DNA of 51,339 bases, taken from Pirellulales bacterium (GTDB lineage: Bacteria; Planctomycetota; Planctomycetia; Pirellulales; Thermoguttaceae). A program made the translations under genes and the position numbers. Positions within the stretch are counted from its first letter, which is position 1. Each line of letters begins with the position of its first letter. The DNA lies in assembly GCA_016935315.1 (NCBI GenBank), contig JAFGRD010000109.1, forward strand, positions 1 to 51,339. The letters run 5' to 3'. Shown here one piece after another: positions 1 through 51,339 of the stretch. The notes under the pieces were generated by a model that did no database searches, was not told the DNA's origin, and saw only the letters and a program-made list of their open reading frames with translations.

Positions 1-501
1 GCTCTCCGTGTCGCCGTTGCCTTGGCCGTTGTGCAGCCAGTTGCAGAACCGCGCGGCGTCCCAGAAGCTCACGAAGTTCACCGGCCGCCTGTCCCAGGAC
101 GACACGCCACCCTTCGGCAAGTAGACATAGGGGTCTTCGATCGTGCCCGAGCCGCTACGGTCGATGCCGCCGTAGGTACCTGCCATTTCGGCGTCGTAGA
201 GCCCGTAGGGGTCGTCCAGGCTGGCCTTGGCGTTGAGGAACTCCCGCCACTGGGCGTTGGTGATCTCGTACTTGCCGATCAAGTAGCAGTAGTCCACGCG
301 GCCGTAGCCGGTGTCGTCGTTTGGGTTGCCGGGGTTGCCGACCGGCACCATTTCGATCGTCACGCCCCCGGCCGCGCCGGCCAACAGCGCGACCGCCAAC
401 AGCGCGATCGCCGCCACGGCCGCCAGCGATCGCCGCAGGCACTTTTCGAAAATGCTCTCTCTCGTCGTGCGAGTCCAGTTACGAGTCGCCGCGGCCGCCA
501 T
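1..501 (-). CDS. SUMF1/FGE-domain secreted protein, 3' end outside window
   Basis: Residues 1-167 of a protein that runs off the window's left edge. An arginine-containing N-terminus is followed by a hydrophobic stretch (about residues 26-44, LAAVAAIALLAVALLAGAAG), a likely signal peptide. The mature part starts VTIEMVPVGN and continues with KYEITNAQWREFLNA and FWDAARFCNWLHNGQ, which are hallmarks of the formylglycine-generating-enzyme (SUMF1) fold. In planctomycetes such secreted proteins are common and usually are not true sulfatase-maturing enzymes; the C-terminal catalytic cysteines cannot be judged because that part is missing. The ATG at 501 gives a complete signal peptide; an upstream TTG is possible. 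A decayed relative lies at 9661-10022. Confidence 0.85.
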   Translation of the reverse strand, partial: MAAAATRNWTRTTRESIFEKCLRRSLAAVAAIALLAVALLAGAAGGVTIEMVPVGNPGNPNDDTGYGRVDYCYLIGKYEITNAQWREFLNAKASLDDPYGLYDAEMAGTYGGIDRSGSGTIEDPYVYLPKGGVSSWDRRPVNFVSFWDAARFCNWLHNGQGNGDTES

Positions 502-645
502 CCGGCCGAAGTGGTAGGACAATTCGATTCTGCACTCAGCCGACCCTGTATGTCAACAGTCCGTGTATCGCCACCCCCCGAGAGATCGCAAGAACCTCGC
601 GGCAAGCTCCTTCTGCGGCCGACACAAGCCCATCCGGCGCGCCGC

Positions 646-2430
646 CTACACCAGCGGCATGGCCCAGGCCAGCAACAGCGTGACGCCCAGGGCGGTGACG
701 CCGAGGATCGCCAGCAGAATGGTCCAGGTCTTCAGGGCTTCGATCTCGGTCAACCCGCTCATCCGGGCGAAGATCCAGAAACCGCTGTCGTTCATCCAGG
801 AGCCGGTCAGCGAGCCCGCGCCGATGGCGGCGGCCAGATAGACGGGATGGCAGCCGAGCATGGCCGAGGAGACGCCCATCGAGGCCATGATGCCGGAGGT
901 GGTGATCATCGAGACCGTGCCGGAGCCCTGAGCGATCTTCATCACCGTGCCGATGCCGTAGCCCAGCAGGAGCATCAGCAGGCCGACGTTCTGGCCGCCG
1001 CTGTCGACCATGCCCTCGATCGCCTCCTTCACGCCGCACTGGCGCAGCATGGCGCCGAAGGCCCCGCCGCCGGACGTGATCAGGATGATCACGCCGCCGC
1101 TCATCAGGGCCGTTTCGGTCTTCTTGGCCAGCTCGGCGAACGACAGCCCGCGCCGGCGGACGAGCACCCACATGGCGATAGCCGCCGAAAGCAGCAGGGC
1201 CAGGTTGGGGTCGCCCAACAGGGCCGTGACCTGCGACGCCTTGCCCAGCCCGGTCGTCCGCACCTGGCCGGGCAAGACGGCTTCGAGCAGGCACCAATTC
1301 AACACGGCCGCATCTTCCTTCGAGAGCTTCTCGATGCCCCGGTCGCGGAGATTCTTGGCGGCGTTGCCTAGTGGCAGGCCCAGCAGCACTTCGTTGTCCG
1401 TCAAGGCGTTGCCGGCCGCCAGCTCCATCAGCGCCTCGCGGAGCCTGGCTTGTGGCGGCTGGACGTCGCTCTTGCTCTCGGCGGCGGCCAGCGACTGCTG
1501 CACGTCGGCCGGCAACAGCTCGAGCAATTGGCGCTGCGCCAGAGGCATCTTCCTCCTGTCGCCGCCGGCCAGCTCGGCCCATACGCCGGGCCAATCAAAG
1601 ATCGCGTCGTCGCGCTGGAGCACGGCCCGGCGGGCCAGCGCGGCGTGTTGTTGCTCGGCGTACATCGAGGTGACCGTGTTGGTCGAAATCAGAACGACCG
1701 GCAGGAGGACCGGCAACAGCGAGACCCACAGCGACGGCAGCTCGTCGTCGGCCAGGGGCTCCGACTCCGGCTCGTCGCCGTAGGGCCGCATCGGCAGGTC
1801 CATCAGCCGGTTCATCACGCGGCAGACCAGCAGCCCGACGACGGCCGTGGGCAGGCCGATCAACGTGCCGATCAGGATCATCATGCCGATGTCGATGCCC
1901 AGGGTGTCGGCCATGATCAGCGGACCGGGCGTGGGCGGCACCAGGGTGTGGGTGATGGCGCCGCCGGTGGCGATGGCGGTGATGTAGAGCACGTAGTTCT
2001 TGTGGGTGCGTTTCCAGAGCGAGCGGGCCAGCGGCACCAGCAGGTAGAAGACGGTATCGAAGAAGACGGGTACCGAGAGGACGAAGCCGCTTCCCACCAG
2101 GGCGGTGGCCGCCCGCTTCTCCCCCAGCACCTTGAGAAACGATCGCACGATGCGGTCGGCAGCCCCGCTGTCCATCAGGCACTTGCCGATGATAGCGGCC
2201 ATGGCGATGACGATGCCGATCTTCGCGGCCGTGTCTCCGAACGCGCCCGCCACGCGTTCGATCTTGTCGGCCAGGCGGCCCGACGAGAGCAGGCTGACCA
2301 GGATGGCCGCGGTCACCAGCGCGAGGAAGGCGTTGACCCGCAGGATGATGATCATGCCGATGACCGTCACCACGCCGATCACCAGGATGACCAGGGGATT
2401 TGCGAGCAGGCTGACCAGCGAATCGAACAT
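646..2430 (-). CDS. GntP-family sugar-acid permease with large central insertion
   Basis: Predicted inner-membrane H+ symporter of the gluconate permease (GntP) family, 594 aa against about 440-450 usual. Family segments are clear: SGFVLSVPVFFDTVFYLL, THTLVPPTPGPL and, near the end, AQGSGTVSMITTSGIM and GAGSLTGSWMNDSGFW. Many hydrophobic segments cover both halves. The extra length is a charged, non-hydrophobic block at about residues 255-400, between two membrane segments near the middle. The ATG at 2430 starts directly with the first hydrophobic helix, so it is preferred over the in-frame upstream codon that would run through the R1 repeat at 2448-2550. Substrate (gluconate or another sugar acid) cannot be told. 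Confidence 0.9.
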   Translation of the reverse strand: MFDSLVSLLANPLVILVIGVVTVIGMIIILRVNAFLALVTAAILVSLLSSGRLADKIERVAGAFGDTAAKIGIVIAMAAIIGKCLMDSGAADRIVRSFLKVLGEKRAATALVGSGFVLSVPVFFDTVFYLLVPLARSLWKRTHKNYVLYITAIATGGAITHTLVPPTPGPLIMADTLGIDIGMMILIGTLIGLPTAVVGLLVCRVMNRLMDLPMRPYGDEPESEPLADDELPSLWVSLLPVLLPVVLISTNTVTSMYAEQQHAALARRAVLQRDDAIFDWPGVWAELAGGDRRKMPLAQRQLLELLPADVQQSLAAAESKSDVQPPQARLREALMELAAGNALTDNEVLLGLPLGNAAKNLRDRGIEKLSKEDAAVLNWCLLEAVLPGQVRTTGLGKASQVTALLGDPNLALLLSAAIAMWVLVRRRGLSFAELAKKTETALMSGGVIILITSGGGAFGAMLRQCGVKEAIEGMVDSGGQNVGLLMLLLGYGIGTVMKIAQGSGTVSMITTSGIMASMGVSSAMLGCHPVYLAAAIGAGSLTGSWMNDSGFWIFARMSGLTEIEALKTWTILLAILGVTALGVTLLLAWAMPLV

Positions 2431-2447
2431 GGCTACACACCGAGTCC

Positions 2448-2550
2448 TATTGATGTCCGCGTTGTGAATGATCCAGGCCGACCAACGGGAGGCCGGCAAA
2501 ATCGGACTCCCGTTGGTCGCCCTCGCGCATTGACTGTGCAAGCGTCAATA
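2448..2550 (-). repeat. R1 element, copy 1 (leader of gntP-like gene)
   Basis: One of three 103-bp copies in the window (others at 36943-37045 and 41919-42021). In gene sense it starts TATTGACGCTTGCACA and ends ACATCAATA. Its centre is a 12-bp perfect stem (CGACCAACGGGA with TCCCGTTGGTCG) enclosing a further 3-bp CCG/CGG pair and a 7-nt loop. The outer 31 bases on each side pair imperfectly without gaps, so the whole element can form one long hairpin. It ends 17 nt before the GntP start codon and begins 80 nt after the stop of the upstream co-directional gene. TA at both ends could also be a transposition footprint. Confidence 0.85.
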
Positions 2551-2630
2551 AGGCAAGGGAACGAGCCCAAACACGGCCGCAGTTTACGGGCGTCCGGCCG
2601 CCAGTGCAACCCCTGGGGGAAGAACGCCCG

Positions 2631-4778
2631 CTACTGCTCTTTGCTGAGCGTGAATCCCTTGAAGAACCAACCCTTCGGCTCGCCGGTGGTCTGGTCGCTT
2701 TCGCTGGCCACGACCATGCCGGCCGGGCCGAGGAACCGCCGGACGGCGTCGTAGGCGGGCAGCTTCGAGCCGTCGATCCTTTGGTTACGGACGTCGCCCC
2801 TGCCCTCCCCGAAGATCCTGTTGAGCACGCGGCCCAGCAGGGTTTCGCTTTCGGGCATTCTGCCCTGGCGGATCAACTCGTAGGTCGGGCGGTATTCCTC
2901 GTCGGTGCGGGAGAAGGACCGGCCGCATTGCCCGGCGATAGACAACTGCCCGACCGCGTCGTCGACCATCCGGTAGTCGATGTTGTTGGCCAGCGTCTCG
3001 CGCTGTGCGGAGAGACGGAGGACCTTGGTGAGGAACTCCAGATGCGAGGCGATAAACAGATGGCCGTTGGCCACGGTCACCGCGGCATGGGGGAGCAAGC
3101 GAAACGGCTCCTTGGGCGTTTCCGAGTCGTCCTCGTCGCCCGACTCGTCGGGCATCAGCGACGGGATCGCTCCGACCCGGACCTCCGGCACGTCGAGATG
3201 CGCTTCCTCGATGATCTCCCAGACGACGTGGCCGTCGATCTCGCGGCGTTTGGCGGTGGGCTCGGTCTTCATCGTCTTCTCGATGGCCAGGGCCACCTTC
3301 TGCTCGTCGGCCGTCTCGATGGCGTACAGCAACCGTTCGCTGGTCGTGGTGATGGGCAGCTCGTAGTCGCTGATGACGGTGATTCGCCGTCCCAAGTGGC
3401 GGATCAACTCGGCGCGGAGATCGATTTTCGGCCCGTCTTCCTGGGTCTTCATGCCGTCGAGAACCTCGGCCCAAATGCCCGTGTACTGCAAATAGGCCCG
3501 CAGATCGGCCGCCCTCTTGCGTACGACGTAGATGGCGTCCTGGTCGGTGATTTCCCAGACGCTCCCGGCCTGTCGCGTGGCCACGGCAGCCTGTGGCGAG
3601 AGCGTCATCCGCAGCTTGTCGAGCTGTTCGCCAATCGCCTGCGGGACCGTGCCCTTCTCGAGATCCTGTTGGCACTCCGCGGCAACGCGGAACATGTACT
3701 CCTCTCCGCCGAACACTTCGTCGAACAACGGCCCGAAGTTGTCGAAGGCAACCAGCACGTCGCAGTAGAACGTGGTGTAGGTGGCCACGTCGCGGGGGAC
3801 CCAGGGCTGGGGCTTGAAATCGCTCCCGGCGGGAAAGGCGAGCATCTTCATCGCATTCTTGTACGGCGGCGGGACGTAGACGAAGGTCCGATGGACCATC
3901 TCGTATCCTTCCGAAGCGAGGCTGACGAACCCGGCCGCGCTGCGAACGGCCGCCAGGCCCTGGTTCTGCAGGATCTCGACGACGGGTTTGCCCTTGCGGC
4001 GCTGTTGTGGGGGCGTGGCGGCCCGTATCGCCTCGGCATAGCCCAAGGGGTGAATGAACCAGCGAATCTGCGGTATCGCGCCGCCTGCGTCCTGGCTGCA
4101 GCGACCCATCGCCACCTGGAAATCCGGCAGCGTGGCCAGGCTGCTGCGCGGGGTACCCGCGGCCCGGGCAAGGATCCCCCGCAAGACGTTCAGGTCGGTT
4201 GACGCAACCAGCAACTGATCGGTCAACAGATAGTAGACCTGCTGGTTCTTGGCGCCCTCGATTTCCGGCGGCGGCGGAACGTCGAAGTGGACGACGGGCT
4301 GGGTGCCTTCGGCCACGGTGCCGGTGTCTTGCTTGGCGCCGCGAGCGATCAGGTTCTCGGCGACCTTCTCCAGCAGGGCTTGGGCCTTCGGGAGGTTGCC
4401 GGTCACGTCCATGACCAGGGCCACGGCCGCCCGATCCGGGGCCGCAAGGACGACGCCGATGCCGATCTCGCCGCTGGGCACGTCCTTCAGATCGTCCAGC
4501 GTCAGACCCAGCCGCCGTCGGACTCCGGTCCAGCGGCTCTCATACTGCTGCCGAAGGTCATCGGCGAACGGCTCCATCACCGGGTCGGCCATCAGTCGGC
4601 CAAGCTGGGTCTGGTTCCAGTGTTCGATCAAGCTCGGGACACTGGCCACCGCCAAGAAGCCCTTGGTCGTCTCGGGAAACAGGTTTTCGGCCGGTTGGGC
4701 GGCTCGCGACGGCGGCGCAGCCAAGACGCACAGAAAACCGAGAAGCCAAAACGTCACACAGGTCCAAATCCGCGGCAC
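2631..4778 (-). CDS. Large secreted planctomycete protein of unknown function
   Basis: 715 aa from a GTG start at 4778, chosen because AAGGAG lies 7 nt upstream and the protein then begins with a clean signal peptide (hydrophobic TFWLLGFLCVLAAPPSRAAQ). The mature chain has no membrane segment. It contains stretches such as ETTKGFLAVASVPSLIEHW and LPHAAVTVANGHLFIASH that resemble the DUF3352-like secreted proteins I associate with planctomycetes, but I cannot assign a family firmly. Acidic patches (SGDEDDSETPKE) occur near residue 580. It is upstream of, and co-directional with, the GntP gene, separated by R1. Expected in the periplasm or outside; no enzymatic motif seen. Confidence 0.75.
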   Translation of the reverse strand: MPRIWTCVTFWLLGFLCVLAAPPSRAAQPAENLFPETTKGFLAVASVPSLIEHWNQTQLGRLMADPVMEPFADDLRQQYESRWTGVRRRLGLTLDDLKDVPSGEIGIGVVLAAPDRAAVALVMDVTGNLPKAQALLEKVAENLIARGAKQDTGTVAEGTQPVVHFDVPPPPEIEGAKNQQVYYLLTDQLLVASTDLNVLRGILARAAGTPRSSLATLPDFQVAMGRCSQDAGGAIPQIRWFIHPLGYAEAIRAATPPQQRRKGKPVVEILQNQGLAAVRSAAGFVSLASEGYEMVHRTFVYVPPPYKNAMKMLAFPAGSDFKPQPWVPRDVATYTTFYCDVLVAFDNFGPLFDEVFGGEEYMFRVAAECQQDLEKGTVPQAIGEQLDKLRMTLSPQAAVATRQAGSVWEITDQDAIYVVRKRAADLRAYLQYTGIWAEVLDGMKTQEDGPKIDLRAELIRHLGRRITVISDYELPITTTSERLLYAIETADEQKVALAIEKTMKTEPTAKRREIDGHVVWEIIEEAHLDVPEVRVGAIPSLMPDESGDEDDSETPKEPFRLLPHAAVTVANGHLFIASHLEFLTKVLRLSAQRETLANNIDYRMVDDAVGQLSIAGQCGRSFSRTDEEYRPTYELIRQGRMPESETLLGRVLNRIFGEGRGDVRNQRIDGSKLPAYDAVRRFLGPAGMVVASESDQTTGEPKGWFFKGFTLSKEQ

Positions 4779-4853
4779 GGCGATACTCCTTCCAGGGCTC
4801 CAGCCACACATAGAGAACAGGAAGTTTATCCGGATGAGATCATTCACGCTAGA

Positions 4854-4899
4854 CTAGTTGGACGAACTAGGCAAAGGGGGGGTGGCTTCGTCTTGCCTA
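4854..4899. promoter_or_regulatory. Inverted repeats between divergent genes
   Basis: The 221-bp gap between the divergent genes at 4778 and 5000 has two overlapping inverted repeats: CTAGTT/AACTAG (4854-4859 with 4865-4870) and TAGGCAA/TTGCCTA (4868-4874 with 4893-4899). They could be an operator or two alternative hairpins. No convincing promoter boxes were found beside them. Confidence 0.25.
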
Positions 4900-4999
4900 T
4901 GGGTTGGAGAAGGTTTGCCGGGCGTCAGCCGCCCCGCCTGACCCAACTCCCGCATCTACCCAGCGGGCCTGATGGACACGCGGCCGCACGAAGTCCATA

Positions 5000-6409
5000 A
5001 TGGCCCCCATGCACGATTTCCAGAGCGAAAGCCTCAGCCACGACCCGGTTCACGGCTACATTCCGTTCACTTCCCCCGTCGGGCTTCCCGAAGGGGAGGT
5101 CTCGGAGCAACGGCTGATCGACCATCCGTGGTTGCAGCGGCTGCGACAGATTCACCAGCTGCAAACCGCCTGGTGGGTCTTTCCGACGGCCGAGCACACA
5201 CGTTTTCAGCACGTTTTGGGGGCCATGCACCTGGCCAGCCGGGCCACCGACGCCTTGTTCGCCAGCCTCCAGGAAGTCTGCCCCGACGTGCCCAGCCGCG
5301 GCTATGTCGAGTCGCTTCTGCGGTTGGCCGCGTTGCTGCACGACGTGGGGCACGGCCCGTTCGGGCATTTCTTCGACGCGCATTTTCTGGCCGACTACGG
5401 GCTGACGCACGAGACGGTCGGCAGCGAGATCATCCGGCGGGAGTTGGCCCCGATGATTTGCCGGGTTCGCCGCAACCCCAACAGCCGGCTTCAGGCCCAG
5501 GAGACCTTGGACCCGGAGCAGATCGCGTTCTTGATTTCCCGACCCCGCGAGGAGTCCGGCGGCGAAAGCCCGCAGTGGCTCAGGCTGTTGCGAAGCCTGT
5601 TCAGCGGGCTGTACACGGTCGACAACATGGACTTCGTGCTGCGCGACGCTTACATGTCGGGCTACAGCGTCCGGGCTTTCGACCTGCAGCGTCTGCTGCA
5701 TTACAGTGTATTTACCCCTAGCGGTCTGACCATTCACGAGCGGGGGCTGTCGGCGCTGGTGCAGTTCATTTCGGTTCGGGCGGAGCTATTTCGGACGGTC
5801 TATTTTCACCGCACGGTCCGCGCCATCGACCTGACGCTGCAGGAGCTGTTCGCCGAAAGCAAGCGACACCTGTTTCCCGGCAATCCGCTGGAGCACCTCG
5901 ACGCCTACCAGCGGCTGACCGAATGGTCGCTGCTGGTCGAAGTTAGCCACTGGCCCGACAGCACGGATCCGGCCCTGCGGGTGCTGGGAGGACGCTGGCA
6001 GCGTTTCCTCCACCGCGAGATCCCCTGGAAAATGGCTTGCGAACGGACGATCTTTTTCGCGCCGGGCGAGGCGGAAAAGAGCAGCGTCTTCAGCAACGAG
6101 AAGGTGTTCGAGGCGGCGGTGCGCGGCGCCTTGCCGGCCGATTTGCGGGAGATGCCGCTGCGGGTCGACACGGCCCGGCACGTCCATCGCCCCGGCAGTC
6201 ACACGCCCGCGGCCGGACAGAACTTCCTTTACGAGCCCACCAGCGGCAAGATCCGGAGCCTGGACGACCGCGAGCTGTTCCGGCGAATTGCCATCAGCTA
6301 TCGGATCTGTCGCGTTTACGCCCAGGACAGTCGCCACAACGCCGCCCTGGCGTCCGCCGTCGATCGTCTGACGGCAACCGGCGGCACCGACGACGTGACC
6401 AATATGTAA
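5000..6409 (+). CDS. HD-domain phosphohydrolase (dGTPase/SAMHD1-like)
   Basis: 469 aa. The metal-binding HD signature is complete: H of HTRFQHVLGAMHLA (about residue 72), the HD pair in LLHDVGHGPFGHFF (about residue 114), and a later D in GLYTVDNMDFVLRD (about residue 213). This arrangement is typical of the SAMHD1/YwfO type of HD proteins, many of which hydrolyse dNTPs or other nucleotides. The start DPVHGYIPF is also typical of the group. Soluble, cytoplasmic, with no added domain. ATG at 5000 or 5009 are both possible. It appears to be a single-gene unit, followed by an R3 repeat 22 nt after the stop. True substrate unknown. Confidence 0.88.
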   Translation: MAPMHDFQSESLSHDPVHGYIPFTSPVGLPEGEVSEQRLIDHPWLQRLRQIHQLQTAWWVFPTAEHTRFQHVLGAMHLASRATDALFASLQEVCPDVPSRGYVESLLRLAALLHDVGHGPFGHFFDAHFLADYGLTHETVGSEIIRRELAPMICRVRRNPNSRLQAQETLDPEQIAFLISRPREESGGESPQWLRLLRSLFSGLYTVDNMDFVLRDAYMSGYSVRAFDLQRLLHYSVFTPSGLTIHERGLSALVQFISVRAELFRTVYFHRTVRAIDLTLQELFAESKRHLFPGNPLEHLDAYQRLTEWSLLVEVSHWPDSTDPALRVLGGRWQRFLHREIPWKMACERTIFFAPGEAEKSSVFSNEKVFEAAVRGALPADLREMPLRVDTARHVHRPGSHTPAAGQNFLYEPTSGKIRSLDDRELFRRIAISYRICRVYAQDSRHNAALASAVDRLTATGGTDDVTNM

Positions 6410-6430
6410 CGAGAACTTGTCCGATTTGGG

Positions 6431-6492
6431 GCCCGCAAAAGAACAAGTTGGGCATTTTTTGGTCGGAAAGGCGGCGCAGACGCCTTTCCAAC
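6431..6492 (+). repeat. R3 element, copy A
   Basis: Box GCAAAAGAACAAGTTGGGC followed by a T-rich run and a perfect 9-bp hairpin, GGAAAGGCG-(GCGCAGA)-CGCCTTTCC. Related copies are at 8481-8549 (reverse) and 47461-47534; a degenerate one lies at 47622-47690. It sits between the HD gene and the UPF0158-fRMsr gene. Confidence 0.8.
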
Positions 6493-6533
6493 TATAACGC
6501 TCCAGCCTTCTCCGAATCCCAGGGGCGATACCC

Positions 6534-7511
6534 ATGAGCGCCAAGGTCAGACTGAGCGAAATTCTCGAGGCGATGGAGCCCCAGAGCGGGGAGTCCTCTG
6601 CTTATCTCGACAAGCGGTCGGGCAAAGTCGTCGTGTTCATGGACGAGGAGTTGCGGGCCGCCGAGGACGACGAGCCGCTGGACGACTATCCCGATTGGCA
6701 ACGCGAGAACATCAAGCTGGCGCAGGAGATGCTCGTTGACGACGACGCCTTTGTCGGCTTGCCCACGGAATTCGACATCCACGAGTACGGCATCATGGAG
6801 AGGTTCTGTCTCTCGCTGGAAGACGGGGAGGTTTCCGACGTCCTGACCCGTGCCATCCAGGGCAGCGGCGCGTTCCGCCGGTTCAAGAACGGGATCCAGC
6901 GATACGGAATCGCCGAAACATGGTATCCGTTTCGCGACGAGGCGCTGAAGAGAATCGCCGTCGAGTGGTGCCGGTCGCACGAGATTTCCTATCGCGACGA
7001 CGTCAAGCCAATGCTGAAGTCGAGCGGACCTCCGGAGACGGCCAAGGCTGGGCTCTACCATCAACTCGTATTGCGGTTGCGCGGGTTGCTGGAGGGCGAA
7101 AGGGACTTCACGGCCAACGCGGCCAACACGGCGGGTGTGATCTCTCACGGGCTAGCGGAGGTAAACTGGGTTGGATTCTACGTCCTCCGGGGCAACGAGC
7201 TGGTTCTGGGACCTTTCCAGGGAAGACCGGCCTGCACGCGAATCCCCCTCGGAAAGGGCGTCTGCGGCTCGGCCGCCCAGTCGCGCCAGACCGTGGTGGT
7301 GGAGAACGTTCGCGAGTTTCCCGGACACATCGCCTGCGACGATGCGTCCGCCTCGGAAATCGTCGTCCCGCTGATCCACGACGATCGGCTGATCGGCGTC
7401 CTCGACCTGGACAGCCCGGCCCTCGGACGCTTCGACGACGAGGACCGGCAAGGACTGGAGAAGCTGGTGGAAGTGTTTCTGGAGGCGACGGAGTTGCGCA
7501 CTCAGCCGTGA
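6534..7511 (+). CDS. Fusion of UPF0158 domain with free methionine-(R)-sulfoxide reductase (GAF)
   Basis: 325 aa. Residues 1-150 match the UPF0158 family (VRLSEILEAMEPQSGE, then the acidic DEELRAAEDDEPLDDY), whose role is unknown. Residues about 170-325 are a GAF domain of the fRMsr/YebR type, which reduces free methionine-(R)-sulfoxide using cysteines. All three expected cysteines are present: PACTRIPLGKG, GVCGSAAQ and HIACDDAS; the SEIVVPL and GVLDLDSP segments are also typical. The two halves are in one frame with no stop between them. Cytoplasmic. It stands alone between two intergenic repeat-bearing or promoter-bearing gaps. The redox half is well supported; why UPF0158 is joined to it is unknown. 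Confidence 0.9.
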   Translation: MSAKVRLSEILEAMEPQSGESSAYLDKRSGKVVVFMDEELRAAEDDEPLDDYPDWQRENIKLAQEMLVDDDAFVGLPTEFDIHEYGIMERFCLSLEDGEVSDVLTRAIQGSGAFRRFKNGIQRYGIAETWYPFRDEALKRIAVEWCRSHEISYRDDVKPMLKSSGPPETAKAGLYHQLVLRLRGLLEGERDFTANAANTAGVISHGLAEVNWVGFYVLRGNELVLGPFQGRPACTRIPLGKGVCGSAAQSRQTVVVENVREFPGHIACDDASASEIVVPLIHDDRLIGVLDLDSPALGRFDDEDRQGLEKLVEVFLEATELRTQP

Positions 7512-7637
7512 AAGCCTGTCGGAGATTCGAGTTGAGCATGCACGAAGGCGAAGGCAACCGCAGCCTGGTTTCCGACCAGCCATTGACGCGCAAGCGGAAG
7601 CCGGTGTGCCCAGCCTACCGAAACGCCGGAATGCGGG

Positions 7638-7643
7638 TATAAT
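7638..7643 (+). promoter_or_regulatory. Candidate -10 box TATAAT
   Basis: A perfect TATAAT preceded by GGG in the 268-bp gap before the flavoprotein gene. The -35 position (CTACCG, 17-bp spacer) is poor. The start codon is about 137 nt downstream. A similar GGGTATAAT occurs at 32371-32378. Confidence 0.35.
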
Positions 7644-7779
7644 CATCTAATGCGTGTTGGAGTTTCAAGCCGGCAGCCGGCGGCCGACAGCCAACCATCG
7701 ATAACGCACCACGGACAGGCGAACGCAAAGGGGACGGCCCGCGCCGCATCTCATCCGCTCGACAAGAGGGAGCCGATCC

Positions 7780-8451
7780 ATGACAGCCCAGGTCCTCGGC
7801 ATCAGTGGCAGCCCGATCCTCGACAGCAATACGGACCGGGCCGTCCAACGGATCCTGCAACACATCGGGCTCCGCACCGAATTCGTCAAGCTCAGCACGC
7901 TGGACTTCGCGCCGTGTCGGGCGTGCCTGGGATGCGTCAACAGCAACGAGTGCGTGGTCAACGACGACGCCCGGGAGCTGGCCGCCAAGTTCCGCGACGC
8001 GCCGGCGTTCGTGCTCGGCGGCTACACGCCCTACAGCAGTCTCGACGCCCGGACCAAGGCCTTCATGGAGCGGATGTACTGCTTCCGACACATCAGCTGG
8101 GGCAACGCGGGCAAGGTGGGTGTGTCGGTGGTGACCACGGCCTGTCGTCCAGGTGTGCCCGGTCTGCCCCCGGCGTCCGAGACGGCCCTGTCGCAGATCG
8201 CCATGTGGATGAAGGAGGAGGGCATCGAGAACCTCGGCTCGCTAGTGGTCGAGGGTAACGTCCCCTGCATCCGCTGTGGCCGCGGCGACGCCTGTCCGGC
8301 CAGCGGCGTGAAGGTGCTTCACGGCCCCGAGGCGACCGTGGCATCGGTCGGCGTGCGGACCTTTGAGGAGGACGAATCGTTGCTGCGCAACGCGGAACAG
8401 CTCGGCGAGAAGATCCGCGCTGCGGTGCTCGGCAAGGAATCCGATCGTTGA
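7780..8451 (+). CDS. Iron-sulfur flavoprotein (NADPH-dependent FMN reductase fold)
   Basis: 223 aa, cytoplasmic. The N-terminus GISGSPILDSNTDRAV is the FMN-phosphate loop of the flavodoxin-like NADPH-dependent FMN reductase fold. It is followed at about residues 46-58 by CRACLGCVNSNEC, i.e. C-x2-C-x2-C-x5-C. This fits the compact cluster motif of Isf-type iron-sulfur flavoproteins (C-x2-C-x2-C-x4-7-C), so a [4Fe-4S] cluster plus FMN is likely. A second Cys group (PCIRCGRGDAC) lies at about residue 165 and could bind another metal or form disulfides. Probable role: two-electron to one-electron transfer or detoxification of oxidants; partner unknown. Confidence 0.82.
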   Translation: MTAQVLGISGSPILDSNTDRAVQRILQHIGLRTEFVKLSTLDFAPCRACLGCVNSNECVVNDDARELAAKFRDAPAFVLGGYTPYSSLDARTKAFMERMYCFRHISWGNAGKVGVSVVTTACRPGVPGLPPASETALSQIAMWMKEEGIENLGSLVVEGNVPCIRCGRGDACPASGVKVLHGPEATVASVGVRTFEEDESLLRNAEQLGEKIRAAVLGKESDR

Positions 8452-8480
8452 CGCCGGTGTAATAAACACGCAGGGCGAGC

Positions 8481-8549
8481 ATTATGGCCGCAAAGGCACC
8501 TGCGCCGCCGTTGTGGCCATAAGAAGGCCCAACTTGTTCTTTTGCGAGT
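8481..8549 (-). repeat. R3 element, copy B
   Basis: Read on the minus strand: the conserved box (ACTCGCAAAAGAACAAG then TTGGGC) followed by a hairpin with outer stem TTATGGCC/GGCCATAA and the conserved loop core GGCGCAG. The outer stem differs fully in sequence from copies A and C yet still pairs. It lies between two plus-strand genes, antisense to both. Confidence 0.8.
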
Positions 8550-8573
8550 CCATAGCATCGGGGGCCGCCAGCC

Positions 8574-9548
8574 GTGGTCGATGAAGCGAAGTGGAAACGC
8601 GGGCTGCTCGCCTCGAATTTGCCGTTGGAGTCCGAGGCCGCGCGGTTGTTGGCGACGCGCGGATTCACGGTCGAGTCGGATTTCCAGTTCCCTTCGCCTG
8701 ATCCTGCCGCGGCGGGCGATCTTTCGGTCGCCCTCCATGCTCGGGCATGGACGCCTTCTTCCCAGGCGCGGCGTCCGACTGCGGCGCTGGAGTTGCTGAT
8801 CGAGTGCCGGCACCGGCCTCCAGACGCCCACTGGCTTTGTCTGCCCGATCTGAATCCGCCGGACGCCGCTTCGGCCTCCCAAGGTTGCTCCATCCGGCTG
8901 TTCGACGAGTTTTCGCTGTACGCGGCCGAGTCGAAGGCTGCGGCGGAGTTCGACGTGGGGATGCCGATCTGCCACAAGGGGCTTGAGATCGACGCGGCCG
9001 ACGGCGGCGTGGCGGCCGCGCCGCTGACGTCGGCTTTGGAGTTGCTGCAATCCGCGTTGCCTCGGTTGCTCAGCGAAAGCATCCGCTTCCAGCTTGCCGC
9101 CGGGGTGAAGCGAAGCGTGCCGTTTCTGCTCTGCCCGGTGCTGGTGACCACCGCCCGGCTGCTGGTAGCCGACCAGCACCTCGGCGAAAAGGACGTGTGC
9201 CAGGCGTCGCGGCTGGACGATTTGGCCGACGAAGTGCCCTACGTCGTGATGATTTCCGACTGTGGCCCTGGTTTTCAGGCCCAGTGCAGGCGGGAATTCC
9301 ACGAGTTGGAGCCCTTGGCCCGAAGCGAAGAGTTCACTCTGATCGAAGACCGCCGCGCCCGGCACTTCAAGGCGGAAAAGAAGCTTCCCTACAGCATGGT
9401 CGAATCGCTGATGGCCGCCGAGCGGCACTGGCTCCGGCGGCTGTTCACGCGGAGCATCCTCTGCACGAAGTCGCGGTTGCCGTCGCTGATCGACGCATTG
9501 AAGCAGACGGCGGAGAAGGCGATGCAGTCGCCGACGGAGCTTCCGTGA
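8574..9548 (+). CDS. Orphan cytoplasmic protein, possible PD-(D/E)XK-like fold
   Basis: 324 aa, GTG start at 8574. No family recognised. Residues 20-85 read like the core of a restriction-endonuclease-like fold: SEAARLLATRGFTVESDFQF, then AGDLSVALHA and LELLIECRHRPP, where an acidic residue on one strand and an E-x-R/K on the next would supply the metal site. The third residue is Arg where Lys is usual, so activity is doubtful. The rest has a hydrophobic strand (VPFLLCPVLVTTARLLVA) and a helical C-terminus. No signal peptide. No methylase or helicase is near, so it is not part of a visible restriction system. Function unassigned. Confidence 0.6.
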   Translation: MVDEAKWKRGLLASNLPLESEAARLLATRGFTVESDFQFPSPDPAAAGDLSVALHARAWTPSSQARRPTAALELLIECRHRPPDAHWLCLPDLNPPDAASASQGCSIRLFDEFSLYAAESKAAAEFDVGMPICHKGLEIDAADGGVAAAPLTSALELLQSALPRLLSESIRFQLAAGVKRSVPFLLCPVLVTTARLLVADQHLGEKDVCQASRLDDLADEVPYVVMISDCGPGFQAQCRREFHELEPLARSEEFTLIEDRRARHFKAEKKLPYSMVESLMAAERHWLRRLFTRSILCTKSRLPSLIDALKQTAEKAMQSPTELP

Positions 9549-9660
9549 AGCAGCAGGACTCTTGCGGGACGGCGCGTTGCCGGTCTTCCTGTGCTTTGGT
9601 CGGGGGGCGAAGCCGTCGGCGCAAAGGGCGAACGGACCGCGCACGTCGGCTCAACCTGGC

Positions 9661-10022
9661 GATCTCCTCCGCCCTTGTAGTAGGCCGCCTTGTACCATTC
9701 GTCCTCGCTGGGCAGCCACACCCGCGCATCCGCCTTCCGAGAAATGCTCGCCCCACGCGACATGTCGTAGGCGTCGTCTTCGGTGGTGGTCGGACCCTGG
9801 GCAGCGCGGCGCTGGCCGTTGTGCAGCCAGTTGGCGAATCGCAGCGCGTCGTACCAGCCGACATAGTCTACCGGGCGGTTGCCTCGCTGCGGGAGCACCT
9901 CATACCGGTAGCTGCCGGGCAAGCCGCTGCGGGTGATGCCCAATATTGTTGAAGCCGCCAGCCATGTCGGCGTCGTACAGGTCGTCGGCCGCCACGGCTT
10001 TGAGAAACTCGCCAGGGAGCCA
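9661..10022 (-). pseudogene. Decayed SUMF1-domain gene fragment
   Basis: Translation gives SUMF1 pieces in two frames: GEFLKAVAADDLYDADMAGG and FNNIG in one, then ITRSGLPGSYRYEV, RPVDYVGWYDALRFANWLHN and VWLPSEDEWYKAAYYKGGG in another. The switch falls at a run of three Gs in gene sense (about 9939-9941), consistent with a 1-nt insertion. The signal peptide and start are missing upstream and homology stops after YKGGG. Order and motifs match the intact-looking protein at 1-501. The rest of the 9549-10165 gap holds nothing else I can recognise. Confidence 0.75.
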
Positions 10023-10165
10023 ATTGTGGGGGCAAACAGTGGAGAGGAAATCCGGAGACCCCGGCCTCTACGAGACCTTGGGTGGGGTGCGGGGAATTGA
10101 GTGGGGGAGTGAAAAAGTTGCGGGAAGGACGCCGGCCGCGGGAAGGGCCCGACGCCCAGACTCTT

Positions 10166-11152
10166 CTACCTTTCCCTCGTTCGACTCGGGGTCTCCGGAA
10201 ATGTGCGCTGTTGAAACTGGGGGTCGTTGACGTCGCGGCTGGGGAACAGTCCGAAGCGATGGCTTTGTAGTGCTACGACGATCAGCCTGTGTTGGTTCGC
10301 GAAATCGATCAGCTCGGGCTGATCGAGGATGATGGTGCGGCCGGCCTCGACAGCCAGCACGCGGCCGCCGGCCTCGACCATGGTTTCCAGGGTGCCGCGG
10401 CCGATGGTGGGCACGTCGAATCGCATGTCCTGCTGCGGCTTGGCCACCTTGACGATGGTGAACCCGCCCGTCGGGCAAAGCGCGCCCGCGCGGCGAATGC
10501 ACTCGTCGGTCCCCTCGATTGCCTCCAAGGCCATCACGGCCCGATCCTTCACAGCCACGCTCTGTCCGATGTCGAGCCGGCCCAACTCCTTGGCGATTTC
10601 CCAGCCGAACTCGATGTCGAGATCCTGTCGGGCCGAGGGGCCGCAGCAGGTCAATTGTCCCTGGCCGATCAACAGATCGGGGGCGTAGTCGGTGGCCGGG
10701 CCGAAGCGGATTCCTTCCGAGGCGAACTCGTCGACCACGGCCTTCAGCAGCGTATCGTCCTTGAGGTCTTTTCGCCGGGCCAGGAAGTGCGGGGTGAACA
10801 TGCGGATCGTTCGCAGATCGGGCAGGTGGCTCAGCCAGCCGCCGGGCCGAAACAGGACCACCTTGCGGATCTTGCCGGCCATGGTGGCCTCGGTCACGCC
10901 GTGATGCTTGAAGTAGCGGATGGCCCGGCCGAACTTGGCCAGGCCGCTGAAGCGGAAGTCGTCGCACAGCTCGGCCAGCCCGGGATCGGCGTGGCCGGTC
11001 ACGCCCAGACAGTAGACTGCGTGGCCCGCGCGCCGCATGGCCGCAGCGACGACCAGAGGGTATCGCCCCCAGCCGGCGATCAGGCCCACGCGGCGCGGCC
11101 CGTCGCGGTGGGTGGCGTCCCTGCGAGTGATTTGTCGGGCAGGTCCCCCCAC
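10166..11152 (-). CDS. lpxI: LpxI, UDP-2,3-diacylglucosamine pyrophosphatase (DUF1009)
   Basis: 328 aa from GTG at 11152, with GGAGAGGA upstream. Cleaves UDP-2,3-diacylglucosamine to lipid X and UMP in lipid A synthesis; LpxI is the alternative to LpxH. Family features: VGLIAGWGRYPLVVAAAMR at the N-terminus, RHHGVTEATMAGKI-like segment (FKHHGVTEATMAGKIRK, about residue 92), and the C-terminal MRFDVPTIGRGTLETM and AGGRVLAVEAGRTIILD stretch. It lies 18 nt after lpxD on the same strand, so the two lipid A genes probably form an operon. The first about 20 residues (GPARQITRRDATHRDG) are not conserved-looking; a later start is possible. Confidence 0.9.
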   Translation of the reverse strand: MGGPARQITRRDATHRDGPRRVGLIAGWGRYPLVVAAAMRRAGHAVYCLGVTGHADPGLAELCDDFRFSGLAKFGRAIRYFKHHGVTEATMAGKIRKVVLFRPGGWLSHLPDLRTIRMFTPHFLARRKDLKDDTLLKAVVDEFASEGIRFGPATDYAPDLLIGQGQLTCCGPSARQDLDIEFGWEIAKELGRLDIGQSVAVKDRAVMALEAIEGTDECIRRAGALCPTGGFTIVKVAKPQQDMRFDVPTIGRGTLETMVEAGGRVLAVEAGRTIILDQPELIDFANQHRLIVVALQSHRFGLFPSRDVNDPQFQQRTFPETPSRTRER

Positions 11153-11170
11153 GTGAGCGTCCTCTCCGTG

Positions 11171-12256
11171 CTACGCCACGGCGCGGCACTGCTTTGAGTT
11201 CTCCGATGTCGAGCCGTCGTTGCGCGCCGCCGACTCTTGCGCCAGTTTGTCGACGGCCGCTTGCAGCCGTTTCATCTGGCGTCGCATCTCGGGCAGTTTC
11301 GAGAGGGCGGCTTGTTTGATTTTCTGTTCGCGTTCGGGGGTGGCGGGGATGCCGATCATACGGTTCCCGGCGGGCACGTCGTTGCTCACCCCGGCCATGG
11401 CGCCCAGCACGGCGCCGTTGCCGATATGGACGTGGTCGCGCACACCCACCTGGCCGGCCATCACCACGTAATCGCCGGTGGTCGTGCTGCCGGCAATGCC
11501 CACCTGTGAGCAGAGCATGTTATGGCGCCCGATGCAGCAGTTGTGGGCGACCATCACCAGGTCGTCAATCTTGGTCCCCTCGCCGATCGACGTGGGGCCG
11601 TAGGTGCCGCGGTCGACCGTGCTGCCGGCGCCGATTTCGACGTCCGGTCCCAGCACGACGTTGCCCAGTTGGGGCGAAAGCTCGTGATGCCCTTCGACAA
11701 ACGCGTAGCCGAACCCGTAGGCCCCCAGCACGGCGCCCGCGTGAATCACGCAGCGAGGCCCCACCACTGTGTCTTCGTAGAGCACGGCGTTGGGGAAGAT
11801 GGTCACGTCCGGGCCGATCTGGCAGCCAGCCATAATGTGAACCCCCCCATGGATCGTCGTCCGCTCGCCAATCACGACGTCGTCGCCGACGGTGACCGTG
11901 GGGTGGATGTCGACATCTTCGGCCAGTCGGGCCAAGGGGCTGACGACCGCCAGCGGGCTGACGCCGATGCGGCGGTTCCTCCGCGGCGGTCGGAAATGGG
12001 TCACCACCATCGCGAACGCCTGATGGACGTCCTCGACCTGGACGACGGACAGTTCGCCGGGCGAAGAACCCCTGGCAACGATGGCAGCGGCGGCCCGGCA
12101 CTCGGCCAGATCGCGATTCTTCGCCTCGCCGTCGATCAGCGTGATCTCGCCCGGTCCGGCGATGCATAGCGGTGCGGCGCCGTGGATCAACAGTTTGCCG
12201 TCGCCTACCAGGCGTCCAGCGACCAGGGCGGCAAGCTCCGCCAGAGTAGCCTGCAT
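11171..12256 (-). CDS. lpxD: LpxD, UDP-3-O-acylglucosamine N-acyltransferase
   Basis: 361 aa. Adds the second acyl chain in lipid A synthesis. The N-terminal uridine-binding domain (residues 1-100) precedes a left-handed beta-helix of hexapeptide repeats (about 100-300: IHPTVTVGDDVVIGERTTIH, GAGSTVDRGTYGPTSIG). The probable catalytic His is in VMVAHNCCIGRHN. The tail (KIKQAALSKLPEMRRQMKRL) is a coiled-coil helix as expected for the trimer. AAGGA lies 9 nt before the ATG. First gene of a probable lpxD-lpxI pair, 155 nt downstream of rseP. Together these genes support a Gram-negative outer membrane. Confidence 0.95.
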   Translation of the reverse strand: MQATLAELAALVAGRLVGDGKLLIHGAAPLCIAGPGEITLIDGEAKNRDLAECRAAAAIVARGSSPGELSVVQVEDVHQAFAMVVTHFRPPRRNRRIGVSPLAVVSPLARLAEDVDIHPTVTVGDDVVIGERTTIHGGVHIMAGCQIGPDVTIFPNAVLYEDTVVGPRCVIHAGAVLGAYGFGYAFVEGHHELSPQLGNVVLGPDVEIGAGSTVDRGTYGPTSIGEGTKIDDLVMVAHNCCIGRHNMLCSQVGIAGSTTTGDYVVMAGQVGVRDHVHIGNGAVLGAMAGVSNDVPAGNRMIGIPATPEREQKIKQAALSKLPEMRRQMKRLQAAVDKLAQESAARNDGSTSENSKQCRAVA

Positions 12257-12411
12257 GATTCGGATTCCTTTCCGTCAACGGCCGTCAGTGGCAGCCCCTG
12301 GATGGGGGGGCAAGAAGTGCGAGTGGCACAATTTACCGAAATCAGGGCTATCCGGCAAGAGCAGATCGCATCGGACGAATCCTCTAATCCTCTCTCCCTC
12401 TTCTGACGCTC

Positions 12412-14577
12412 CTAGCGCGAGATCAACCGCATCACGTCCAGGCCGATCACCCAGACCATCAGGCCCAGGATGAAAACCAACCCGATATAGGTTAGTACGA
12501 TCTGCACCCGTTCGTCGGCCGGCTTGCGGCGGATCCCCTCCCACGCCAACAGGATCATGTGCCCGCCGTCCAGCAGCGGGATCGGCAGGAAGTTGATCAC
12601 CGCCAGGTTGGCGTTGAGCAGGGTCAGAAAGATCAGCAGATCGGAAGTGCTCTGTTCGGCGGCCCTCTTGGCCACCTGGAAAATCGAAATCGGGCCGCCC
12701 AGCGCTTTCGGCGAGATTTGGGTGCCGAGCTTCTGGAGGAAGCGATAGACCACCAGCGTCGAGTGGATCGTCTCGTCGGCCCCCAGCCGGAAGGCCTCGC
12801 CGACGGTGTCGGCCTTTTCCTGGAAGGTCAACGGTTCGAGGAAGAAGCCGCGATCCGGGTTGAACCAGTCTTCGCCGACCACGGTCGGCTGCAGGGTGGC
12901 CGACAGCGTCTTGTCCTGTCGCCGCCACTGAAGTTCCACTTGCGTACCGCGCAGTACCCGCTGCAAGGCGAACACGAACGCCGGCCAGTTGCGGTGTTCT
13001 TCGTTGAACTCCACCGTCTTGATGGCTTGCTCGAGCTTCCGTTCATCCTCGGTTTGTTGCTCCGGCGGTGTGAGCTTCGCCGAGAGGATCTCGTCGCCGG
13101 GGCGCAAACCGGCCTCGGCCGCCGGGCTGCCGTCGATGACTGCCAGCACGCGATTGAGCACCGGGTAGGCGATTCCCAACGCGGGGACGGTCGTGGGGTT
13201 GTTGTCGTCCACGGGCGTTTCGTACCAGTCGGCCTGCCGCAGCATGACCACGATATCGAGTGGCTCTTGTTCCGACTCGCGGCTGACGGTCAGCGTGACC
13301 GTCTCGCCTGCGCGCCGACGGAGACGATCGGGCAGCGTCATGGGATCGCCGGGCTGCTGGCCATCGATCTCGGTGATCAGATCGCCCGGCAGGAGGCCCG
13401 CCGCCTCGGCCGGCGAACCACCCTGCACCGCGCTGATCTCCCCCATTGCCATCACCAGACCCAACCGCCGCATCCGCGCGGCGGCCACGTCGATGGTGAG
13501 CCTTTGCGGCTCGCCGGGCGACGTTTCCGTCGGCGGGCCCTTGCTCATCGGGCGCTCGATGGTCACCCGCAACGACGTCTGCGGGTGCAGCGCCAAATAG
13601 GCATGCAACTCGGCGTGGCTGGCGACCGGCTGACCGTCGATCTCGATGATCTTGTCGCCGGGGCGGAATCCCCCTTGGCACTCGGCCGCGGGCGAGCCAG
13701 GCCGGGCTACCAGGTTCGGCTTCGCCTCTGAGAGCGTGGTGGTCGAGGAACTGAAGATGCCGATCATCGGCAACTGTCCGCTGCTGTCGGGCGTCACGGT
13801 GAACGTCAGCGGGTCCTTCACGCCGGGCCGTTGCACCGTGATCGGCAGCCCCGCCTCGAGGTTGTCGCCCAACGAGATGGCCTCGCGCATATCGCGGAAC
13901 TTCTCGATCTTCCGGCCGGCGATTTCGATGATTCGGTCGCCGGGAATGAGTCCTTCCTGCCAGGCGGCTTCGCCGGGCATCACGCCGCCGACAACGCACC
14001 GGGTGCGGGTCACGCCCATCTCGAAGGCGATCACCGCGCAGACGTAGGCAAACACCAGGTTCATGATCACGCCCGCCGAGATGATGGCCATCCGCCGGGG
14101 AACGCTCTGGGCCAGGTAGCTGCGCGGATCGAACAGGGCTCGTTCCGCCGCCTCGAGATCGATCGCCACGCTTCTCGCGTGCGTGTGCGCGCCTGCGTCA
14201 TGCGGTCTGTCGCCGTCAGCCGGTTTCTCAGCGGCTTCTGCCGCAGTCGTCTGCTCGATGGTGGCCGGCTCGCCTTCGGCCAGCTTGGCGCGATCGATCT
14301 CGGCCTTCAGGCGGGCGGGGTTGTCCTCCTGGCCGAGCATCTTCACGTATCCGCCGAATGGGATGATGCCCAGCCCGTATTCCGTTTCACCCCAGGTGAA
14401 CTTGAAGAACTTCAACCCGGCTACGTCGAACCCGATGTAGAACTTCTCGCACTTCACGCCGCACCACTTGGCCACAGTGAAGTGGCCCAATTCGTGGACG
14501 AAGATGGCCAGCCCCAATCCGACGGCGACCTTCAACACGGCAATCCAGAGGGCGGGATCGCTCCACGCCAACGCCAT
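12412..14577 (-). CDS. rseP: RseP-type site-2 protease with four PDZ-like domains
   Basis: 721 aa from the ATG at 14577, against about 450 for typical RseP. Intramembrane zinc protease: HELGH in the first membrane helix (about residue 27), FGGYVKMLGQED after it, and NFLPIPLLDGGH (about residue 667) with the third ligand. Between them are four PDZ-like segments, each with a G-D core: WQEGLIPGDRIIEIAG, GGFRPGDKIIEIDGQPV, EAAGLLPGDLITEIDG and EAGLRPGDEILSAKL. Stop of dxr and this ATG overlap as TGATG, so translation is likely coupled. A TTG at 14592 with AGGAGG 7-8 nt upstream is an alternative start. Possible substrate: an anti-sigma factor; none is adjacent. Confidence 0.9.
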   Translation of the reverse strand: MALAWSDPALWIAVLKVAVGLGLAIFVHELGHFTVAKWCGVKCEKFYIGFDVAGLKFFKFTWGETEYGLGIIPFGGYVKMLGQEDNPARLKAEIDRAKLAEGEPATIEQTTAAEAAEKPADGDRPHDAGAHTHARSVAIDLEAAERALFDPRSYLAQSVPRRMAIISAGVIMNLVFAYVCAVIAFEMGVTRTRCVVGGVMPGEAAWQEGLIPGDRIIEIAGRKIEKFRDMREAISLGDNLEAGLPITVQRPGVKDPLTFTVTPDSSGQLPMIGIFSSSTTTLSEAKPNLVARPGSPAAECQGGFRPGDKIIEIDGQPVASHAELHAYLALHPQTSLRVTIERPMSKGPPTETSPGEPQRLTIDVAAARMRRLGLVMAMGEISAVQGGSPAEAAGLLPGDLITEIDGQQPGDPMTLPDRLRRRAGETVTLTVSRESEQEPLDIVVMLRQADWYETPVDDNNPTTVPALGIAYPVLNRVLAVIDGSPAAEAGLRPGDEILSAKLTPPEQQTEDERKLEQAIKTVEFNEEHRNWPAFVFALQRVLRGTQVELQWRRQDKTLSATLQPTVVGEDWFNPDRGFFLEPLTFQEKADTVGEAFRLGADETIHSTLVVYRFLQKLGTQISPKALGGPISIFQVAKRAAEQSTSDLLIFLTLLNANLAVINFLPIPLLDGGHMILLAWEGIRRKPADERVQIVLTYIGLVFILGLMVWVIGLDVMRLISR

Positions 14578-15740
14578 CAAGCACAAACCCAACGCAATAC
14601 CTCCTGACGAGCCCAACCGTCCAACGCGAGGACCTGTTCCAGTGTGGGGTTAGGATCGAAGTTGTGTTCGTCCAAAACGCTTTTACAGGCCGGCACGATT
14701 TCGTGGAAGCCCAGCCGCCGGTCGAGAAACGCCGCCACGGCCGCCTCGTTGGCCCCGTTGAGAACCGCCCCGGCCGTTCCTCCCGCTCGCGCTACCTCCA
14801 GCCCCAGCCGCAGCGCCCCGAACCGCTCGAAGTCGGGCGGTTCGAACTGCAACTGCATCGCCTGGTCCCAATCGAGCTTCTCCGCCACGCCCGGACACCG
14901 CTTCGGAAACGTCAAGGCGTATTGGATCGGCAGCTTCATGTCGGGCGGGCTGAGCTGCGCGATAACCGACCCGTCTTGAAACTCTACCATGGAATGGACG
15001 ATCGACTGCGGGTGGATGACCACCCCGATCTGGTCTGGGGAGAGATCGAACAGCCATCGGGCCTCGATGATCTCCAGCGCCTTGTTCATCATCGTGGCCG
15101 AATCGATGGTGATCTTCGGCCCCATGTCCCAGGTAGGATGGTCCAGTGCATCGGCGACGGACACTTGGGCCAGTTGCTCGGCCGTGTAGGTGCGAAACGG
15201 GCCGCCGCTGGCCGTCAGCACCACCCGCCGCACCTCGTCGCGACGGCCCGCCTGCATCGCCTGAAACACCGCGCTGTGCTCGCTGTCCACAGGCAGCAAG
15301 CGAGCCCCCCGCTGCTCGGCCAGCCGGGTGACCAGGGGCCCGGCGACCACCAGCGTTTCCTTGTTGGCCAACGCGACGGTCTTGCCGGCCTGCAGCGAGG
15401 CCCAAGTACCCCGCAGGCCCGCGCTTCCGACGATTGCCGAAACCACCACGTCGATCTCGGTGTCGGACACCGCCTGGGCCAACGCCTCATGGCCGACCAG
15501 CAGTTCCACGCCCTTAGGCAGCGACGACCAGTCGTGGCTCTTGGCTGCAGCAGGGTCCGTAACCACAATTTGGCGGGGCCCTGCGGACCTGGTCTGTTGT
15601 TCGAGCAGGTCCGTATTGCCGTGGGCCGAGAGCACGACCGCCCGCAGACTCCCGCGGGAAGCCGCGATGACCTCCAGCGTGCTCCGGCCGATACTCCCGG
15701 TAGACCCCAGCACGGCAACGTTGGTGACAGGGTCGGTCAT
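14577..15740 (-). CDS. dxr: 1-deoxy-D-xylulose 5-phosphate reductoisomerase
   Basis: 387 aa, the usual length. Converts DXP to MEP with NADPH, the committed step of non-mevalonate isoprenoid synthesis. The NADPH motif VLGSTGSIGRSTLEVI opens the protein; LANKETLVVAG, LLPVDSEHSA, TASGGPFR and the metal/substrate site DMGPKITIDSATMMNK follow. The ATG at 15740 sits just before the Rossmann strand, so the longer in-frame upstream extension is rejected. It overlaps rseP by one base (TGATG). dxr next to rseP is a widespread gene order in bacteria, which supports both calls. Confidence 0.97.
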   Translation of the reverse strand: MTDPVTNVAVLGSTGSIGRSTLEVIAASRGSLRAVVLSAHGNTDLLEQQTRSAGPRQIVVTDPAAAKSHDWSSLPKGVELLVGHEALAQAVSDTEIDVVVSAIVGSAGLRGTWASLQAGKTVALANKETLVVAGPLVTRLAEQRGARLLPVDSEHSAVFQAMQAGRRDEVRRVVLTASGGPFRTYTAEQLAQVSVADALDHPTWDMGPKITIDSATMMNKALEIIEARWLFDLSPDQIGVVIHPQSIVHSMVEFQDGSVIAQLSPPDMKLPIQYALTFPKRCPGVAEKLDWDQAMQLQFEPPDFERFGALRLGLEVARAGGTAGAVLNGANEAAVAAFLDRRLGFHEIVPACKSVLDEHNFDPNPTLEQVLALDGWARQEVLRWVCA

Positions 15741-15972
15741 GGAGAATGGCGGAGTTGGAAGGATCTGGCGGTTCGAGACAAGGATAGCATAGCGCCGGAC
15801 ACCACCCGGGGTGGTGCTTGGTAACTCCCGCGAGGGGAAATAATGCCACAACATTATTTTAGACGCGGGCCCGTTGCCCGGCAACCCGATTCAGGCCCGT
15901 CGCGTCCGCACCGGAGGAACCCTATGCGTCTGCTCGGTGTTGGAGGAAGAATCACGGGATTGCAGCCAAAGG

Positions 15973-16066
15973 GTAGCTGAAATCGCACGACTTCAGATTC
16001 GGGAGCTTTCAGGAGCACAACAACCTGCAGTTCTTGCGAAAGCTGAATTCTCGCGAATCCAGCTAC
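15973..16066. repeat. R2 element, copy a
   Basis: 94-bp unit bounded by inverted repeats of 24 bp: left end GTAGCTGAAATCGCACGAC then TTCAG; right end CTGAATTCTCGCGAATCC then AGCTAC; 19 of 24 positions match as an inverted repeat. It lies in the 401-bp gap between divergent dxr and ftsH. No promoter was clearly read in the rest of that gap. Confidence 0.75.
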
Positions 16067-16141
16067 AAGTTGTCCCAGCCCCCATTTCCTGAACGTGGTA
16101 TCATTGTGAATAATTTGTTGTCGCGAGCAAGGAATCCGTCC

Positions 16142-18213
<2,072 letters not shown>

Positions 18214-18214
<1 letters not shown>

Positions 18215-18284
18215 CAGCCCGTGGGCTGCAGAAGCGCAATCAGTGCAGAAGCACGGTCAGTGCATCAGTGCGGAAACGCCGTCA
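18214..18284 (+). terminator. Hairpin and degenerate tandem repeat after ftsH
   Basis: GCAGCCC-GT-GGGCTGC (18214-18229) forms a tight stem immediately at the ftsH stop, but no T-run follows. It is followed to 18284 by a degenerate tandem of about 17-18 bp units (GCAGAAGCGCAATCAGT, GCAGAAGCACGGTCAGT, then shorter forms). The hairpin could end ftsH transcription; the tandem has no known role. Confidence 0.35.
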
Positions 18285-18380
18285 GAACCAGCCGGCGCCG
18301 GGCGTAGGCAACAGCAGCACCGCCAGGACTGCCCCGACCGCATAGGCTAGCATCAACTCGAGCCACTGGATTATGCTCAT
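18282..18380 (-). CDS. Possible 32-aa single-pass membrane peptide
   Basis: A short open frame, ATG at 18380, reading MSIIQWLELMLAYAVGAV then LAVLLLPTPGAGWF and a TGA stop. It would be one membrane helix with a short polar start. It lies alone in the 270-bp gap between ftsH and the DUF6807 gene and shares the DUF6807 strand. No strong ribosome binding site was seen, and chance is possible at this length. Confidence 0.3.
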   Translation of the reverse strand: MSIIQWLELMLAYAVGAVLAVLLLPTPGAGWF

Positions 18381-18484
18381 ATCCAAACATAGCTTGCCGG
18401 CGGAGTCGCCAGGGATAGCCCCATTCTCACTGCGCGAAAATCACGCCAGTCTCCGACCACCGCGAAGACCGGGATAGACCCCGC

Positions 18485-19456
18485 TCAGGTTGCCGCGATC
18501 CACGACTTGTAGATCCCGTCGAGGCCCGCGTCCTTGGGATCGCTTGCGTGCAGCACCACGCGGTAGCGGAGCGTGACCGACTCGCCGGCGGGAAGCCGCC
18601 AGGGCTTTTCGAGGAAGTTCATTGGCGTCGGGGAGATGAAGCCGTAGTCGCGGGTGAACCAGGGACAAGGGGACCAGGGGTTTTCAGGATGGTCCAGGAT
18701 GGCGATGCCTTCGACCACGTTGCCCGGCACGTTCTGCCGCTTGCCGTGATAGCCGCACCAAGCGGCCGGCTTGCCGAACGTGGCCTGCTCGCCCGAGAGA
18801 CCCTCGCTGTTGACCAGCGCGCCGCCACCCCAGGGCGTGATGTCGCCGGCGGCACGGATAGAAAACAAGGAGTGATTGGTGCGGGTGACCGTCACCTCTT
18901 CAACGGCGACCCACTTCAGTTGCCAATCGATCAGACGCAGCCGCGGCCCCGACACGGCCACGGTGATCTTCCGCTCGTCCCGGCAGATGACCGGCCCGTC
19001 GGGCTGCTTCCAGACGCACCGGTCGAGGATTTCGGCCGATTCAGGCGTGACCTCGCCCAGCCGTGGACCCCGAGAGAGGATCTGTCCGGCTGCCAGGTTG
19101 TCCTGCCAGTAGTTGCCCCCGTTGACACGGTCGCAGGCGAACAGCAGCGAGCGGTGGTGGGGATAGGGAAGCGACGTCTCGGTCGTCAGCGACAAACCGG
19201 AAATGGGGCCTGTGACCGGATACATGTAGGGGTACTTCTGCGATTGGTGCGCGCGATAGCTCGTCAGAAGGCGATTGCCCCAGCGGACCCAAATATGCGG
19301 ATTGCCCGGCTCGACCTGATAAGCGGTCAGCTTTTCGGCGCCCGGCACGGGCCTCGGCTGGGTACCCGCAGGGGAGGCGGCCCAAAGAGCGCCGGCCGGC
19401 GCGGCGGCGGCCAGGGACAGTCTCAGGAAGTCACGTCGAGGGAGGCTGCAAGGCAT
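18485..19456 (-). CDS. Tat-exported DUF6807/PmoA-family protein
   Basis: 323 aa. The N-terminus PRRDFLRLSLAAAAPAGAL is a twin-arginine signal. The mature part contains the block SQKYPYMYPVTGPISGLSLT, then PYPHHRSLLFACDRVNGGNYW, and later FGKPAAWCGYHGKRQN, EGIAILDHPENPWSP and WFTRDYGFISPTPMNF, typical of the DUF6807 group often labelled PmoA in planctomycete and Verrucomicrobia genomes. Several conserved His/Asp suggest a carbohydrate- or metal-related enzyme, but the activity is not established. Periplasmic. It is transcribed divergently from the TetR-RND operon, with 291 bp between. Confidence 0.85.
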   Translation of the reverse strand: MPCSLPRRDFLRLSLAAAAPAGALWAASPAGTQPRPVPGAEKLTAYQVEPGNPHIWVRWGNRLLTSYRAHQSQKYPYMYPVTGPISGLSLTTETSLPYPHHRSLLFACDRVNGGNYWQDNLAAGQILSRGPRLGEVTPESAEILDRCVWKQPDGPVICRDERKITVAVSGPRLRLIDWQLKWVAVEEVTVTRTNHSLFSIRAAGDITPWGGGALVNSEGLSGEQATFGKPAAWCGYHGKRQNVPGNVVEGIAILDHPENPWSPCPWFTRDYGFISPTPMNFLEKPWRLPAGESVTLRYRVVLHASDPKDAGLDGIYKSWIAAT

Positions 19457-19603
19457 GGCTCCGGCTCCGGGTTGCAGGGCACAGTAGAATCAGCAGTGAT
19501 CGGGGGCGACGCCGCCCACAGCGAATCGGACCGCGGGCGCTCACTTCCGCGCAAGCCAGTAGAAGTGCTCGGACCGTGCATGTCAAACGACCGAGAACGA
19601 ATT

Positions 19604-19637
19604 CACGAGGATTTTGGGGGCTGCCCCAGTTTTCGTG
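19604..19637. terminator. Stem-loop upstream of the TetR promoter
   Basis: CACGA at 19604-19608 pairs with TCGTG at 19633-19637 and an inner TGGGG pairs with CCCCA. It lies between the divergent DUF6807 gene and the TetR promoter. It could insulate the promoter or be a leader of unknown use. There is no T-run. Confidence 0.25.
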
Positions 19638-19666
19638 TCAGCCGAAGAGTTCAGAGGATTCTGGCC

Positions 19667-19695
19667 TTGACCCGCGTTCTGCGAGGACATACAAT
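19667..19695 (+). promoter_or_regulatory. Sigma-70-type promoter of the TetR-RND operon
   Basis: TTGACC at 19667-19672 and TACAAT at 19690-19695, separated by exactly 17 bp. The -10 box touches the palindromic operator at 19696-19723, so the predicted start of transcription lies inside the operator. Confidence 0.7.
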
Positions 19696-19723
19696 CGATT
19701 GAAACGAACATTTGTTTTAATCG
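19696..19723. promoter_or_regulatory. Palindromic operator of the TetR-family regulator
   Basis: 28-bp imperfect palindrome, 22 of 28 positions symmetric; left arm CGATTGAAACGAAC, right arm ATTTGTTTTAATCG. It begins right after the -10 box and ends 24 nt before the regulator's ATG. Its position would let the bound repressor block RNA polymerase, giving autoregulation of the whole operon. Confidence 0.7.
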
Positions 19724-19747
19724 AGCGTTTACATCGGGAAGGATGCC

Positions 19748-20425
19748 ATGGCGGCCCAAGCAGACGACACCCGGCACCGGCTCCTGGAGGCTGCGGGCGA
19801 AGTCTTTGCGGAGAAAGGATTTCAGGCGGCGACGGTTCGCGACATTTGCGGCCGGGCGGGCGCCAATCTGGCAGCGGTCAATTACCATTTTGGCGACAAG
19901 GAGCGGCTGTACGTGGAGGTGGTCAAGCATGCCCATCACTGCGGAGAGGAAATTGCCTACCCGCAGTGGCCGCCCGGAACGCGGCCCAGGAAGAAGTTTC
20001 GCGACTATGTCTCTCACATGCTGATCCGATTGCTCGATCCGCGTCGGCCTGCCTGGCACACCCAGTTGATGGCTCGAGAGATGGCCCAGCCGTCGGCCGC
20101 GTGCGCGGCGTTGGTGGAATCGTACATTCGCTCAGGTCATGAGTTGCTGGAGGAAATCCTTGTCGAGCTGATGCCGCCGGAGACTTCGGCGATCGCACGG
20201 CATCTGGCGGCGTTCAGCATCGTCGGCCAGTGTTTGTACTTCCGAATTGGCCGTCCGATCGTGGAACGGCTGGTGGGTGAGGACGAGTTCCGCACCTACG
20301 ACGTCGCGCGGCTGACCGACCATATTGTGCGATTCAGTCTGGCCGCGCTGGGGAGCCGGCAGCCGGCGGGCGAGGCCTCGCAACCGGCCTCCACGGCAGG
20401 ACGTTCACGAGAGGTGATCCGCTGA
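19748..20425 (+). CDS. TetR-family repressor of an RND efflux operon
   Basis: 225 aa. N-terminal helix-turn-helix domain (residues 1-60): RLLEAAGEVFAEKGFQAATV, then VRDICGRAGANLAAVNYHFG, the standard TetR pattern. The C-terminal half resembles the CecR/YbiH type (DUF1956), with REMAQPS and the helix SIVGQCLYFRIGRPIVERL. It is the first gene of an operon with an adaptor and an RND pump; its stop overlaps the next start (TGATG). A clear promoter and operator lie just upstream, so it likely represses itself and the pump until a small ligand binds. Ligand unknown. Confidence 0.93.
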   Translation: MAAQADDTRHRLLEAAGEVFAEKGFQAATVRDICGRAGANLAAVNYHFGDKERLYVEVVKHAHHCGEEIAYPQWPPGTRPRKKFRDYVSHMLIRLLDPRRPAWHTQLMAREMAQPSAACAALVESYIRSGHELLEEILVELMPPETSAIARHLAAFSIVGQCLYFRIGRPIVERLVGEDEFRTYDVARLTDHIVRFSLAALGSRQPAGEASQPASTAGRSREVIR

Positions 20426-21744
20426 TGAGCAAGCGAATCGGCAGGTTTCTGGGGCTGATTATTGTGACGGGGACGGCTCTGGCTGTGGCGATCACGGTTA
20501 CCGCGGGCGGCTGGGGACGGACCGCGCCGATTGGAAACGGCACCTCGAAAACCAACATGCCGAAAACGCCGGTTGCGGTGATGGAGGTGAAGCCGGAATT
20601 GATCGAGATTACCGATTCCTATTCGGGCATGATCCGGCCGCTGGAGCGGTTTACGCTGGGGTTCGAGATTGCCGGGCGCGTGGTCGCCTTGGGCGCCGAC
20701 GCCGAGGGCCAGCCGCTGGACGACGGGGACCGCGTTACGGCGGGACAGGTTCTGGCGAAGCTGGACGATCGCGTGTATCGCTCGCGGGTCGACGAGGCCA
20801 AAGCCCAGCTCGAAGCCGTCCGGGCCCAGTCCCGCGACGCCAACGCCCGACTGGAGAAGGCCCAGTCGGACCTCAACCGCAGCGAGCAGCTCCGGCAGCT
20901 CGAGCAGCGGACGGGCAAGCGAGCGATCACCGGGGAGGAATACCAGGCCGACGTGACCCAGTTGTCGGTAGCCAAGGCCCAGGCCGAGATGGTCCAGGCC
21001 CAATTGGCCGTCGCGCTGGCCCAATTGCCCACGGCGGAGAAGAACCTGGAAGATGCCACGCTGCGTTCGCCCGTGGCCGGCGTGCTCTCCAAGCGGCTGA
21101 TCAACGTGGGCGAGTCGGTCACTCCACACCAGGTCGTCATGGAGATCATCCAGGTGGACGAAGTACTGCTGGTGGCGGGCGTGCCCGAGGCCTACGTCGG
21201 CGCCATCCAGATCGGCCAACCGGTCCACGTGGAGCTGCTGGCCCGCGACCGGTTCCAGCAGCAGCGGGCCCGGAGCGACGGCCGCGTGTATCGAGTGGCC
21301 GAGGCGGCCGACCAGACGACCGGTCTGTTTGAGGTGGAAATCATCCTGCCCAATCCGCAGCGACGGTGGAGACCGGGACTGATTGCACTGGCCCACATCG
21401 TGCTCGATCGGGTCCAGGGGTTCCGCGTCCCGATGACGTGCGCGGTCTTCCGCGACGATGCGGCCTATCTGTTCACGGTGGAGACGACCGGGCTGGCGTC
21501 CCCGGACGCCGAGGAGCTGGGCAAGGCCCGACGTTTGGACTTGAGCAGGTGGATCGAGCAGGGGCGCGACTTGATCCTCGCGGAGTTGCCGCCGGGACGC
21601 CGGATCGTGGTCCAACGCGGGCAACACCGCCTGGTCGACGGGCGCGATGTGCGGTTGATTCGGGCAGACGTGGAGGGGCCGGCCGAGAGCGACGCGGTGC
21701 CGGCGGTGCGTTCGCCCGCCCGCGTTGTCAATGCAAAGTCGTGA
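20425..21744 (+). CDS. RND efflux periplasmic adaptor (HlyD/MFP family)
   Basis: 439 aa. One N-terminal hydrophobic segment (LGLIIVTGTALAVAITVTAG) anchors or exports it. A split lipoyl domain (TLGFEIAGRVVALG ... DRVTAGQVLAKLDDRVY, and later LEDATLRSPVAGVLSKRLI) surrounds a long coiled coil rich in Ala, Gln and Glu (about residues 125-205). Beta-barrel and membrane-proximal domains follow. It bridges the inner-membrane pump to an outer-membrane channel. Start overlaps the tetR stop; the pump gene begins 24 nt downstream. No TolC-type channel gene is in the window, so the channel must be encoded elsewhere. Confidence 0.93.
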   Translation: MSKRIGRFLGLIIVTGTALAVAITVTAGGWGRTAPIGNGTSKTNMPKTPVAVMEVKPELIEITDSYSGMIRPLERFTLGFEIAGRVVALGADAEGQPLDDGDRVTAGQVLAKLDDRVYRSRVDEAKAQLEAVRAQSRDANARLEKAQSDLNRSEQLRQLEQRTGKRAITGEEYQADVTQLSVAKAQAEMVQAQLAVALAQLPTAEKNLEDATLRSPVAGVLSKRLINVGESVTPHQVVMEIIQVDEVLLVAGVPEAYVGAIQIGQPVHVELLARDRFQQQRARSDGRVYRVAEAADQTTGLFEVEIILPNPQRRWRPGLIALAHIVLDRVQGFRVPMTCAVFRDDAAYLFTVETTGLASPDAEELGKARRLDLSRWIEQGRDLILAELPPGRRIVVQRGQHRLVDGRDVRLIRADVEGPAESDAVPAVRSPARVVNAKS

Positions 21745-21768
21745 GTTGACAGGCCCACAGCCCAAGCC

Positions 21769-24700
21769 ATGCACATCAGCCACAGAGCCATTGACCGTCC
21801 CCGCGTGGTGATCGTGGGCGTCTTGATGGTGATCGCGATCGCGATCCTGGCCGCCCTCTACATACCCGTGCAGCGAACACCCGGAATCAACACCGCGGTG
21901 ATCCTGGTGACGATCCCCTATCCGGGCGCCCAGCCCACCGAGGTCGAGGACGAAGTCACTCGCAAGGTCGAAGAGGCACTGAAGAAACTCGACCGGGTCG
22001 ACTTCATCGCCTCGACGAGTATGCGGGGATCGAGCGTCACCCAGATCATCTTCCTCGACGGGGTGGACGCGAAAGAAGCGCGGACCGACGTGGCCCATCT
22101 GGTCGACGAGGTGCGGGCCCTGTTGCCGCAGGGCCGCGAAGTGCAGCCGATCATCACCGACATCGACTTCGAGAGCGCCCCGATCATGCTGGTGAACCTC
22201 AGCGGCCCGAAGGGTTTCGACCCCCGCGCCCTGAAGCAGATCGCCGAAGACGTGCAGGACGAGCTCGAGGCGATTTCTGGCGTGGCCAACACCCAGCAAT
22301 TTGGCGGCCGCGAGCGGGAAATCCACGTCAACGTCAACCCCGATCTGTTCATGGAATACGGCTTCTCGATCGGCGAGATCTTCCGCGCCGTGTCCGATTT
22401 CCACAGCAAGCTGCCGGGCGGGTCGCTGAACACGGAGGAGTTCGACTACCAGGTCCGCAACGCGACCAAGCTGCGCAGCGTGAACGATATTCGCCAGGCG
22501 GTGGTGGCCGAGCGCAGCGGGCGGTTGATTCGCGTGCGCGACGTCGCCGACGTCCGCGACACCTACCGGCGGTTGAAAAACGTGGCCCAACTCGACGGCC
22601 AGGAAACCGCTACGATCGTGGTCAACAAGGAAGCCAACATCAACACGCTGGATACGGCCCGGCAGATCAAGCAGCGGGTGGCCGAACTCCAGGACGAGTA
22701 TCCCCACATCAAGTTCTCGACCACCCGCGACATCTCCGAAGACATCAGTATCATGTTCTCCGTCCTGGGATCCAGCGCCGTGTTCGGGGCCATGCTGGTG
22801 CTGATCATCCTGGCGTGGTCGATGGGGCTGCGAATCTCGATCCTGGTGCTGTTGGCAATTCCCTTCAGCTCGGCCATTGCGTTGATCTTCCTGTTTGCCG
22901 CGAGTATCCCCATCTCGAACATGGTGATCTTCAGCTTCATCCTCGTGCTGGGGATGGTCGTCGACGGGGCCATCATTGTGGCCGAGAACATCCACCGCCA
23001 CATCGAACGGGGGGAGCCGCCGATCGTGGCCGCCAAGACGGGAATCGACGAGGTGGGCATCCCGGTGATCGCCGCCGATCTGACCACCGCGGCCGCTTTC
23101 CTGCCGATGTTGCTGGTGCCGGGCATCATGGGCGACTTCATGGGTGTGATGCCCAAGGTGGTCAGCGTGGCCCTGTTCGGCTCGATGGTGGTCGACCACT
23201 TCCTAATTCCTGTGCTGGCCGCCTACTGGTATCGGCAGCCCGAGCCGGAGTCCGGGCTCGCCGCGGAAGGCGGCCCCGAGGCCCCGGCCCCAGCGGCCGC
23301 GACGGGAAATGGTCTCGTGTACGCCCATCCACAGAGCCGCGTCCGCCCCAACCACGGGGCGCTGACCCGGGCCTATGCCGCGGTGCTGCACTACTCGCTG
23401 AGCAACCGTTGGGTGGTGCTCTGCTGTTGTGCCATGGCCATCTTCTGGGCGGTCTGGAAGCTGGAGCATATCGGATTCGTCTTCTTCCCGGTCAGCGATC
23501 GCGGCCAGTTCGAGATCAACTACGAGTTGCCGCTGGGCTATAGCATCGAAGAGACCCTCCGGGCGTCGAAGAACTTGACCAATCCGCTGCTGGAACTGAA
23601 GGAGACGGGCGAGCTGATCCACTTCGTCAACGCGGTCGGCTCCACGGCCGGACTGGCCACGCGTTTGGAAACCGATCCGACCAGCGGACCCGAGTTCGGC
23701 AAAATCATGGTCCAGCTCGCGCCACCCACGGAGCGCGAGCGGCACCAGAAGACGATCCTCCGGGAACTCCGCGAGAAGATCGACGCGAACCCGTATCCCG
23801 GGCTGAAGTATACGATCGAGGAGCTCAAGGAGGGCCCGCCGGGCGGTTCCGATGTGGCGGTGCGGCTGACGGGCAAGAACCTCGAACAGCTCGGGCGGCT
23901 GGCCGAGAGAATCGCCCGTCGCCTGGAGGAAACACCCGGCACCGTCGAAGTCAGTGCCGATTATCGCCCCGACAGCCCCGAACTGGTCGTCGAGCCCGAC
24001 AAGTCGGCGGCGGGGCTGTTCGGGCTCAGCGACGCCGAGGTCGCCGTGGCGGTGCAGACGGCCATCCTCGGCAACAGCGTGATCCAATTGCCGCTGGACG
24101 ACGAGGACGTGACACTGCGGCTCCAGGCCGACCCCGAATATCAGAAGACCAAGGACGACGTCGAGCGGCTGATGCTCACCAGCCGGGACGGCCGTCGGGC
24201 GACCGTCGGCCAGGTCGCCCGGGTCCACCGCGGCACCGGGCTGTACGCGGTGAATCGTTGGGATCGCCGCCGGGCCGTGACTGTGCGGTCTGACGTCCGC
24301 GACGACGAAGGCTTCATTCCCGACGACATCTTCGCCGTGTTGCGCAAAGACATCCTACCGGAGATCGGCTTCGGAGATGTCAAGGAAAACAAGATGACCT
24401 TGTTGGGCGCGCCCGCCACGGAAGCCGAAGGCGTTCGGGCCACCTTCACGGGCGAGAACGAAGAACGCGACGAGAACTTCGGCTATCTGCTCCGCTCGAT
24501 GATCGTGGGCGTCCTGTTGATCTTCGGGATCCTGGTGGTCCAGTTCAACAGCTTCCGCCAGACCGTGGTGGTGCTGGGGGCGGTGCCGCTGAGCTTTGTG
24601 GGCGTGGTGTTCGGCATGTGGATCTGCGGGCATTCCTTCAGCCTGGCGTCGTTCATCGGGCTGATTTGCCTGGCCGGCATTGTGGTCAACGACGCGATCG

Positions 24701-24990
24701 TGTTGGTCGACTTCACCAACCAGGCCCGGCGCCGCGGCATGCGCGTGAAACATGCTCTGCTGGAAGCGGGTGTGAACCGGCTACGCCCGGTGATCTTGAC
24801 GACCGTGACCACCATCGGCGGGCTGGCCCCGTTGTTTCTGAACATCTCCGGCGGGGCCGAGTTCTGGCAGCCGCTGACCGGGGCAGTGATCTTCGGGCTG
24901 GCGTTTGCCACGGTGCTGACGCTGCTGGTGATTCCGGTCTGTTACAGCCTGGCCTACAGCTTCGCCGACCGGAAAACGCATCCTGAGTAG
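21769..24990 (+). CDS. RND-type efflux pump, inner-membrane subunit
   Basis: 1073 aa, normal for the AcrB/MdtC class. TM1 IVGVLMVIAIAILAALYIPV is followed by VTIPYPGAQPTEVEDEVTRK and the porter domain; the second half repeats the plan. TM4 reads GMVVDGAIIVAENIHRH: the proton-relay pair Asp-Asp of AcrB (407-408) is Asp-Gly here. TM10 has CLAGIVVNDAIVLVDF where AcrB has a Lys. The pump may therefore use a changed relay or another ion. It would export drugs, bile-like compounds or metals across the envelope together with the adaptor at 20425-21744. Confidence 0.93.
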   Translation: MHISHRAIDRPRVVIVGVLMVIAIAILAALYIPVQRTPGINTAVILVTIPYPGAQPTEVEDEVTRKVEEALKKLDRVDFIASTSMRGSSVTQIIFLDGVDAKEARTDVAHLVDEVRALLPQGREVQPIITDIDFESAPIMLVNLSGPKGFDPRALKQIAEDVQDELEAISGVANTQQFGGREREIHVNVNPDLFMEYGFSIGEIFRAVSDFHSKLPGGSLNTEEFDYQVRNATKLRSVNDIRQAVVAERSGRLIRVRDVADVRDTYRRLKNVAQLDGQETATIVVNKEANINTLDTARQIKQRVAELQDEYPHIKFSTTRDISEDISIMFSVLGSSAVFGAMLVLIILAWSMGLRISILVLLAIPFSSAIALIFLFAASIPISNMVIFSFILVLGMVVDGAIIVAENIHRHIERGEPPIVAAKTGIDEVGIPVIAADLTTAAAFLPMLLVPGIMGDFMGVMPKVVSVALFGSMVVDHFLIPVLAAYWYRQPEPESGLAAEGGPEAPAPAAATGNGLVYAHPQSRVRPNHGALTRAYAAVLHYSLSNRWVVLCCCAMAIFWAVWKLEHIGFVFFPVSDRGQFEINYELPLGYSIEETLRASKNLTNPLLELKETGELIHFVNAVGSTAGLATRLETDPTSGPEFGKIMVQLAPPTERERHQKTILRELREKIDANPYPGLKYTIEELKEGPPGGSDVAVRLTGKNLEQLGRLAERIARRLEETPGTVEVSADYRPDSPELVVEPDKSAAGLFGLSDAEVAVAVQTAILGNSVIQLPLDDEDVTLRLQADPEYQKTKDDVERLMLTSRDGRRATVGQVARVHRGTGLYAVNRWDRRRAVTVRSDVRDDEGFIPDDIFAVLRKDILPEIGFGDVKENKMTLLGAPATEAEGVRATFTGENEERDENFGYLLRSMIVGVLLIFGILVVQFNSFRQTVVVLGAVPLSFVGVVFGMWICGHSFSLASFIGLICLAGIVVNDAIVLVDFTNQARRRGMRVKHALLEAGVNRLRPVILTTVTTIGGLAPLFLNISGGAEFWQPLTGAVIFGLAFATVLTLLVIPVCYSLAYSFADRKTHPE

Positions 24991-25090
24991 ACTCTGGCAG
25001 AACGGCCCGTCGAAGACGTTTTTGGGTCTCTCGGGCGTATTACCGTGCCTATGGCTCGACATTTTGCGGAAGTCCAGTCATAACAGGTGT

Positions 25091-26593
25091 ATGCTTTCCT
25101 CCCGGCGACTGCCCACGACGCTCTGGCTGATCCTGCTGGTCGCGCTGGCGCTGCGCTTGCTGGGGGCATGGCATGCGAATCTGACCTTCGACGAGCGGGC
25201 CCGGGTGGCCCTGGCCGAAACGATTGATCTGCGGCCCGGCCACCTTCACCTCGTTTCCCGAACCGTCGCCCATCCGCCGATGAGCATCTACCTGATGAAG
25301 CTTAGCGGCCTGGCGTTCGGCACCGGCGACCTCGGGCTGCGGATGCTGCACGTGGTGGCCGGCACGCTGACCGTGCTGCTGGTCTTCTTCCTGGGACGGC
25401 GGGTCTTTTCGGAGCGGGCCGGCCTTTGGGCGGCGGCGCTGCTGGCCGTCGACCAGTTCCACGCCGGCTGGTCGCGGGTGGTGCTGACCGAGGTGCTGAT
25501 GCTGCTGTTTGCATCCCTGGTCCTGCTGCAATTCCTGCGCGTGCTGGAAAGCGGCACGACTCGGCGGTTCGCGGTGCTCGGACTGCTGCTGGGGCTGGCC
25601 TATCTGGCCAAGGAAGTGGCGATCCTGCTGCTGCCGGTCCTTTGGATCTACCTGCTGATCACGCCCCGGCACCGTCGCGTCCTGCGCCGGCCGACGTGGT
25701 ACCTGGCCCAGGGCGTGTTCCTGGCGGCCGTTGCCCCCGACGTGATCTGGAACCTCGTCCAGGGGATGGAAAGCTACCTGTACCGCGATCTGATGTTCGC
25801 TTCCGAGCCGTTTCACATTTCGCTGAAGTCGCTGAGCCTGTACGTCGGCGAGCTGTTTCGGGCGTGGTTCGGCGATCCGGCCCTGGACGTCGAATACGAG
25901 CAGGGCAGCCTCTATACGTGCTACTGGCCGGCGGGGGTGCTGTACCTGGGGGCCGTAACGACCGCCGTCGTCCGCCGCAAGGACCCGGCCGTGAGACTGC
26001 TGCTGGTGATGTTTACCGTGATCTTCGGAGCGTTTTTCCTGCTGCCCGGCGGCGATCGGTTCGAGCCGTTCTGGTGGGCGTCGATGAGCCTGATTCCGGC
26101 GGTCGTGTGTGCGGGCTGGGCGTTGGATTGGGCCGCCCGCAGCGGTAGAATGCCCGCCCTGGCCGCGCTGCTGCTGATCGGATTGCTGGGTGCTCACTAC
26201 GTGCCGGTGGCGCTTCGTTCCGGGGAAGCGCAACCGCGGGCGACAGTCCGGCAGTTTGTCGACGATTTCCTCCGCCGCGCCGACGCCGCCCTGCGGCGGG
26301 GCAATTTGCGCGAGGCCGAAAGCCGCTACGTTTTCATGTTGAATCTGGGCGGCCCGAATGCCGAGGCATTCTATGGGCTGGCCACCGTGGCCGCGATGCG
26401 GGGACAAACCGAGAAGGCCGAGCTGTTGCTGCAGAAATGTCTGGAGCTGGACCCGGATCACGAAGCCGCGTCGGAGCGACTTCGGCAACTCAGAGCCCGT
26501 CCGAAAGGCCCCGACTCCCGGCCCCTCTCGCCGCAAGCGGGGCCGTCGGAGAACGTTCCAACCCAACAGACACAGCGGGAACCCACGCTTTGA
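25091..26593 (+). CDS. GT39/ArnT-type membrane glycosyltransferase with C-terminal TPR
   Basis: 500 aa. GT-C fold enzyme that would transfer a sugar from a polyprenyl-phosphate donor. The first periplasmic loop has the acidic motif NLTFDERARVALAE followed by VAHPPMSIYLMKLSG, the catalytic Asp-Glu and HPP signature of the family. About 10-11 hydrophobic segments follow up to residue 390. The last about 100 residues are soluble, with a tetratricopeptide-like pair (AEAFYGLATVAAMRGQTEKA, then LLLQKCLELDPDHEAA). ATG at 25091 begins right at the first helix. The stop overlaps the next gene (TTGA). Confidence 0.85.
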   Translation: MLSSRRLPTTLWLILLVALALRLLGAWHANLTFDERARVALAETIDLRPGHLHLVSRTVAHPPMSIYLMKLSGLAFGTGDLGLRMLHVVAGTLTVLLVFFLGRRVFSERAGLWAAALLAVDQFHAGWSRVVLTEVLMLLFASLVLLQFLRVLESGTTRRFAVLGLLLGLAYLAKEVAILLLPVLWIYLLITPRHRRVLRRPTWYLAQGVFLAAVAPDVIWNLVQGMESYLYRDLMFASEPFHISLKSLSLYVGELFRAWFGDPALDVEYEQGSLYTCYWPAGVLYLGAVTTAVVRRKDPAVRLLLVMFTVIFGAFFLLPGGDRFEPFWWASMSLIPAVVCAGWALDWAARSGRMPALAALLLIGLLGAHYVPVALRSGEAQPRATVRQFVDDFLRRADAALRRGNLREAESRYVFMLNLGGPNAEAFYGLATVAAMRGQTEKAELLLQKCLELDPDHEAASERLRQLRARPKGPDSRPLSPQAGPSENVPTQQTQREPTL

Positions 26594-28689
26594 CATACGA
26601 ACCGGCGACAACGCGAAGCGACCGCCCGCTGCTTTCGGCGGCAGCGTTCCTGTCAATGGTGATGGCGCCGCTCGGCGTCTACTCGCTGGCCGCGCTGGCC
26701 GCAGCCGCAACCGACGCCACGGCCCCGGCCCGGGTGGCCTGCTTCGATCCGGCCAACCTGGACACCATGTCGGCCGGCCGCAAGGCCGCTTCGCTGGCCA
26801 TGGCGCTGTCGGCCGTGGTCTTTCTGTTCGTCGTTCCCGGCCTGCTGGGCACGCTGGCCTTCACGCGGCGGGCCGGCACCCGGCGCAACGCCCATCTCTG
26901 GAGCCTGGCGGTCAATTCAGCGGCGCTGATCGTGGTTTGTCTGCTGTTGCGCCACACGACCGGGGTCCAGCGCGGCCCGCTGGCGGTCGCGTGGCTGGCG
27001 TGGACCGTCGTGCTGTTCGCCTTCGGCTGGCAACCCCGGCGGTCGCCCGTGCTGCTGGGCCGCTGGCGGAGGCGCTACGGCGGCGGCCTGCTGGTCGGGC
27101 TGCTGGCCGCGGCGGCCGCCGGCTGGGCCATGTTTCCCGAGCAGTTCGTGCAGTGCTTCGCCGAAGACGGCACCGAGACCTACGAGCTGGCTCGAAGTCT
27201 GCGGGAACACTTTCTTCCCTATTGGGAATTGGAGACGTGGACCCCGGAAGGGGGCAACCGGCTGGGGACCGTGGTGGTCAACCCTTCGCTGATCAACTCC
27301 TATTGGACGTGCGGTCTGCAAACGCTGTTAGGCAGCGGCGAGCATAGCGGGGGCGAATTGGGTACGCGGTTACCCTATTGGGTCTGGTGGTTGGCCGTGT
27401 TTGCCGTGGCGCTGCGGCTGGTGCGTCCGTCGAGGCGAGGTGGAAGCTGGACCAACGGCCTGATACTCGCTCTGCTGATGATTCTGGTGAGTGTGCTGTT
27501 CAGTTTCTACGTTGGCTACAACCCGTACATGGCCGACCTGGCCAACCCCGGCGTGCCCGATGCCCTGTTTACGCTCTGTGTGCTGCTGGCCTTCGATTGT
27601 CTTCGGCGACGGGATCACTGGGCGTTTGTCGTCTCCATGCTGCTGGCTTCGCTGGTGCTCTACGCCGGCCCGGTCATGCTGGCGGCCGTTCTGGCGGCGG
27701 CCTGGGTCTGGCGGCCGATCGAACGCAGGGAGGTGCTTCGGTGGGGCGTGCGGACGGTGGAACTGTTGCTGGCGATTGCGCTGGGCTATCTGGCCTGGGG
27801 CTGGTGGGAGGGATCGCTGGAAGTCTGGGCCCACACGGCCGACGTCGAATACGTTGCCGATTACCTCTCACCCTTTCCACGCTGGAAATCGGCCCCCTTG
27901 TTCTTCGGCTATTTCCTGCTGCTTTGCGGCGGGGTCCCGGCTCTGGGCCTGATCTGGACGTTTCGGCGCGGGCGGTGGGAGCGGACCGTGGCCACCGCCG
28001 GTTTGCTCTATCTGGCGATCGTGCTGCTCTCGGGGTTCAAGAACATCCATTACCTCGGGCCGCTGTTGCCGATTCCCGTGGTGCTGCTGCTGGCGGAGTT
28101 GGAGCGAAGGAATCGGGCCGTCCCGCGACGAGAGAAGAAAACGCCCGGCTCGCCGGACTCGTGGGCTTGCTGGGGCTCTTTGGGCCCTGTGAAGACGTTG
28201 GCGGCCTGCTCCCTGATCGTTTGCATCGTCCTCTGTTGGCCCAAGGCACGATCCACGTTCACACTCACTCGCGAGTTGGGCGCGCGGACCACCATCACCA
28301 CCGACTCGTATCTGACGGCCGCGCGGTGGGCTCGGCTGCGGCTGGTGCTGATCGAGCAGGGTTTGGTCTCCTGGTACTACGACGCCCACACTTGGGCCGC
28401 CTATGCCCAGCGCGAGGCGGCGCCGGCGGCACTGCGGCCGCTGGTGCTGACCGACGGGGGAACGCCGGCGCCGGGCTACCGGCCGGTGGCGTCCCGGCCC
28501 GTCGAGGGAACGCAGCAGGTGGCCAGGCTCTACGCCCGGGACGAAGCCGCCGAAACGTGGCTGCGCACGCGGCCCACCTTGCGGCCCGTGGATCGCTACC
28601 CGGCGATCATGAGACCGCTGGCCAAGGGGCCCTTCTCGCCGCACGAGAACCTGCTCAGCGATCTCGAACTGCTGCGATGGCCGTGGTGA
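26590..28689 (+). CDS. Large polytopic membrane protein, probable GT-C glycosyltransferase
   Basis: 699 aa, TTG start at 26590 overlapping the previous TGA stop, which implies translational coupling. More than ten hydrophobic segments. After the third to fourth helix comes the acidic loop CFAEDGTETYELARSLREH, comparable to the catalytic loop of GT-C enzymes, followed by NPSLINSYWTCG. A soluble C-terminal region (about residues 560-699) contains ITTDSYLTAARWARLRLVL. No named family is recognised. By partner (the GT39-TPR protein) and topology it is likely a lipid-linked sugar transferase or related O-glycosylation component. A longer start inside the upstream gene is in frame but less likely. 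Confidence 0.65.
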   Translation: MTYEPATTRSDRPLLSAAAFLSMVMAPLGVYSLAALAAAATDATAPARVACFDPANLDTMSAGRKAASLAMALSAVVFLFVVPGLLGTLAFTRRAGTRRNAHLWSLAVNSAALIVVCLLLRHTTGVQRGPLAVAWLAWTVVLFAFGWQPRRSPVLLGRWRRRYGGGLLVGLLAAAAAGWAMFPEQFVQCFAEDGTETYELARSLREHFLPYWELETWTPEGGNRLGTVVVNPSLINSYWTCGLQTLLGSGEHSGGELGTRLPYWVWWLAVFAVALRLVRPSRRGGSWTNGLILALLMILVSVLFSFYVGYNPYMADLANPGVPDALFTLCVLLAFDCLRRRDHWAFVVSMLLASLVLYAGPVMLAAVLAAAWVWRPIERREVLRWGVRTVELLLAIALGYLAWGWWEGSLEVWAHTADVEYVADYLSPFPRWKSAPLFFGYFLLLCGGVPALGLIWTFRRGRWERTVATAGLLYLAIVLLSGFKNIHYLGPLLPIPVVLLLAELERRNRAVPRREKKTPGSPDSWACWGSLGPVKTLAACSLIVCIVLCWPKARSTFTLTRELGARTTITTDSYLTAARWARLRLVLIEQGLVSWYYDAHTWAAYAQREAAPAALRPLVLTDGGTPAPGYRPVASRPVEGTQQVARLYARDEAAETWLRTRPTLRPVDRYPAIMRPLAKGPFSPHENLLSDLELLRWPW

Positions 28690-28732
28690 CGTCGTGTTTT
28701 CAAAGAGTGCGGTCAAGGCCCGAAAACGTGCT

Positions 28733-30565
28733 TCACCACTGCGGCGTGACGGAGAAGCTCGCGAAATCCCGGACCAGGCCCCAGATGGCGTCGAGGTTCC
28801 AGAGCGTCAATCCCAGCATCAGCACGCATACCAGTCGCAGGCGAATCGGGCTGGTCGCCGCCCAGCAAGCCGGCGCCACAAACAGCGACAAAAACAGCGG
28901 GCCCAGGTGCTTCGTCTCGCGCCAATCCACCAGCGTAAACGCCACGGCGGTCAACAGGGTCCAAGCGACCCACAGCCCGGGCGAAAAGACGGGCCGATCG
29001 GCATCTCGCGAGCCATGTCCTTCGTCTGTTACGGGTCGCGCACCGCGCAGCCAAAGGGCCGCCAGAGTCATGATCCCCAGCGGCAACAGTGCGTAGCCGG
29101 TGTGCTGCCAGAATTCGATCCAGAGCCCCGCGCGGCTCGGGTAGTTGCCGAACTCGAAAGGGCTGTAGTGGATCAGGCGATCAAGGAAGTGAATCCGCAC
29201 GTGCATCTGCCAGAAGTCGGCCGGCGCCACGCTCAGGCCCCAGGCCCAGAACACAGCTAATCCGGCGGCAAAGCCGACCACCGCCGGGTGCAACAGCGCC
29301 TTGGCCGCGCGGCGCGAGATGGTGCCCTCGGTCCAGTCAAGCAGCCGCCAGAGGACCAAGGCCGCCGGCAGCAGGACCAGCTTCTGATTGACCAGCCCCA
29401 GAAACACGGCCGAGGCAGAACAGGCCGCCCACCAAGATCGGCGCGACTCGGAAGGCCGCTGCTCGACGGCCGTCAGCAGCATCCAGGCCGCGAAGTTTGA
29501 GCCGGCGAAATAGCCGCCATAGCTGGAGCGGACGAAGACCTCCGGACTGGTGGCATAGGCCAGCGGGACGACGATCGCCAGTGGCCACTTCCCGGCCCTC
29601 CGCCCGATCCAGCATCCCAGCCACGCCACCGTCCATGCGGCCAGAAAGACGTTCGTCGCGCGCGCCGGAAGCCTTTGCGGATCGCGCTCGTAGTGCTGAA
29701 CCATCACCGCGTTTTCCAATCGCCAAATCTCGATCCGCCGGCTGCCGTCGTTCAGCGGAGGCTCCACGAGATAGTCGGGTCCGTCCCTGCCGACGACCCG
29801 ATGGTTCTCCACCGTCCCCTTGGCCAAGCCTCCCACCGTGCCGCCAAACGGCGCGAAGTCGATTCCGTTCCGGGCGGCCAACGCCCGGCGCGACGCCTCA
29901 TCGTAGTAGGCCAGCGATTCGAACTGGTCGAAGTAGAGGAAGGAGCCGGCGATGCAGAACTCCATCAAGGGAGGATGGGCGAAGTGGTAGTAGGTCTGAA
30001 GGTGGCTCACGTGCAGCGGCTCGCCCCGGGTGAGCAAGCCGTAGCTGCATGGGAAAACGTGGAAATCCTGGTCTTCCAGCAGCGGCACGACCCGGGTGGC
30101 GCCATGGAAGTACAACACATGAGCGGCCAGGAACAGCACAGCGCCGAGCCACGCAAACGGGTCGCTCCAGTCAAGACCCCACGTGGGGACGCGACGCACG
30201 ACGGTGTGCAGCAGAACGCCCGCGTCGGTCAGCGCCCAGGTGATGTTCCAGACCGTGCTGCCGCAAAGCGACCAGCCCGTCACGTGGACCAGGAGCAGCG
30301 CCCCGAGCATCACCGCCAGCGAGGCCGCTACGGCCCAGATCGGCCGAAATCGGTCGAGCCGGTGGCAGCCGATCATCACGCCCACCCAGGCAATCCCCGG
30401 CACCAGCAGGATCACCGAGCCGACCGCCAAGGCCCGAAGCCACGGGCAAACCAGTAGCGGCCACCCGGGATGGCAGACCAGGAAGGGAAGATTCAACGCC
30501 AGCACCCAAGCGACGTAAGCCGGCAGATGGTGTCGGGTGGTCGTCGTGTCGCGGTGTTCGAGCAT
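28733..30565 (-). CDS. Polytopic membrane protein, GT-C-like
   Basis: 610 aa from ATG at 30565. About 11-13 membrane segments starting at AYVAWVLALNLPFLV. A periplasmic loop holds VVPLLEDQDFHVFPCSYG and, further on, YYHFAHPPLMEFCIAGSFLYF; the acid pair plus HPP is the GT39-like signature. A soluble insertion of about 110 residues (DEASRRALAARNGIDFAP ... MVQHYERDPQRLP) follows. It is convergent with the pair at 25091-28689 (43 bp between stops) and downstream of the DUF2723 gene. The upstream in-frame extension crosses an R2 repeat and is rejected. Donor and acceptor unknown. Confidence 0.7.
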   Translation of the reverse strand: MLEHRDTTTTRHHLPAYVAWVLALNLPFLVCHPGWPLLVCPWLRALAVGSVILLVPGIAWVGVMIGCHRLDRFRPIWAVAASLAVMLGALLLVHVTGWSLCGSTVWNITWALTDAGVLLHTVVRRVPTWGLDWSDPFAWLGAVLFLAAHVLYFHGATRVVPLLEDQDFHVFPCSYGLLTRGEPLHVSHLQTYYHFAHPPLMEFCIAGSFLYFDQFESLAYYDEASRRALAARNGIDFAPFGGTVGGLAKGTVENHRVVGRDGPDYLVEPPLNDGSRRIEIWRLENAVMVQHYERDPQRLPARATNVFLAAWTVAWLGCWIGRRAGKWPLAIVVPLAYATSPEVFVRSSYGGYFAGSNFAAWMLLTAVEQRPSESRRSWWAACSASAVFLGLVNQKLVLLPAALVLWRLLDWTEGTISRRAAKALLHPAVVGFAAGLAVFWAWGLSVAPADFWQMHVRIHFLDRLIHYSPFEFGNYPSRAGLWIEFWQHTGYALLPLGIMTLAALWLRGARPVTDEGHGSRDADRPVFSPGLWVAWTLLTAVAFTLVDWRETKHLGPLFLSLFVAPACWAATSPIRLRLVCVLMLGLTLWNLDAIWGLVRDFASFSVTPQW

Positions 30566-30600
30566 GGAACGGGAAACGGCTTTGGTGCGTCGGTTCAGTT

Positions 30601-30680
30601 GTAGCTGGATCCGCAAAAACTCAGCTAGCTGCGAGACTGAAAGGTCCCAAATCTGAAATCCGGTCTCAGTCCTCACTCAA
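30601..30680. repeat. R2 element, copy b
   Basis: Starts GTAGCTGGATCCGCAAAAAC with TCAGCTAG after it; the other end, on the opposite strand, has GGATTTCAGATTTGGGAC, shared with copies a and e. It fills the gap between the two co-directional minus-strand genes and overlaps the last codons of the DUF2723 gene. Ends are approximate. Confidence 0.55.
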
Positions 30681-32328
30681 TCGGCTTGCCAACTCGGTAG
30701 AGTCTCTCGAGACCTTCGTGAGCCGGCTCGAATTCGTACAGCTCGGCGATTCTTCGAACGATGTGCGTGAAGTAGATCGGCCGCTCGGGCGTGGTCTGCT
30801 TGATGTGCCGCACGAACTGCACGGCCGAATCGGCAAGCTCGGGGTGGTTGAAGCCGTCGACATAGTCGATGTAGAACTCCATGCCCGTGCGGCCCTGTTC
30901 GACAAGGGCCACGTAGTAGTAGGGATAGAGATGACACCAGCCCGTGAAGACAACGGCGTCGTCCTCCAACTTGCCGAGCAACTCGCGGACGTCGCGGTGA
31001 TACCCCGTGGAGTATTCGACGCCCACGCTGTCCAGCTCCTCGGGCGGCACCCAATAGGCCCGTCGGTGCTCCCGATCCCAGGCGGCGGCAAACAGCATCG
31101 GCCAGACGACTACCGCCACCGCGGCGATCGCGCAGGCTCCATCGCAAGCAGCGGCCGACCAGCGCCGTTTGCCCCGGCCGGCCGCCAGCCGGCGACACCC
31201 GTCGCTGGCCCAGGCGAGTCCCACCGTGCCGAACACGGCGAAAAGCACGTACGTCGAGATGTACATCACGTGGACGATGCCGTCGAATTGCAGGTCGTAA
31301 ACCAGATGGGCAAGGTACGTCAGCGTCAGCAACAGCGACATCTTCGCGTTCTGCCGCAGCAGCCGCCAGACTCCGGCGACGGCCGCCGCCAACCACAGCG
31401 GCGGAAACTCGCGAGGCAGGTTCTCCAGGTACTGCTGCGCTTTCTCCGCCGTCCGCTTCAGCGGCTGGGACGTGAGCTTGCCCTGAAATTGCGGGGCCGT
31501 GATGCTCAGCCAAACCCGCTCCAGGAAGTCGTCCGTATCGTCCAACTCGAGGTTCCACTCGGAGCGAGAAGGATTGATGACCGTGCGGAAGTAGCTGCAC
31601 GGGCTGTCGGCCCGATCGATCACGTAGAAAGCGGCCAGTGTGATCGCCGCGCCCGTGGCCGCTCCGGCAACCGCCGCGGCCAGGTTGGCCTTCCACCGCC
31701 GCCTGTGCAGCAGCACGAACAGCACGGCCGCCGGGGCCATGAAGGCGACGGTCGTGTGGATTCCCAGGCTGACGCCCCCGACGCACGCCCCGGCGAACAG
31801 CCAGCGGAGCCTTCCGGTCTGTTGCCAAAGGGCCAGCCCCAGCAGGACCAGCACGGTGCAGGCAGCGGCCGTCGTGTAGACTTCGGCGATGATGGCCTGG
31901 GACCAGAAAGTCGGCGAAAAGGCCAACGCCAGCCCGCCGGCGATCGGGATCCACCTCCGGCCGGTCAGCACCGTGCCCAGCGGCACGACCAGCGCGGCCG
32001 CCACCGCCCCCATGAGGGCCGAGAGCAGGTTCACTCGATAGGGCACGTCGCCGACGGGAATCGCCGTGGCCGCCTTGGCCACCAGCAGGTACACTGGATA
32101 GCCGGTCGGATGGGCATAGCCGAGCGTGACCGCCAACGTTTGCAGTTCGCCCATATCCGCTCGCAACAGCCCCGGCGCCAGCAGCGGCACGTACGCCACC
32201 AGTGCCACCAGGCCGACTCCCAGAGCCGTCCACCCGTCGCGGGCTAGCAGCAGAGTCGGCTGCGATGCCGGCGGCTGTTCGGGCGCAATCGACGGCGGAT
32301 CGTTGGGGATTTGACCGGTGTCCGACAC
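30673..32328 (-). CDS. DUF2723/TMEM260-like membrane protein O-mannosyltransferase
   Basis: 551 aa. The DUF2723 signature is in the first loop: LLRADMGELQTLAVTLGYAH then PTGYPVYLLVAKA. The eukaryotic relative TMEM260 is a protein O-mannosyltransferase, so a lipid-linked hexose transfer to protein is plausible. About ten hydrophobic segments extend to residue 420 (AIAAVAVVVWPMLFAAAWD); the last 130 residues are soluble and face the periplasm. Proline-rich short N-terminus (NDPPSIAPEQPPASQP). Divergent from the radical SAM gene, 155 bp away; downstream lies the GT-C-like gene at 28733-30565. Confidence 0.85.
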   Translation of the reverse strand: MSDTGQIPNDPPSIAPEQPPASQPTLLLARDGWTALGVGLVALVAYVPLLAPGLLRADMGELQTLAVTLGYAHPTGYPVYLLVAKAATAIPVGDVPYRVNLLSALMGAVAAALVVPLGTVLTGRRWIPIAGGLALAFSPTFWSQAIIAEVYTTAAACTVLVLLGLALWQQTGRLRWLFAGACVGGVSLGIHTTVAFMAPAAVLFVLLHRRRWKANLAAAVAGAATGAAITLAAFYVIDRADSPCSYFRTVINPSRSEWNLELDDTDDFLERVWLSITAPQFQGKLTSQPLKRTAEKAQQYLENLPREFPPLWLAAAVAGVWRLLRQNAKMSLLLTLTYLAHLVYDLQFDGIVHVMYISTYVLFAVFGTVGLAWASDGCRRLAAGRGKRRWSAAACDGACAIAAVAVVVWPMLFAAAWDREHRRAYWVPPEELDSVGVEYSTGYHRDVRELLGKLEDDAVVFTGWCHLYPYYYVALVEQGRTGMEFYIDYVDGFNHPELADSAVQFVRHIKQTTPERPIYFTHIVRRIAELYEFEPAHEGLERLYRVGKPIE

Positions 32329-32372
32329 GATGGCTGAGTCCCGTCAGGAGTCCCCTCAAGTGGGAAAAGGGG

Positions 32373-32378
32373 TATAAT
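32373..32378. promoter_or_regulatory. Candidate -10 box TATAAT
   Basis: GGGTATAAT in the gap between the divergent DUF2723 and radical SAM genes, plus-strand reading. It matches the box at 7635-7643 including the GGG. No -35 is recognisable. It would serve the radical SAM gene 106 nt downstream. Confidence 0.3.
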
Positions 32379-32483
32379 GCTACTATACGGCACTGCCCGG
32401 CGTATGACCATTGTGCCCCAAGCAGCCGGGGCCGTCGGTCTGGCCGGAGCGGTTTCCGCTGGCGAACTCGTCCTGGGGCCCCG

Positions 32484-33827
32484 ATGCAAATCGCGCTGAT
32501 CAAGCCGTGCTGGCAGTACCCCATTGCGGGGGCCGACCATACGTACAACCGGCGCTGGCCCCCGCTGGAGTTGCTCAACTGTGCGGCCCTGCTGGAGGCC
32601 GACGACCATCAGGTGCAGATCGTCGATGCCCAGGCCGAAGGCCTCTCGCCCGACAAGGTGGCGGCTCGCGTGGGCGCCGCCGAGCTGGCCCTGGTGACCA
32701 GCTCCGCGCTGGACCGCTGGCAATGTCCTAGCTTCGAACTGGCCCCGGTCACCGCGGTGATGAACCTGTTGCGCGGCCGCGTGAGGCAACTGCTGCTGAC
32801 GGGTTTTCACGGAACCGTCCAGCCTGCGGCGATGCTCGAAATGACCGGCGTCGATGCGGTCGTGCGCGGCGAGCCCGAAACGACGATCCGCGAAGTGGCC
32901 GCCGGCAAGGCGTGGCAGGAAACCGCCGGGCTGACGTTCCTCGACCAAGGCCGCCTGGTTTCCACGCCCGACCGGCCGCCGCTGGACTTGACCACCTTGC
33001 CCGTGCCCGCCCTCCACCTGATCGACCCGAAACACTACCAGTACGAAATCCTCGGGAGGCGATTCATGGTGCTCGAGGGCGCTCGCGGGTGTCCCTGTCC
33101 GTGCACCTTCTGTTCGCGGACGATGCTCGGCAGGAGGCTACGCCGCAAGACGATCGAGCAGTTGGGTCACGAGGTCGAGGTGGCCGTAGGGCAGTTCGGG
33201 GTCCGCAACCTCTATTTCATCGATCTGGAGTTCACGGCCTCGAAGGAGCTGGCCGAGGGGGTCTGCCGACACATCCTGAACCGCAAGATCTCCATCCGCT
33301 GGTGCTGCCAGACGCGGACCGATCAGATCGACGAGCCGTTGCTGAAGCTGATGCGGCAGGCAGGCTGCCATTTGATTCATTTCGGCGTGGAGGCCGGCAG
33401 CCCGCGGATTGCCGAACTCTGCCGCAAGCGCATCACGCCCAAGCAGCAGGTTCGCGGCGTCGAGATGGCCCGGCGGGCGGGAATCGAGACGCTCTGTTTC
33501 TTTCTGCTGGGTCATCCCGGCGAAACGGACGAGGAAATGCAGCAGACCATCTGCCTGGCCAAGCAACTGAATCCGACCTACGCCTCGTTCCACCGCGTTT
33601 CGCCCTACCATGGCACGCTGCTGTATGACGAGTACGCCAGCGACTCGGACGAGTTGTTTCCCTCCTATGCCGGCTCGCGGCAGCAGCGCGAAAAGGTCGA
33701 TCGGCTCGTCCGCCGGGCAATCTGGTCGTACTACGTCCGCCCGCGGTACGTCTTGTCGCGAATCTTCCGCAGCTCGCCGATTTCCCTCTGGCGGCAACTA
33801 AGGTTGTTTGCCGGGTACTTCCGCTGA
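32484..33827 (+). CDS. B12-binding-domain radical SAM protein
   Basis: 447 aa. Residues 1-140 form a cobalamin-binding-like domain (NRRWPPLELLNCAALLEADD, VRGEPETTIREVAAGK). The radical SAM centre is at about residue 200: GARGCPCPCTFCSR, giving C-x3-C-x2-C for the [4Fe-4S] cluster, with one extra Cys inside. The barrel follows (LYFIDLEFT, HLIHFGVEAGSPRIAELCRK, LCFFLLGHPGETDEEM). Such enzymes perform methylations or ring and C-C chemistry in cofactor, lipid or natural-product pathways; substrate unknown. The amidotransferase-like remnant starts 12 nt after the stop. ATG at 32484 was chosen because the conserved domain starts there. Confidence 0.88.
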   Translation: MQIALIKPCWQYPIAGADHTYNRRWPPLELLNCAALLEADDHQVQIVDAQAEGLSPDKVAARVGAAELALVTSSALDRWQCPSFELAPVTAVMNLLRGRVRQLLLTGFHGTVQPAAMLEMTGVDAVVRGEPETTIREVAAGKAWQETAGLTFLDQGRLVSTPDRPPLDLTTLPVPALHLIDPKHYQYEILGRRFMVLEGARGCPCPCTFCSRTMLGRRLRRKTIEQLGHEVEVAVGQFGVRNLYFIDLEFTASKELAEGVCRHILNRKISIRWCCQTRTDQIDEPLLKLMRQAGCHLIHFGVEAGSPRIAELCRKRITPKQQVRGVEMARRAGIETLCFFLLGHPGETDEEMQQTICLAKQLNPTYASFHRVSPYHGTLLYDEYASDSDELFPSYAGSRQQREKVDRLVRRAIWSYYVRPRYVLSRIFRSSPISLWRQLRLFAGYFR

Positions 33828-33839
33828 GGGTCTGCCCGT

Positions 33840-34298
33840 ATGTGTCGGTTTGTCTTGTACATGGGACCGTCGATCACGCTGGACCTGCTGACGACGAGCC
33901 CCACCTACTCGATCATCCACCAGAGCTACAAGGCCCGGATGCGCGTCGAGCCGCTCAACGGCGACGGGTTCGGCCTGGCCTGGTACGTTCCCGACGTCTC
34001 GCCCGAGCCGGCCGTCTTTCGGTCGATCCAGCCTGCCTGGAACAACCTCAATCTACGGCACGTGGCGCGGGTCACGCGAAGTTCGGCCGTGCTGGCCCAT
34101 GTGCGGGCGGCGACGCCCGGCACGGGTGTCTCCGAAGCAAACTGCCACCCTTTCTCCAACGGACGCCCGGTTTCGCGATGCCTCAGCTTCCAGTCAACCG
34201 GCGGCACCTCGCTCACCGCCGGTCCAGCCGGTGCAAGCCCTCTTCCGCGGCGATCGCCAACGCCTCTTGATACTCGGCACGGGCCAGGGGGCGGTTGA
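33840..34298 (+). pseudogene. Truncated class II glutamine amidotransferase (EgtC/YafJ-like)
   Basis: The first about 110 residues are a normal class II amidotransferase start: MCRF with nucleophile Cys2, GPSITLDLLTTSPTYSIIHQ, RVEPLNGDGFGLAWYV, RSSAVLAHVRAATPG and NCHPFS. Family members are about 250-280 aa. Here similarity stops at about 34160 and the frame then runs antisense over the 3' end of the neighbouring radical SAM gene to 34298, without the expected segment beginning HNG. The gene has lost its second half, so the protein is probably inactive. It follows the radical SAM gene by 12 nt, and the two probably formed an operon. Confidence 0.75.
34197..34223. terminator. Hairpin between convergent genes
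   Basis: An 8-bp perfect stem, ACCGGCGG with CCGCCGGT, and an 11-nt loop that contains the stop codon region of the minus-strand radical SAM gene. It could end transcription from that strand; no T-run. Confidence 0.4.
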
Positions 34299-35154
34299 TC
34301 CGGGCGTGGCGATGGGCGTAGCCGCCGGGGCGATACTGCGGCATCACGTTGACAAACGTGTCGGGCGAGATCTCTCGGGCGAGAAAACGCAGGATTTGAC
34401 GCGTGTCTTCCAGACCATCCGGCAGCACCAGATGGCGCACCAACAAGCCCCGGCGGGCGAGGCCCCGATCGTCGATCACCAGATCGCCCACCTGCCGGTG
34501 CATCTCCCGGATCGCGCGGTACGCCACCTCGCAATAGTCCTCCGCGTGGGCCAGCTCCTCGGAAACCTTCGGGTCCCAGAACTTCAGATCGGGCATATAG
34601 ATGTCGACCACGCCGTCCAACAGCCACAGCGCCGCCAGGCTATCGTATCCGCCCGTGTTGTAGACGATCGGCAGCCGCAGCCCGCCCTCGGCCGCCGGGA
34701 GCAACCCTTCGAGAATCTGCGGCACCACGTGCGACGGCGTGACCCAGTTGATGTTGTGGCAGCCTTGCCGTTGAAGCGCCAGCATCATGTCGGCAAGCTG
34801 CTGCGGGCTCACCTCGCGGCCGTGTCCCTCCAGGCTGATGTCGAAGTTCTGGCAGAAGTCGCACCGCAAGTTGCAGTGCGTGAAGAAGATCGTCCCTGAG
34901 CCGCACCAGCCCCGCAGACAGCTTTCCTCGCCATGGTGCGGGCCGGCGCTGCTGACCCGGGCGCGCCGGGCCGTGCGGCAAAACGACGCGGGGCGTTGCT
35001 CGTGCAAGCGATCGACGTGGCACTGCCGCCCGCACAAGACACAATTGGCCAGCGACTCGACGGCCCGACGCACACGGCGAGTCCACTCGCCTCTTTCGAG
35101 CAAACCTCGATAGGCCGGATCGTCGCGCGGCGGATACACCGGAGTCTCCCGCAT
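34213..35154 (-). CDS. PflA-like radical SAM protein (COG1313 type)
   Basis: 313 aa. The cluster motif C-x3-C-x2-C is in FFTHCNLRCDFCQNFDIS (about residue 94). Before it, a Cys-rich segment (LANCVLCGRQCHVDRL) may bind another metal. Further motifs are INWVTPSHVVPQILEGLL and VYNTGGYDSLAALWLLDG and DIYMPDLKFWDP, characteristic of the uncharacterised PflX/COG1313 group, annotated as pyruvate formate-lyase-activating-like. No glycyl radical enzyme is adjacent, so the target is unknown. It converges on the amidotransferase remnant and overlaps its 3' tail. Confidence 0.87.
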   Translation of the reverse strand: MRETPVYPPRDDPAYRGLLERGEWTRRVRRAVESLANCVLCGRQCHVDRLHEQRPASFCRTARRARVSSAGPHHGEESCLRGWCGSGTIFFTHCNLRCDFCQNFDISLEGHGREVSPQQLADMMLALQRQGCHNINWVTPSHVVPQILEGLLPAAEGGLRLPIVYNTGGYDSLAALWLLDGVVDIYMPDLKFWDPKVSEELAHAEDYCEVAYRAIREMHRQVGDLVIDDRGLARRGLLVRHLVLPDGLEDTRQILRFLAREISPDTFVNVMPQYRPGGYAHRHARINRPLARAEYQEALAIAAEEGLHRLDRR

Positions 35155-35484
35155 GGGGCTGCCTCTTCAGACAACTATATCGCGGTCGGAGGTCCCGCTT
35201 CAACCGCACAGCCCGCTTGCGGCCGGCCCCGCGCGAGCGAACATCGACGTTCGGGTTGCAGACCCTTCTGCCGGGCCGGTGGACAGTGTTCAAAGGCATG
35301 TGTATGCTTGGTGTGACAATCGTCGATCGGAGTTTGTGCGTTTGGCGCAAGATATTGGGTGCCAGCAACGTCTTGCGTCCATATGTTGTGGTGCCCCCAA
35401 CGGCCCATCGTGCCGGCGCGGATACACTTGAGTCGAGTGATTGCCCTGGCGCACGGGGCAATTGCGCAAAACCTGGAGAATTCC
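35155..35484. other. 330-bp intergenic region upstream of MttB-family gene
   Basis: Gap between the divergent radical SAM and MttB-family genes. The only clear structure is a 7-bp hairpin, ATTGCCC (35440-35446) with GGGCAAT (35456-35462), 9-nt loop, lying 22 nt before the MttB start and upstream of its GGAG ribosome binding site. No promoter boxes, repeat copy or open frame stood out in the rest. Confidence 0.35.
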
Positions 35485-36948
35485 ATGCCAAGACTGAAAC
35501 ACGAAACGCCCGGTATTCCGACCTCGCTCTACCAACCGCTCAGCGCCGAGGGTGTTAAGAAGATCGCCGACGGGGCTCTGGAGATCCTTGCCCGTTCGGG
35601 AATGGCCGTCTATTGCGATTCGGCAAGGGAGGCGTTGCGCCGTGCTGGGGCCGAGGTCGATTCACATAGTCCGATCGTGCGGATGCCGCGGGCGACGGTC
35701 GAAGACGCGATCGACGCCAACCCGTCGTCTATTACGCTCTATTCCCGCAACGGCCAGTACGACCAGGTGCTGGAGGCCAACCGCGTCCACTACGGAACCG
35801 GCGGAACGGCCATCTATGTGCTCGATCCCGACACGGGCCAGCGGCGGCCGTCGACGATCGACGACGTGATCCTCAACGCGCGGATGGTCGAGGCGCTGGA
35901 GAACATCCACGGGCTGACGATCAATGTCTTTCCCACGGAGATCGTGCAGAAAGACCAGATCGACGTCAACCGTTTCTTCCATGCCCTGGACAACACCAGC
36001 AAGCACGTGATGGGCGGCATCTACAGTCTTCAGGGATGCCGGGAGGTCGTGCGCGTGGCCGAGATGATCGCCGGCGGCGAGCGGGCCCTGCGAGAAAAGC
36101 CGTTCGTCTCGTTCATCACGCTGATCATCAGCCCGTTCAAGATCGACAAGGACTACGGCGAGATGACCGGCTATCTGGCTGAGAAGGGCCTGCCCGTCGT
36201 GGTGCCCACCGAACCGATCTGCGCCACCACCTCGCCCGTGACGCTGGCCGGCAACGTGGTGACCCACATTGCGGAGACGATCGGCGGCATCGTGCTCGTG
36301 CAGAGCGTCCACCGCGGCGCGCCTGGCATCTGCGGCAGCGTGGGATCGATCACCAATCTGAAGACGATGGACCATCTGGGCGGGCCGATCGAACGGGGCA
36401 TGATCAACGCCGCCGTGGCCCAAATGGCCCAGCACTTCAAAATCCCCATGTACTCGACCGGCGGCACTACCGACTCGAAGGAACTCGATCTGCAGGCCGT
36501 CTACGAGAGCGCCATGTCGAGCCTGCTGGTGGCCATGTCGGGCGCCAACTACATCCACGACATCGCCGGCCTGATGGAGGCGGACCTGACCGTCTCGTAC
36601 GAGAAGCTGGTCGTCGACAACGAGATCCTGGGCATGAACCAGCGGGTGTTGCGGGGAATCGAGGTCAACGACGCGACGCTGCCGGTCGAGTTGATGATCG
36701 AAAAGGGCCCGGGAGCCGACTACATGATGGAAGCGCACACCGTGCAACACATGCGCAGCGAGTTCTTTGTTCCTCGGCTGGCCAACCGCGACAAGCGCGG
36801 ATCGATGAAGCCGGGCGACGATACCCTGAGCCGGGCCAAGGCGTTTGTCGAGCGGATCCGAAGGGCCCCGCCGAAGAGTTGCCTGCCCGAGGACGTCCGC
36901 AGCGAGATTCTCACCAAGTTCCCGGAGATCTGCTCGAGTCCTTATTGA
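35485..36948 (+). CDS. MttB-superfamily methyltransferase without pyrrolysine
   Basis: 487 aa. Belongs to the trimethylamine methyltransferase (MttB) superfamily: RMPRATVEDAIDANP, YGTGGTAIYVLDPDTGQR, IVLVQSVHRGAPGICGSVGS and LPVELMIEKGPGADYMME are typical. Classical MttB reads an in-frame amber codon as pyrrolysine; this frame has no internal stop, so it is of the non-Pyl group whose known members demethylate glycine betaine, proline betaine or carnitine and pass the methyl group to a corrinoid protein. No corrinoid protein or its activator lies nearby. Start has GGAG seven to eight nt upstream. The stop codon lies inside the R1 element that precedes the transporter gene. Confidence 0.88.
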   Translation: MPRLKHETPGIPTSLYQPLSAEGVKKIADGALEILARSGMAVYCDSAREALRRAGAEVDSHSPIVRMPRATVEDAIDANPSSITLYSRNGQYDQVLEANRVHYGTGGTAIYVLDPDTGQRRPSTIDDVILNARMVEALENIHGLTINVFPTEIVQKDQIDVNRFFHALDNTSKHVMGGIYSLQGCREVVRVAEMIAGGERALREKPFVSFITLIISPFKIDKDYGEMTGYLAEKGLPVVVPTEPICATTSPVTLAGNVVTHIAETIGGIVLVQSVHRGAPGICGSVGSITNLKTMDHLGGPIERGMINAAVAQMAQHFKIPMYSTGGTTDSKELDLQAVYESAMSSLLVAMSGANYIHDIAGLMEADLTVSYEKLVVDNEILGMNQRVLRGIEVNDATLPVELMIEKGPGADYMMEAHTVQHMRSEFFVPRLANRDKRGSMKPGDDTLSRAKAFVERIRRAPPKSCLPEDVRSEILTKFPEICSSPY

Positions 36949-37045
36949 CGCTTGCACACTCAATGCGCGAGGGCGACCAACGAGAACCCGACGTCTCCGG
37001 CCTCCCGTTGGTCGGCCTTGATCATTCACAATGCAGACATCAATA
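36943..37045 (+). repeat. R1 element, copy 2 (between mttB-like and transporter genes)
   Basis: 103 bp, same length and sense as the other copies. It begins TATTGACGC, so its first bases supply the last codon and the TGA stop of the MttB-family gene, and it ends ACATCAATA 25 nt before the start of the DUF5690 gene. The central stem has one A-C mismatch compared with copy 1; the inner CCG/CGG pair is kept while the loop changes. Confidence 0.85.
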
Positions 37046-37070
37046 GTGACTGAGAACCACGAATTTCCAG

Positions 37071-38381
37071 ATGCCCAAGCAGAAACGCGTGCTGACCGCG
37101 TGGCTCCAGTCGGCCCCGCCACCGGCATTCGCCGGCTACGCGATCGTTGCCTCGTTCTCCGTCTATTTCTTCATGTTCGCCTTCCGCAAGCCGTTTGCGG
37201 CCGCGCAGTACGAGGGGCTGAGCTTTCTTGGCACCAAGGTGGATCTGAAAACGGCCCTGGTCATCGGCCAGGTGCTCGGCTATGGGCTGTGCAAGTACGC
37301 GGGCATCAAGTTCTGTTCCGAGATCGGCCGGGCTACCCGGGCGAACGCGCTGGTGCTGCTGATCCTGCTGGCCGAGGCCGCCTGGCTGCTGTTCGGAGTC
37401 TTGCCCAACGACTGGAAGGTGGTGGCCGTTTTTCTCAACGGCTTCCCATTGGGCATGATCTGGGGTCTGATCGTCTGGTACCTGGAAGGACGCCGCACGT
37501 CGGAGTTGCTGCTGGCCGGCATGAGTTGCTCGTACATCGTTGCCAGCGGCCTGTTCAAGGACATCGGGCTGGTGATGATGACCACCTTCGACATGCCCGA
37601 GCCCTGGATGCCGGCCGTCACGGGCCTCTGCTTCCTGCCCGCCTATTTGCTGGCCGTCTGGATGCTCAACCAACTCCCCGAGCCCGATCTGCAAGACGTG
37701 GCCGCCCGGGTCCGCCGCGAGCCGATGACCGCCGCCGAACGTCTCGCCTTCGTCAAGCGTTTCCTCCCCGGGCTGCTGTTGTTGCTGGTCGTCTATTTTT
37801 TCCTAAACGCCTACCGCGAGTATCGCGACAACTTCGGCCGGGAGATGTTCCTCGAACTGGGCTACGACGGCATGCCCGCAATGTTCACCCGGGCCGAGCT
37901 CGTCGTGGCCTTCGGCGTGATGGCCGCCTTGGCGGCGCTGAACCTGATTCAGGACAACCGCCGCGGGCTGCTTGGGGCGTTTGCCATCATGGCCTGCGGC
38001 ACGCTGCTGCTGGGCGTCAGCACTCTGCTGCTGCAACTGGGCCACATCAGCGGCTTCTCGTGGATGGTCGCGGTCGGGCTGGGAGCCTACTTGGCCTACG
38101 TCCCCTTCGGCTCGGTGCTGTTCGACCGCCTGATCGCTTCCACCCGGGCCATCGGCACAGCCGTCTTCGCGATCTACATCGCCGACGCCTTGGGCTATAC
38201 GGGCACGATCAGCGTGATGCTCTACAGCGACCTGGCCCAGGGCGACGTTTCCCGGCTCGACTTTTTCCGCGGCCTGACCTGCTTCATGTCGGCGCTGGGG
38301 ACCCTGCTGCTGGCAGCCGGCTGCGTCTATTTCTTCGTTAAGAGCCGCGCGTCGACGCCACCCGGCGAGCCGCCGGCTTGA
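37071..38381 (+). CDS. DUF5690 transporter of the major facilitator superfamily
   Basis: 436 aa, about 12 membrane helices. The start FAGYAIVASFSVYFFMFAFR and KPFAAAQYEG recall the organophosphate/GlpT branch of MFS, and the whole matches the DUF5690 group (EGRRTSELLLAGMSCSYIVA, ASGLFKDIGLVMM, YREYRDNFGREMFLELGY). Inner membrane; substrate unknown, sugar or organic phosphate being a guess. It may be co-transcribed with the MttB-family gene 122 nt upstream, with R1 between. Downstream, it converges on the ceramidase-like gene with 10 nt between stops. Confidence 0.82.
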   Translation: MPKQKRVLTAWLQSAPPPAFAGYAIVASFSVYFFMFAFRKPFAAAQYEGLSFLGTKVDLKTALVIGQVLGYGLCKYAGIKFCSEIGRATRANALVLLILLAEAAWLLFGVLPNDWKVVAVFLNGFPLGMIWGLIVWYLEGRRTSELLLAGMSCSYIVASGLFKDIGLVMMTTFDMPEPWMPAVTGLCFLPAYLLAVWMLNQLPEPDLQDVAARVRREPMTAAERLAFVKRFLPGLLLLLVVYFFLNAYREYRDNFGREMFLELGYDGMPAMFTRAELVVAFGVMAALAALNLIQDNRRGLLGAFAIMACGTLLLGVSTLLLQLGHISGFSWMVAVGLGAYLAYVPFGSVLFDRLIASTRAIGTAVFAIYIADALGYTGTISVMLYSDLAQGDVSRLDFFRGLTCFMSALGTLLLAAGCVYFFVKSRASTPPGEPPA

Positions 38382-38391
38382 TCCCGGCGGC

Positions 38392-39852
38392 TCACGTCGT
38401 CCCGGCAACCTGTTCGAGCAGATCCAACACGGCGGCGGCGATCTTCGGCTCCGCCTCGACCTCCAGACAACTGCTGCGGGCCCGCCAGGTCGTGTAGCCG
38501 CCCAGGGGGAATTGCTCCGGCGGCGGAAGGTAGCCCTCGCAGCCGTTGGCCAGGCTGATGTTCAGCGTCGGTTTCAGCGGACTGCCGCGTCTGATCCTCA
38601 AGCCGGTGACGCCGTAGACCTCGCAAGGCATCGCCGCGATGCCCAGCCCGCCGATGCGAATCGCCTGCAACTTCAGCTCCCGCGTTGGGGCCATCTGGCT
38701 GAGCAACACGGTTTCGCGGGCGTAGACCTCGGTCCACGTCCGCGGCTTGCGTTGTTGAACTTCGGTGGCCAGGTACTGTTTGGCCCGGGCGACCTCTTTC
38801 GCGACGGGCTTGCGCACGGCCAGCGTCAGTCGTCGCTCCTGCATCCCCAGCGGCGTCCAGTCGTGATAATCGATCTGCTTGCAGGCCTCCCAGGCCGCCA
38901 GCGAAACGTCCTCGGCGACCGAGAGGTAGTCGAACGGGCGGCGGGCGTGGCGGAAGTCGCAGCAGTTCGCGTCGCCGCTGGTGCCGTTGGTCAGCATGGC
39001 CATGAACGGCGGATCGCTCCCCTCGGCCCCAAGCCGTTGGGCCATCCGCTTGCAGAACACGCCGAAGTAGTCGGCCGACAGTGCCGGGCTGCCGGCGTAG
39101 TGGGTCGAGTAGTTGGCCAGCAGCGCGATCGGACGGCCCGCGGGCGACTGGATCGAAAGCACCGTGACCGCCGGATCCACCGGCCCGAGCGGTTCGATGG
39201 CGTTGGCATTCTCGTAGCCCGGATTCATCTGGGCCAGGTCGTCGCGCGTGCCGCTGAAGGGGTTGGTCAGCGCTGTGCTGGGCTTCATCCGAAAGCGGCG
39301 GCAGAAGACGTTCTTGCGGTCTTCGCCCACTGCCCAACCCACCCGGGCCGGGGCCAGATTCTCCTGGGCCAGCCGAATCCCCTCGGCAATCCGACCCGGC
39401 AGCCAGGCTGCGTAACGCTCGTCGCAGTCGCTTCCCAGACACGCAATGACCGACGGGGCCGAATGGGTGTGGGTCGCCGAGATCAACATCCGCTCGGCAG
39501 CCATGCCGGTGGCCGAGGCGGCTTGCTGTTTCGCGTCGTCCAGCAAGACCCGCGGGATCAGGCAACTGTCGACCGCGACGATGGCCAACTGCGTGGCGCC
39601 GTCGTCGAGTACCAGGCAGCGGGCGTGCAGCGGGTCGACCACCTGGTCGGCCGTTCGTTCGGCGACGCCGCCGTTGACGATCACCGGTAACTCTCGCGGG
39701 GTGATGTCGATCGCAAAGGCACCCGCCCGAAAGGACTTCTTCGGCTCGCCGGCGACGGCCTCGGCCGCCTCCAGCCGCGTCGTCGCCCATGGGGCCACGG
39801 CGGCCGTTGCCGTCGTGCCGAGGAACGCTCTCCTGGTCAGATGATCCTGCAT
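38392..39852 (-). CDS. Tat-exported neutral/alkaline ceramidase-like protein
   Basis: 486 aa. A twin-arginine signal (LTRRAFLGTTATAAVAPWAT) starts the protein. The mature chain shows the neutral/alkaline non-lysosomal ceramidase N-domain plan: FAIDITPRELPV, DPLHARCLVLDDG, SATHTHSAPSVI, ANYSTHYAG and MLTNGTSGDANCCD. His residues in THTHS and STHY would bind zinc. Planctomycetes carry many such secreted proteins, and their real substrates (ceramides, sialyl or sugar amides) are mostly untested. ATG at 39852 puts the Arg pair at residues 7-8; an ATG at 39867 is possible. Confidence 0.85.
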   Translation of the reverse strand: MQDHLTRRAFLGTTATAAVAPWATTRLEAAEAVAGEPKKSFRAGAFAIDITPRELPVIVNGGVAERTADQVVDPLHARCLVLDDGATQLAIVAVDSCLIPRVLLDDAKQQAASATGMAAERMLISATHTHSAPSVIACLGSDCDERYAAWLPGRIAEGIRLAQENLAPARVGWAVGEDRKNVFCRRFRMKPSTALTNPFSGTRDDLAQMNPGYENANAIEPLGPVDPAVTVLSIQSPAGRPIALLANYSTHYAGSPALSADYFGVFCKRMAQRLGAEGSDPPFMAMLTNGTSGDANCCDFRHARRPFDYLSVAEDVSLAAWEACKQIDYHDWTPLGMQERRLTLAVRKPVAKEVARAKQYLATEVQQRKPRTWTEVYARETVLLSQMAPTRELKLQAIRIGGLGIAAMPCEVYGVTGLRIRRGSPLKPTLNISLANGCEGYLPPPEQFPLGGYTTWRARSSCLEVEAEPKIAAAVLDLLEQVAGTT

Positions 39853-39923
39853 CGCTGGTCTTCCCATCGGTTGGAGTTCGGTGGCCGGACGGTGCACCGC
39901 CCGCTATCGATCGATTCCGACTC

Positions 39924-40005
39924 GTAGCGGAATTCGCAAGAAGTCAGCTTGCCCTGATCCTGAAACGTTTCCAACGGAATTCTCGCGACTTCAGCAACCT
40001 GCTAC
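39924..40005. repeat. R2 element, copy c
   Basis: Left end GTAGCGGAATTCGCAAGAAG then TCAG; right end GGAATTCTCGCGACTTCAGC then a GCTAC edge. The halves are inverted copies. It fills the gap between the ceramidase-like gene and the kinase gene, and the GTAG edge supplies the TAG stop of the kinase. Confidence 0.75.
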
Positions 40006-41003
40006 CGATCGATTGTACGGCTTGGCACCGCCCGAGCAAGCCCCGGTGGCCAGTCGCCCGCGGCCAGCGACTGTGCCAGCCGAACCGCACCGACGACCGG
40101 ATCGGGCACGCGGACGACCGGCTCCAGGTTCAGCTTCAGCGCCGCCAGCCGATCGGACAGGCGGGTTTGAAGGCACTCGGCGCCAAGCAACACGCCTCCG
40201 GCCAGCGCCAGGGAGATCGGCTCCCGCCGCGAAAAGAGTTTCCCGGCGACGGCCGAGACCATCGCCGCCAGTTCGCCCGCGGCGTCGTCGAGGATCCGGC
40301 CGGCCGTTGGGTCGTTCTCGCCGGCAGCCTGGGTGACCACTTCCGCCAGCGCGGCCACCTCGCCGCGGTCGTCGGCAATCCGGTAGACGGCGGGAATCAA
40401 CTGCGGAGGCTCTTTCAGGTCGAAACGCCGCAACATCGCCGGGAGCAGCCTCGTTTCGGGCGCGCGTCCGTCGGCGGCCTTGGCGGCGGCGCGCAGACCG
40501 GCCCGAGCAATGGCGTATCCGCTTCCTTCATCGCCGAAGAGGAAACCCCAACCGCCCGCCCGCGCCACCCGAGCATCGCGGTTGCTGCCGAATGCCAGCG
40601 AGCCGGTTCCGCAAATCAGCGCGATGCCGCAACCCGGCGGCGAGGCGATGGCCAACACGGGCAGGGCGTCGTGGACCACGCGAAACCGGTCGGCCAAACG
40701 GCGCTGGCGGGCCCAGTGCCCGAACGCCTGCCGATTCTCGTCGCGGTCGGATCCCGCCAAGCCGAGCACGGCGGCGGCGACCGGCCCGCGTTGGGCGGCC
40801 GCATCCTTAAAGGCGGCAGCTACGGCAAGGTCGAGGTTTTCCATCGCGGCGTCGAAGCCGACCGTCTGCGGGTTGACCGGCCCGGCCAGGCCGCGGCCGA
40901 CGACCGGCGTTTCGCCCGAGGCGCAACACGTCGCCAGCCACGCCACGGTTTTGGTACCGCCACCGTCGATTCCGAGCACGAGTTGGTCATGCATCTGTTT
41001 CAT
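40002..41003 (-). CDS. BadF/BadG-type kinase, probable MurNAc/GlcNAc kinase (MurK-like)
   Basis: 333 aa. ASKHA-fold kinase: phosphate-1 motif [17 protein letters not shown] at the start, [16 protein letters not shown] (phosphate-2), [20 protein letters not shown] and the C-terminal [14 protein letters not shown]. This is the BadF/BadG/BcrA/BcrD-type family that includes the MurNAc/GlcNAc kinase MurK. Its ATG overlaps the murQ stop by 4 nt (ATGA), so the two are coupled; the job would be to make MurNAc-6-phosphate for MurQ. Cytoplasmic. GlcNAc or glucosamine as substrate cannot be excluded. Confidence 0.88.
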
Positions 41004-41893
41004 CGCTCGGCCAGCGCGCGTCGCAAATGCCCCCCCACCTCGTCCAGCAAACGCCGGGCCTCGTCGGGCGAGACTCCCCGCAGCGAGGCCACAATCGCCG
41101 TCTTCAGCTCGCCACCGCATCGGGCCAACAGCTTCTCGGCTTCCTGCAGCGAGAGATCGGTCAAGGCCACGACGATGTTTCGCGTGCGTTCGATCAGCTT
41201 GCTGTTGGTCGCCTGCAGATCGACCATCAGATTGCCGTAGGTCTTGCCCAGCAGGACCATGGCGCCGGTGGTCAACATGTTCAGCACCATCTTCGTGGCC
41301 GTGCCGGCCTTCATGCGGGTGGAGCCGCTGATGACCTCGGGCCCGACCACGGGGGTGATCATCAGGTCGCAGTGCCGAGTCGGCAAGGCATCGGGGTTGC
41401 AGCTTAGGCCGATCGTTGCGGCACCGACGCTGCGGGCGTACTCCAATCCGCCCAGCACATAGGGCGTACGACCGCTGGTGGCGATGCCGACCAGGGCGTC
41501 GCGACCGGAAAGCCCCTCGGATTTCAGATCGGCCACGGCCAACTCGGGATGGTCTTCGGCGCCCTCGACCGCACGAAACATCGCGCCTTGCCCTCCGGCG
41601 ATCATCCCCACCACTTGCTCCGGCGGCGTGTTGAACGTCGGGGGGCATTCGGCCGCATCGAGCACGCCCAGCCGGCCGGAGGTTCCCGCGCCGATGTAGA
41701 TCAGCCGCCCGCCGCCGGCAAGCCGCTGGGCGATGACCTCGACGGCCCGGGCGATCGATTCCGCCTGCCGCCCGACGGCCTCGGCGATGGCTGCGTCTTC
41801 CGCATTGATCAGCCGGATGATCTCCAGCGGCGAGAAGGTGTCGATCTTCTCGGAGGCCGGGTTGCGTGCTTCGGTAGTCAGGTCGTTGAGCAT
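41000..41893 (-). CDS. murQ: MurQ, N-acetylmuramic acid 6-phosphate etherase
   Basis: 297 aa, normal length. Splits MurNAc-6-phosphate into GlcNAc-6-phosphate and D-lactate during peptidoglycan recycling. The SIS-domain signature is intact: [20 protein letters not shown] followed by PPTF, then [11 protein letters not shown] and [20 protein letters not shown]. The N-terminus [20 protein letters not shown] is also diagnostic. It overlaps the kinase gene downstream and is divergent from a sodium/solute symporter. R1 copy 3 ends 25 nt before its ATG. The gene implies that this planctomycete handles peptidoglycan fragments. Confidence 0.96.
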
Positions 41894-41918
41894 GGGGAAG
41901 GGGCTAGGTTTCGGGGTT

Positions 41919-42021
41919 CATTGATGTTTGCATTGTGAATGATCCAGGCCGACCAACGGGAGGCCGGGCAGGTCGAGTTCCCGTTGATCGCCCTCGCGCA
42001 TTGAGTGTGCAAGCGTCAATA
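41919..42021 (-). repeat. R1 element, copy 3 (leader of murQ)
   Basis: 103 bp, in murQ sense, 25 nt before the ATG. Compared with copy 1, one central stem pair changes C-G to T-G and one inner pair C-G to T-G; both would still pair in RNA. The last base is G rather than A, breaking the terminal TA. Together with R2 copy d it accounts for much of the 411-bp gap between murQ and the divergent symporter. Confidence 0.85.
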
Positions 42022-42102
42022 GCACTCGCGTTGCGCAGCGCGCGGGCGTGGGAACCATTGCGGACCCTAATTCGCAACACTTCAGCCAAGTGGCGGCACC
42101 GT

Positions 42103-42178
42103 GTAGCAGAGTTCGCGAGAATTCAGCCTGCCGCGATGCTCAAAGGCGCCAGATCCGAAGTCTTGCGACTCCAGATAC
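42103..42178. repeat. R2 element, copy d
   Basis: Left end GTAGCAGAGTTCGCGAGAAT then TCAG; right end CCGAAGTCTTGCGACTCCAG then ATAC, an inverted match. A further half-unit (AATTCGCAACACTTCAGCC) lies just before it at about 42069-42087. The region 42179-42304 up to the symporter shows only a weak TATAGT at about 42253. Confidence 0.7.
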
Positions 42179-42304
42179 TGTTTGGCTGAAATGCTATGCG
42201 GGTCTTGATCTGTTACGCCGGCTCCCCTGGCACTGCAATCCTGATGTCATTATAGTCGCAGGGGGCGACTCTGAAAGACTCCGAGACTCGATTGGGCTGT
42301 TTCC

Positions 42305-43780
42305 ATGCATTTGGCCATTCATGCGGTCGATGTGGCGGTGCTGGCGGCCTATTTGTCAGGCGTGGTACTGTTCGGGCTGTGGCTGGGACGGGGCCAGCGC
42401 GACGTGTCCGACTATCTGCTCGGCGGGCGGAATCTGCCCTGGTGGGGGGTGCTGCTTTCGATCGTCGCTACCGAGACCAGCACGGTCACCTTCCTCAGCG
42501 TGCCGGGCATCGCCTTCGATCCGCAACACGGCAGCCTCTGCTTCCTGCAGTTGACTTTCGGCTACGTCCTGGGGCGGCTTCTGGTGGTCCGGTTGTTCCT
42601 GCCGCTCTATTTCCGCGGCCAACTGTTCACGGCTTACGAGGTGCTGCACCACCGCTTCGGCGGCGTCACCAAGCAAACGGCGTCGCTGCTGTTCCTGCTC
42701 ACCCGAACCCTGGCCGACGGGCTGCGGCTGTACCTGACGGCCATCGTGCTGCGGCATGTGGCCGGGCTGGACCTGTCGATGTGTATTGCGGTGATCGGCA
42801 TCACGACCATCCTCTACACGTTCCTTGGCGGCATGAAGTCGGTCGTCTGGAACGATTGCGTGCAGTTCGCCGTCTACATGGCCGGCGGGGCACTGGCGCT
42901 GGGGCTGCTCGCGGCGAAGCTACCGGGCGGCTGGTCACAACTGGCCGAGTTCGCCGCAGCGAACGGCAAGCTGCGGCTGCTCGATTTCTCCTTCGACCCT
43001 TCGCAGAAGTACACGTTCTGGGCGGGGCTCGTCGGCGGCACGTTTCTCTCGCTGGCCACCCACGGCGCGGACCAGTTGATGGTGCAACGCTACCTGGCCG
43101 CCCGGAGCCAACGCGAGGCAGGCCGGGCACTGGCCCTCAGCGGGCTGGTCGTCTGCGGCCAGTTCGCCCTGTTCCTGCTGATCGGTGTGGGCCTGGCCTG
43201 TTTCTACTCTCTCAATCCGCCGCAGGTGCCGTTCGCCAAGAACGACCAGGTCTTCGCCGCCTTCATCGTCGACCACCTGCCGATCGGCGTAGTGGGCGTG
43301 TTGCTAGCGGCCGTCTTCTCGGCGGCCATGTCGACGCTATCCGGCTCATTGAACTCGTCGGCCACCGCCGCGGTCAACGACTTCTACCTGCCTTGGCGAA
43401 AAGAAAAACCCGAGGCGAGACATCTGCTGCGGGTCAGCCGGGGTTTGACCGTGCTGTTCGGGCTGATGCAAATCGGCGTCGGCATCGCCGGACAGCACCT
43501 GACCGAAAGCGTGGTCGACGGCGTGCTGGCCATCGCCGGCTTCGCCACCGGGCCGATCCTGGGTGTCTTCTTCCTGGGCATCCTGCCGCGCCGCATCCCG
43601 CAAGTCGCCGCACTGGCCGGTCTGCTCGGCGGGCTGGGGCTGCTGGTCGCCGTCTGGTCCTGCACGCCGTTGGCCTGGCCTTGGTTCGCGGTGCTCGGCG
43701 CGTCGACGACATTTGCCGTCGGACTGGTTGCCGCCGAATTGTTGCCCGCGCCCAACTCTAACGTTGACGAGCCCGATTGA
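42305..43780 (+). CDS. Sodium:solute symporter (SSS family)
   Basis: 491 aa, about 13 membrane helices. Family signatures: SDYLLGGRNLPWWGVLLSIV and ATETSTVTFLSVPG in the first half, TFLGGMKSVVWNDCVQF, and HGADQLMVQRYLAARS with AAVFSAAMSTLSGSLNSSAT, the sodium-site region. Uses the Na+ gradient to import a small solute. It is divergent from murQ-kinase, so import of an amino sugar or muropeptide-derived sugar is a reasonable guess, but SSS proteins carry many solutes. Confidence 0.92.
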   Translation: MHLAIHAVDVAVLAAYLSGVVLFGLWLGRGQRDVSDYLLGGRNLPWWGVLLSIVATETSTVTFLSVPGIAFDPQHGSLCFLQLTFGYVLGRLLVVRLFLPLYFRGQLFTAYEVLHHRFGGVTKQTASLLFLLTRTLADGLRLYLTAIVLRHVAGLDLSMCIAVIGITTILYTFLGGMKSVVWNDCVQFAVYMAGGALALGLLAAKLPGGWSQLAEFAAANGKLRLLDFSFDPSQKYTFWAGLVGGTFLSLATHGADQLMVQRYLAARSQREAGRALALSGLVVCGQFALFLLIGVGLACFYSLNPPQVPFAKNDQVFAAFIVDHLPIGVVGVLLAAVFSAAMSTLSGSLNSSATAAVNDFYLPWRKEKPEARHLLRVSRGLTVLFGLMQIGVGIAGQHLTESVVDGVLAIAGFATGPILGVFFLGILPRRIPQVAALAGLLGGLGLLVAVWSCTPLAWPWFAVLGASTTFAVGLVAAELLPAPNSNVDEPD

Positions 43781-43834
43781 CCGGCGGATCGACACGCGCA
43801 GTTCCAGGTCATTGGGGCACACGGCCGCTGTGGC

Positions 43835-44062
43835 TCAATTCTCGATGCCGTGCAGCTCCATCTCTTCCTTGGCCTTGATGAGGACTTGCCGGGCTTCGCG
43901 TCGCGAGATCCCTTGCTGCTTGGCAAACTCCTTCAACGACACCTCGGGAATGCCGGCCTCCGTACCGTTGGGTGTTTGGCCGACGTTGACGAAGGCCGGA
44001 TTCTGGCAGCCGGTGGCAAGCGGGGAAAGGAGGGTAATCAAGGCAAAGAAAAGACGTTTCAT
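43835..44062 (-). CDS. Small lipoprotein with helix-turn-helix-like tail
   Basis: 75 aa. ATG at 44062 has GGAGG with 7 nt spacing. The signal KRLFFALITLLSPLATGC ends in a lipobox (L-A-T-G-C), so Cys19 would be lipidated. The mature part is a short linker followed by SLKEFAKQQGISRREARQVL then IKAKEEME, a helical stretch that looks like a small helix-turn-helix or coiled coil. Last gene of a minus-strand row after the 4-TM protein. No family recognised. Confidence 0.7.
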   Translation of the reverse strand: MKRLFFALITLLSPLATGCQNPAFVNVGQTPNGTEAGIPEVSLKEFAKQQGISRREARQVLIKAKEEMELHGIEN

Positions 44063-44160
44063 GGGAACGCCTCCGTGCGGAATGGAGAAGAGGGCGGAGA
44101 CTGTAGCAACCACCATTCCGGGCGTCAAGGCCGGACTTCCGCACTCTTATCTTCAAATCT

Positions 44161-44571
44161 TCACGCAGAGCCGCCCGACGCGGGCCCGGTACGGTAGAGC
44201 CGCCGCAGAATGACGCAGAACGGCGGCACGTAGACGATGTCGGCGAAAAGGACGACCAGGGCGAACCACCAGGGCAGCGCCTCCACGGCGACGTAATAGA
44301 GAGCGAAGACCGAAGCGACGGCCTTGCTGAAGGTGCCCAGCAGCAGGAGGTTGCGGTTGGGCACGGGATCGGTCGCCGTCAGCAGATAGCCCACGCCAAA
44401 CAGCCCCACCAGGATACCCATCACTTGCACCGGCAGGATCAACTCCGGCTTGGGTACGCCCAGCATCTCGTAGCCTTCGTGATAGAAGCAGATCATGCTC
44501 GCGCCGGCCAACAGGTTGAACACGCCGGCGAAGCGGAGCACGAACGTCATCCAGGGCCGCAGCCGATTCAT
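44161..44571 (-). CDS. Small four-helix membrane protein
   Basis: 136 aa with four hydrophobic segments: FVLRFAGVFNLLAGASMICF, VQVMGILVGLFGVGYLLTA, LLGTFSKAVASVFALYYVAV and WWFALVVLFADIVYVPPFCV. Its ATG overlaps the stop of the DUF190 gene by 4 nt (ATGA), so it is translated with it. The plan resembles small DUF4345-like membrane proteins but the match is not firm. Because of the coupling it may be an accessory to fluoride handling; that is inference only. Confidence 0.7.
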   Translation of the reverse strand: MNRLRPWMTFVLRFAGVFNLLAGASMICFYHEGYEMLGVPKPELILPVQVMGILVGLFGVGYLLTATDPVPNRNLLLLGTFSKAVASVFALYYVAVEALPWWFALVVLFADIVYVPPFCVILRRLYRTGPASGGSA

Positions 44572-44927
44572 TCGGAAGCCCCTTCCCCGGCCGGCTCGGT
44601 GTATCGATAGGCGATCACCCGGGCGCGCTCCAGGGTGACCAGCCCCTCTTCGATCATGAGGTCCAGCTCGGGCAAGAACTCGGCAATTCGCTTGGGCTGG
44701 TCGACGATTTCGACGACGATCGGCAGGTCTTCGGAGAGCCGCAGGATTTTGGCCGTGTGCATGCGGCTATGGGCGCCGAAGCCCATCAGCCCGCGCAACA
44801 CGGTGGCCCCGGCCATGCCGCGATGCCGGGCCTCCTGCACGATGGCCTCGTAGAGCGGCTTGCCGCGAAAGCGGTCGCTCTCGCCGATGAAGATCCGCAG
44901 CAATTCGGCCTCGTAGGGCAGCTTCAT
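44568..44927 (-). CDS. DUF190 protein
   Basis: 119 aa, soluble, ferredoxin-like fold of the PII-like DUF190 family: LLRIFIGESDRFRGKPLYEA, HRGMAGATVLRGLMGFG, then LSEDLPIVVEIVDQPKRI. DUF190 genes frequently accompany fluoride channel genes, as here (fluC lies 82 nt upstream on the same strand), and are thought to act with them, though the mechanism is not known. Overlaps the 4-TM gene downstream. Confidence 0.9.
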   Translation of the reverse strand: MKLPYEAELLRIFIGESDRFRGKPLYEAIVQEARHRGMAGATVLRGLMGFGAHSRMHTAKILRLSEDLPIVVEIVDQPKRIAEFLPELDLMIEEGLVTLERARVIAYRYTEPAGEGASE

Positions 44928-45009
44928 GATTCGGGCTCCAGGGGTTTCTCAACGTGGGTCTCGTCCCTCGACCCACTCCACCTCTACCTCGATGGTTCTG
45001 CAATCCCGT

Positions 45010-45387
45010 TCAGAGCAGATTCCCGACGGCCATCCCCAACAACAGCGCGATCACCCCAACGATGTTCTGCAATGCCACGTTCCCCAGGGCCAGCGCCCAC
45101 TGGGAATCCTGGAGGAAGGCTCCCGTTTCGAACACGAACGTCGAGAAAGTGGTGAAGGCACCCATGAATCCGACCAGCACCAGGGCACGCGTTTCGCCGC
45201 TGGCCGCCCAACGGCCCTCCATGGACGCCCAGACGACGCCGAAGGTGAAACACCCCAACAGATTCACCACGGCCGTTCCCCAGGGAAAGTCCCTCCCCAC
45301 CCAATTCTGGACTGCGCCGGAGAGCCCATAGCGGGCCAGGGTGCCCAGGCCGCCGGCCAGGGCAATCAGCAACAACTTCTGTAGCAC
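45010..45387 (-). CDS. fluC: Fluoride channel FluC (CrcB)
   Basis: 125 aa from GTG at 45387 with GAGGA upstream. Four membrane helices, dimeric fluoride exporter. Signatures: LAGGLGTLARYGLSGAV, GTAVVNLLGCFTFGV and GFMGAFTTFSTFVFET, the last holding the conserved Phe and Thr-Ser residues of the pore. It follows the symporter gene by 47 nt and precedes DUF190. I looked for a fluoride riboswitch in that short gap and found none. Confidence 0.95.
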   Translation of the reverse strand: MLQKLLLIALAGGLGTLARYGLSGAVQNWVGRDFPWGTAVVNLLGCFTFGVVWASMEGRWAASGETRALVLVGFMGAFTTFSTFVFETGAFLQDSQWALALGNVALQNIVGVIALLLGMAVGNLL

Positions 45388-45434
45388 GCCGGAGTTCCTC
45401 GGTTTGTCGGTAACACGCCAGCCGGGTGACCAAG

Positions 45435-47261
45435 TCAGGACTCGGCCTCCGGGAGAGTCCGATACCAGGTGAAGTATAACGTCACGCCCGCGGCCGCGGC
45501 CATCCCAAAACAAGCCGCCGCCGTGGCGTGCCAATGGGCAACCAGGTACATCGGCGCCAGATACGTGCCCAGAATCACCACGCTGCTGAGCACGACGTTC
45601 GCCGCCGCCAGCGGCAGACCTTCGGTCCGGTCGGCCAGCTGTGCGGCCGACAGCCCGCTGCGGCGCCGAATCGGACCCCAGAAGCCGAACGGCCGCACGC
45701 TGCGGTAGAACGACGTCAACACGTCTTCGTCGGTCGGGCGCGTCCACCACGTGCCGGCCAGGCAGCCGACCGCCGACAGCCCGCACACCAACGGAAACGC
45801 CACGTAGGGGAGGCTCAAGGCGGGAACGAACGGCACGATCAGCGAGGCCACCATGCCCACCAGCGTGCCGATCGCATAGCCGTAGCCGTTGAGCCGCCAC
45901 CAGTACCACCGCATCACGTTGGGGATCACGAACGCGCCGCCCACGGCCATCATGATCCAGTCCCACACCTGGCGTATCGACTCGGCGTGGAAGCCGATGG
46001 CCGTGCCGACGATCACCACCGCCAACGTGGCCACGTAGCTCGCCCGCACCAGGTGCCGCTGATCGGCGTTGGGCCGCACCAGCCGCTGCCAGAGGTCGCG
46101 CACGATGTAGGAGGCGGCGGCGTTGACCGTCGCGCTGAAGGTGGACATGAAGGCCGCCAGCAGCCCGGCAATGACCACGCCGCGCACCCCGGTCCAGAGA
46201 TACCGCTGCAAGACGATCGGCATCACCTGCTCTTGATCCTGGGTGTCGACCAGCCCGGTCAAGAACAGCAGGGCGATGCCCATGCACATGGCCCAGCGGA
46301 CGATCAAGAACGCGCTCCAGGCGGCGCCCAGCTTGGCAGCGTCGCGGGGATGCCGAGCGGCCAGGAAGATCTGGAAGTCGTACATCTGCCCCGGCCCGCC
46401 CAAGTTCAGCAACAGCCCCTTGACGACCCAGACGATCACCAGCGCCCCGAACAGCTCGTAGCCCACGTAATCGGTGTTCGCCACCAGGGCGTGTTCGGCG
46501 CCGGTCAGCCGCCAGGTGGGCCAGAGCGAGTTCCAGCCGGCCGGGAGCCTCTCGGCCAGCAGTTCGGGCGTGACCATCGAATAGGCCACTGCGGCGATCA
46601 GCAGGCTGGCCATCGTGAGCACCACGGTCTGGATCACGTTGGTGATCACCACGCCGTAAAGCCCGCCGAGCAGCACGTACAACGTGGTGATGGCGAACAC
46701 GATCAGCGCCAACAACTCCGCCTCGTGGCTGCCCAGAAAACGGATCGTCTCGCTGTAGCCGGGAAACAGCTCGGCGGCCACGCGGGTGGGCGTCTTCAAA
46801 TCGATGTACACGGTCGCGAACTTGCCAATGCCTTGGAAGGCATAGCCGACGAAGCCGGTCAGCGTGACCACGGCCATCAGCGTGTAGGCGATCCGCGCGA
46901 CCTGTCCGTCGGGCCCAGGTCCGAACCGCGTGACCATCCACTCGGCCCCGGTCATCACGTTGGACCGCCGGACCCACTTGCCCATGTACGACATGAAGAA
47001 GGCGGCCATCAGGAAGCCCCACATCCAGTGGTTCCACATCGACTTCATGCCGAACAGGGTAATCAGCGTGACGATCCACATGGTGCCGGTGATATCGAAG
47101 GTCGAGACCGAGCCCGACATGGCCATCGCCAGCCAGTGCATGCTCTTGCCGCCGAGGAAGTAGGAGTCGAGGCTCTTCGACGCCCGGCGCTGATACCAGA
47201 AGCCGATGCCGATGACGATTGCGAAATAGATGACGATGATCGTGTAGTCGATAGCATGCAT
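45435..47261 (-). CDS. Large sodium:solute symporter (SSS family)
   Basis: 608 aa from ATG at 47261; earlier in-frame codons precede the first helix and are rejected. About 13-14 helices. Motifs: DSYFLGGKSMHWLAMAMSGS, STFDITGTMWIVTLITLFG, YVLLGGLYGVVITNVIQTVV and AGLLAAFMSTFSATVNAAAS, the latter the Na+ site region. The C-terminal part has an extra soluble loop (RPTDEDVLTSFYRSVRPFG) before the last helices, as in planctomycete relatives. Substrate unknown. First gene of a row running into fluC. Confidence 0.9.
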   Translation of the reverse strand: MHAIDYTIIVIYFAIVIGIGFWYQRRASKSLDSYFLGGKSMHWLAMAMSGSVSTFDITGTMWIVTLITLFGMKSMWNHWMWGFLMAAFFMSYMGKWVRRSNVMTGAEWMVTRFGPGPDGQVARIAYTLMAVVTLTGFVGYAFQGIGKFATVYIDLKTPTRVAAELFPGYSETIRFLGSHEAELLALIVFAITTLYVLLGGLYGVVITNVIQTVVLTMASLLIAAVAYSMVTPELLAERLPAGWNSLWPTWRLTGAEHALVANTDYVGYELFGALVIVWVVKGLLLNLGGPGQMYDFQIFLAARHPRDAAKLGAAWSAFLIVRWAMCMGIALLFLTGLVDTQDQEQVMPIVLQRYLWTGVRGVVIAGLLAAFMSTFSATVNAAASYIVRDLWQRLVRPNADQRHLVRASYVATLAVVIVGTAIGFHAESIRQVWDWIMMAVGGAFVIPNVMRWYWWRLNGYGYAIGTLVGMVASLIVPFVPALSLPYVAFPLVCGLSAVGCLAGTWWTRPTDEDVLTSFYRSVRPFGFWGPIRRRSGLSAAQLADRTEGLPLAAANVVLSSVVILGTYLAPMYLVAHWHATAAACFGMAAAAGVTLYFTWYRTLPEAES

Positions 47262-47294
47262 GGTGGCGGCAATCCATGGAGGGTGCGGTCGGTG

Positions 47295-47413
47295 GTAGCG
47301 GAAGTCGCAAGACTTCAAATGTGGGTAACGCTGCAGCCCAATGGTAGCGGGGTCACAGGACCTCGGATTTGGGGGCTTTTCGGGGCCCTCTGAATTCTCG
47401 CGAATTCAGCCAT
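47295..47413. repeat. R2 element, copy e (compound)
   Basis: Starts GTAGCGGAAGTCGCAAGAC then TTC, contains a second head (GTAGCGGGGTCACAGGACC at about 47344) and ends CTGAATTCTCGCGAATTCAG. Two units seem merged. Lies in the 429-bp gap upstream of the symporter at 45435-47261. Confidence 0.7.
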
Positions 47414-47460
47414 AATTCTCGCCCGTTGAGTTGTGATCCGCGTTGTGACTCGTCGCTTCG

Positions 47461-47534
47461 GACTCGCAAAAAAACAAGTTGGGCATTCTTAATTCTCATG
47501 GGTAGCAAGGCGGCGCAGACGCCTCTCCACCCAG
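47461..47534 (+). repeat. R3 element, copy C
   Basis: Box ACTCGCAAAAAAACAAG then TTGGGC, followed by a hairpin with outer stem TGGGT/ACCCA, an internal loop, inner stem AGGCG/CGCCT and loop GCGCAGA. Loop and inner stem equal copy A; the outer stem differs but pairs. Antisense to both flanking genes. Confidence 0.8.
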
Positions 47535-47621
47535 AACGTTCGCCTCGTGTCGAAGGTCGACTCATGTAACTCCTGATCGGGAAAGAACCACGAGACTCAC
47601 GGCATCTTCAGTCAGCCTGTA

Positions 47622-47690
47622 ATGAAAGAGCAGCACCGCTGCGAGTCCTTGCGCCTTGCAGTATGTCCAACCTGTTCTTCTACAAGTCCT
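47622..47690 (-). repeat. R3 element, degenerate copy D
   Basis: On the minus strand the box reads GGACTTGTAGAAGAACAGG then TTGGACAT, beginning right after the stop of the UroD-like gene, with a short GCAGC/GCTGC hairpin further on. Similarity is limited to the box. Confidence 0.45.
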
Positions 47691-48926
47691 TCAGGCAACC
47701 TGGCGCTGGTTCACGGCATCGAGCATCGCAATCACGTTCTCCGGCGGCACGTCGGCCAGCACGTTGTGGACCTGCTGGAAGACGAAGCCGCCGCCGGGGC
47801 TGAGGATCGAGACTTGCTCTTGCACGTGCCGGCGGATTTCGTCCGGCGTGGCCAGCGAAAGCACCCGGTGGGTGTCGCAGCCGCCGCCCCAGAACGTGAG
47901 CCGTTGGCCGAAATCGGCCTTCAGGCCCCTGGGGTCCATGCCCTGGCAGGAAATCTGCACCGGGTTGATCGCGTCGAGCCCCGCGTCGATCAAATCGTCC
48001 AACAAAGGCCGCACGCCGCCGCAGCAGTGGAGCTGCACCTTCACGTCGGCCAGCTCCTTGGCCCGACGCCACATCTGGGCGTGCCGCGGCTTGAAATACT
48101 CGCGGTACATGGCGGGCGACATTTGCGGGCCGCTCTGCATGCCCAGGTCGTCGCCGAAGAGAATGATGTCGATGTACGGCCCGACCAGCGAAAGGAACTT
48201 CTCCAGGTTTGCCAGATGGATGGCCACCAGCCGATCGAGGAATTCGTGGACCCGCTTCGGGTCGCCGGCCAGGAGCATCAGGAACTTGTCGTTGCGGTAG
48301 AGGAACTGGCCGATCTCCAGGAGGTTGCCTCCAAACAGGGCCAGGATCGCCCGATCGGTCCGCTCGCGGAGCCGCCGGGCCCCGTCGATCATCGCCTGGT
48401 CGCCGAACTTGCCGGCCACCAGCGGGCCGGGCGGCGTGCGCATCGCCACCCACATCGTCTCGGCCATCGCCTCCGGCAACCGGTCCAGGTCATCCTCTTC
48501 CAGGAAGGGCCAGTAGGTCTGCTCGAAGTAGAGCGCCCCGTCGGGCATCTGCCCGACCACGCGGCCGCTTTCCGACTTCAGCACCCAGCGGCCGTCCTCC
48601 CGCTCGGGCATGGCCCAGACGGGCATCTGGCAGGGCGAGCCGTCGGGCAGCGTCCAGTCGGACCAGTGCTCATCCCCCTGGGCGAAGCCGCGACCCAACT
48701 CGATCGTGTCGACGCCGAATCGGTCCAGCACGTCCTCGTCGATGATCGCCAGTTGCTGGACCGGGTCGTAGACGCGAATCGGACGCTCCGACAGCCCCAA
48801 TGCGCGGCGGAGCTTGCCATAGGCGATGGCCGCCATGCCCGACGAGCGGTGGCCGCCGAAGTCGATCGGCACGCGGTCGGGCTGCTGGTGATTGAGGGCG
48901 GCCAGGATGCGTTCTCGGGAGTTCAT
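47691..48926 (-). CDS. Uroporphyrinogen decarboxylase/MtaA-like protein
   Basis: 411 aa from ATG at 48926 (GGAG upstream). UroD-superfamily barrel: MNSRERILAALNHQQPDRVP is the usual start, DIILFGDDLGMQSGPQMSP and KVQLHCCGGVRPLLDDLIDA hold likely metal or substrate residues (His-Cys), and TFWGGGCDTHRVLSLATPDE follows. This branch is closer to corrinoid-dependent methyltransferases and other MtaA/COG0407 proteins than to haem-pathway HemE. A His-x-Cys type site suggests zinc-activated methyl transfer; whether it works with the MttB-family protein at 35485-36948 is unknown. Confidence 0.82.
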   Translation of the reverse strand: MNSRERILAALNHQQPDRVPIDFGGHRSSGMAAIAYGKLRRALGLSERPIRVYDPVQQLAIIDEDVLDRFGVDTIELGRGFAQGDEHWSDWTLPDGSPCQMPVWAMPEREDGRWVLKSESGRVVGQMPDGALYFEQTYWPFLEEDDLDRLPEAMAETMWVAMRTPPGPLVAGKFGDQAMIDGARRLRERTDRAILALFGGNLLEIGQFLYRNDKFLMLLAGDPKRVHEFLDRLVAIHLANLEKFLSLVGPYIDIILFGDDLGMQSGPQMSPAMYREYFKPRHAQMWRRAKELADVKVQLHCCGGVRPLLDDLIDAGLDAINPVQISCQGMDPRGLKADFGQRLTFWGGGCDTHRVLSLATPDEIRRHVQEQVSILSPGGGFVFQQVHNVLADVPPENVIAMLDAVNQRQVA

Positions 48927-49126
48927 CGTTCTTCTCCGTGCGTTTCCTTGGGCATGTTCGCTGAAGCCGCAGTAGGCCACGTTCCCGATCACGGGCTGAT
49001 CGGCTCACCTTCGGCGTCAGTTATCCTAACGCACCCAACGGCTTGATCCTAGGGGGGGTTGCGACGCAGAGAGCGTCCGCGGCGCACGGTCAGCACCCGA
49101 GACCACGGGCTTTCGCGGCGACGGTT

Positions 49127-50266
49127 CTACGCCTGCTTCCGGCGGCGGAACCACCAGCCCCAGATGCCGCAGACGGCCGCGGCGAGGGCCATCGCGCTCG
49201 TGCTCGGCTCCGGAATCACGGCCCTCCAGGCCTCCGACCGGCCGTCGGGGTTGCCACCCGTTCCGACCAGCACGGTACCGTCGGCCGAGATACCCGTGGC
49301 CATGCCCAGCGTCCAGCCTTCCAGGTCGAGCCCGTAGTCATCGGTGAGTACGTCCTGCACTCGGCGCATCCCATGTTCGGCATCCCAAAGGAACGCCGCA
49401 CTGCCCGATTCCGTCTCACCCTTGCCCACGACGATCGAGCCATCGGCCGACACATCGTAAGCGGTGCTGCCGTAGGCTCCACCGGGGAAATCGCCCAGCC
49501 CGATCATCCCTAGGCCGATGGACCAGCGAAAGGCCTCATGGCCCTCGGTCGAGCCGGACCCTCCTACCATCACGGAGCCGTCCGCGGACAGAGCGAACGG
49601 TTGGGCGTGGTTGGTCCCGCCGGGGAGGTCACCCAGGTCGACCAGACCTTCGGCGGCCGTCCAGCGAAACGCCATGTAACCGGCCGACGTCGAGCTCTGT
49701 CCGGCCACCACGCGGCCGTCTGCCGAGACGGCTTCGGCCAAGGAGTAGTGGGCTCCACCGGGCAAGTCCCCCAGCGCGACCATGCCTCCGGCGACCGTCC
49801 AGCGGAACGCCCGCCAGCCGCCCGGCGACTCGGTAATGCCGGCCACAACCGAGCCGTCGGCAGAGACGCCGTGACCTCTGCTGTGACCGAAGTCTCCAGA
49901 CAAGGCACCCAAACCGATCATGCCTTCGGCCTCGGTCCAGCGAAACGCCTCGTCGCGATTCTCCGACCGGCTGTATCCCACAACGGTCGAACCATCGGCC
50001 GATGCGGACGAAGCCGAGCTGGTGAACCAGCCGCCGGACAAGTCGCCCAGGCCGATCATACCGTCGGCCTCGGTCCAACGAAACGCCTCCTGGCCGTTCT
50101 CCGAACTGGAATACCCGACGACGACGGAGCCGTCGGCAGAGACATCCCACGCCGCGCTGAGATCACTGAACCCGGGCAGATCGCCCAATCCTTCAAACGT
50201 GGCGCCCAAGGCCGACGCGGCGCACATCAACGACAACGCGAACGGGCAACATGCTCTGAAGCGCAT
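49127..50266 (-). CDS. PEP-CTERM protein with HAF repeats
   Basis: 379 aa from ATG at 50266. Signal peptide (FRACCPFALSLMCAASALGA), then six repeats plus a partial one of about 48 residues, each with SADGSVVVGYS-type, EAFRWTEADGM-type and IGLGDLSGG-type blocks: the HAF repeat. The end is an exosortase sorting tail: PEP in VIPEPSTSAMALAAAV, a hydrophobic helix and RRRKQA. Such proteins are exported and processed by an exosortase, none of which is in the window. Surface or matrix role likely. Lone gene between minus-strand neighbours. Confidence 0.93.
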   Translation of the reverse strand: MRFRACCPFALSLMCAASALGATFEGLGDLPGFSDLSAAWDVSADGSVVVGYSSSENGQEAFRWTEADGMIGLGDLSGGWFTSSASSASADGSTVVGYSRSENRDEAFRWTEAEGMIGLGALSGDFGHSRGHGVSADGSVVAGITESPGGWRAFRWTVAGGMVALGDLPGGAHYSLAEAVSADGRVVAGQSSTSAGYMAFRWTAAEGLVDLGDLPGGTNHAQPFALSADGSVMVGGSGSTEGHEAFRWSIGLGMIGLGDFPGGAYGSTAYDVSADGSIVVGKGETESGSAAFLWDAEHGMRRVQDVLTDDYGLDLEGWTLGMATGISADGTVLVGTGGNPDGRSEAWRAVIPEPSTSAMALAAAVCGIWGWWFRRRKQA

Positions 50267-50463
50267 CGGGTGTCTCCTGTTGATTTGGCCCCGACTGGCG
50301 GCTGTCCTGGTGCGATCCCACAATCAGTCCGATTGTATCAAGCCGTGCCATCGGTTTCCATTGTCCGGCATCCGATTCGGCTCCCTCTGGCGAACGGGGC
50401 GCAGAGAGCCTCAGCCGGCTGCCTGGAGATTTACCGCTCGGACCTGCCGTGCGCCCGCAGTCG

Positions 50464-51273
50464 CTATTCGGCGGTCAGCAGCCCGCGCCAGCCTTTCTTT
50501 CTGAGCATGTCCAGCAGCACAGCGCCCAGGATGACCAGCCCCAGCACGACCCGCTGGGTGTAAACACCCACCTCGGTCAAGTTCATGCCGTTCTGGATCA
50601 CGGCGATGATCAGTGCCCCGATCAGCGTTCCCAACACCTTTCCTTCGCCACCGGCCAGGCTGGTCCCGCCGACGACCACCGCCGCAATCACCTGCAACTC
50701 GTACATCAGCCCCGACTTGGGATCGCCGCTGGTGAATTGCGAGGCCTCGATCACGCCGCCCAGCCCGGCCATGGCGGCGCTGACGACATACACGGTCAGC
50801 AACACGCGGTTGACGCGGATGCCGGAGAGCCGGGCTGCTTCGCGGTTGCCACCAACGGCGTAGACGTAGCGTCCCAGCCGCGTGCGTCCCATCACGAACT
50901 GGGCCGCCGCGTAGATAAAAACCATCAGGATCACCGCGTTGGGGATCTCCAACTCGAAGGCTCGCCCGAAACGCAGCGTGACTACGTCCAGACCCAGCCA
51001 GTCGAACGCCGGCGGCAGCCCGGCGATCGATTGGCTCTTGGTGATCATCAGGGCCAGGCCTCGCGCCACCTCCATCATGGCCAGGGTGGCGATGAACGGC
51101 GGGATGCGAAACAGCGTGATCATCACGCCGGAAAAGGCCCCCACGCCGGCGCAAATCGTCATCGCCCAGACACAGCAGGAAACCATCACCAGGGGCGTCG
51201 TCAGGTTGCCGCAGGCGACCATCATCGTGGCGGTCAGCACGGCCGAAAGCGCCACTAGTCCCATTTTCCGCAC
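50464..51273 (-). CDS. Sugar ABC transporter permease (RbsC-like), N-terminally short
   Basis: 269 aa from GTG at 51273, against about 320-340 for RbsC relatives. Clear family segments: RIPPFIATLAMMEVARGLAL, RTRLGRYVYAVGGNREAARL, SGIRVNRVLLTVYVVS, LQVIAAVVVGGTSLAGGEGK then VLGTLIGALII. The first about 70 residues, including the conserved GIDLSVGS stretch, are absent, and a TAG lies in frame 24 nt upstream. No other frame there restores it. Either the gene is truncated, or a sequence error occurs, or the start lies further up in another frame. No ATPase or binding protein is within the window. Confidence 0.8.
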   Translation of the reverse strand: MRKMGLVALSAVLTATMMVACGNLTTPLVMVSCCVWAMTICAGVGAFSGVMITLFRIPPFIATLAMMEVARGLALMITKSQSIAGLPPAFDWLGLDVVTLRFGRAFELEIPNAVILMVFIYAAAQFVMGRTRLGRYVYAVGGNREAARLSGIRVNRVLLTVYVVSAAMAGLGGVIEASQFTSGDPKSGLMYELQVIAAVVVGGTSLAGGEGKVLGTLIGALIIAVIQNGMNLTEVGVYTQRVVLGLVILGAVLLDMLRKKGWRGLLTAE

Positions 51274-51339
51274 CCTGAGATTCTTGCGAAACCCCTATTG
51301 CGCCATGCCCCTATATTGCGCATCTTATGGGTATGGCGA

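Follow-up and report, generated by a model that had tools for sequence, protein, structure and literature searches.

Do four consecutive genes for large membrane proteins in a Pirellulales bacterium encode GT-C glycosyltransferases that act together, and what would such enzymes build? The genes, named A to D here, lie in a window of 51,339 nucleotides, the whole stretch of DNA that was analysed. A preliminary description had seen in them four GT-C-type proteins in two convergent pairs, and had suggested an island for protein or lipid O-glycosylation on the periplasmic face.

The four membrane proteins and their acidic loops

The locus is laid out as follows, in positions of the window.

25091–26593, + strand: A, 500 aa; predicted PMT_2/GT39-like GT-C glycosyltransferase with C-terminal TPRs
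26590–28689, + strand: B, 699 aa, TTG start; unrecognised GT-C-like family
28690–28732, no strand: gap of 43 bp between the convergent B and C
28733–30676, − strand: C, 647 aa, GTG start; unrecognised GT-C-like family
30673–32328, − strand: D, 551 aa, GTG start; predicted TMEM260-like (PF11028) GT-C protein
32484–33827, + strand: radical SAM gene, B12-binding, divergent from D

All four ORFs were present in the arrangement described before. A overlaps B by 4 bp, D overlaps C by the same length, and the two pairs converge with B and C facing each other. Scanning hydropathy with a 19-residue window gave 9 helices in A, 14 in B, 12 in C and 7 in D, in agreement with the earlier view of large multi-helix proteins. 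No terminator-like site was listed in the gap between B and C, and the promoter and terminator scans performed no better than on shuffled sequences.

Each protein carries an acidic loop motif, which in three of them is followed by HPP or HPT. The preliminary description was right to count three, because B carries NPS instead. The motifs and the TPR region of A are located as follows.

25190–25195, + strand: A, acidic motif D34-E35 in the first outer loop, with one helix ahead of the motif in the scan
25271–25279, + strand: A, HPP motif, residues 61–63, read from the sequence
26270–26461, + strand: A, TPR region, residues 394–457, by Pfam
27163–27177, + strand: B, acidic motif E192-D193-G-T-E196, aligned with D34-E35 of A
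29969–29977, − strand: C, HPP motif, residues 234–236; H234 and P235 invariant in 5/5 members
30065–30073, − strand: C, acidic motif D202-x-D204, invariant in 5/5 family members
32104–32112, − strand: D, HPT motif, residues 73–75; HPP in human TMEM260
32146–32157, − strand: D, acidic motif D58-M-G-E61, aligned with D-S-G-E of human TMEM260

By itself the motif is weak evidence for GT-C. A search for D/E followed by HP[PT], a pattern that misses the D..E form of D, covered 34 window genes and picked out 2 besides A and C; in shuffled sequences the same pattern arose 33 times in 2000 for A, 35 in 2000 for B, 79 in 2000 for C and 69 in 2000 for D. The motif nevertheless goes beyond chance, because its residues are conserved in the families of B and C. 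Among the B-family members covering the region (a sixth is a fragment that lacks it), all five have aspartate at D193 and four of the five have glutamate at E196.

A and D fall into known families. The match of A to PMT_2 (PF13231) covers residues 61–220 with an E-value of 7e-29 and a score of 101.5 bits, above the gathering cut-off of 26.1. A is like the PMT_2/GT39-like enzymes in this match across the whole domain, in its DE loop motif and in its HPP motif, and unlike them in the added C-terminal TPRs. A GT-C core followed by TPRs is also the build of the TMTC proteins (GT105), which were compared by description alone. On its sequence, A belongs with the PMT_2/GT39-like enzymes and carries a TPR tail. 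D matched the TMEM260-like family PF11028 (E 9.8e-26; 91.0 bits against a gathering cut-off of 24.2). Its best solved relative was human TMEM260 (structure 9rql, E 5.6e-16), and the alignment of the two proteins showed an acidic loop and an HP motif common to both. With the TMEM260-like protein O-mannosyltransferases, classed as GT117 in an excerpt of PMC11292533, D shares the D..E loop and the HP[PT]GYP motif, and its residues 28–209 align; it is unlike them in being bacterial and in having a C-terminal part that does not align. D is predicted to be a TMEM260-like GT-C protein with a C-terminal soluble part.

Profile comparison of B and C with known GT-C families

B and C are the two proteins that had been described as having no recognised family, and no family match of weight was found for either. 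Pfam gave no match for B and one for C (E 0.11), and NCBIfam gave one for B (E 0.037) and none for C. Among solved structures with E-values up to 10, a three-sequence profile of B gave one chance-level match to an unrelated enzyme (E 0.48) and the profile of C gave none. The AlphaFold models, made from a single sequence for B (pLDDT 42.1) and from two sequences for C (pLDDT 35.5), were unusable.

We employed hhalign for profile–profile comparison. The full B profile scored 59–85% against pooled PMT_2 sets, several members of which had been admitted by similarity to A and not each individually scanned with Pfam. The score was 68.9% against 17 pooled PMT_2-type proteins, 78.3% when A's own family was removed, and 59.2% in a clean set without three unverified proteins, namely those of genomes G041 and G179, which had entered the first pooled set as weak C matches, and one without a Pfam scan. 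With one B member left out, the scores against pooled PMT_2 ranged from 18.8 to 73.9%. Single PMT_2 sets gave 0.1–0.4%, A's family 1.1% and one set of four 44.0%, and an earlier comparison with fewer B members had reached 6.4% at best, with no link for B. The alignment places the acidic motif of B on the DE motif and its NPS on HPP. In the scan five helices lie ahead of the acidic loop of B, and its conserved acidic residues fall in the first outer loop of the predicted core, in a register that agrees with A.

C was linked to the TMEM260-like proteins. It scored 86.9% against five of them and 80.8% when D and its orthologue were removed, with an overall range of 44.2–90.9%, the low end being that with one member dropped; D and its orthologue alone gave 7.7%. 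Against pooled PMT_2 the score was 18.8%, and it fell to 6.3% with the clean set. C has additional helices at its N-terminus, and a long stretch separates its HPP motif from the next helix. The TMEM260 link spans helices past this stretch, with the acidic motif itself outside, and the conserved acidic residues of C likewise lie in the first outer loop of the predicted core. Neither B (0.5%) nor C (0.4%) showed a link to a YfhO-like set.

Reversed and non-GT-C controls scored 4.3% at most. Reversed PMT_2 sets gave 0.2–0.4% with B, and the reversed TMEM260-like set gave 0.1% with C; these reversed sets are the depth-matched control. Eight unrelated membrane families gave 0.6% at most with B and C, each represented by one or two sequences and shallower than the pooled set. 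The profile scores of B and C against known GT-C families are moderate, and a GT-C fold of the two proteins has fair support. The assignment of all four proteins to the GT-C type thus stands for A and D, by family membership, and is probable for B and C, by profile comparison with controls. B and C each probably represent a new GT-C family, with about four additional helices at the N-terminus.

An alternative that we consider unlikely is that only A and D work as glycosyltransferases, and that B and C are GT-C-derived, non-catalytic partners binding the acceptor or the carrier. It would suit the coupling of B to A and of C to D by 4-bp overlaps, the NPS of B in place of HPP, the long stretch ahead of the next helix in C and the weak similarity of both to known GT-C families, and an excerpt of the review PMC8035078 speculates that acceptor binding by smaller GT-C enzymes may depend on a second protein. 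The acidic loop residues are, however, conserved in both families (D193 of B, and D202 and D204 of C, each in 5/5 members), and homologues of C occur with no D-like gene beside them. In the window's genome, PF11028 matches were confined to C154 and C74, with none at C78, where the second B/C locus lies; the D match of the related genome G010 is on another contig, and none was seen by eye beside the C homologue of G320.

Relatives and gene neighbourhoods

Does the locus exist elsewhere as a unit? Firm matches to all four proteins were found in one other family genome, G010, among 119 searched. There A, the B-like and C-like genes and D stand on four separate contigs of a fragmented assembly (1460 contigs), and the proposed island was not found as a conserved unit. 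The A orthologue in G010 (61%) is followed by a histidine kinase gene and not by B, and A and B adjoin at 2 of 6 B loci, the two loci having opposite gene orders. A contig scan with the C alignment recovered 1 relative among 53 pattern matches, which was taken to equal G010:C879. Genes in relatives were called with a simple script based on ORFs and third-position GC, not with a gene finder, and the labels methyltransferase, FkbM, histidine kinase and exopolysaccharide were assigned there by eye.

Homologues of B and C are rare. Strong matches were present in 3 (B) and 2 (C) of 391 genomes, with 1 shared (p 0.015), and in one of 118 family genomes, identical for B and C (p 0.008); these counts are tiny, and we ourselves chose where to separate strong from weak matches. 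The weak matches excluded from them were, for B, those in G086 (E 4.6e-4, short and lost with the profile), G241, G437 and G446, and, for C, those in G041, G149, G176 and G179.

It could be asked whether two unrelated pairs merely came to lie end to end in a genome rich in GT-C genes. The genome has nine PMT_2 matches, A and D among these, 83 of the 119 family genomes (its own included) have matches to A with an E-value of at most 0.001, and the separate contigs of G010 would fit such an accident. We nevertheless regard it as rather improbable, given that the very rare B and C lie near each other at both loci of the window's genome, C154 and C78, and that homologues of A, B and the radical SAM gene occur together in the distant genome G173. 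Six same-strand genes of G173 encode a GT2, a radical SAM enzyme, a methyltransferase and B-like, A-like and YfhO-like proteins, and the A-like gene overlaps the B-like gene by 4 bp. The YfhO-like gene, a label resting on Pfam scores of 24.0, 20.9 and 16.6 bits, below the gathering score of 28.5, shares homology with a segment of the fused C proteins in C78 and G010 that is absent from the window's C.

The recurring association is wider than four genes. Polyprenyl-phosphate-type GT2s, radical SAM enzymes, methyltransferases and a YfhO-like protein recur near B and C homologues, as these do near each other, and in C78, G320, G173 and G010 no more than 5 kb separates a GT2 gene from a homologue of A, B or C. 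Radical SAM genes were present within 10 kb at no fewer than 6 of 9 B/C loci, where 1.14 were expected; this count was chosen once the association had already been noticed, contig ends truncate some of the loci, and in two cases a pair of loci comes from a single genome. In the window, the product of 32484–33827 matched PF04055 (1.2e-24) and PF02310 (2.4e-9) in Pfam, and is 43% identical over 455 aa to that of a gene lying close to the B/A-like pair in G173. Its best NCBIfam scores were to the B12 radical SAM proteins BchE (162.1 bits) and HpnJ (161.3 bits), far under the cut-offs of 481 and 578 bits, respectively. It possibly belongs to the same pathway as A–D.

A putative surface-glycan pathway

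The locus appears to belong to a surface-glycan pathway that includes two new enzyme families, because the relatives of B and C tend to lie near sugar-activating and radical SAM enzymes. Our best reading is periplasmic, polyprenyl-phosphate-sugar-dependent assembly of a surface glycan. We think it fairly likely that A–D are inner-membrane GT-C_A glycosyltransferases that use polyprenyl-phosphate donors at the outer face, with B and C as new families, to build or modify a surface glycan, glycolipid or protein. A cytoplasmic GT2, for which contig C78 of the same genome encodes candidates, would load single sugars on polyprenyl phosphate and a flippase would turn them outward. A–D would bind the carrier via acidic residues in their first outer loops, each adding one residue or starting the chain, and the TPRs of A and the soluble tail of D could aid the choice of acceptor. 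B and C would tend to work in one pathway, and a B12-dependent radical SAM enzyme, here that of 32484–33827, may modify the sugar or the lipid. The donor, the direction, the acceptor, the radical SAM step and the action of all four proteins on one product are points that we infer only.

A stricter form of the earlier proposal, in which exported proteins receive their first sugar from A and D and B and C then lengthen the glycan, is possible but holds the smaller share of our confidence. A and D do resemble two protein O-mannosyltransferase families in their make-up, human TMEM260 being the best solved relative of D, and excerpts of two papers state that TPRs of O-mannosyltransferases are thought to choose protein substrates (PMC11292533) and report a heavily O-glycosylated S-layer in an anammox planctomycete (PMC5088730). 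The neighbouring genes scanned include no obvious target protein, however; PMT_2-domain enzymes have teichoic acids and cell wall polysaccharides among their targets too, as an excerpt of PMC8035078 states, and the B and C relatives in C78 adjoin an exopolysaccharide-like gene cluster.

Surface-glycan assembly of the kind that we prefer has a parallel in the multi-component transmembrane glycosylation systems of the CsbB/GtcA/YfhO type and its relatives, which are alike in the acidic loop motif and in that the related loci pair a GT2 with GT-C genes and a YfhO-like partner. The window's locus is unlike them, since Pfam found no GT2 among the seven genes of 20425–33827, and the excerpted part of the review PMC8035078 names no radical SAM neighbour. 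A more specific proposal, which we put forward as a rather doubtful one, is that B and C found two GT-C_A families sharing a four-helix N-terminal extension, which together with A-like, YfhO-like, GT2 and HpnJ/BchE-like radical SAM proteins would make an undescribed envelope glycan or glycolipid whose lipid-linked sugar or carrier is remodelled by the radical SAM enzyme.

Much of the outer cell surface is made by GT-C enzymes, and these can share little sequence similarity, as an excerpt of PMC8035078 notes. If the assignment is true, two rare families traceable to PMT_2 and TMEM260 would extend the map of GT-C enzymes. The repeated presence of radical SAM enzymes and lipid-phosphate-type GT2s nearby offers a concrete pathway to look for. 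Research on human TMEM260, which is reported to be a heart-disease gene, may also benefit from the bacterial relatives.

Arrangement and family placement of the four proteins

The preliminary description had placed four large membrane-protein genes, all of the GT-C type, in two convergent pairs, and a sequence check found the four open reading frames where they had been reported:

25091-26593, + strand, A, a PMT_2 protein with TPRs
26590-28689, + strand, B, a probable GT-C protein
28733-30676, - strand, C, a probable GT-C protein
30673-32328, - strand, D, a TMEM260-like protein

Each pair, A with B and D with C, shares a 4-bp overlap, and a 43-bp gap separates the convergent B and C genes. The multi-helix character of the proteins was borne out by a simple scan, which counted 9 hydrophobic helices in A, 14 in B, 12 in C and 7 in D. 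Each protein contains an acidic loop motif, followed by HPP in A and C and by HPT in D, but by NPS in B. Since the D/E-then-HP[PT] pattern occurred in two genes besides A and C among the 34 window genes examined, and in 33 to 79 of 2000 shuffles per protein for A–D, the bare motif is too common to serve as proof.

A and D add to families already known. Pfam identified A as a PMT_2 protein (7e-29), with the TPRs inside residues 394-457, and D as TMEM260-like (PF11028, 9.8e-26). Residues 28-209 of D align with human TMEM260, the structure of which has been solved (5.6e-16); in this alignment D-M-G-E falls on D-S-G-E and HPTGYP on HPPGYP. As previously claimed, the other two proteins belong to no recognised family: Pfam returned nothing for B and a single match at E 0.11 for C, and NCBIfam a single match at 0.037 for B and nothing for C. 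The core of the B and C relatives scanned was likewise without a naming Pfam family.

Fold of B and C

The fold was judged by profile–profile comparison, the AlphaFold models of B and C being unusable. Compared with 17 pooled PMT_2-type proteins, B scored a probability of 68.9% (E 4.5e-5), which became 59.2% without three unverified proteins, 78.3% without A's own family and 18.8 to 73.9% when one B member was dropped in turn; single PMT_2 sets gave 44.0% in one case and 0.1 to 1.1% in the rest. C scored 86.9% (E 4.2e-6) against five TMEM260-like proteins, 80.8% without D and its orthologue, and 44.2 to 90.9% when one C member was dropped in turn, as compared with 6.3% against the clean PMT_2 set and 7.7% against D and its orthologue alone. 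Known GT-C relatives score 84 to 98% by the same method. Reversed-set controls stayed at or below 0.4% for B and 4.3% for C, and eight unrelated membrane families did not exceed 0.6% with B or C, or 1.2% with the PMT_2 and TMEM260 sets. A YfhO-like set (Pfam matches under the gathering score) showed no link to B or C in this comparison (0.5 and 0.4%).

When B is aligned with the PMT_2 proteins, its acidic E-D-G-T-E matches their D-E in position, and its NPS their HPP. In the helix scan five helices precede the acidic loop in B and four in C, as against one each in A and D, and the mutual alignment of B and C, at 10 to 15% only, spans the N-terminal stretch ahead of this loop. Both are therefore probably of the GT-C type, extended at the N-terminus by about four helices. 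A and D thus fall in known families, and B and C look like two new, rare GT-C families that are not yet proven.

Distribution and neighbourhoods of B and C relatives

Both families are rare. B and C were each matched in 3 of 119 family genomes, the window's own included, and one genome, G010, is the sole firm carrier of either besides it. In the phylum, B matched in 7 of 392 genomes, with four strong matches of over 50 bits (G000, G173, G424 and G316), and C in 6 of 392, with three (G000, G173 and G320). The gene content of the window suggests a planctomycete. A further locus in its genome, on contig C78, carries relatives of both B (49%) and C (47%). This C relative forms the C-terminal portion of a protein of 1539 residues (L012 11871-16490), the N-terminal part of which is YfhO-like (Pfam, below the gathering cut-off), and the C relative of G010 is fused likewise in a 1603-aa protein (L013 5390-10201); both are probably two GT-C-type proteins in a single chain. 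The stretch of C78 that separates its B and C relatives includes methyltransferase and sulfatase-superfamily genes with a 4-bp overlap (L012 8156-11763), and the contig runs on into an exopolysaccharide-like cluster (by eye).

Synteny did not bear out the island as a conserved unit. G010 has A–D on separate contigs, with a histidine kinase following A (by eye), and A and B are neighbours at two of the six B loci, where they come in opposite orders; a contig end truncates one of the six. The four-gene island is thus local; the older feature is a looser association. G173, a distant phylum member (2.0 Mb assembly), has a one-strand run of six genes. They encode a GT2, a radical SAM protein of the B12 type, a methyltransferase (by eye), a B relative with C-terminal TPRs, an A-like PMT_2 protein whose gene shares 4 bp with that of the B relative, and a YfhO-like protein. 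The last is a homologue of the fused C proteins found in C78 and G010 but not of the C in the window. More A-like genes lie on the same contig. In G320 the C relative has a GT2, a PMT_2 protein and an FkbM-type methyltransferase (by eye) in its vicinity, and adjoins an epimerase/GMC-oxidoreductase pair; in G424, homologues of this pair occur at a distance of 5 to 8 kb from the B relative. The B relative of G316 adjoins a methyltransferase (by eye) and a radical SAM gene. In G010 a GT2 precedes A's orthologue and is 71% identical to the C78 GT2 that adjoins a radical SAM gene. The B relative of G424 adjoins vitamin K-dependent gamma-carboxylase-like genes (L070 9612-12145), the first with HTTM and lumenal domains; transposase-like genes (by eye) also occur at this locus.

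Of nine B or C loci, no fewer than six have a radical SAM gene within 10 kb, where the per-genome numbers of such genes lead one to expect 1.14 (p 1.4e-4); the count was post hoc, and some of the loci are not independent of one another. The radical SAM protein of the window that adjoins D shares 43% identity with that of G173 over 455 aa, and had no match at E ≤1e-60 in the other 118 family genomes. Its best-scoring named relatives were BchE and HpnJ, far below their cut-offs, and a role for the enzyme in the pathway would be a guess. Nearby, an open reading frame at 33840-34298 holds the start of a class-II glutamine amidotransferase (GATase_4). The frame stops after 152 aa, overlapping an opposite-strand radical SAM gene (34213-35154) at the end of the latter, and may be truncated.

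Putative pathway and acceptor

A PEP-CTERM protein is encoded at 49127-50323 of the window, and a dockerin protein adjoining the C78 locus (L012 17711-18997) has a sub-threshold PEP-CTERM match; an exosortase system in this genome is likely.

Overall, the gene arrangement first described is confirmed and its interpretation partly supported. In systems already described, a GT-A enzyme synthesises the polyprenyl-phosphate sugar, this is turned by a flippase, and an acidic-loop GT-C enzyme transfers the sugar outside (PMC8035078). The GT2 genes that recur nearby, together with the loop motifs, make the same scheme the best reading of A–D: a GT-A (GT2) enzyme would make the sugar donor, a flippase would turn it and A–D would act as the GT-C enzymes transferring the sugar outside. 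The GT2 proteins scanned resemble dolichyl- and undecaprenyl-phosphate sugar transferases, far under the cut-offs of those families. As to the acceptor, TPR-bearing TMTC proteins and TMEM260 are described as acting on proteins in mammals (PMC11292533), and PMT_2 and YfhO proteins as acting on wall polymers in Gram-positive bacteria (PMC8035078). Either a protein or a wall polymer, both with precedent, could be the acceptor of A–D.
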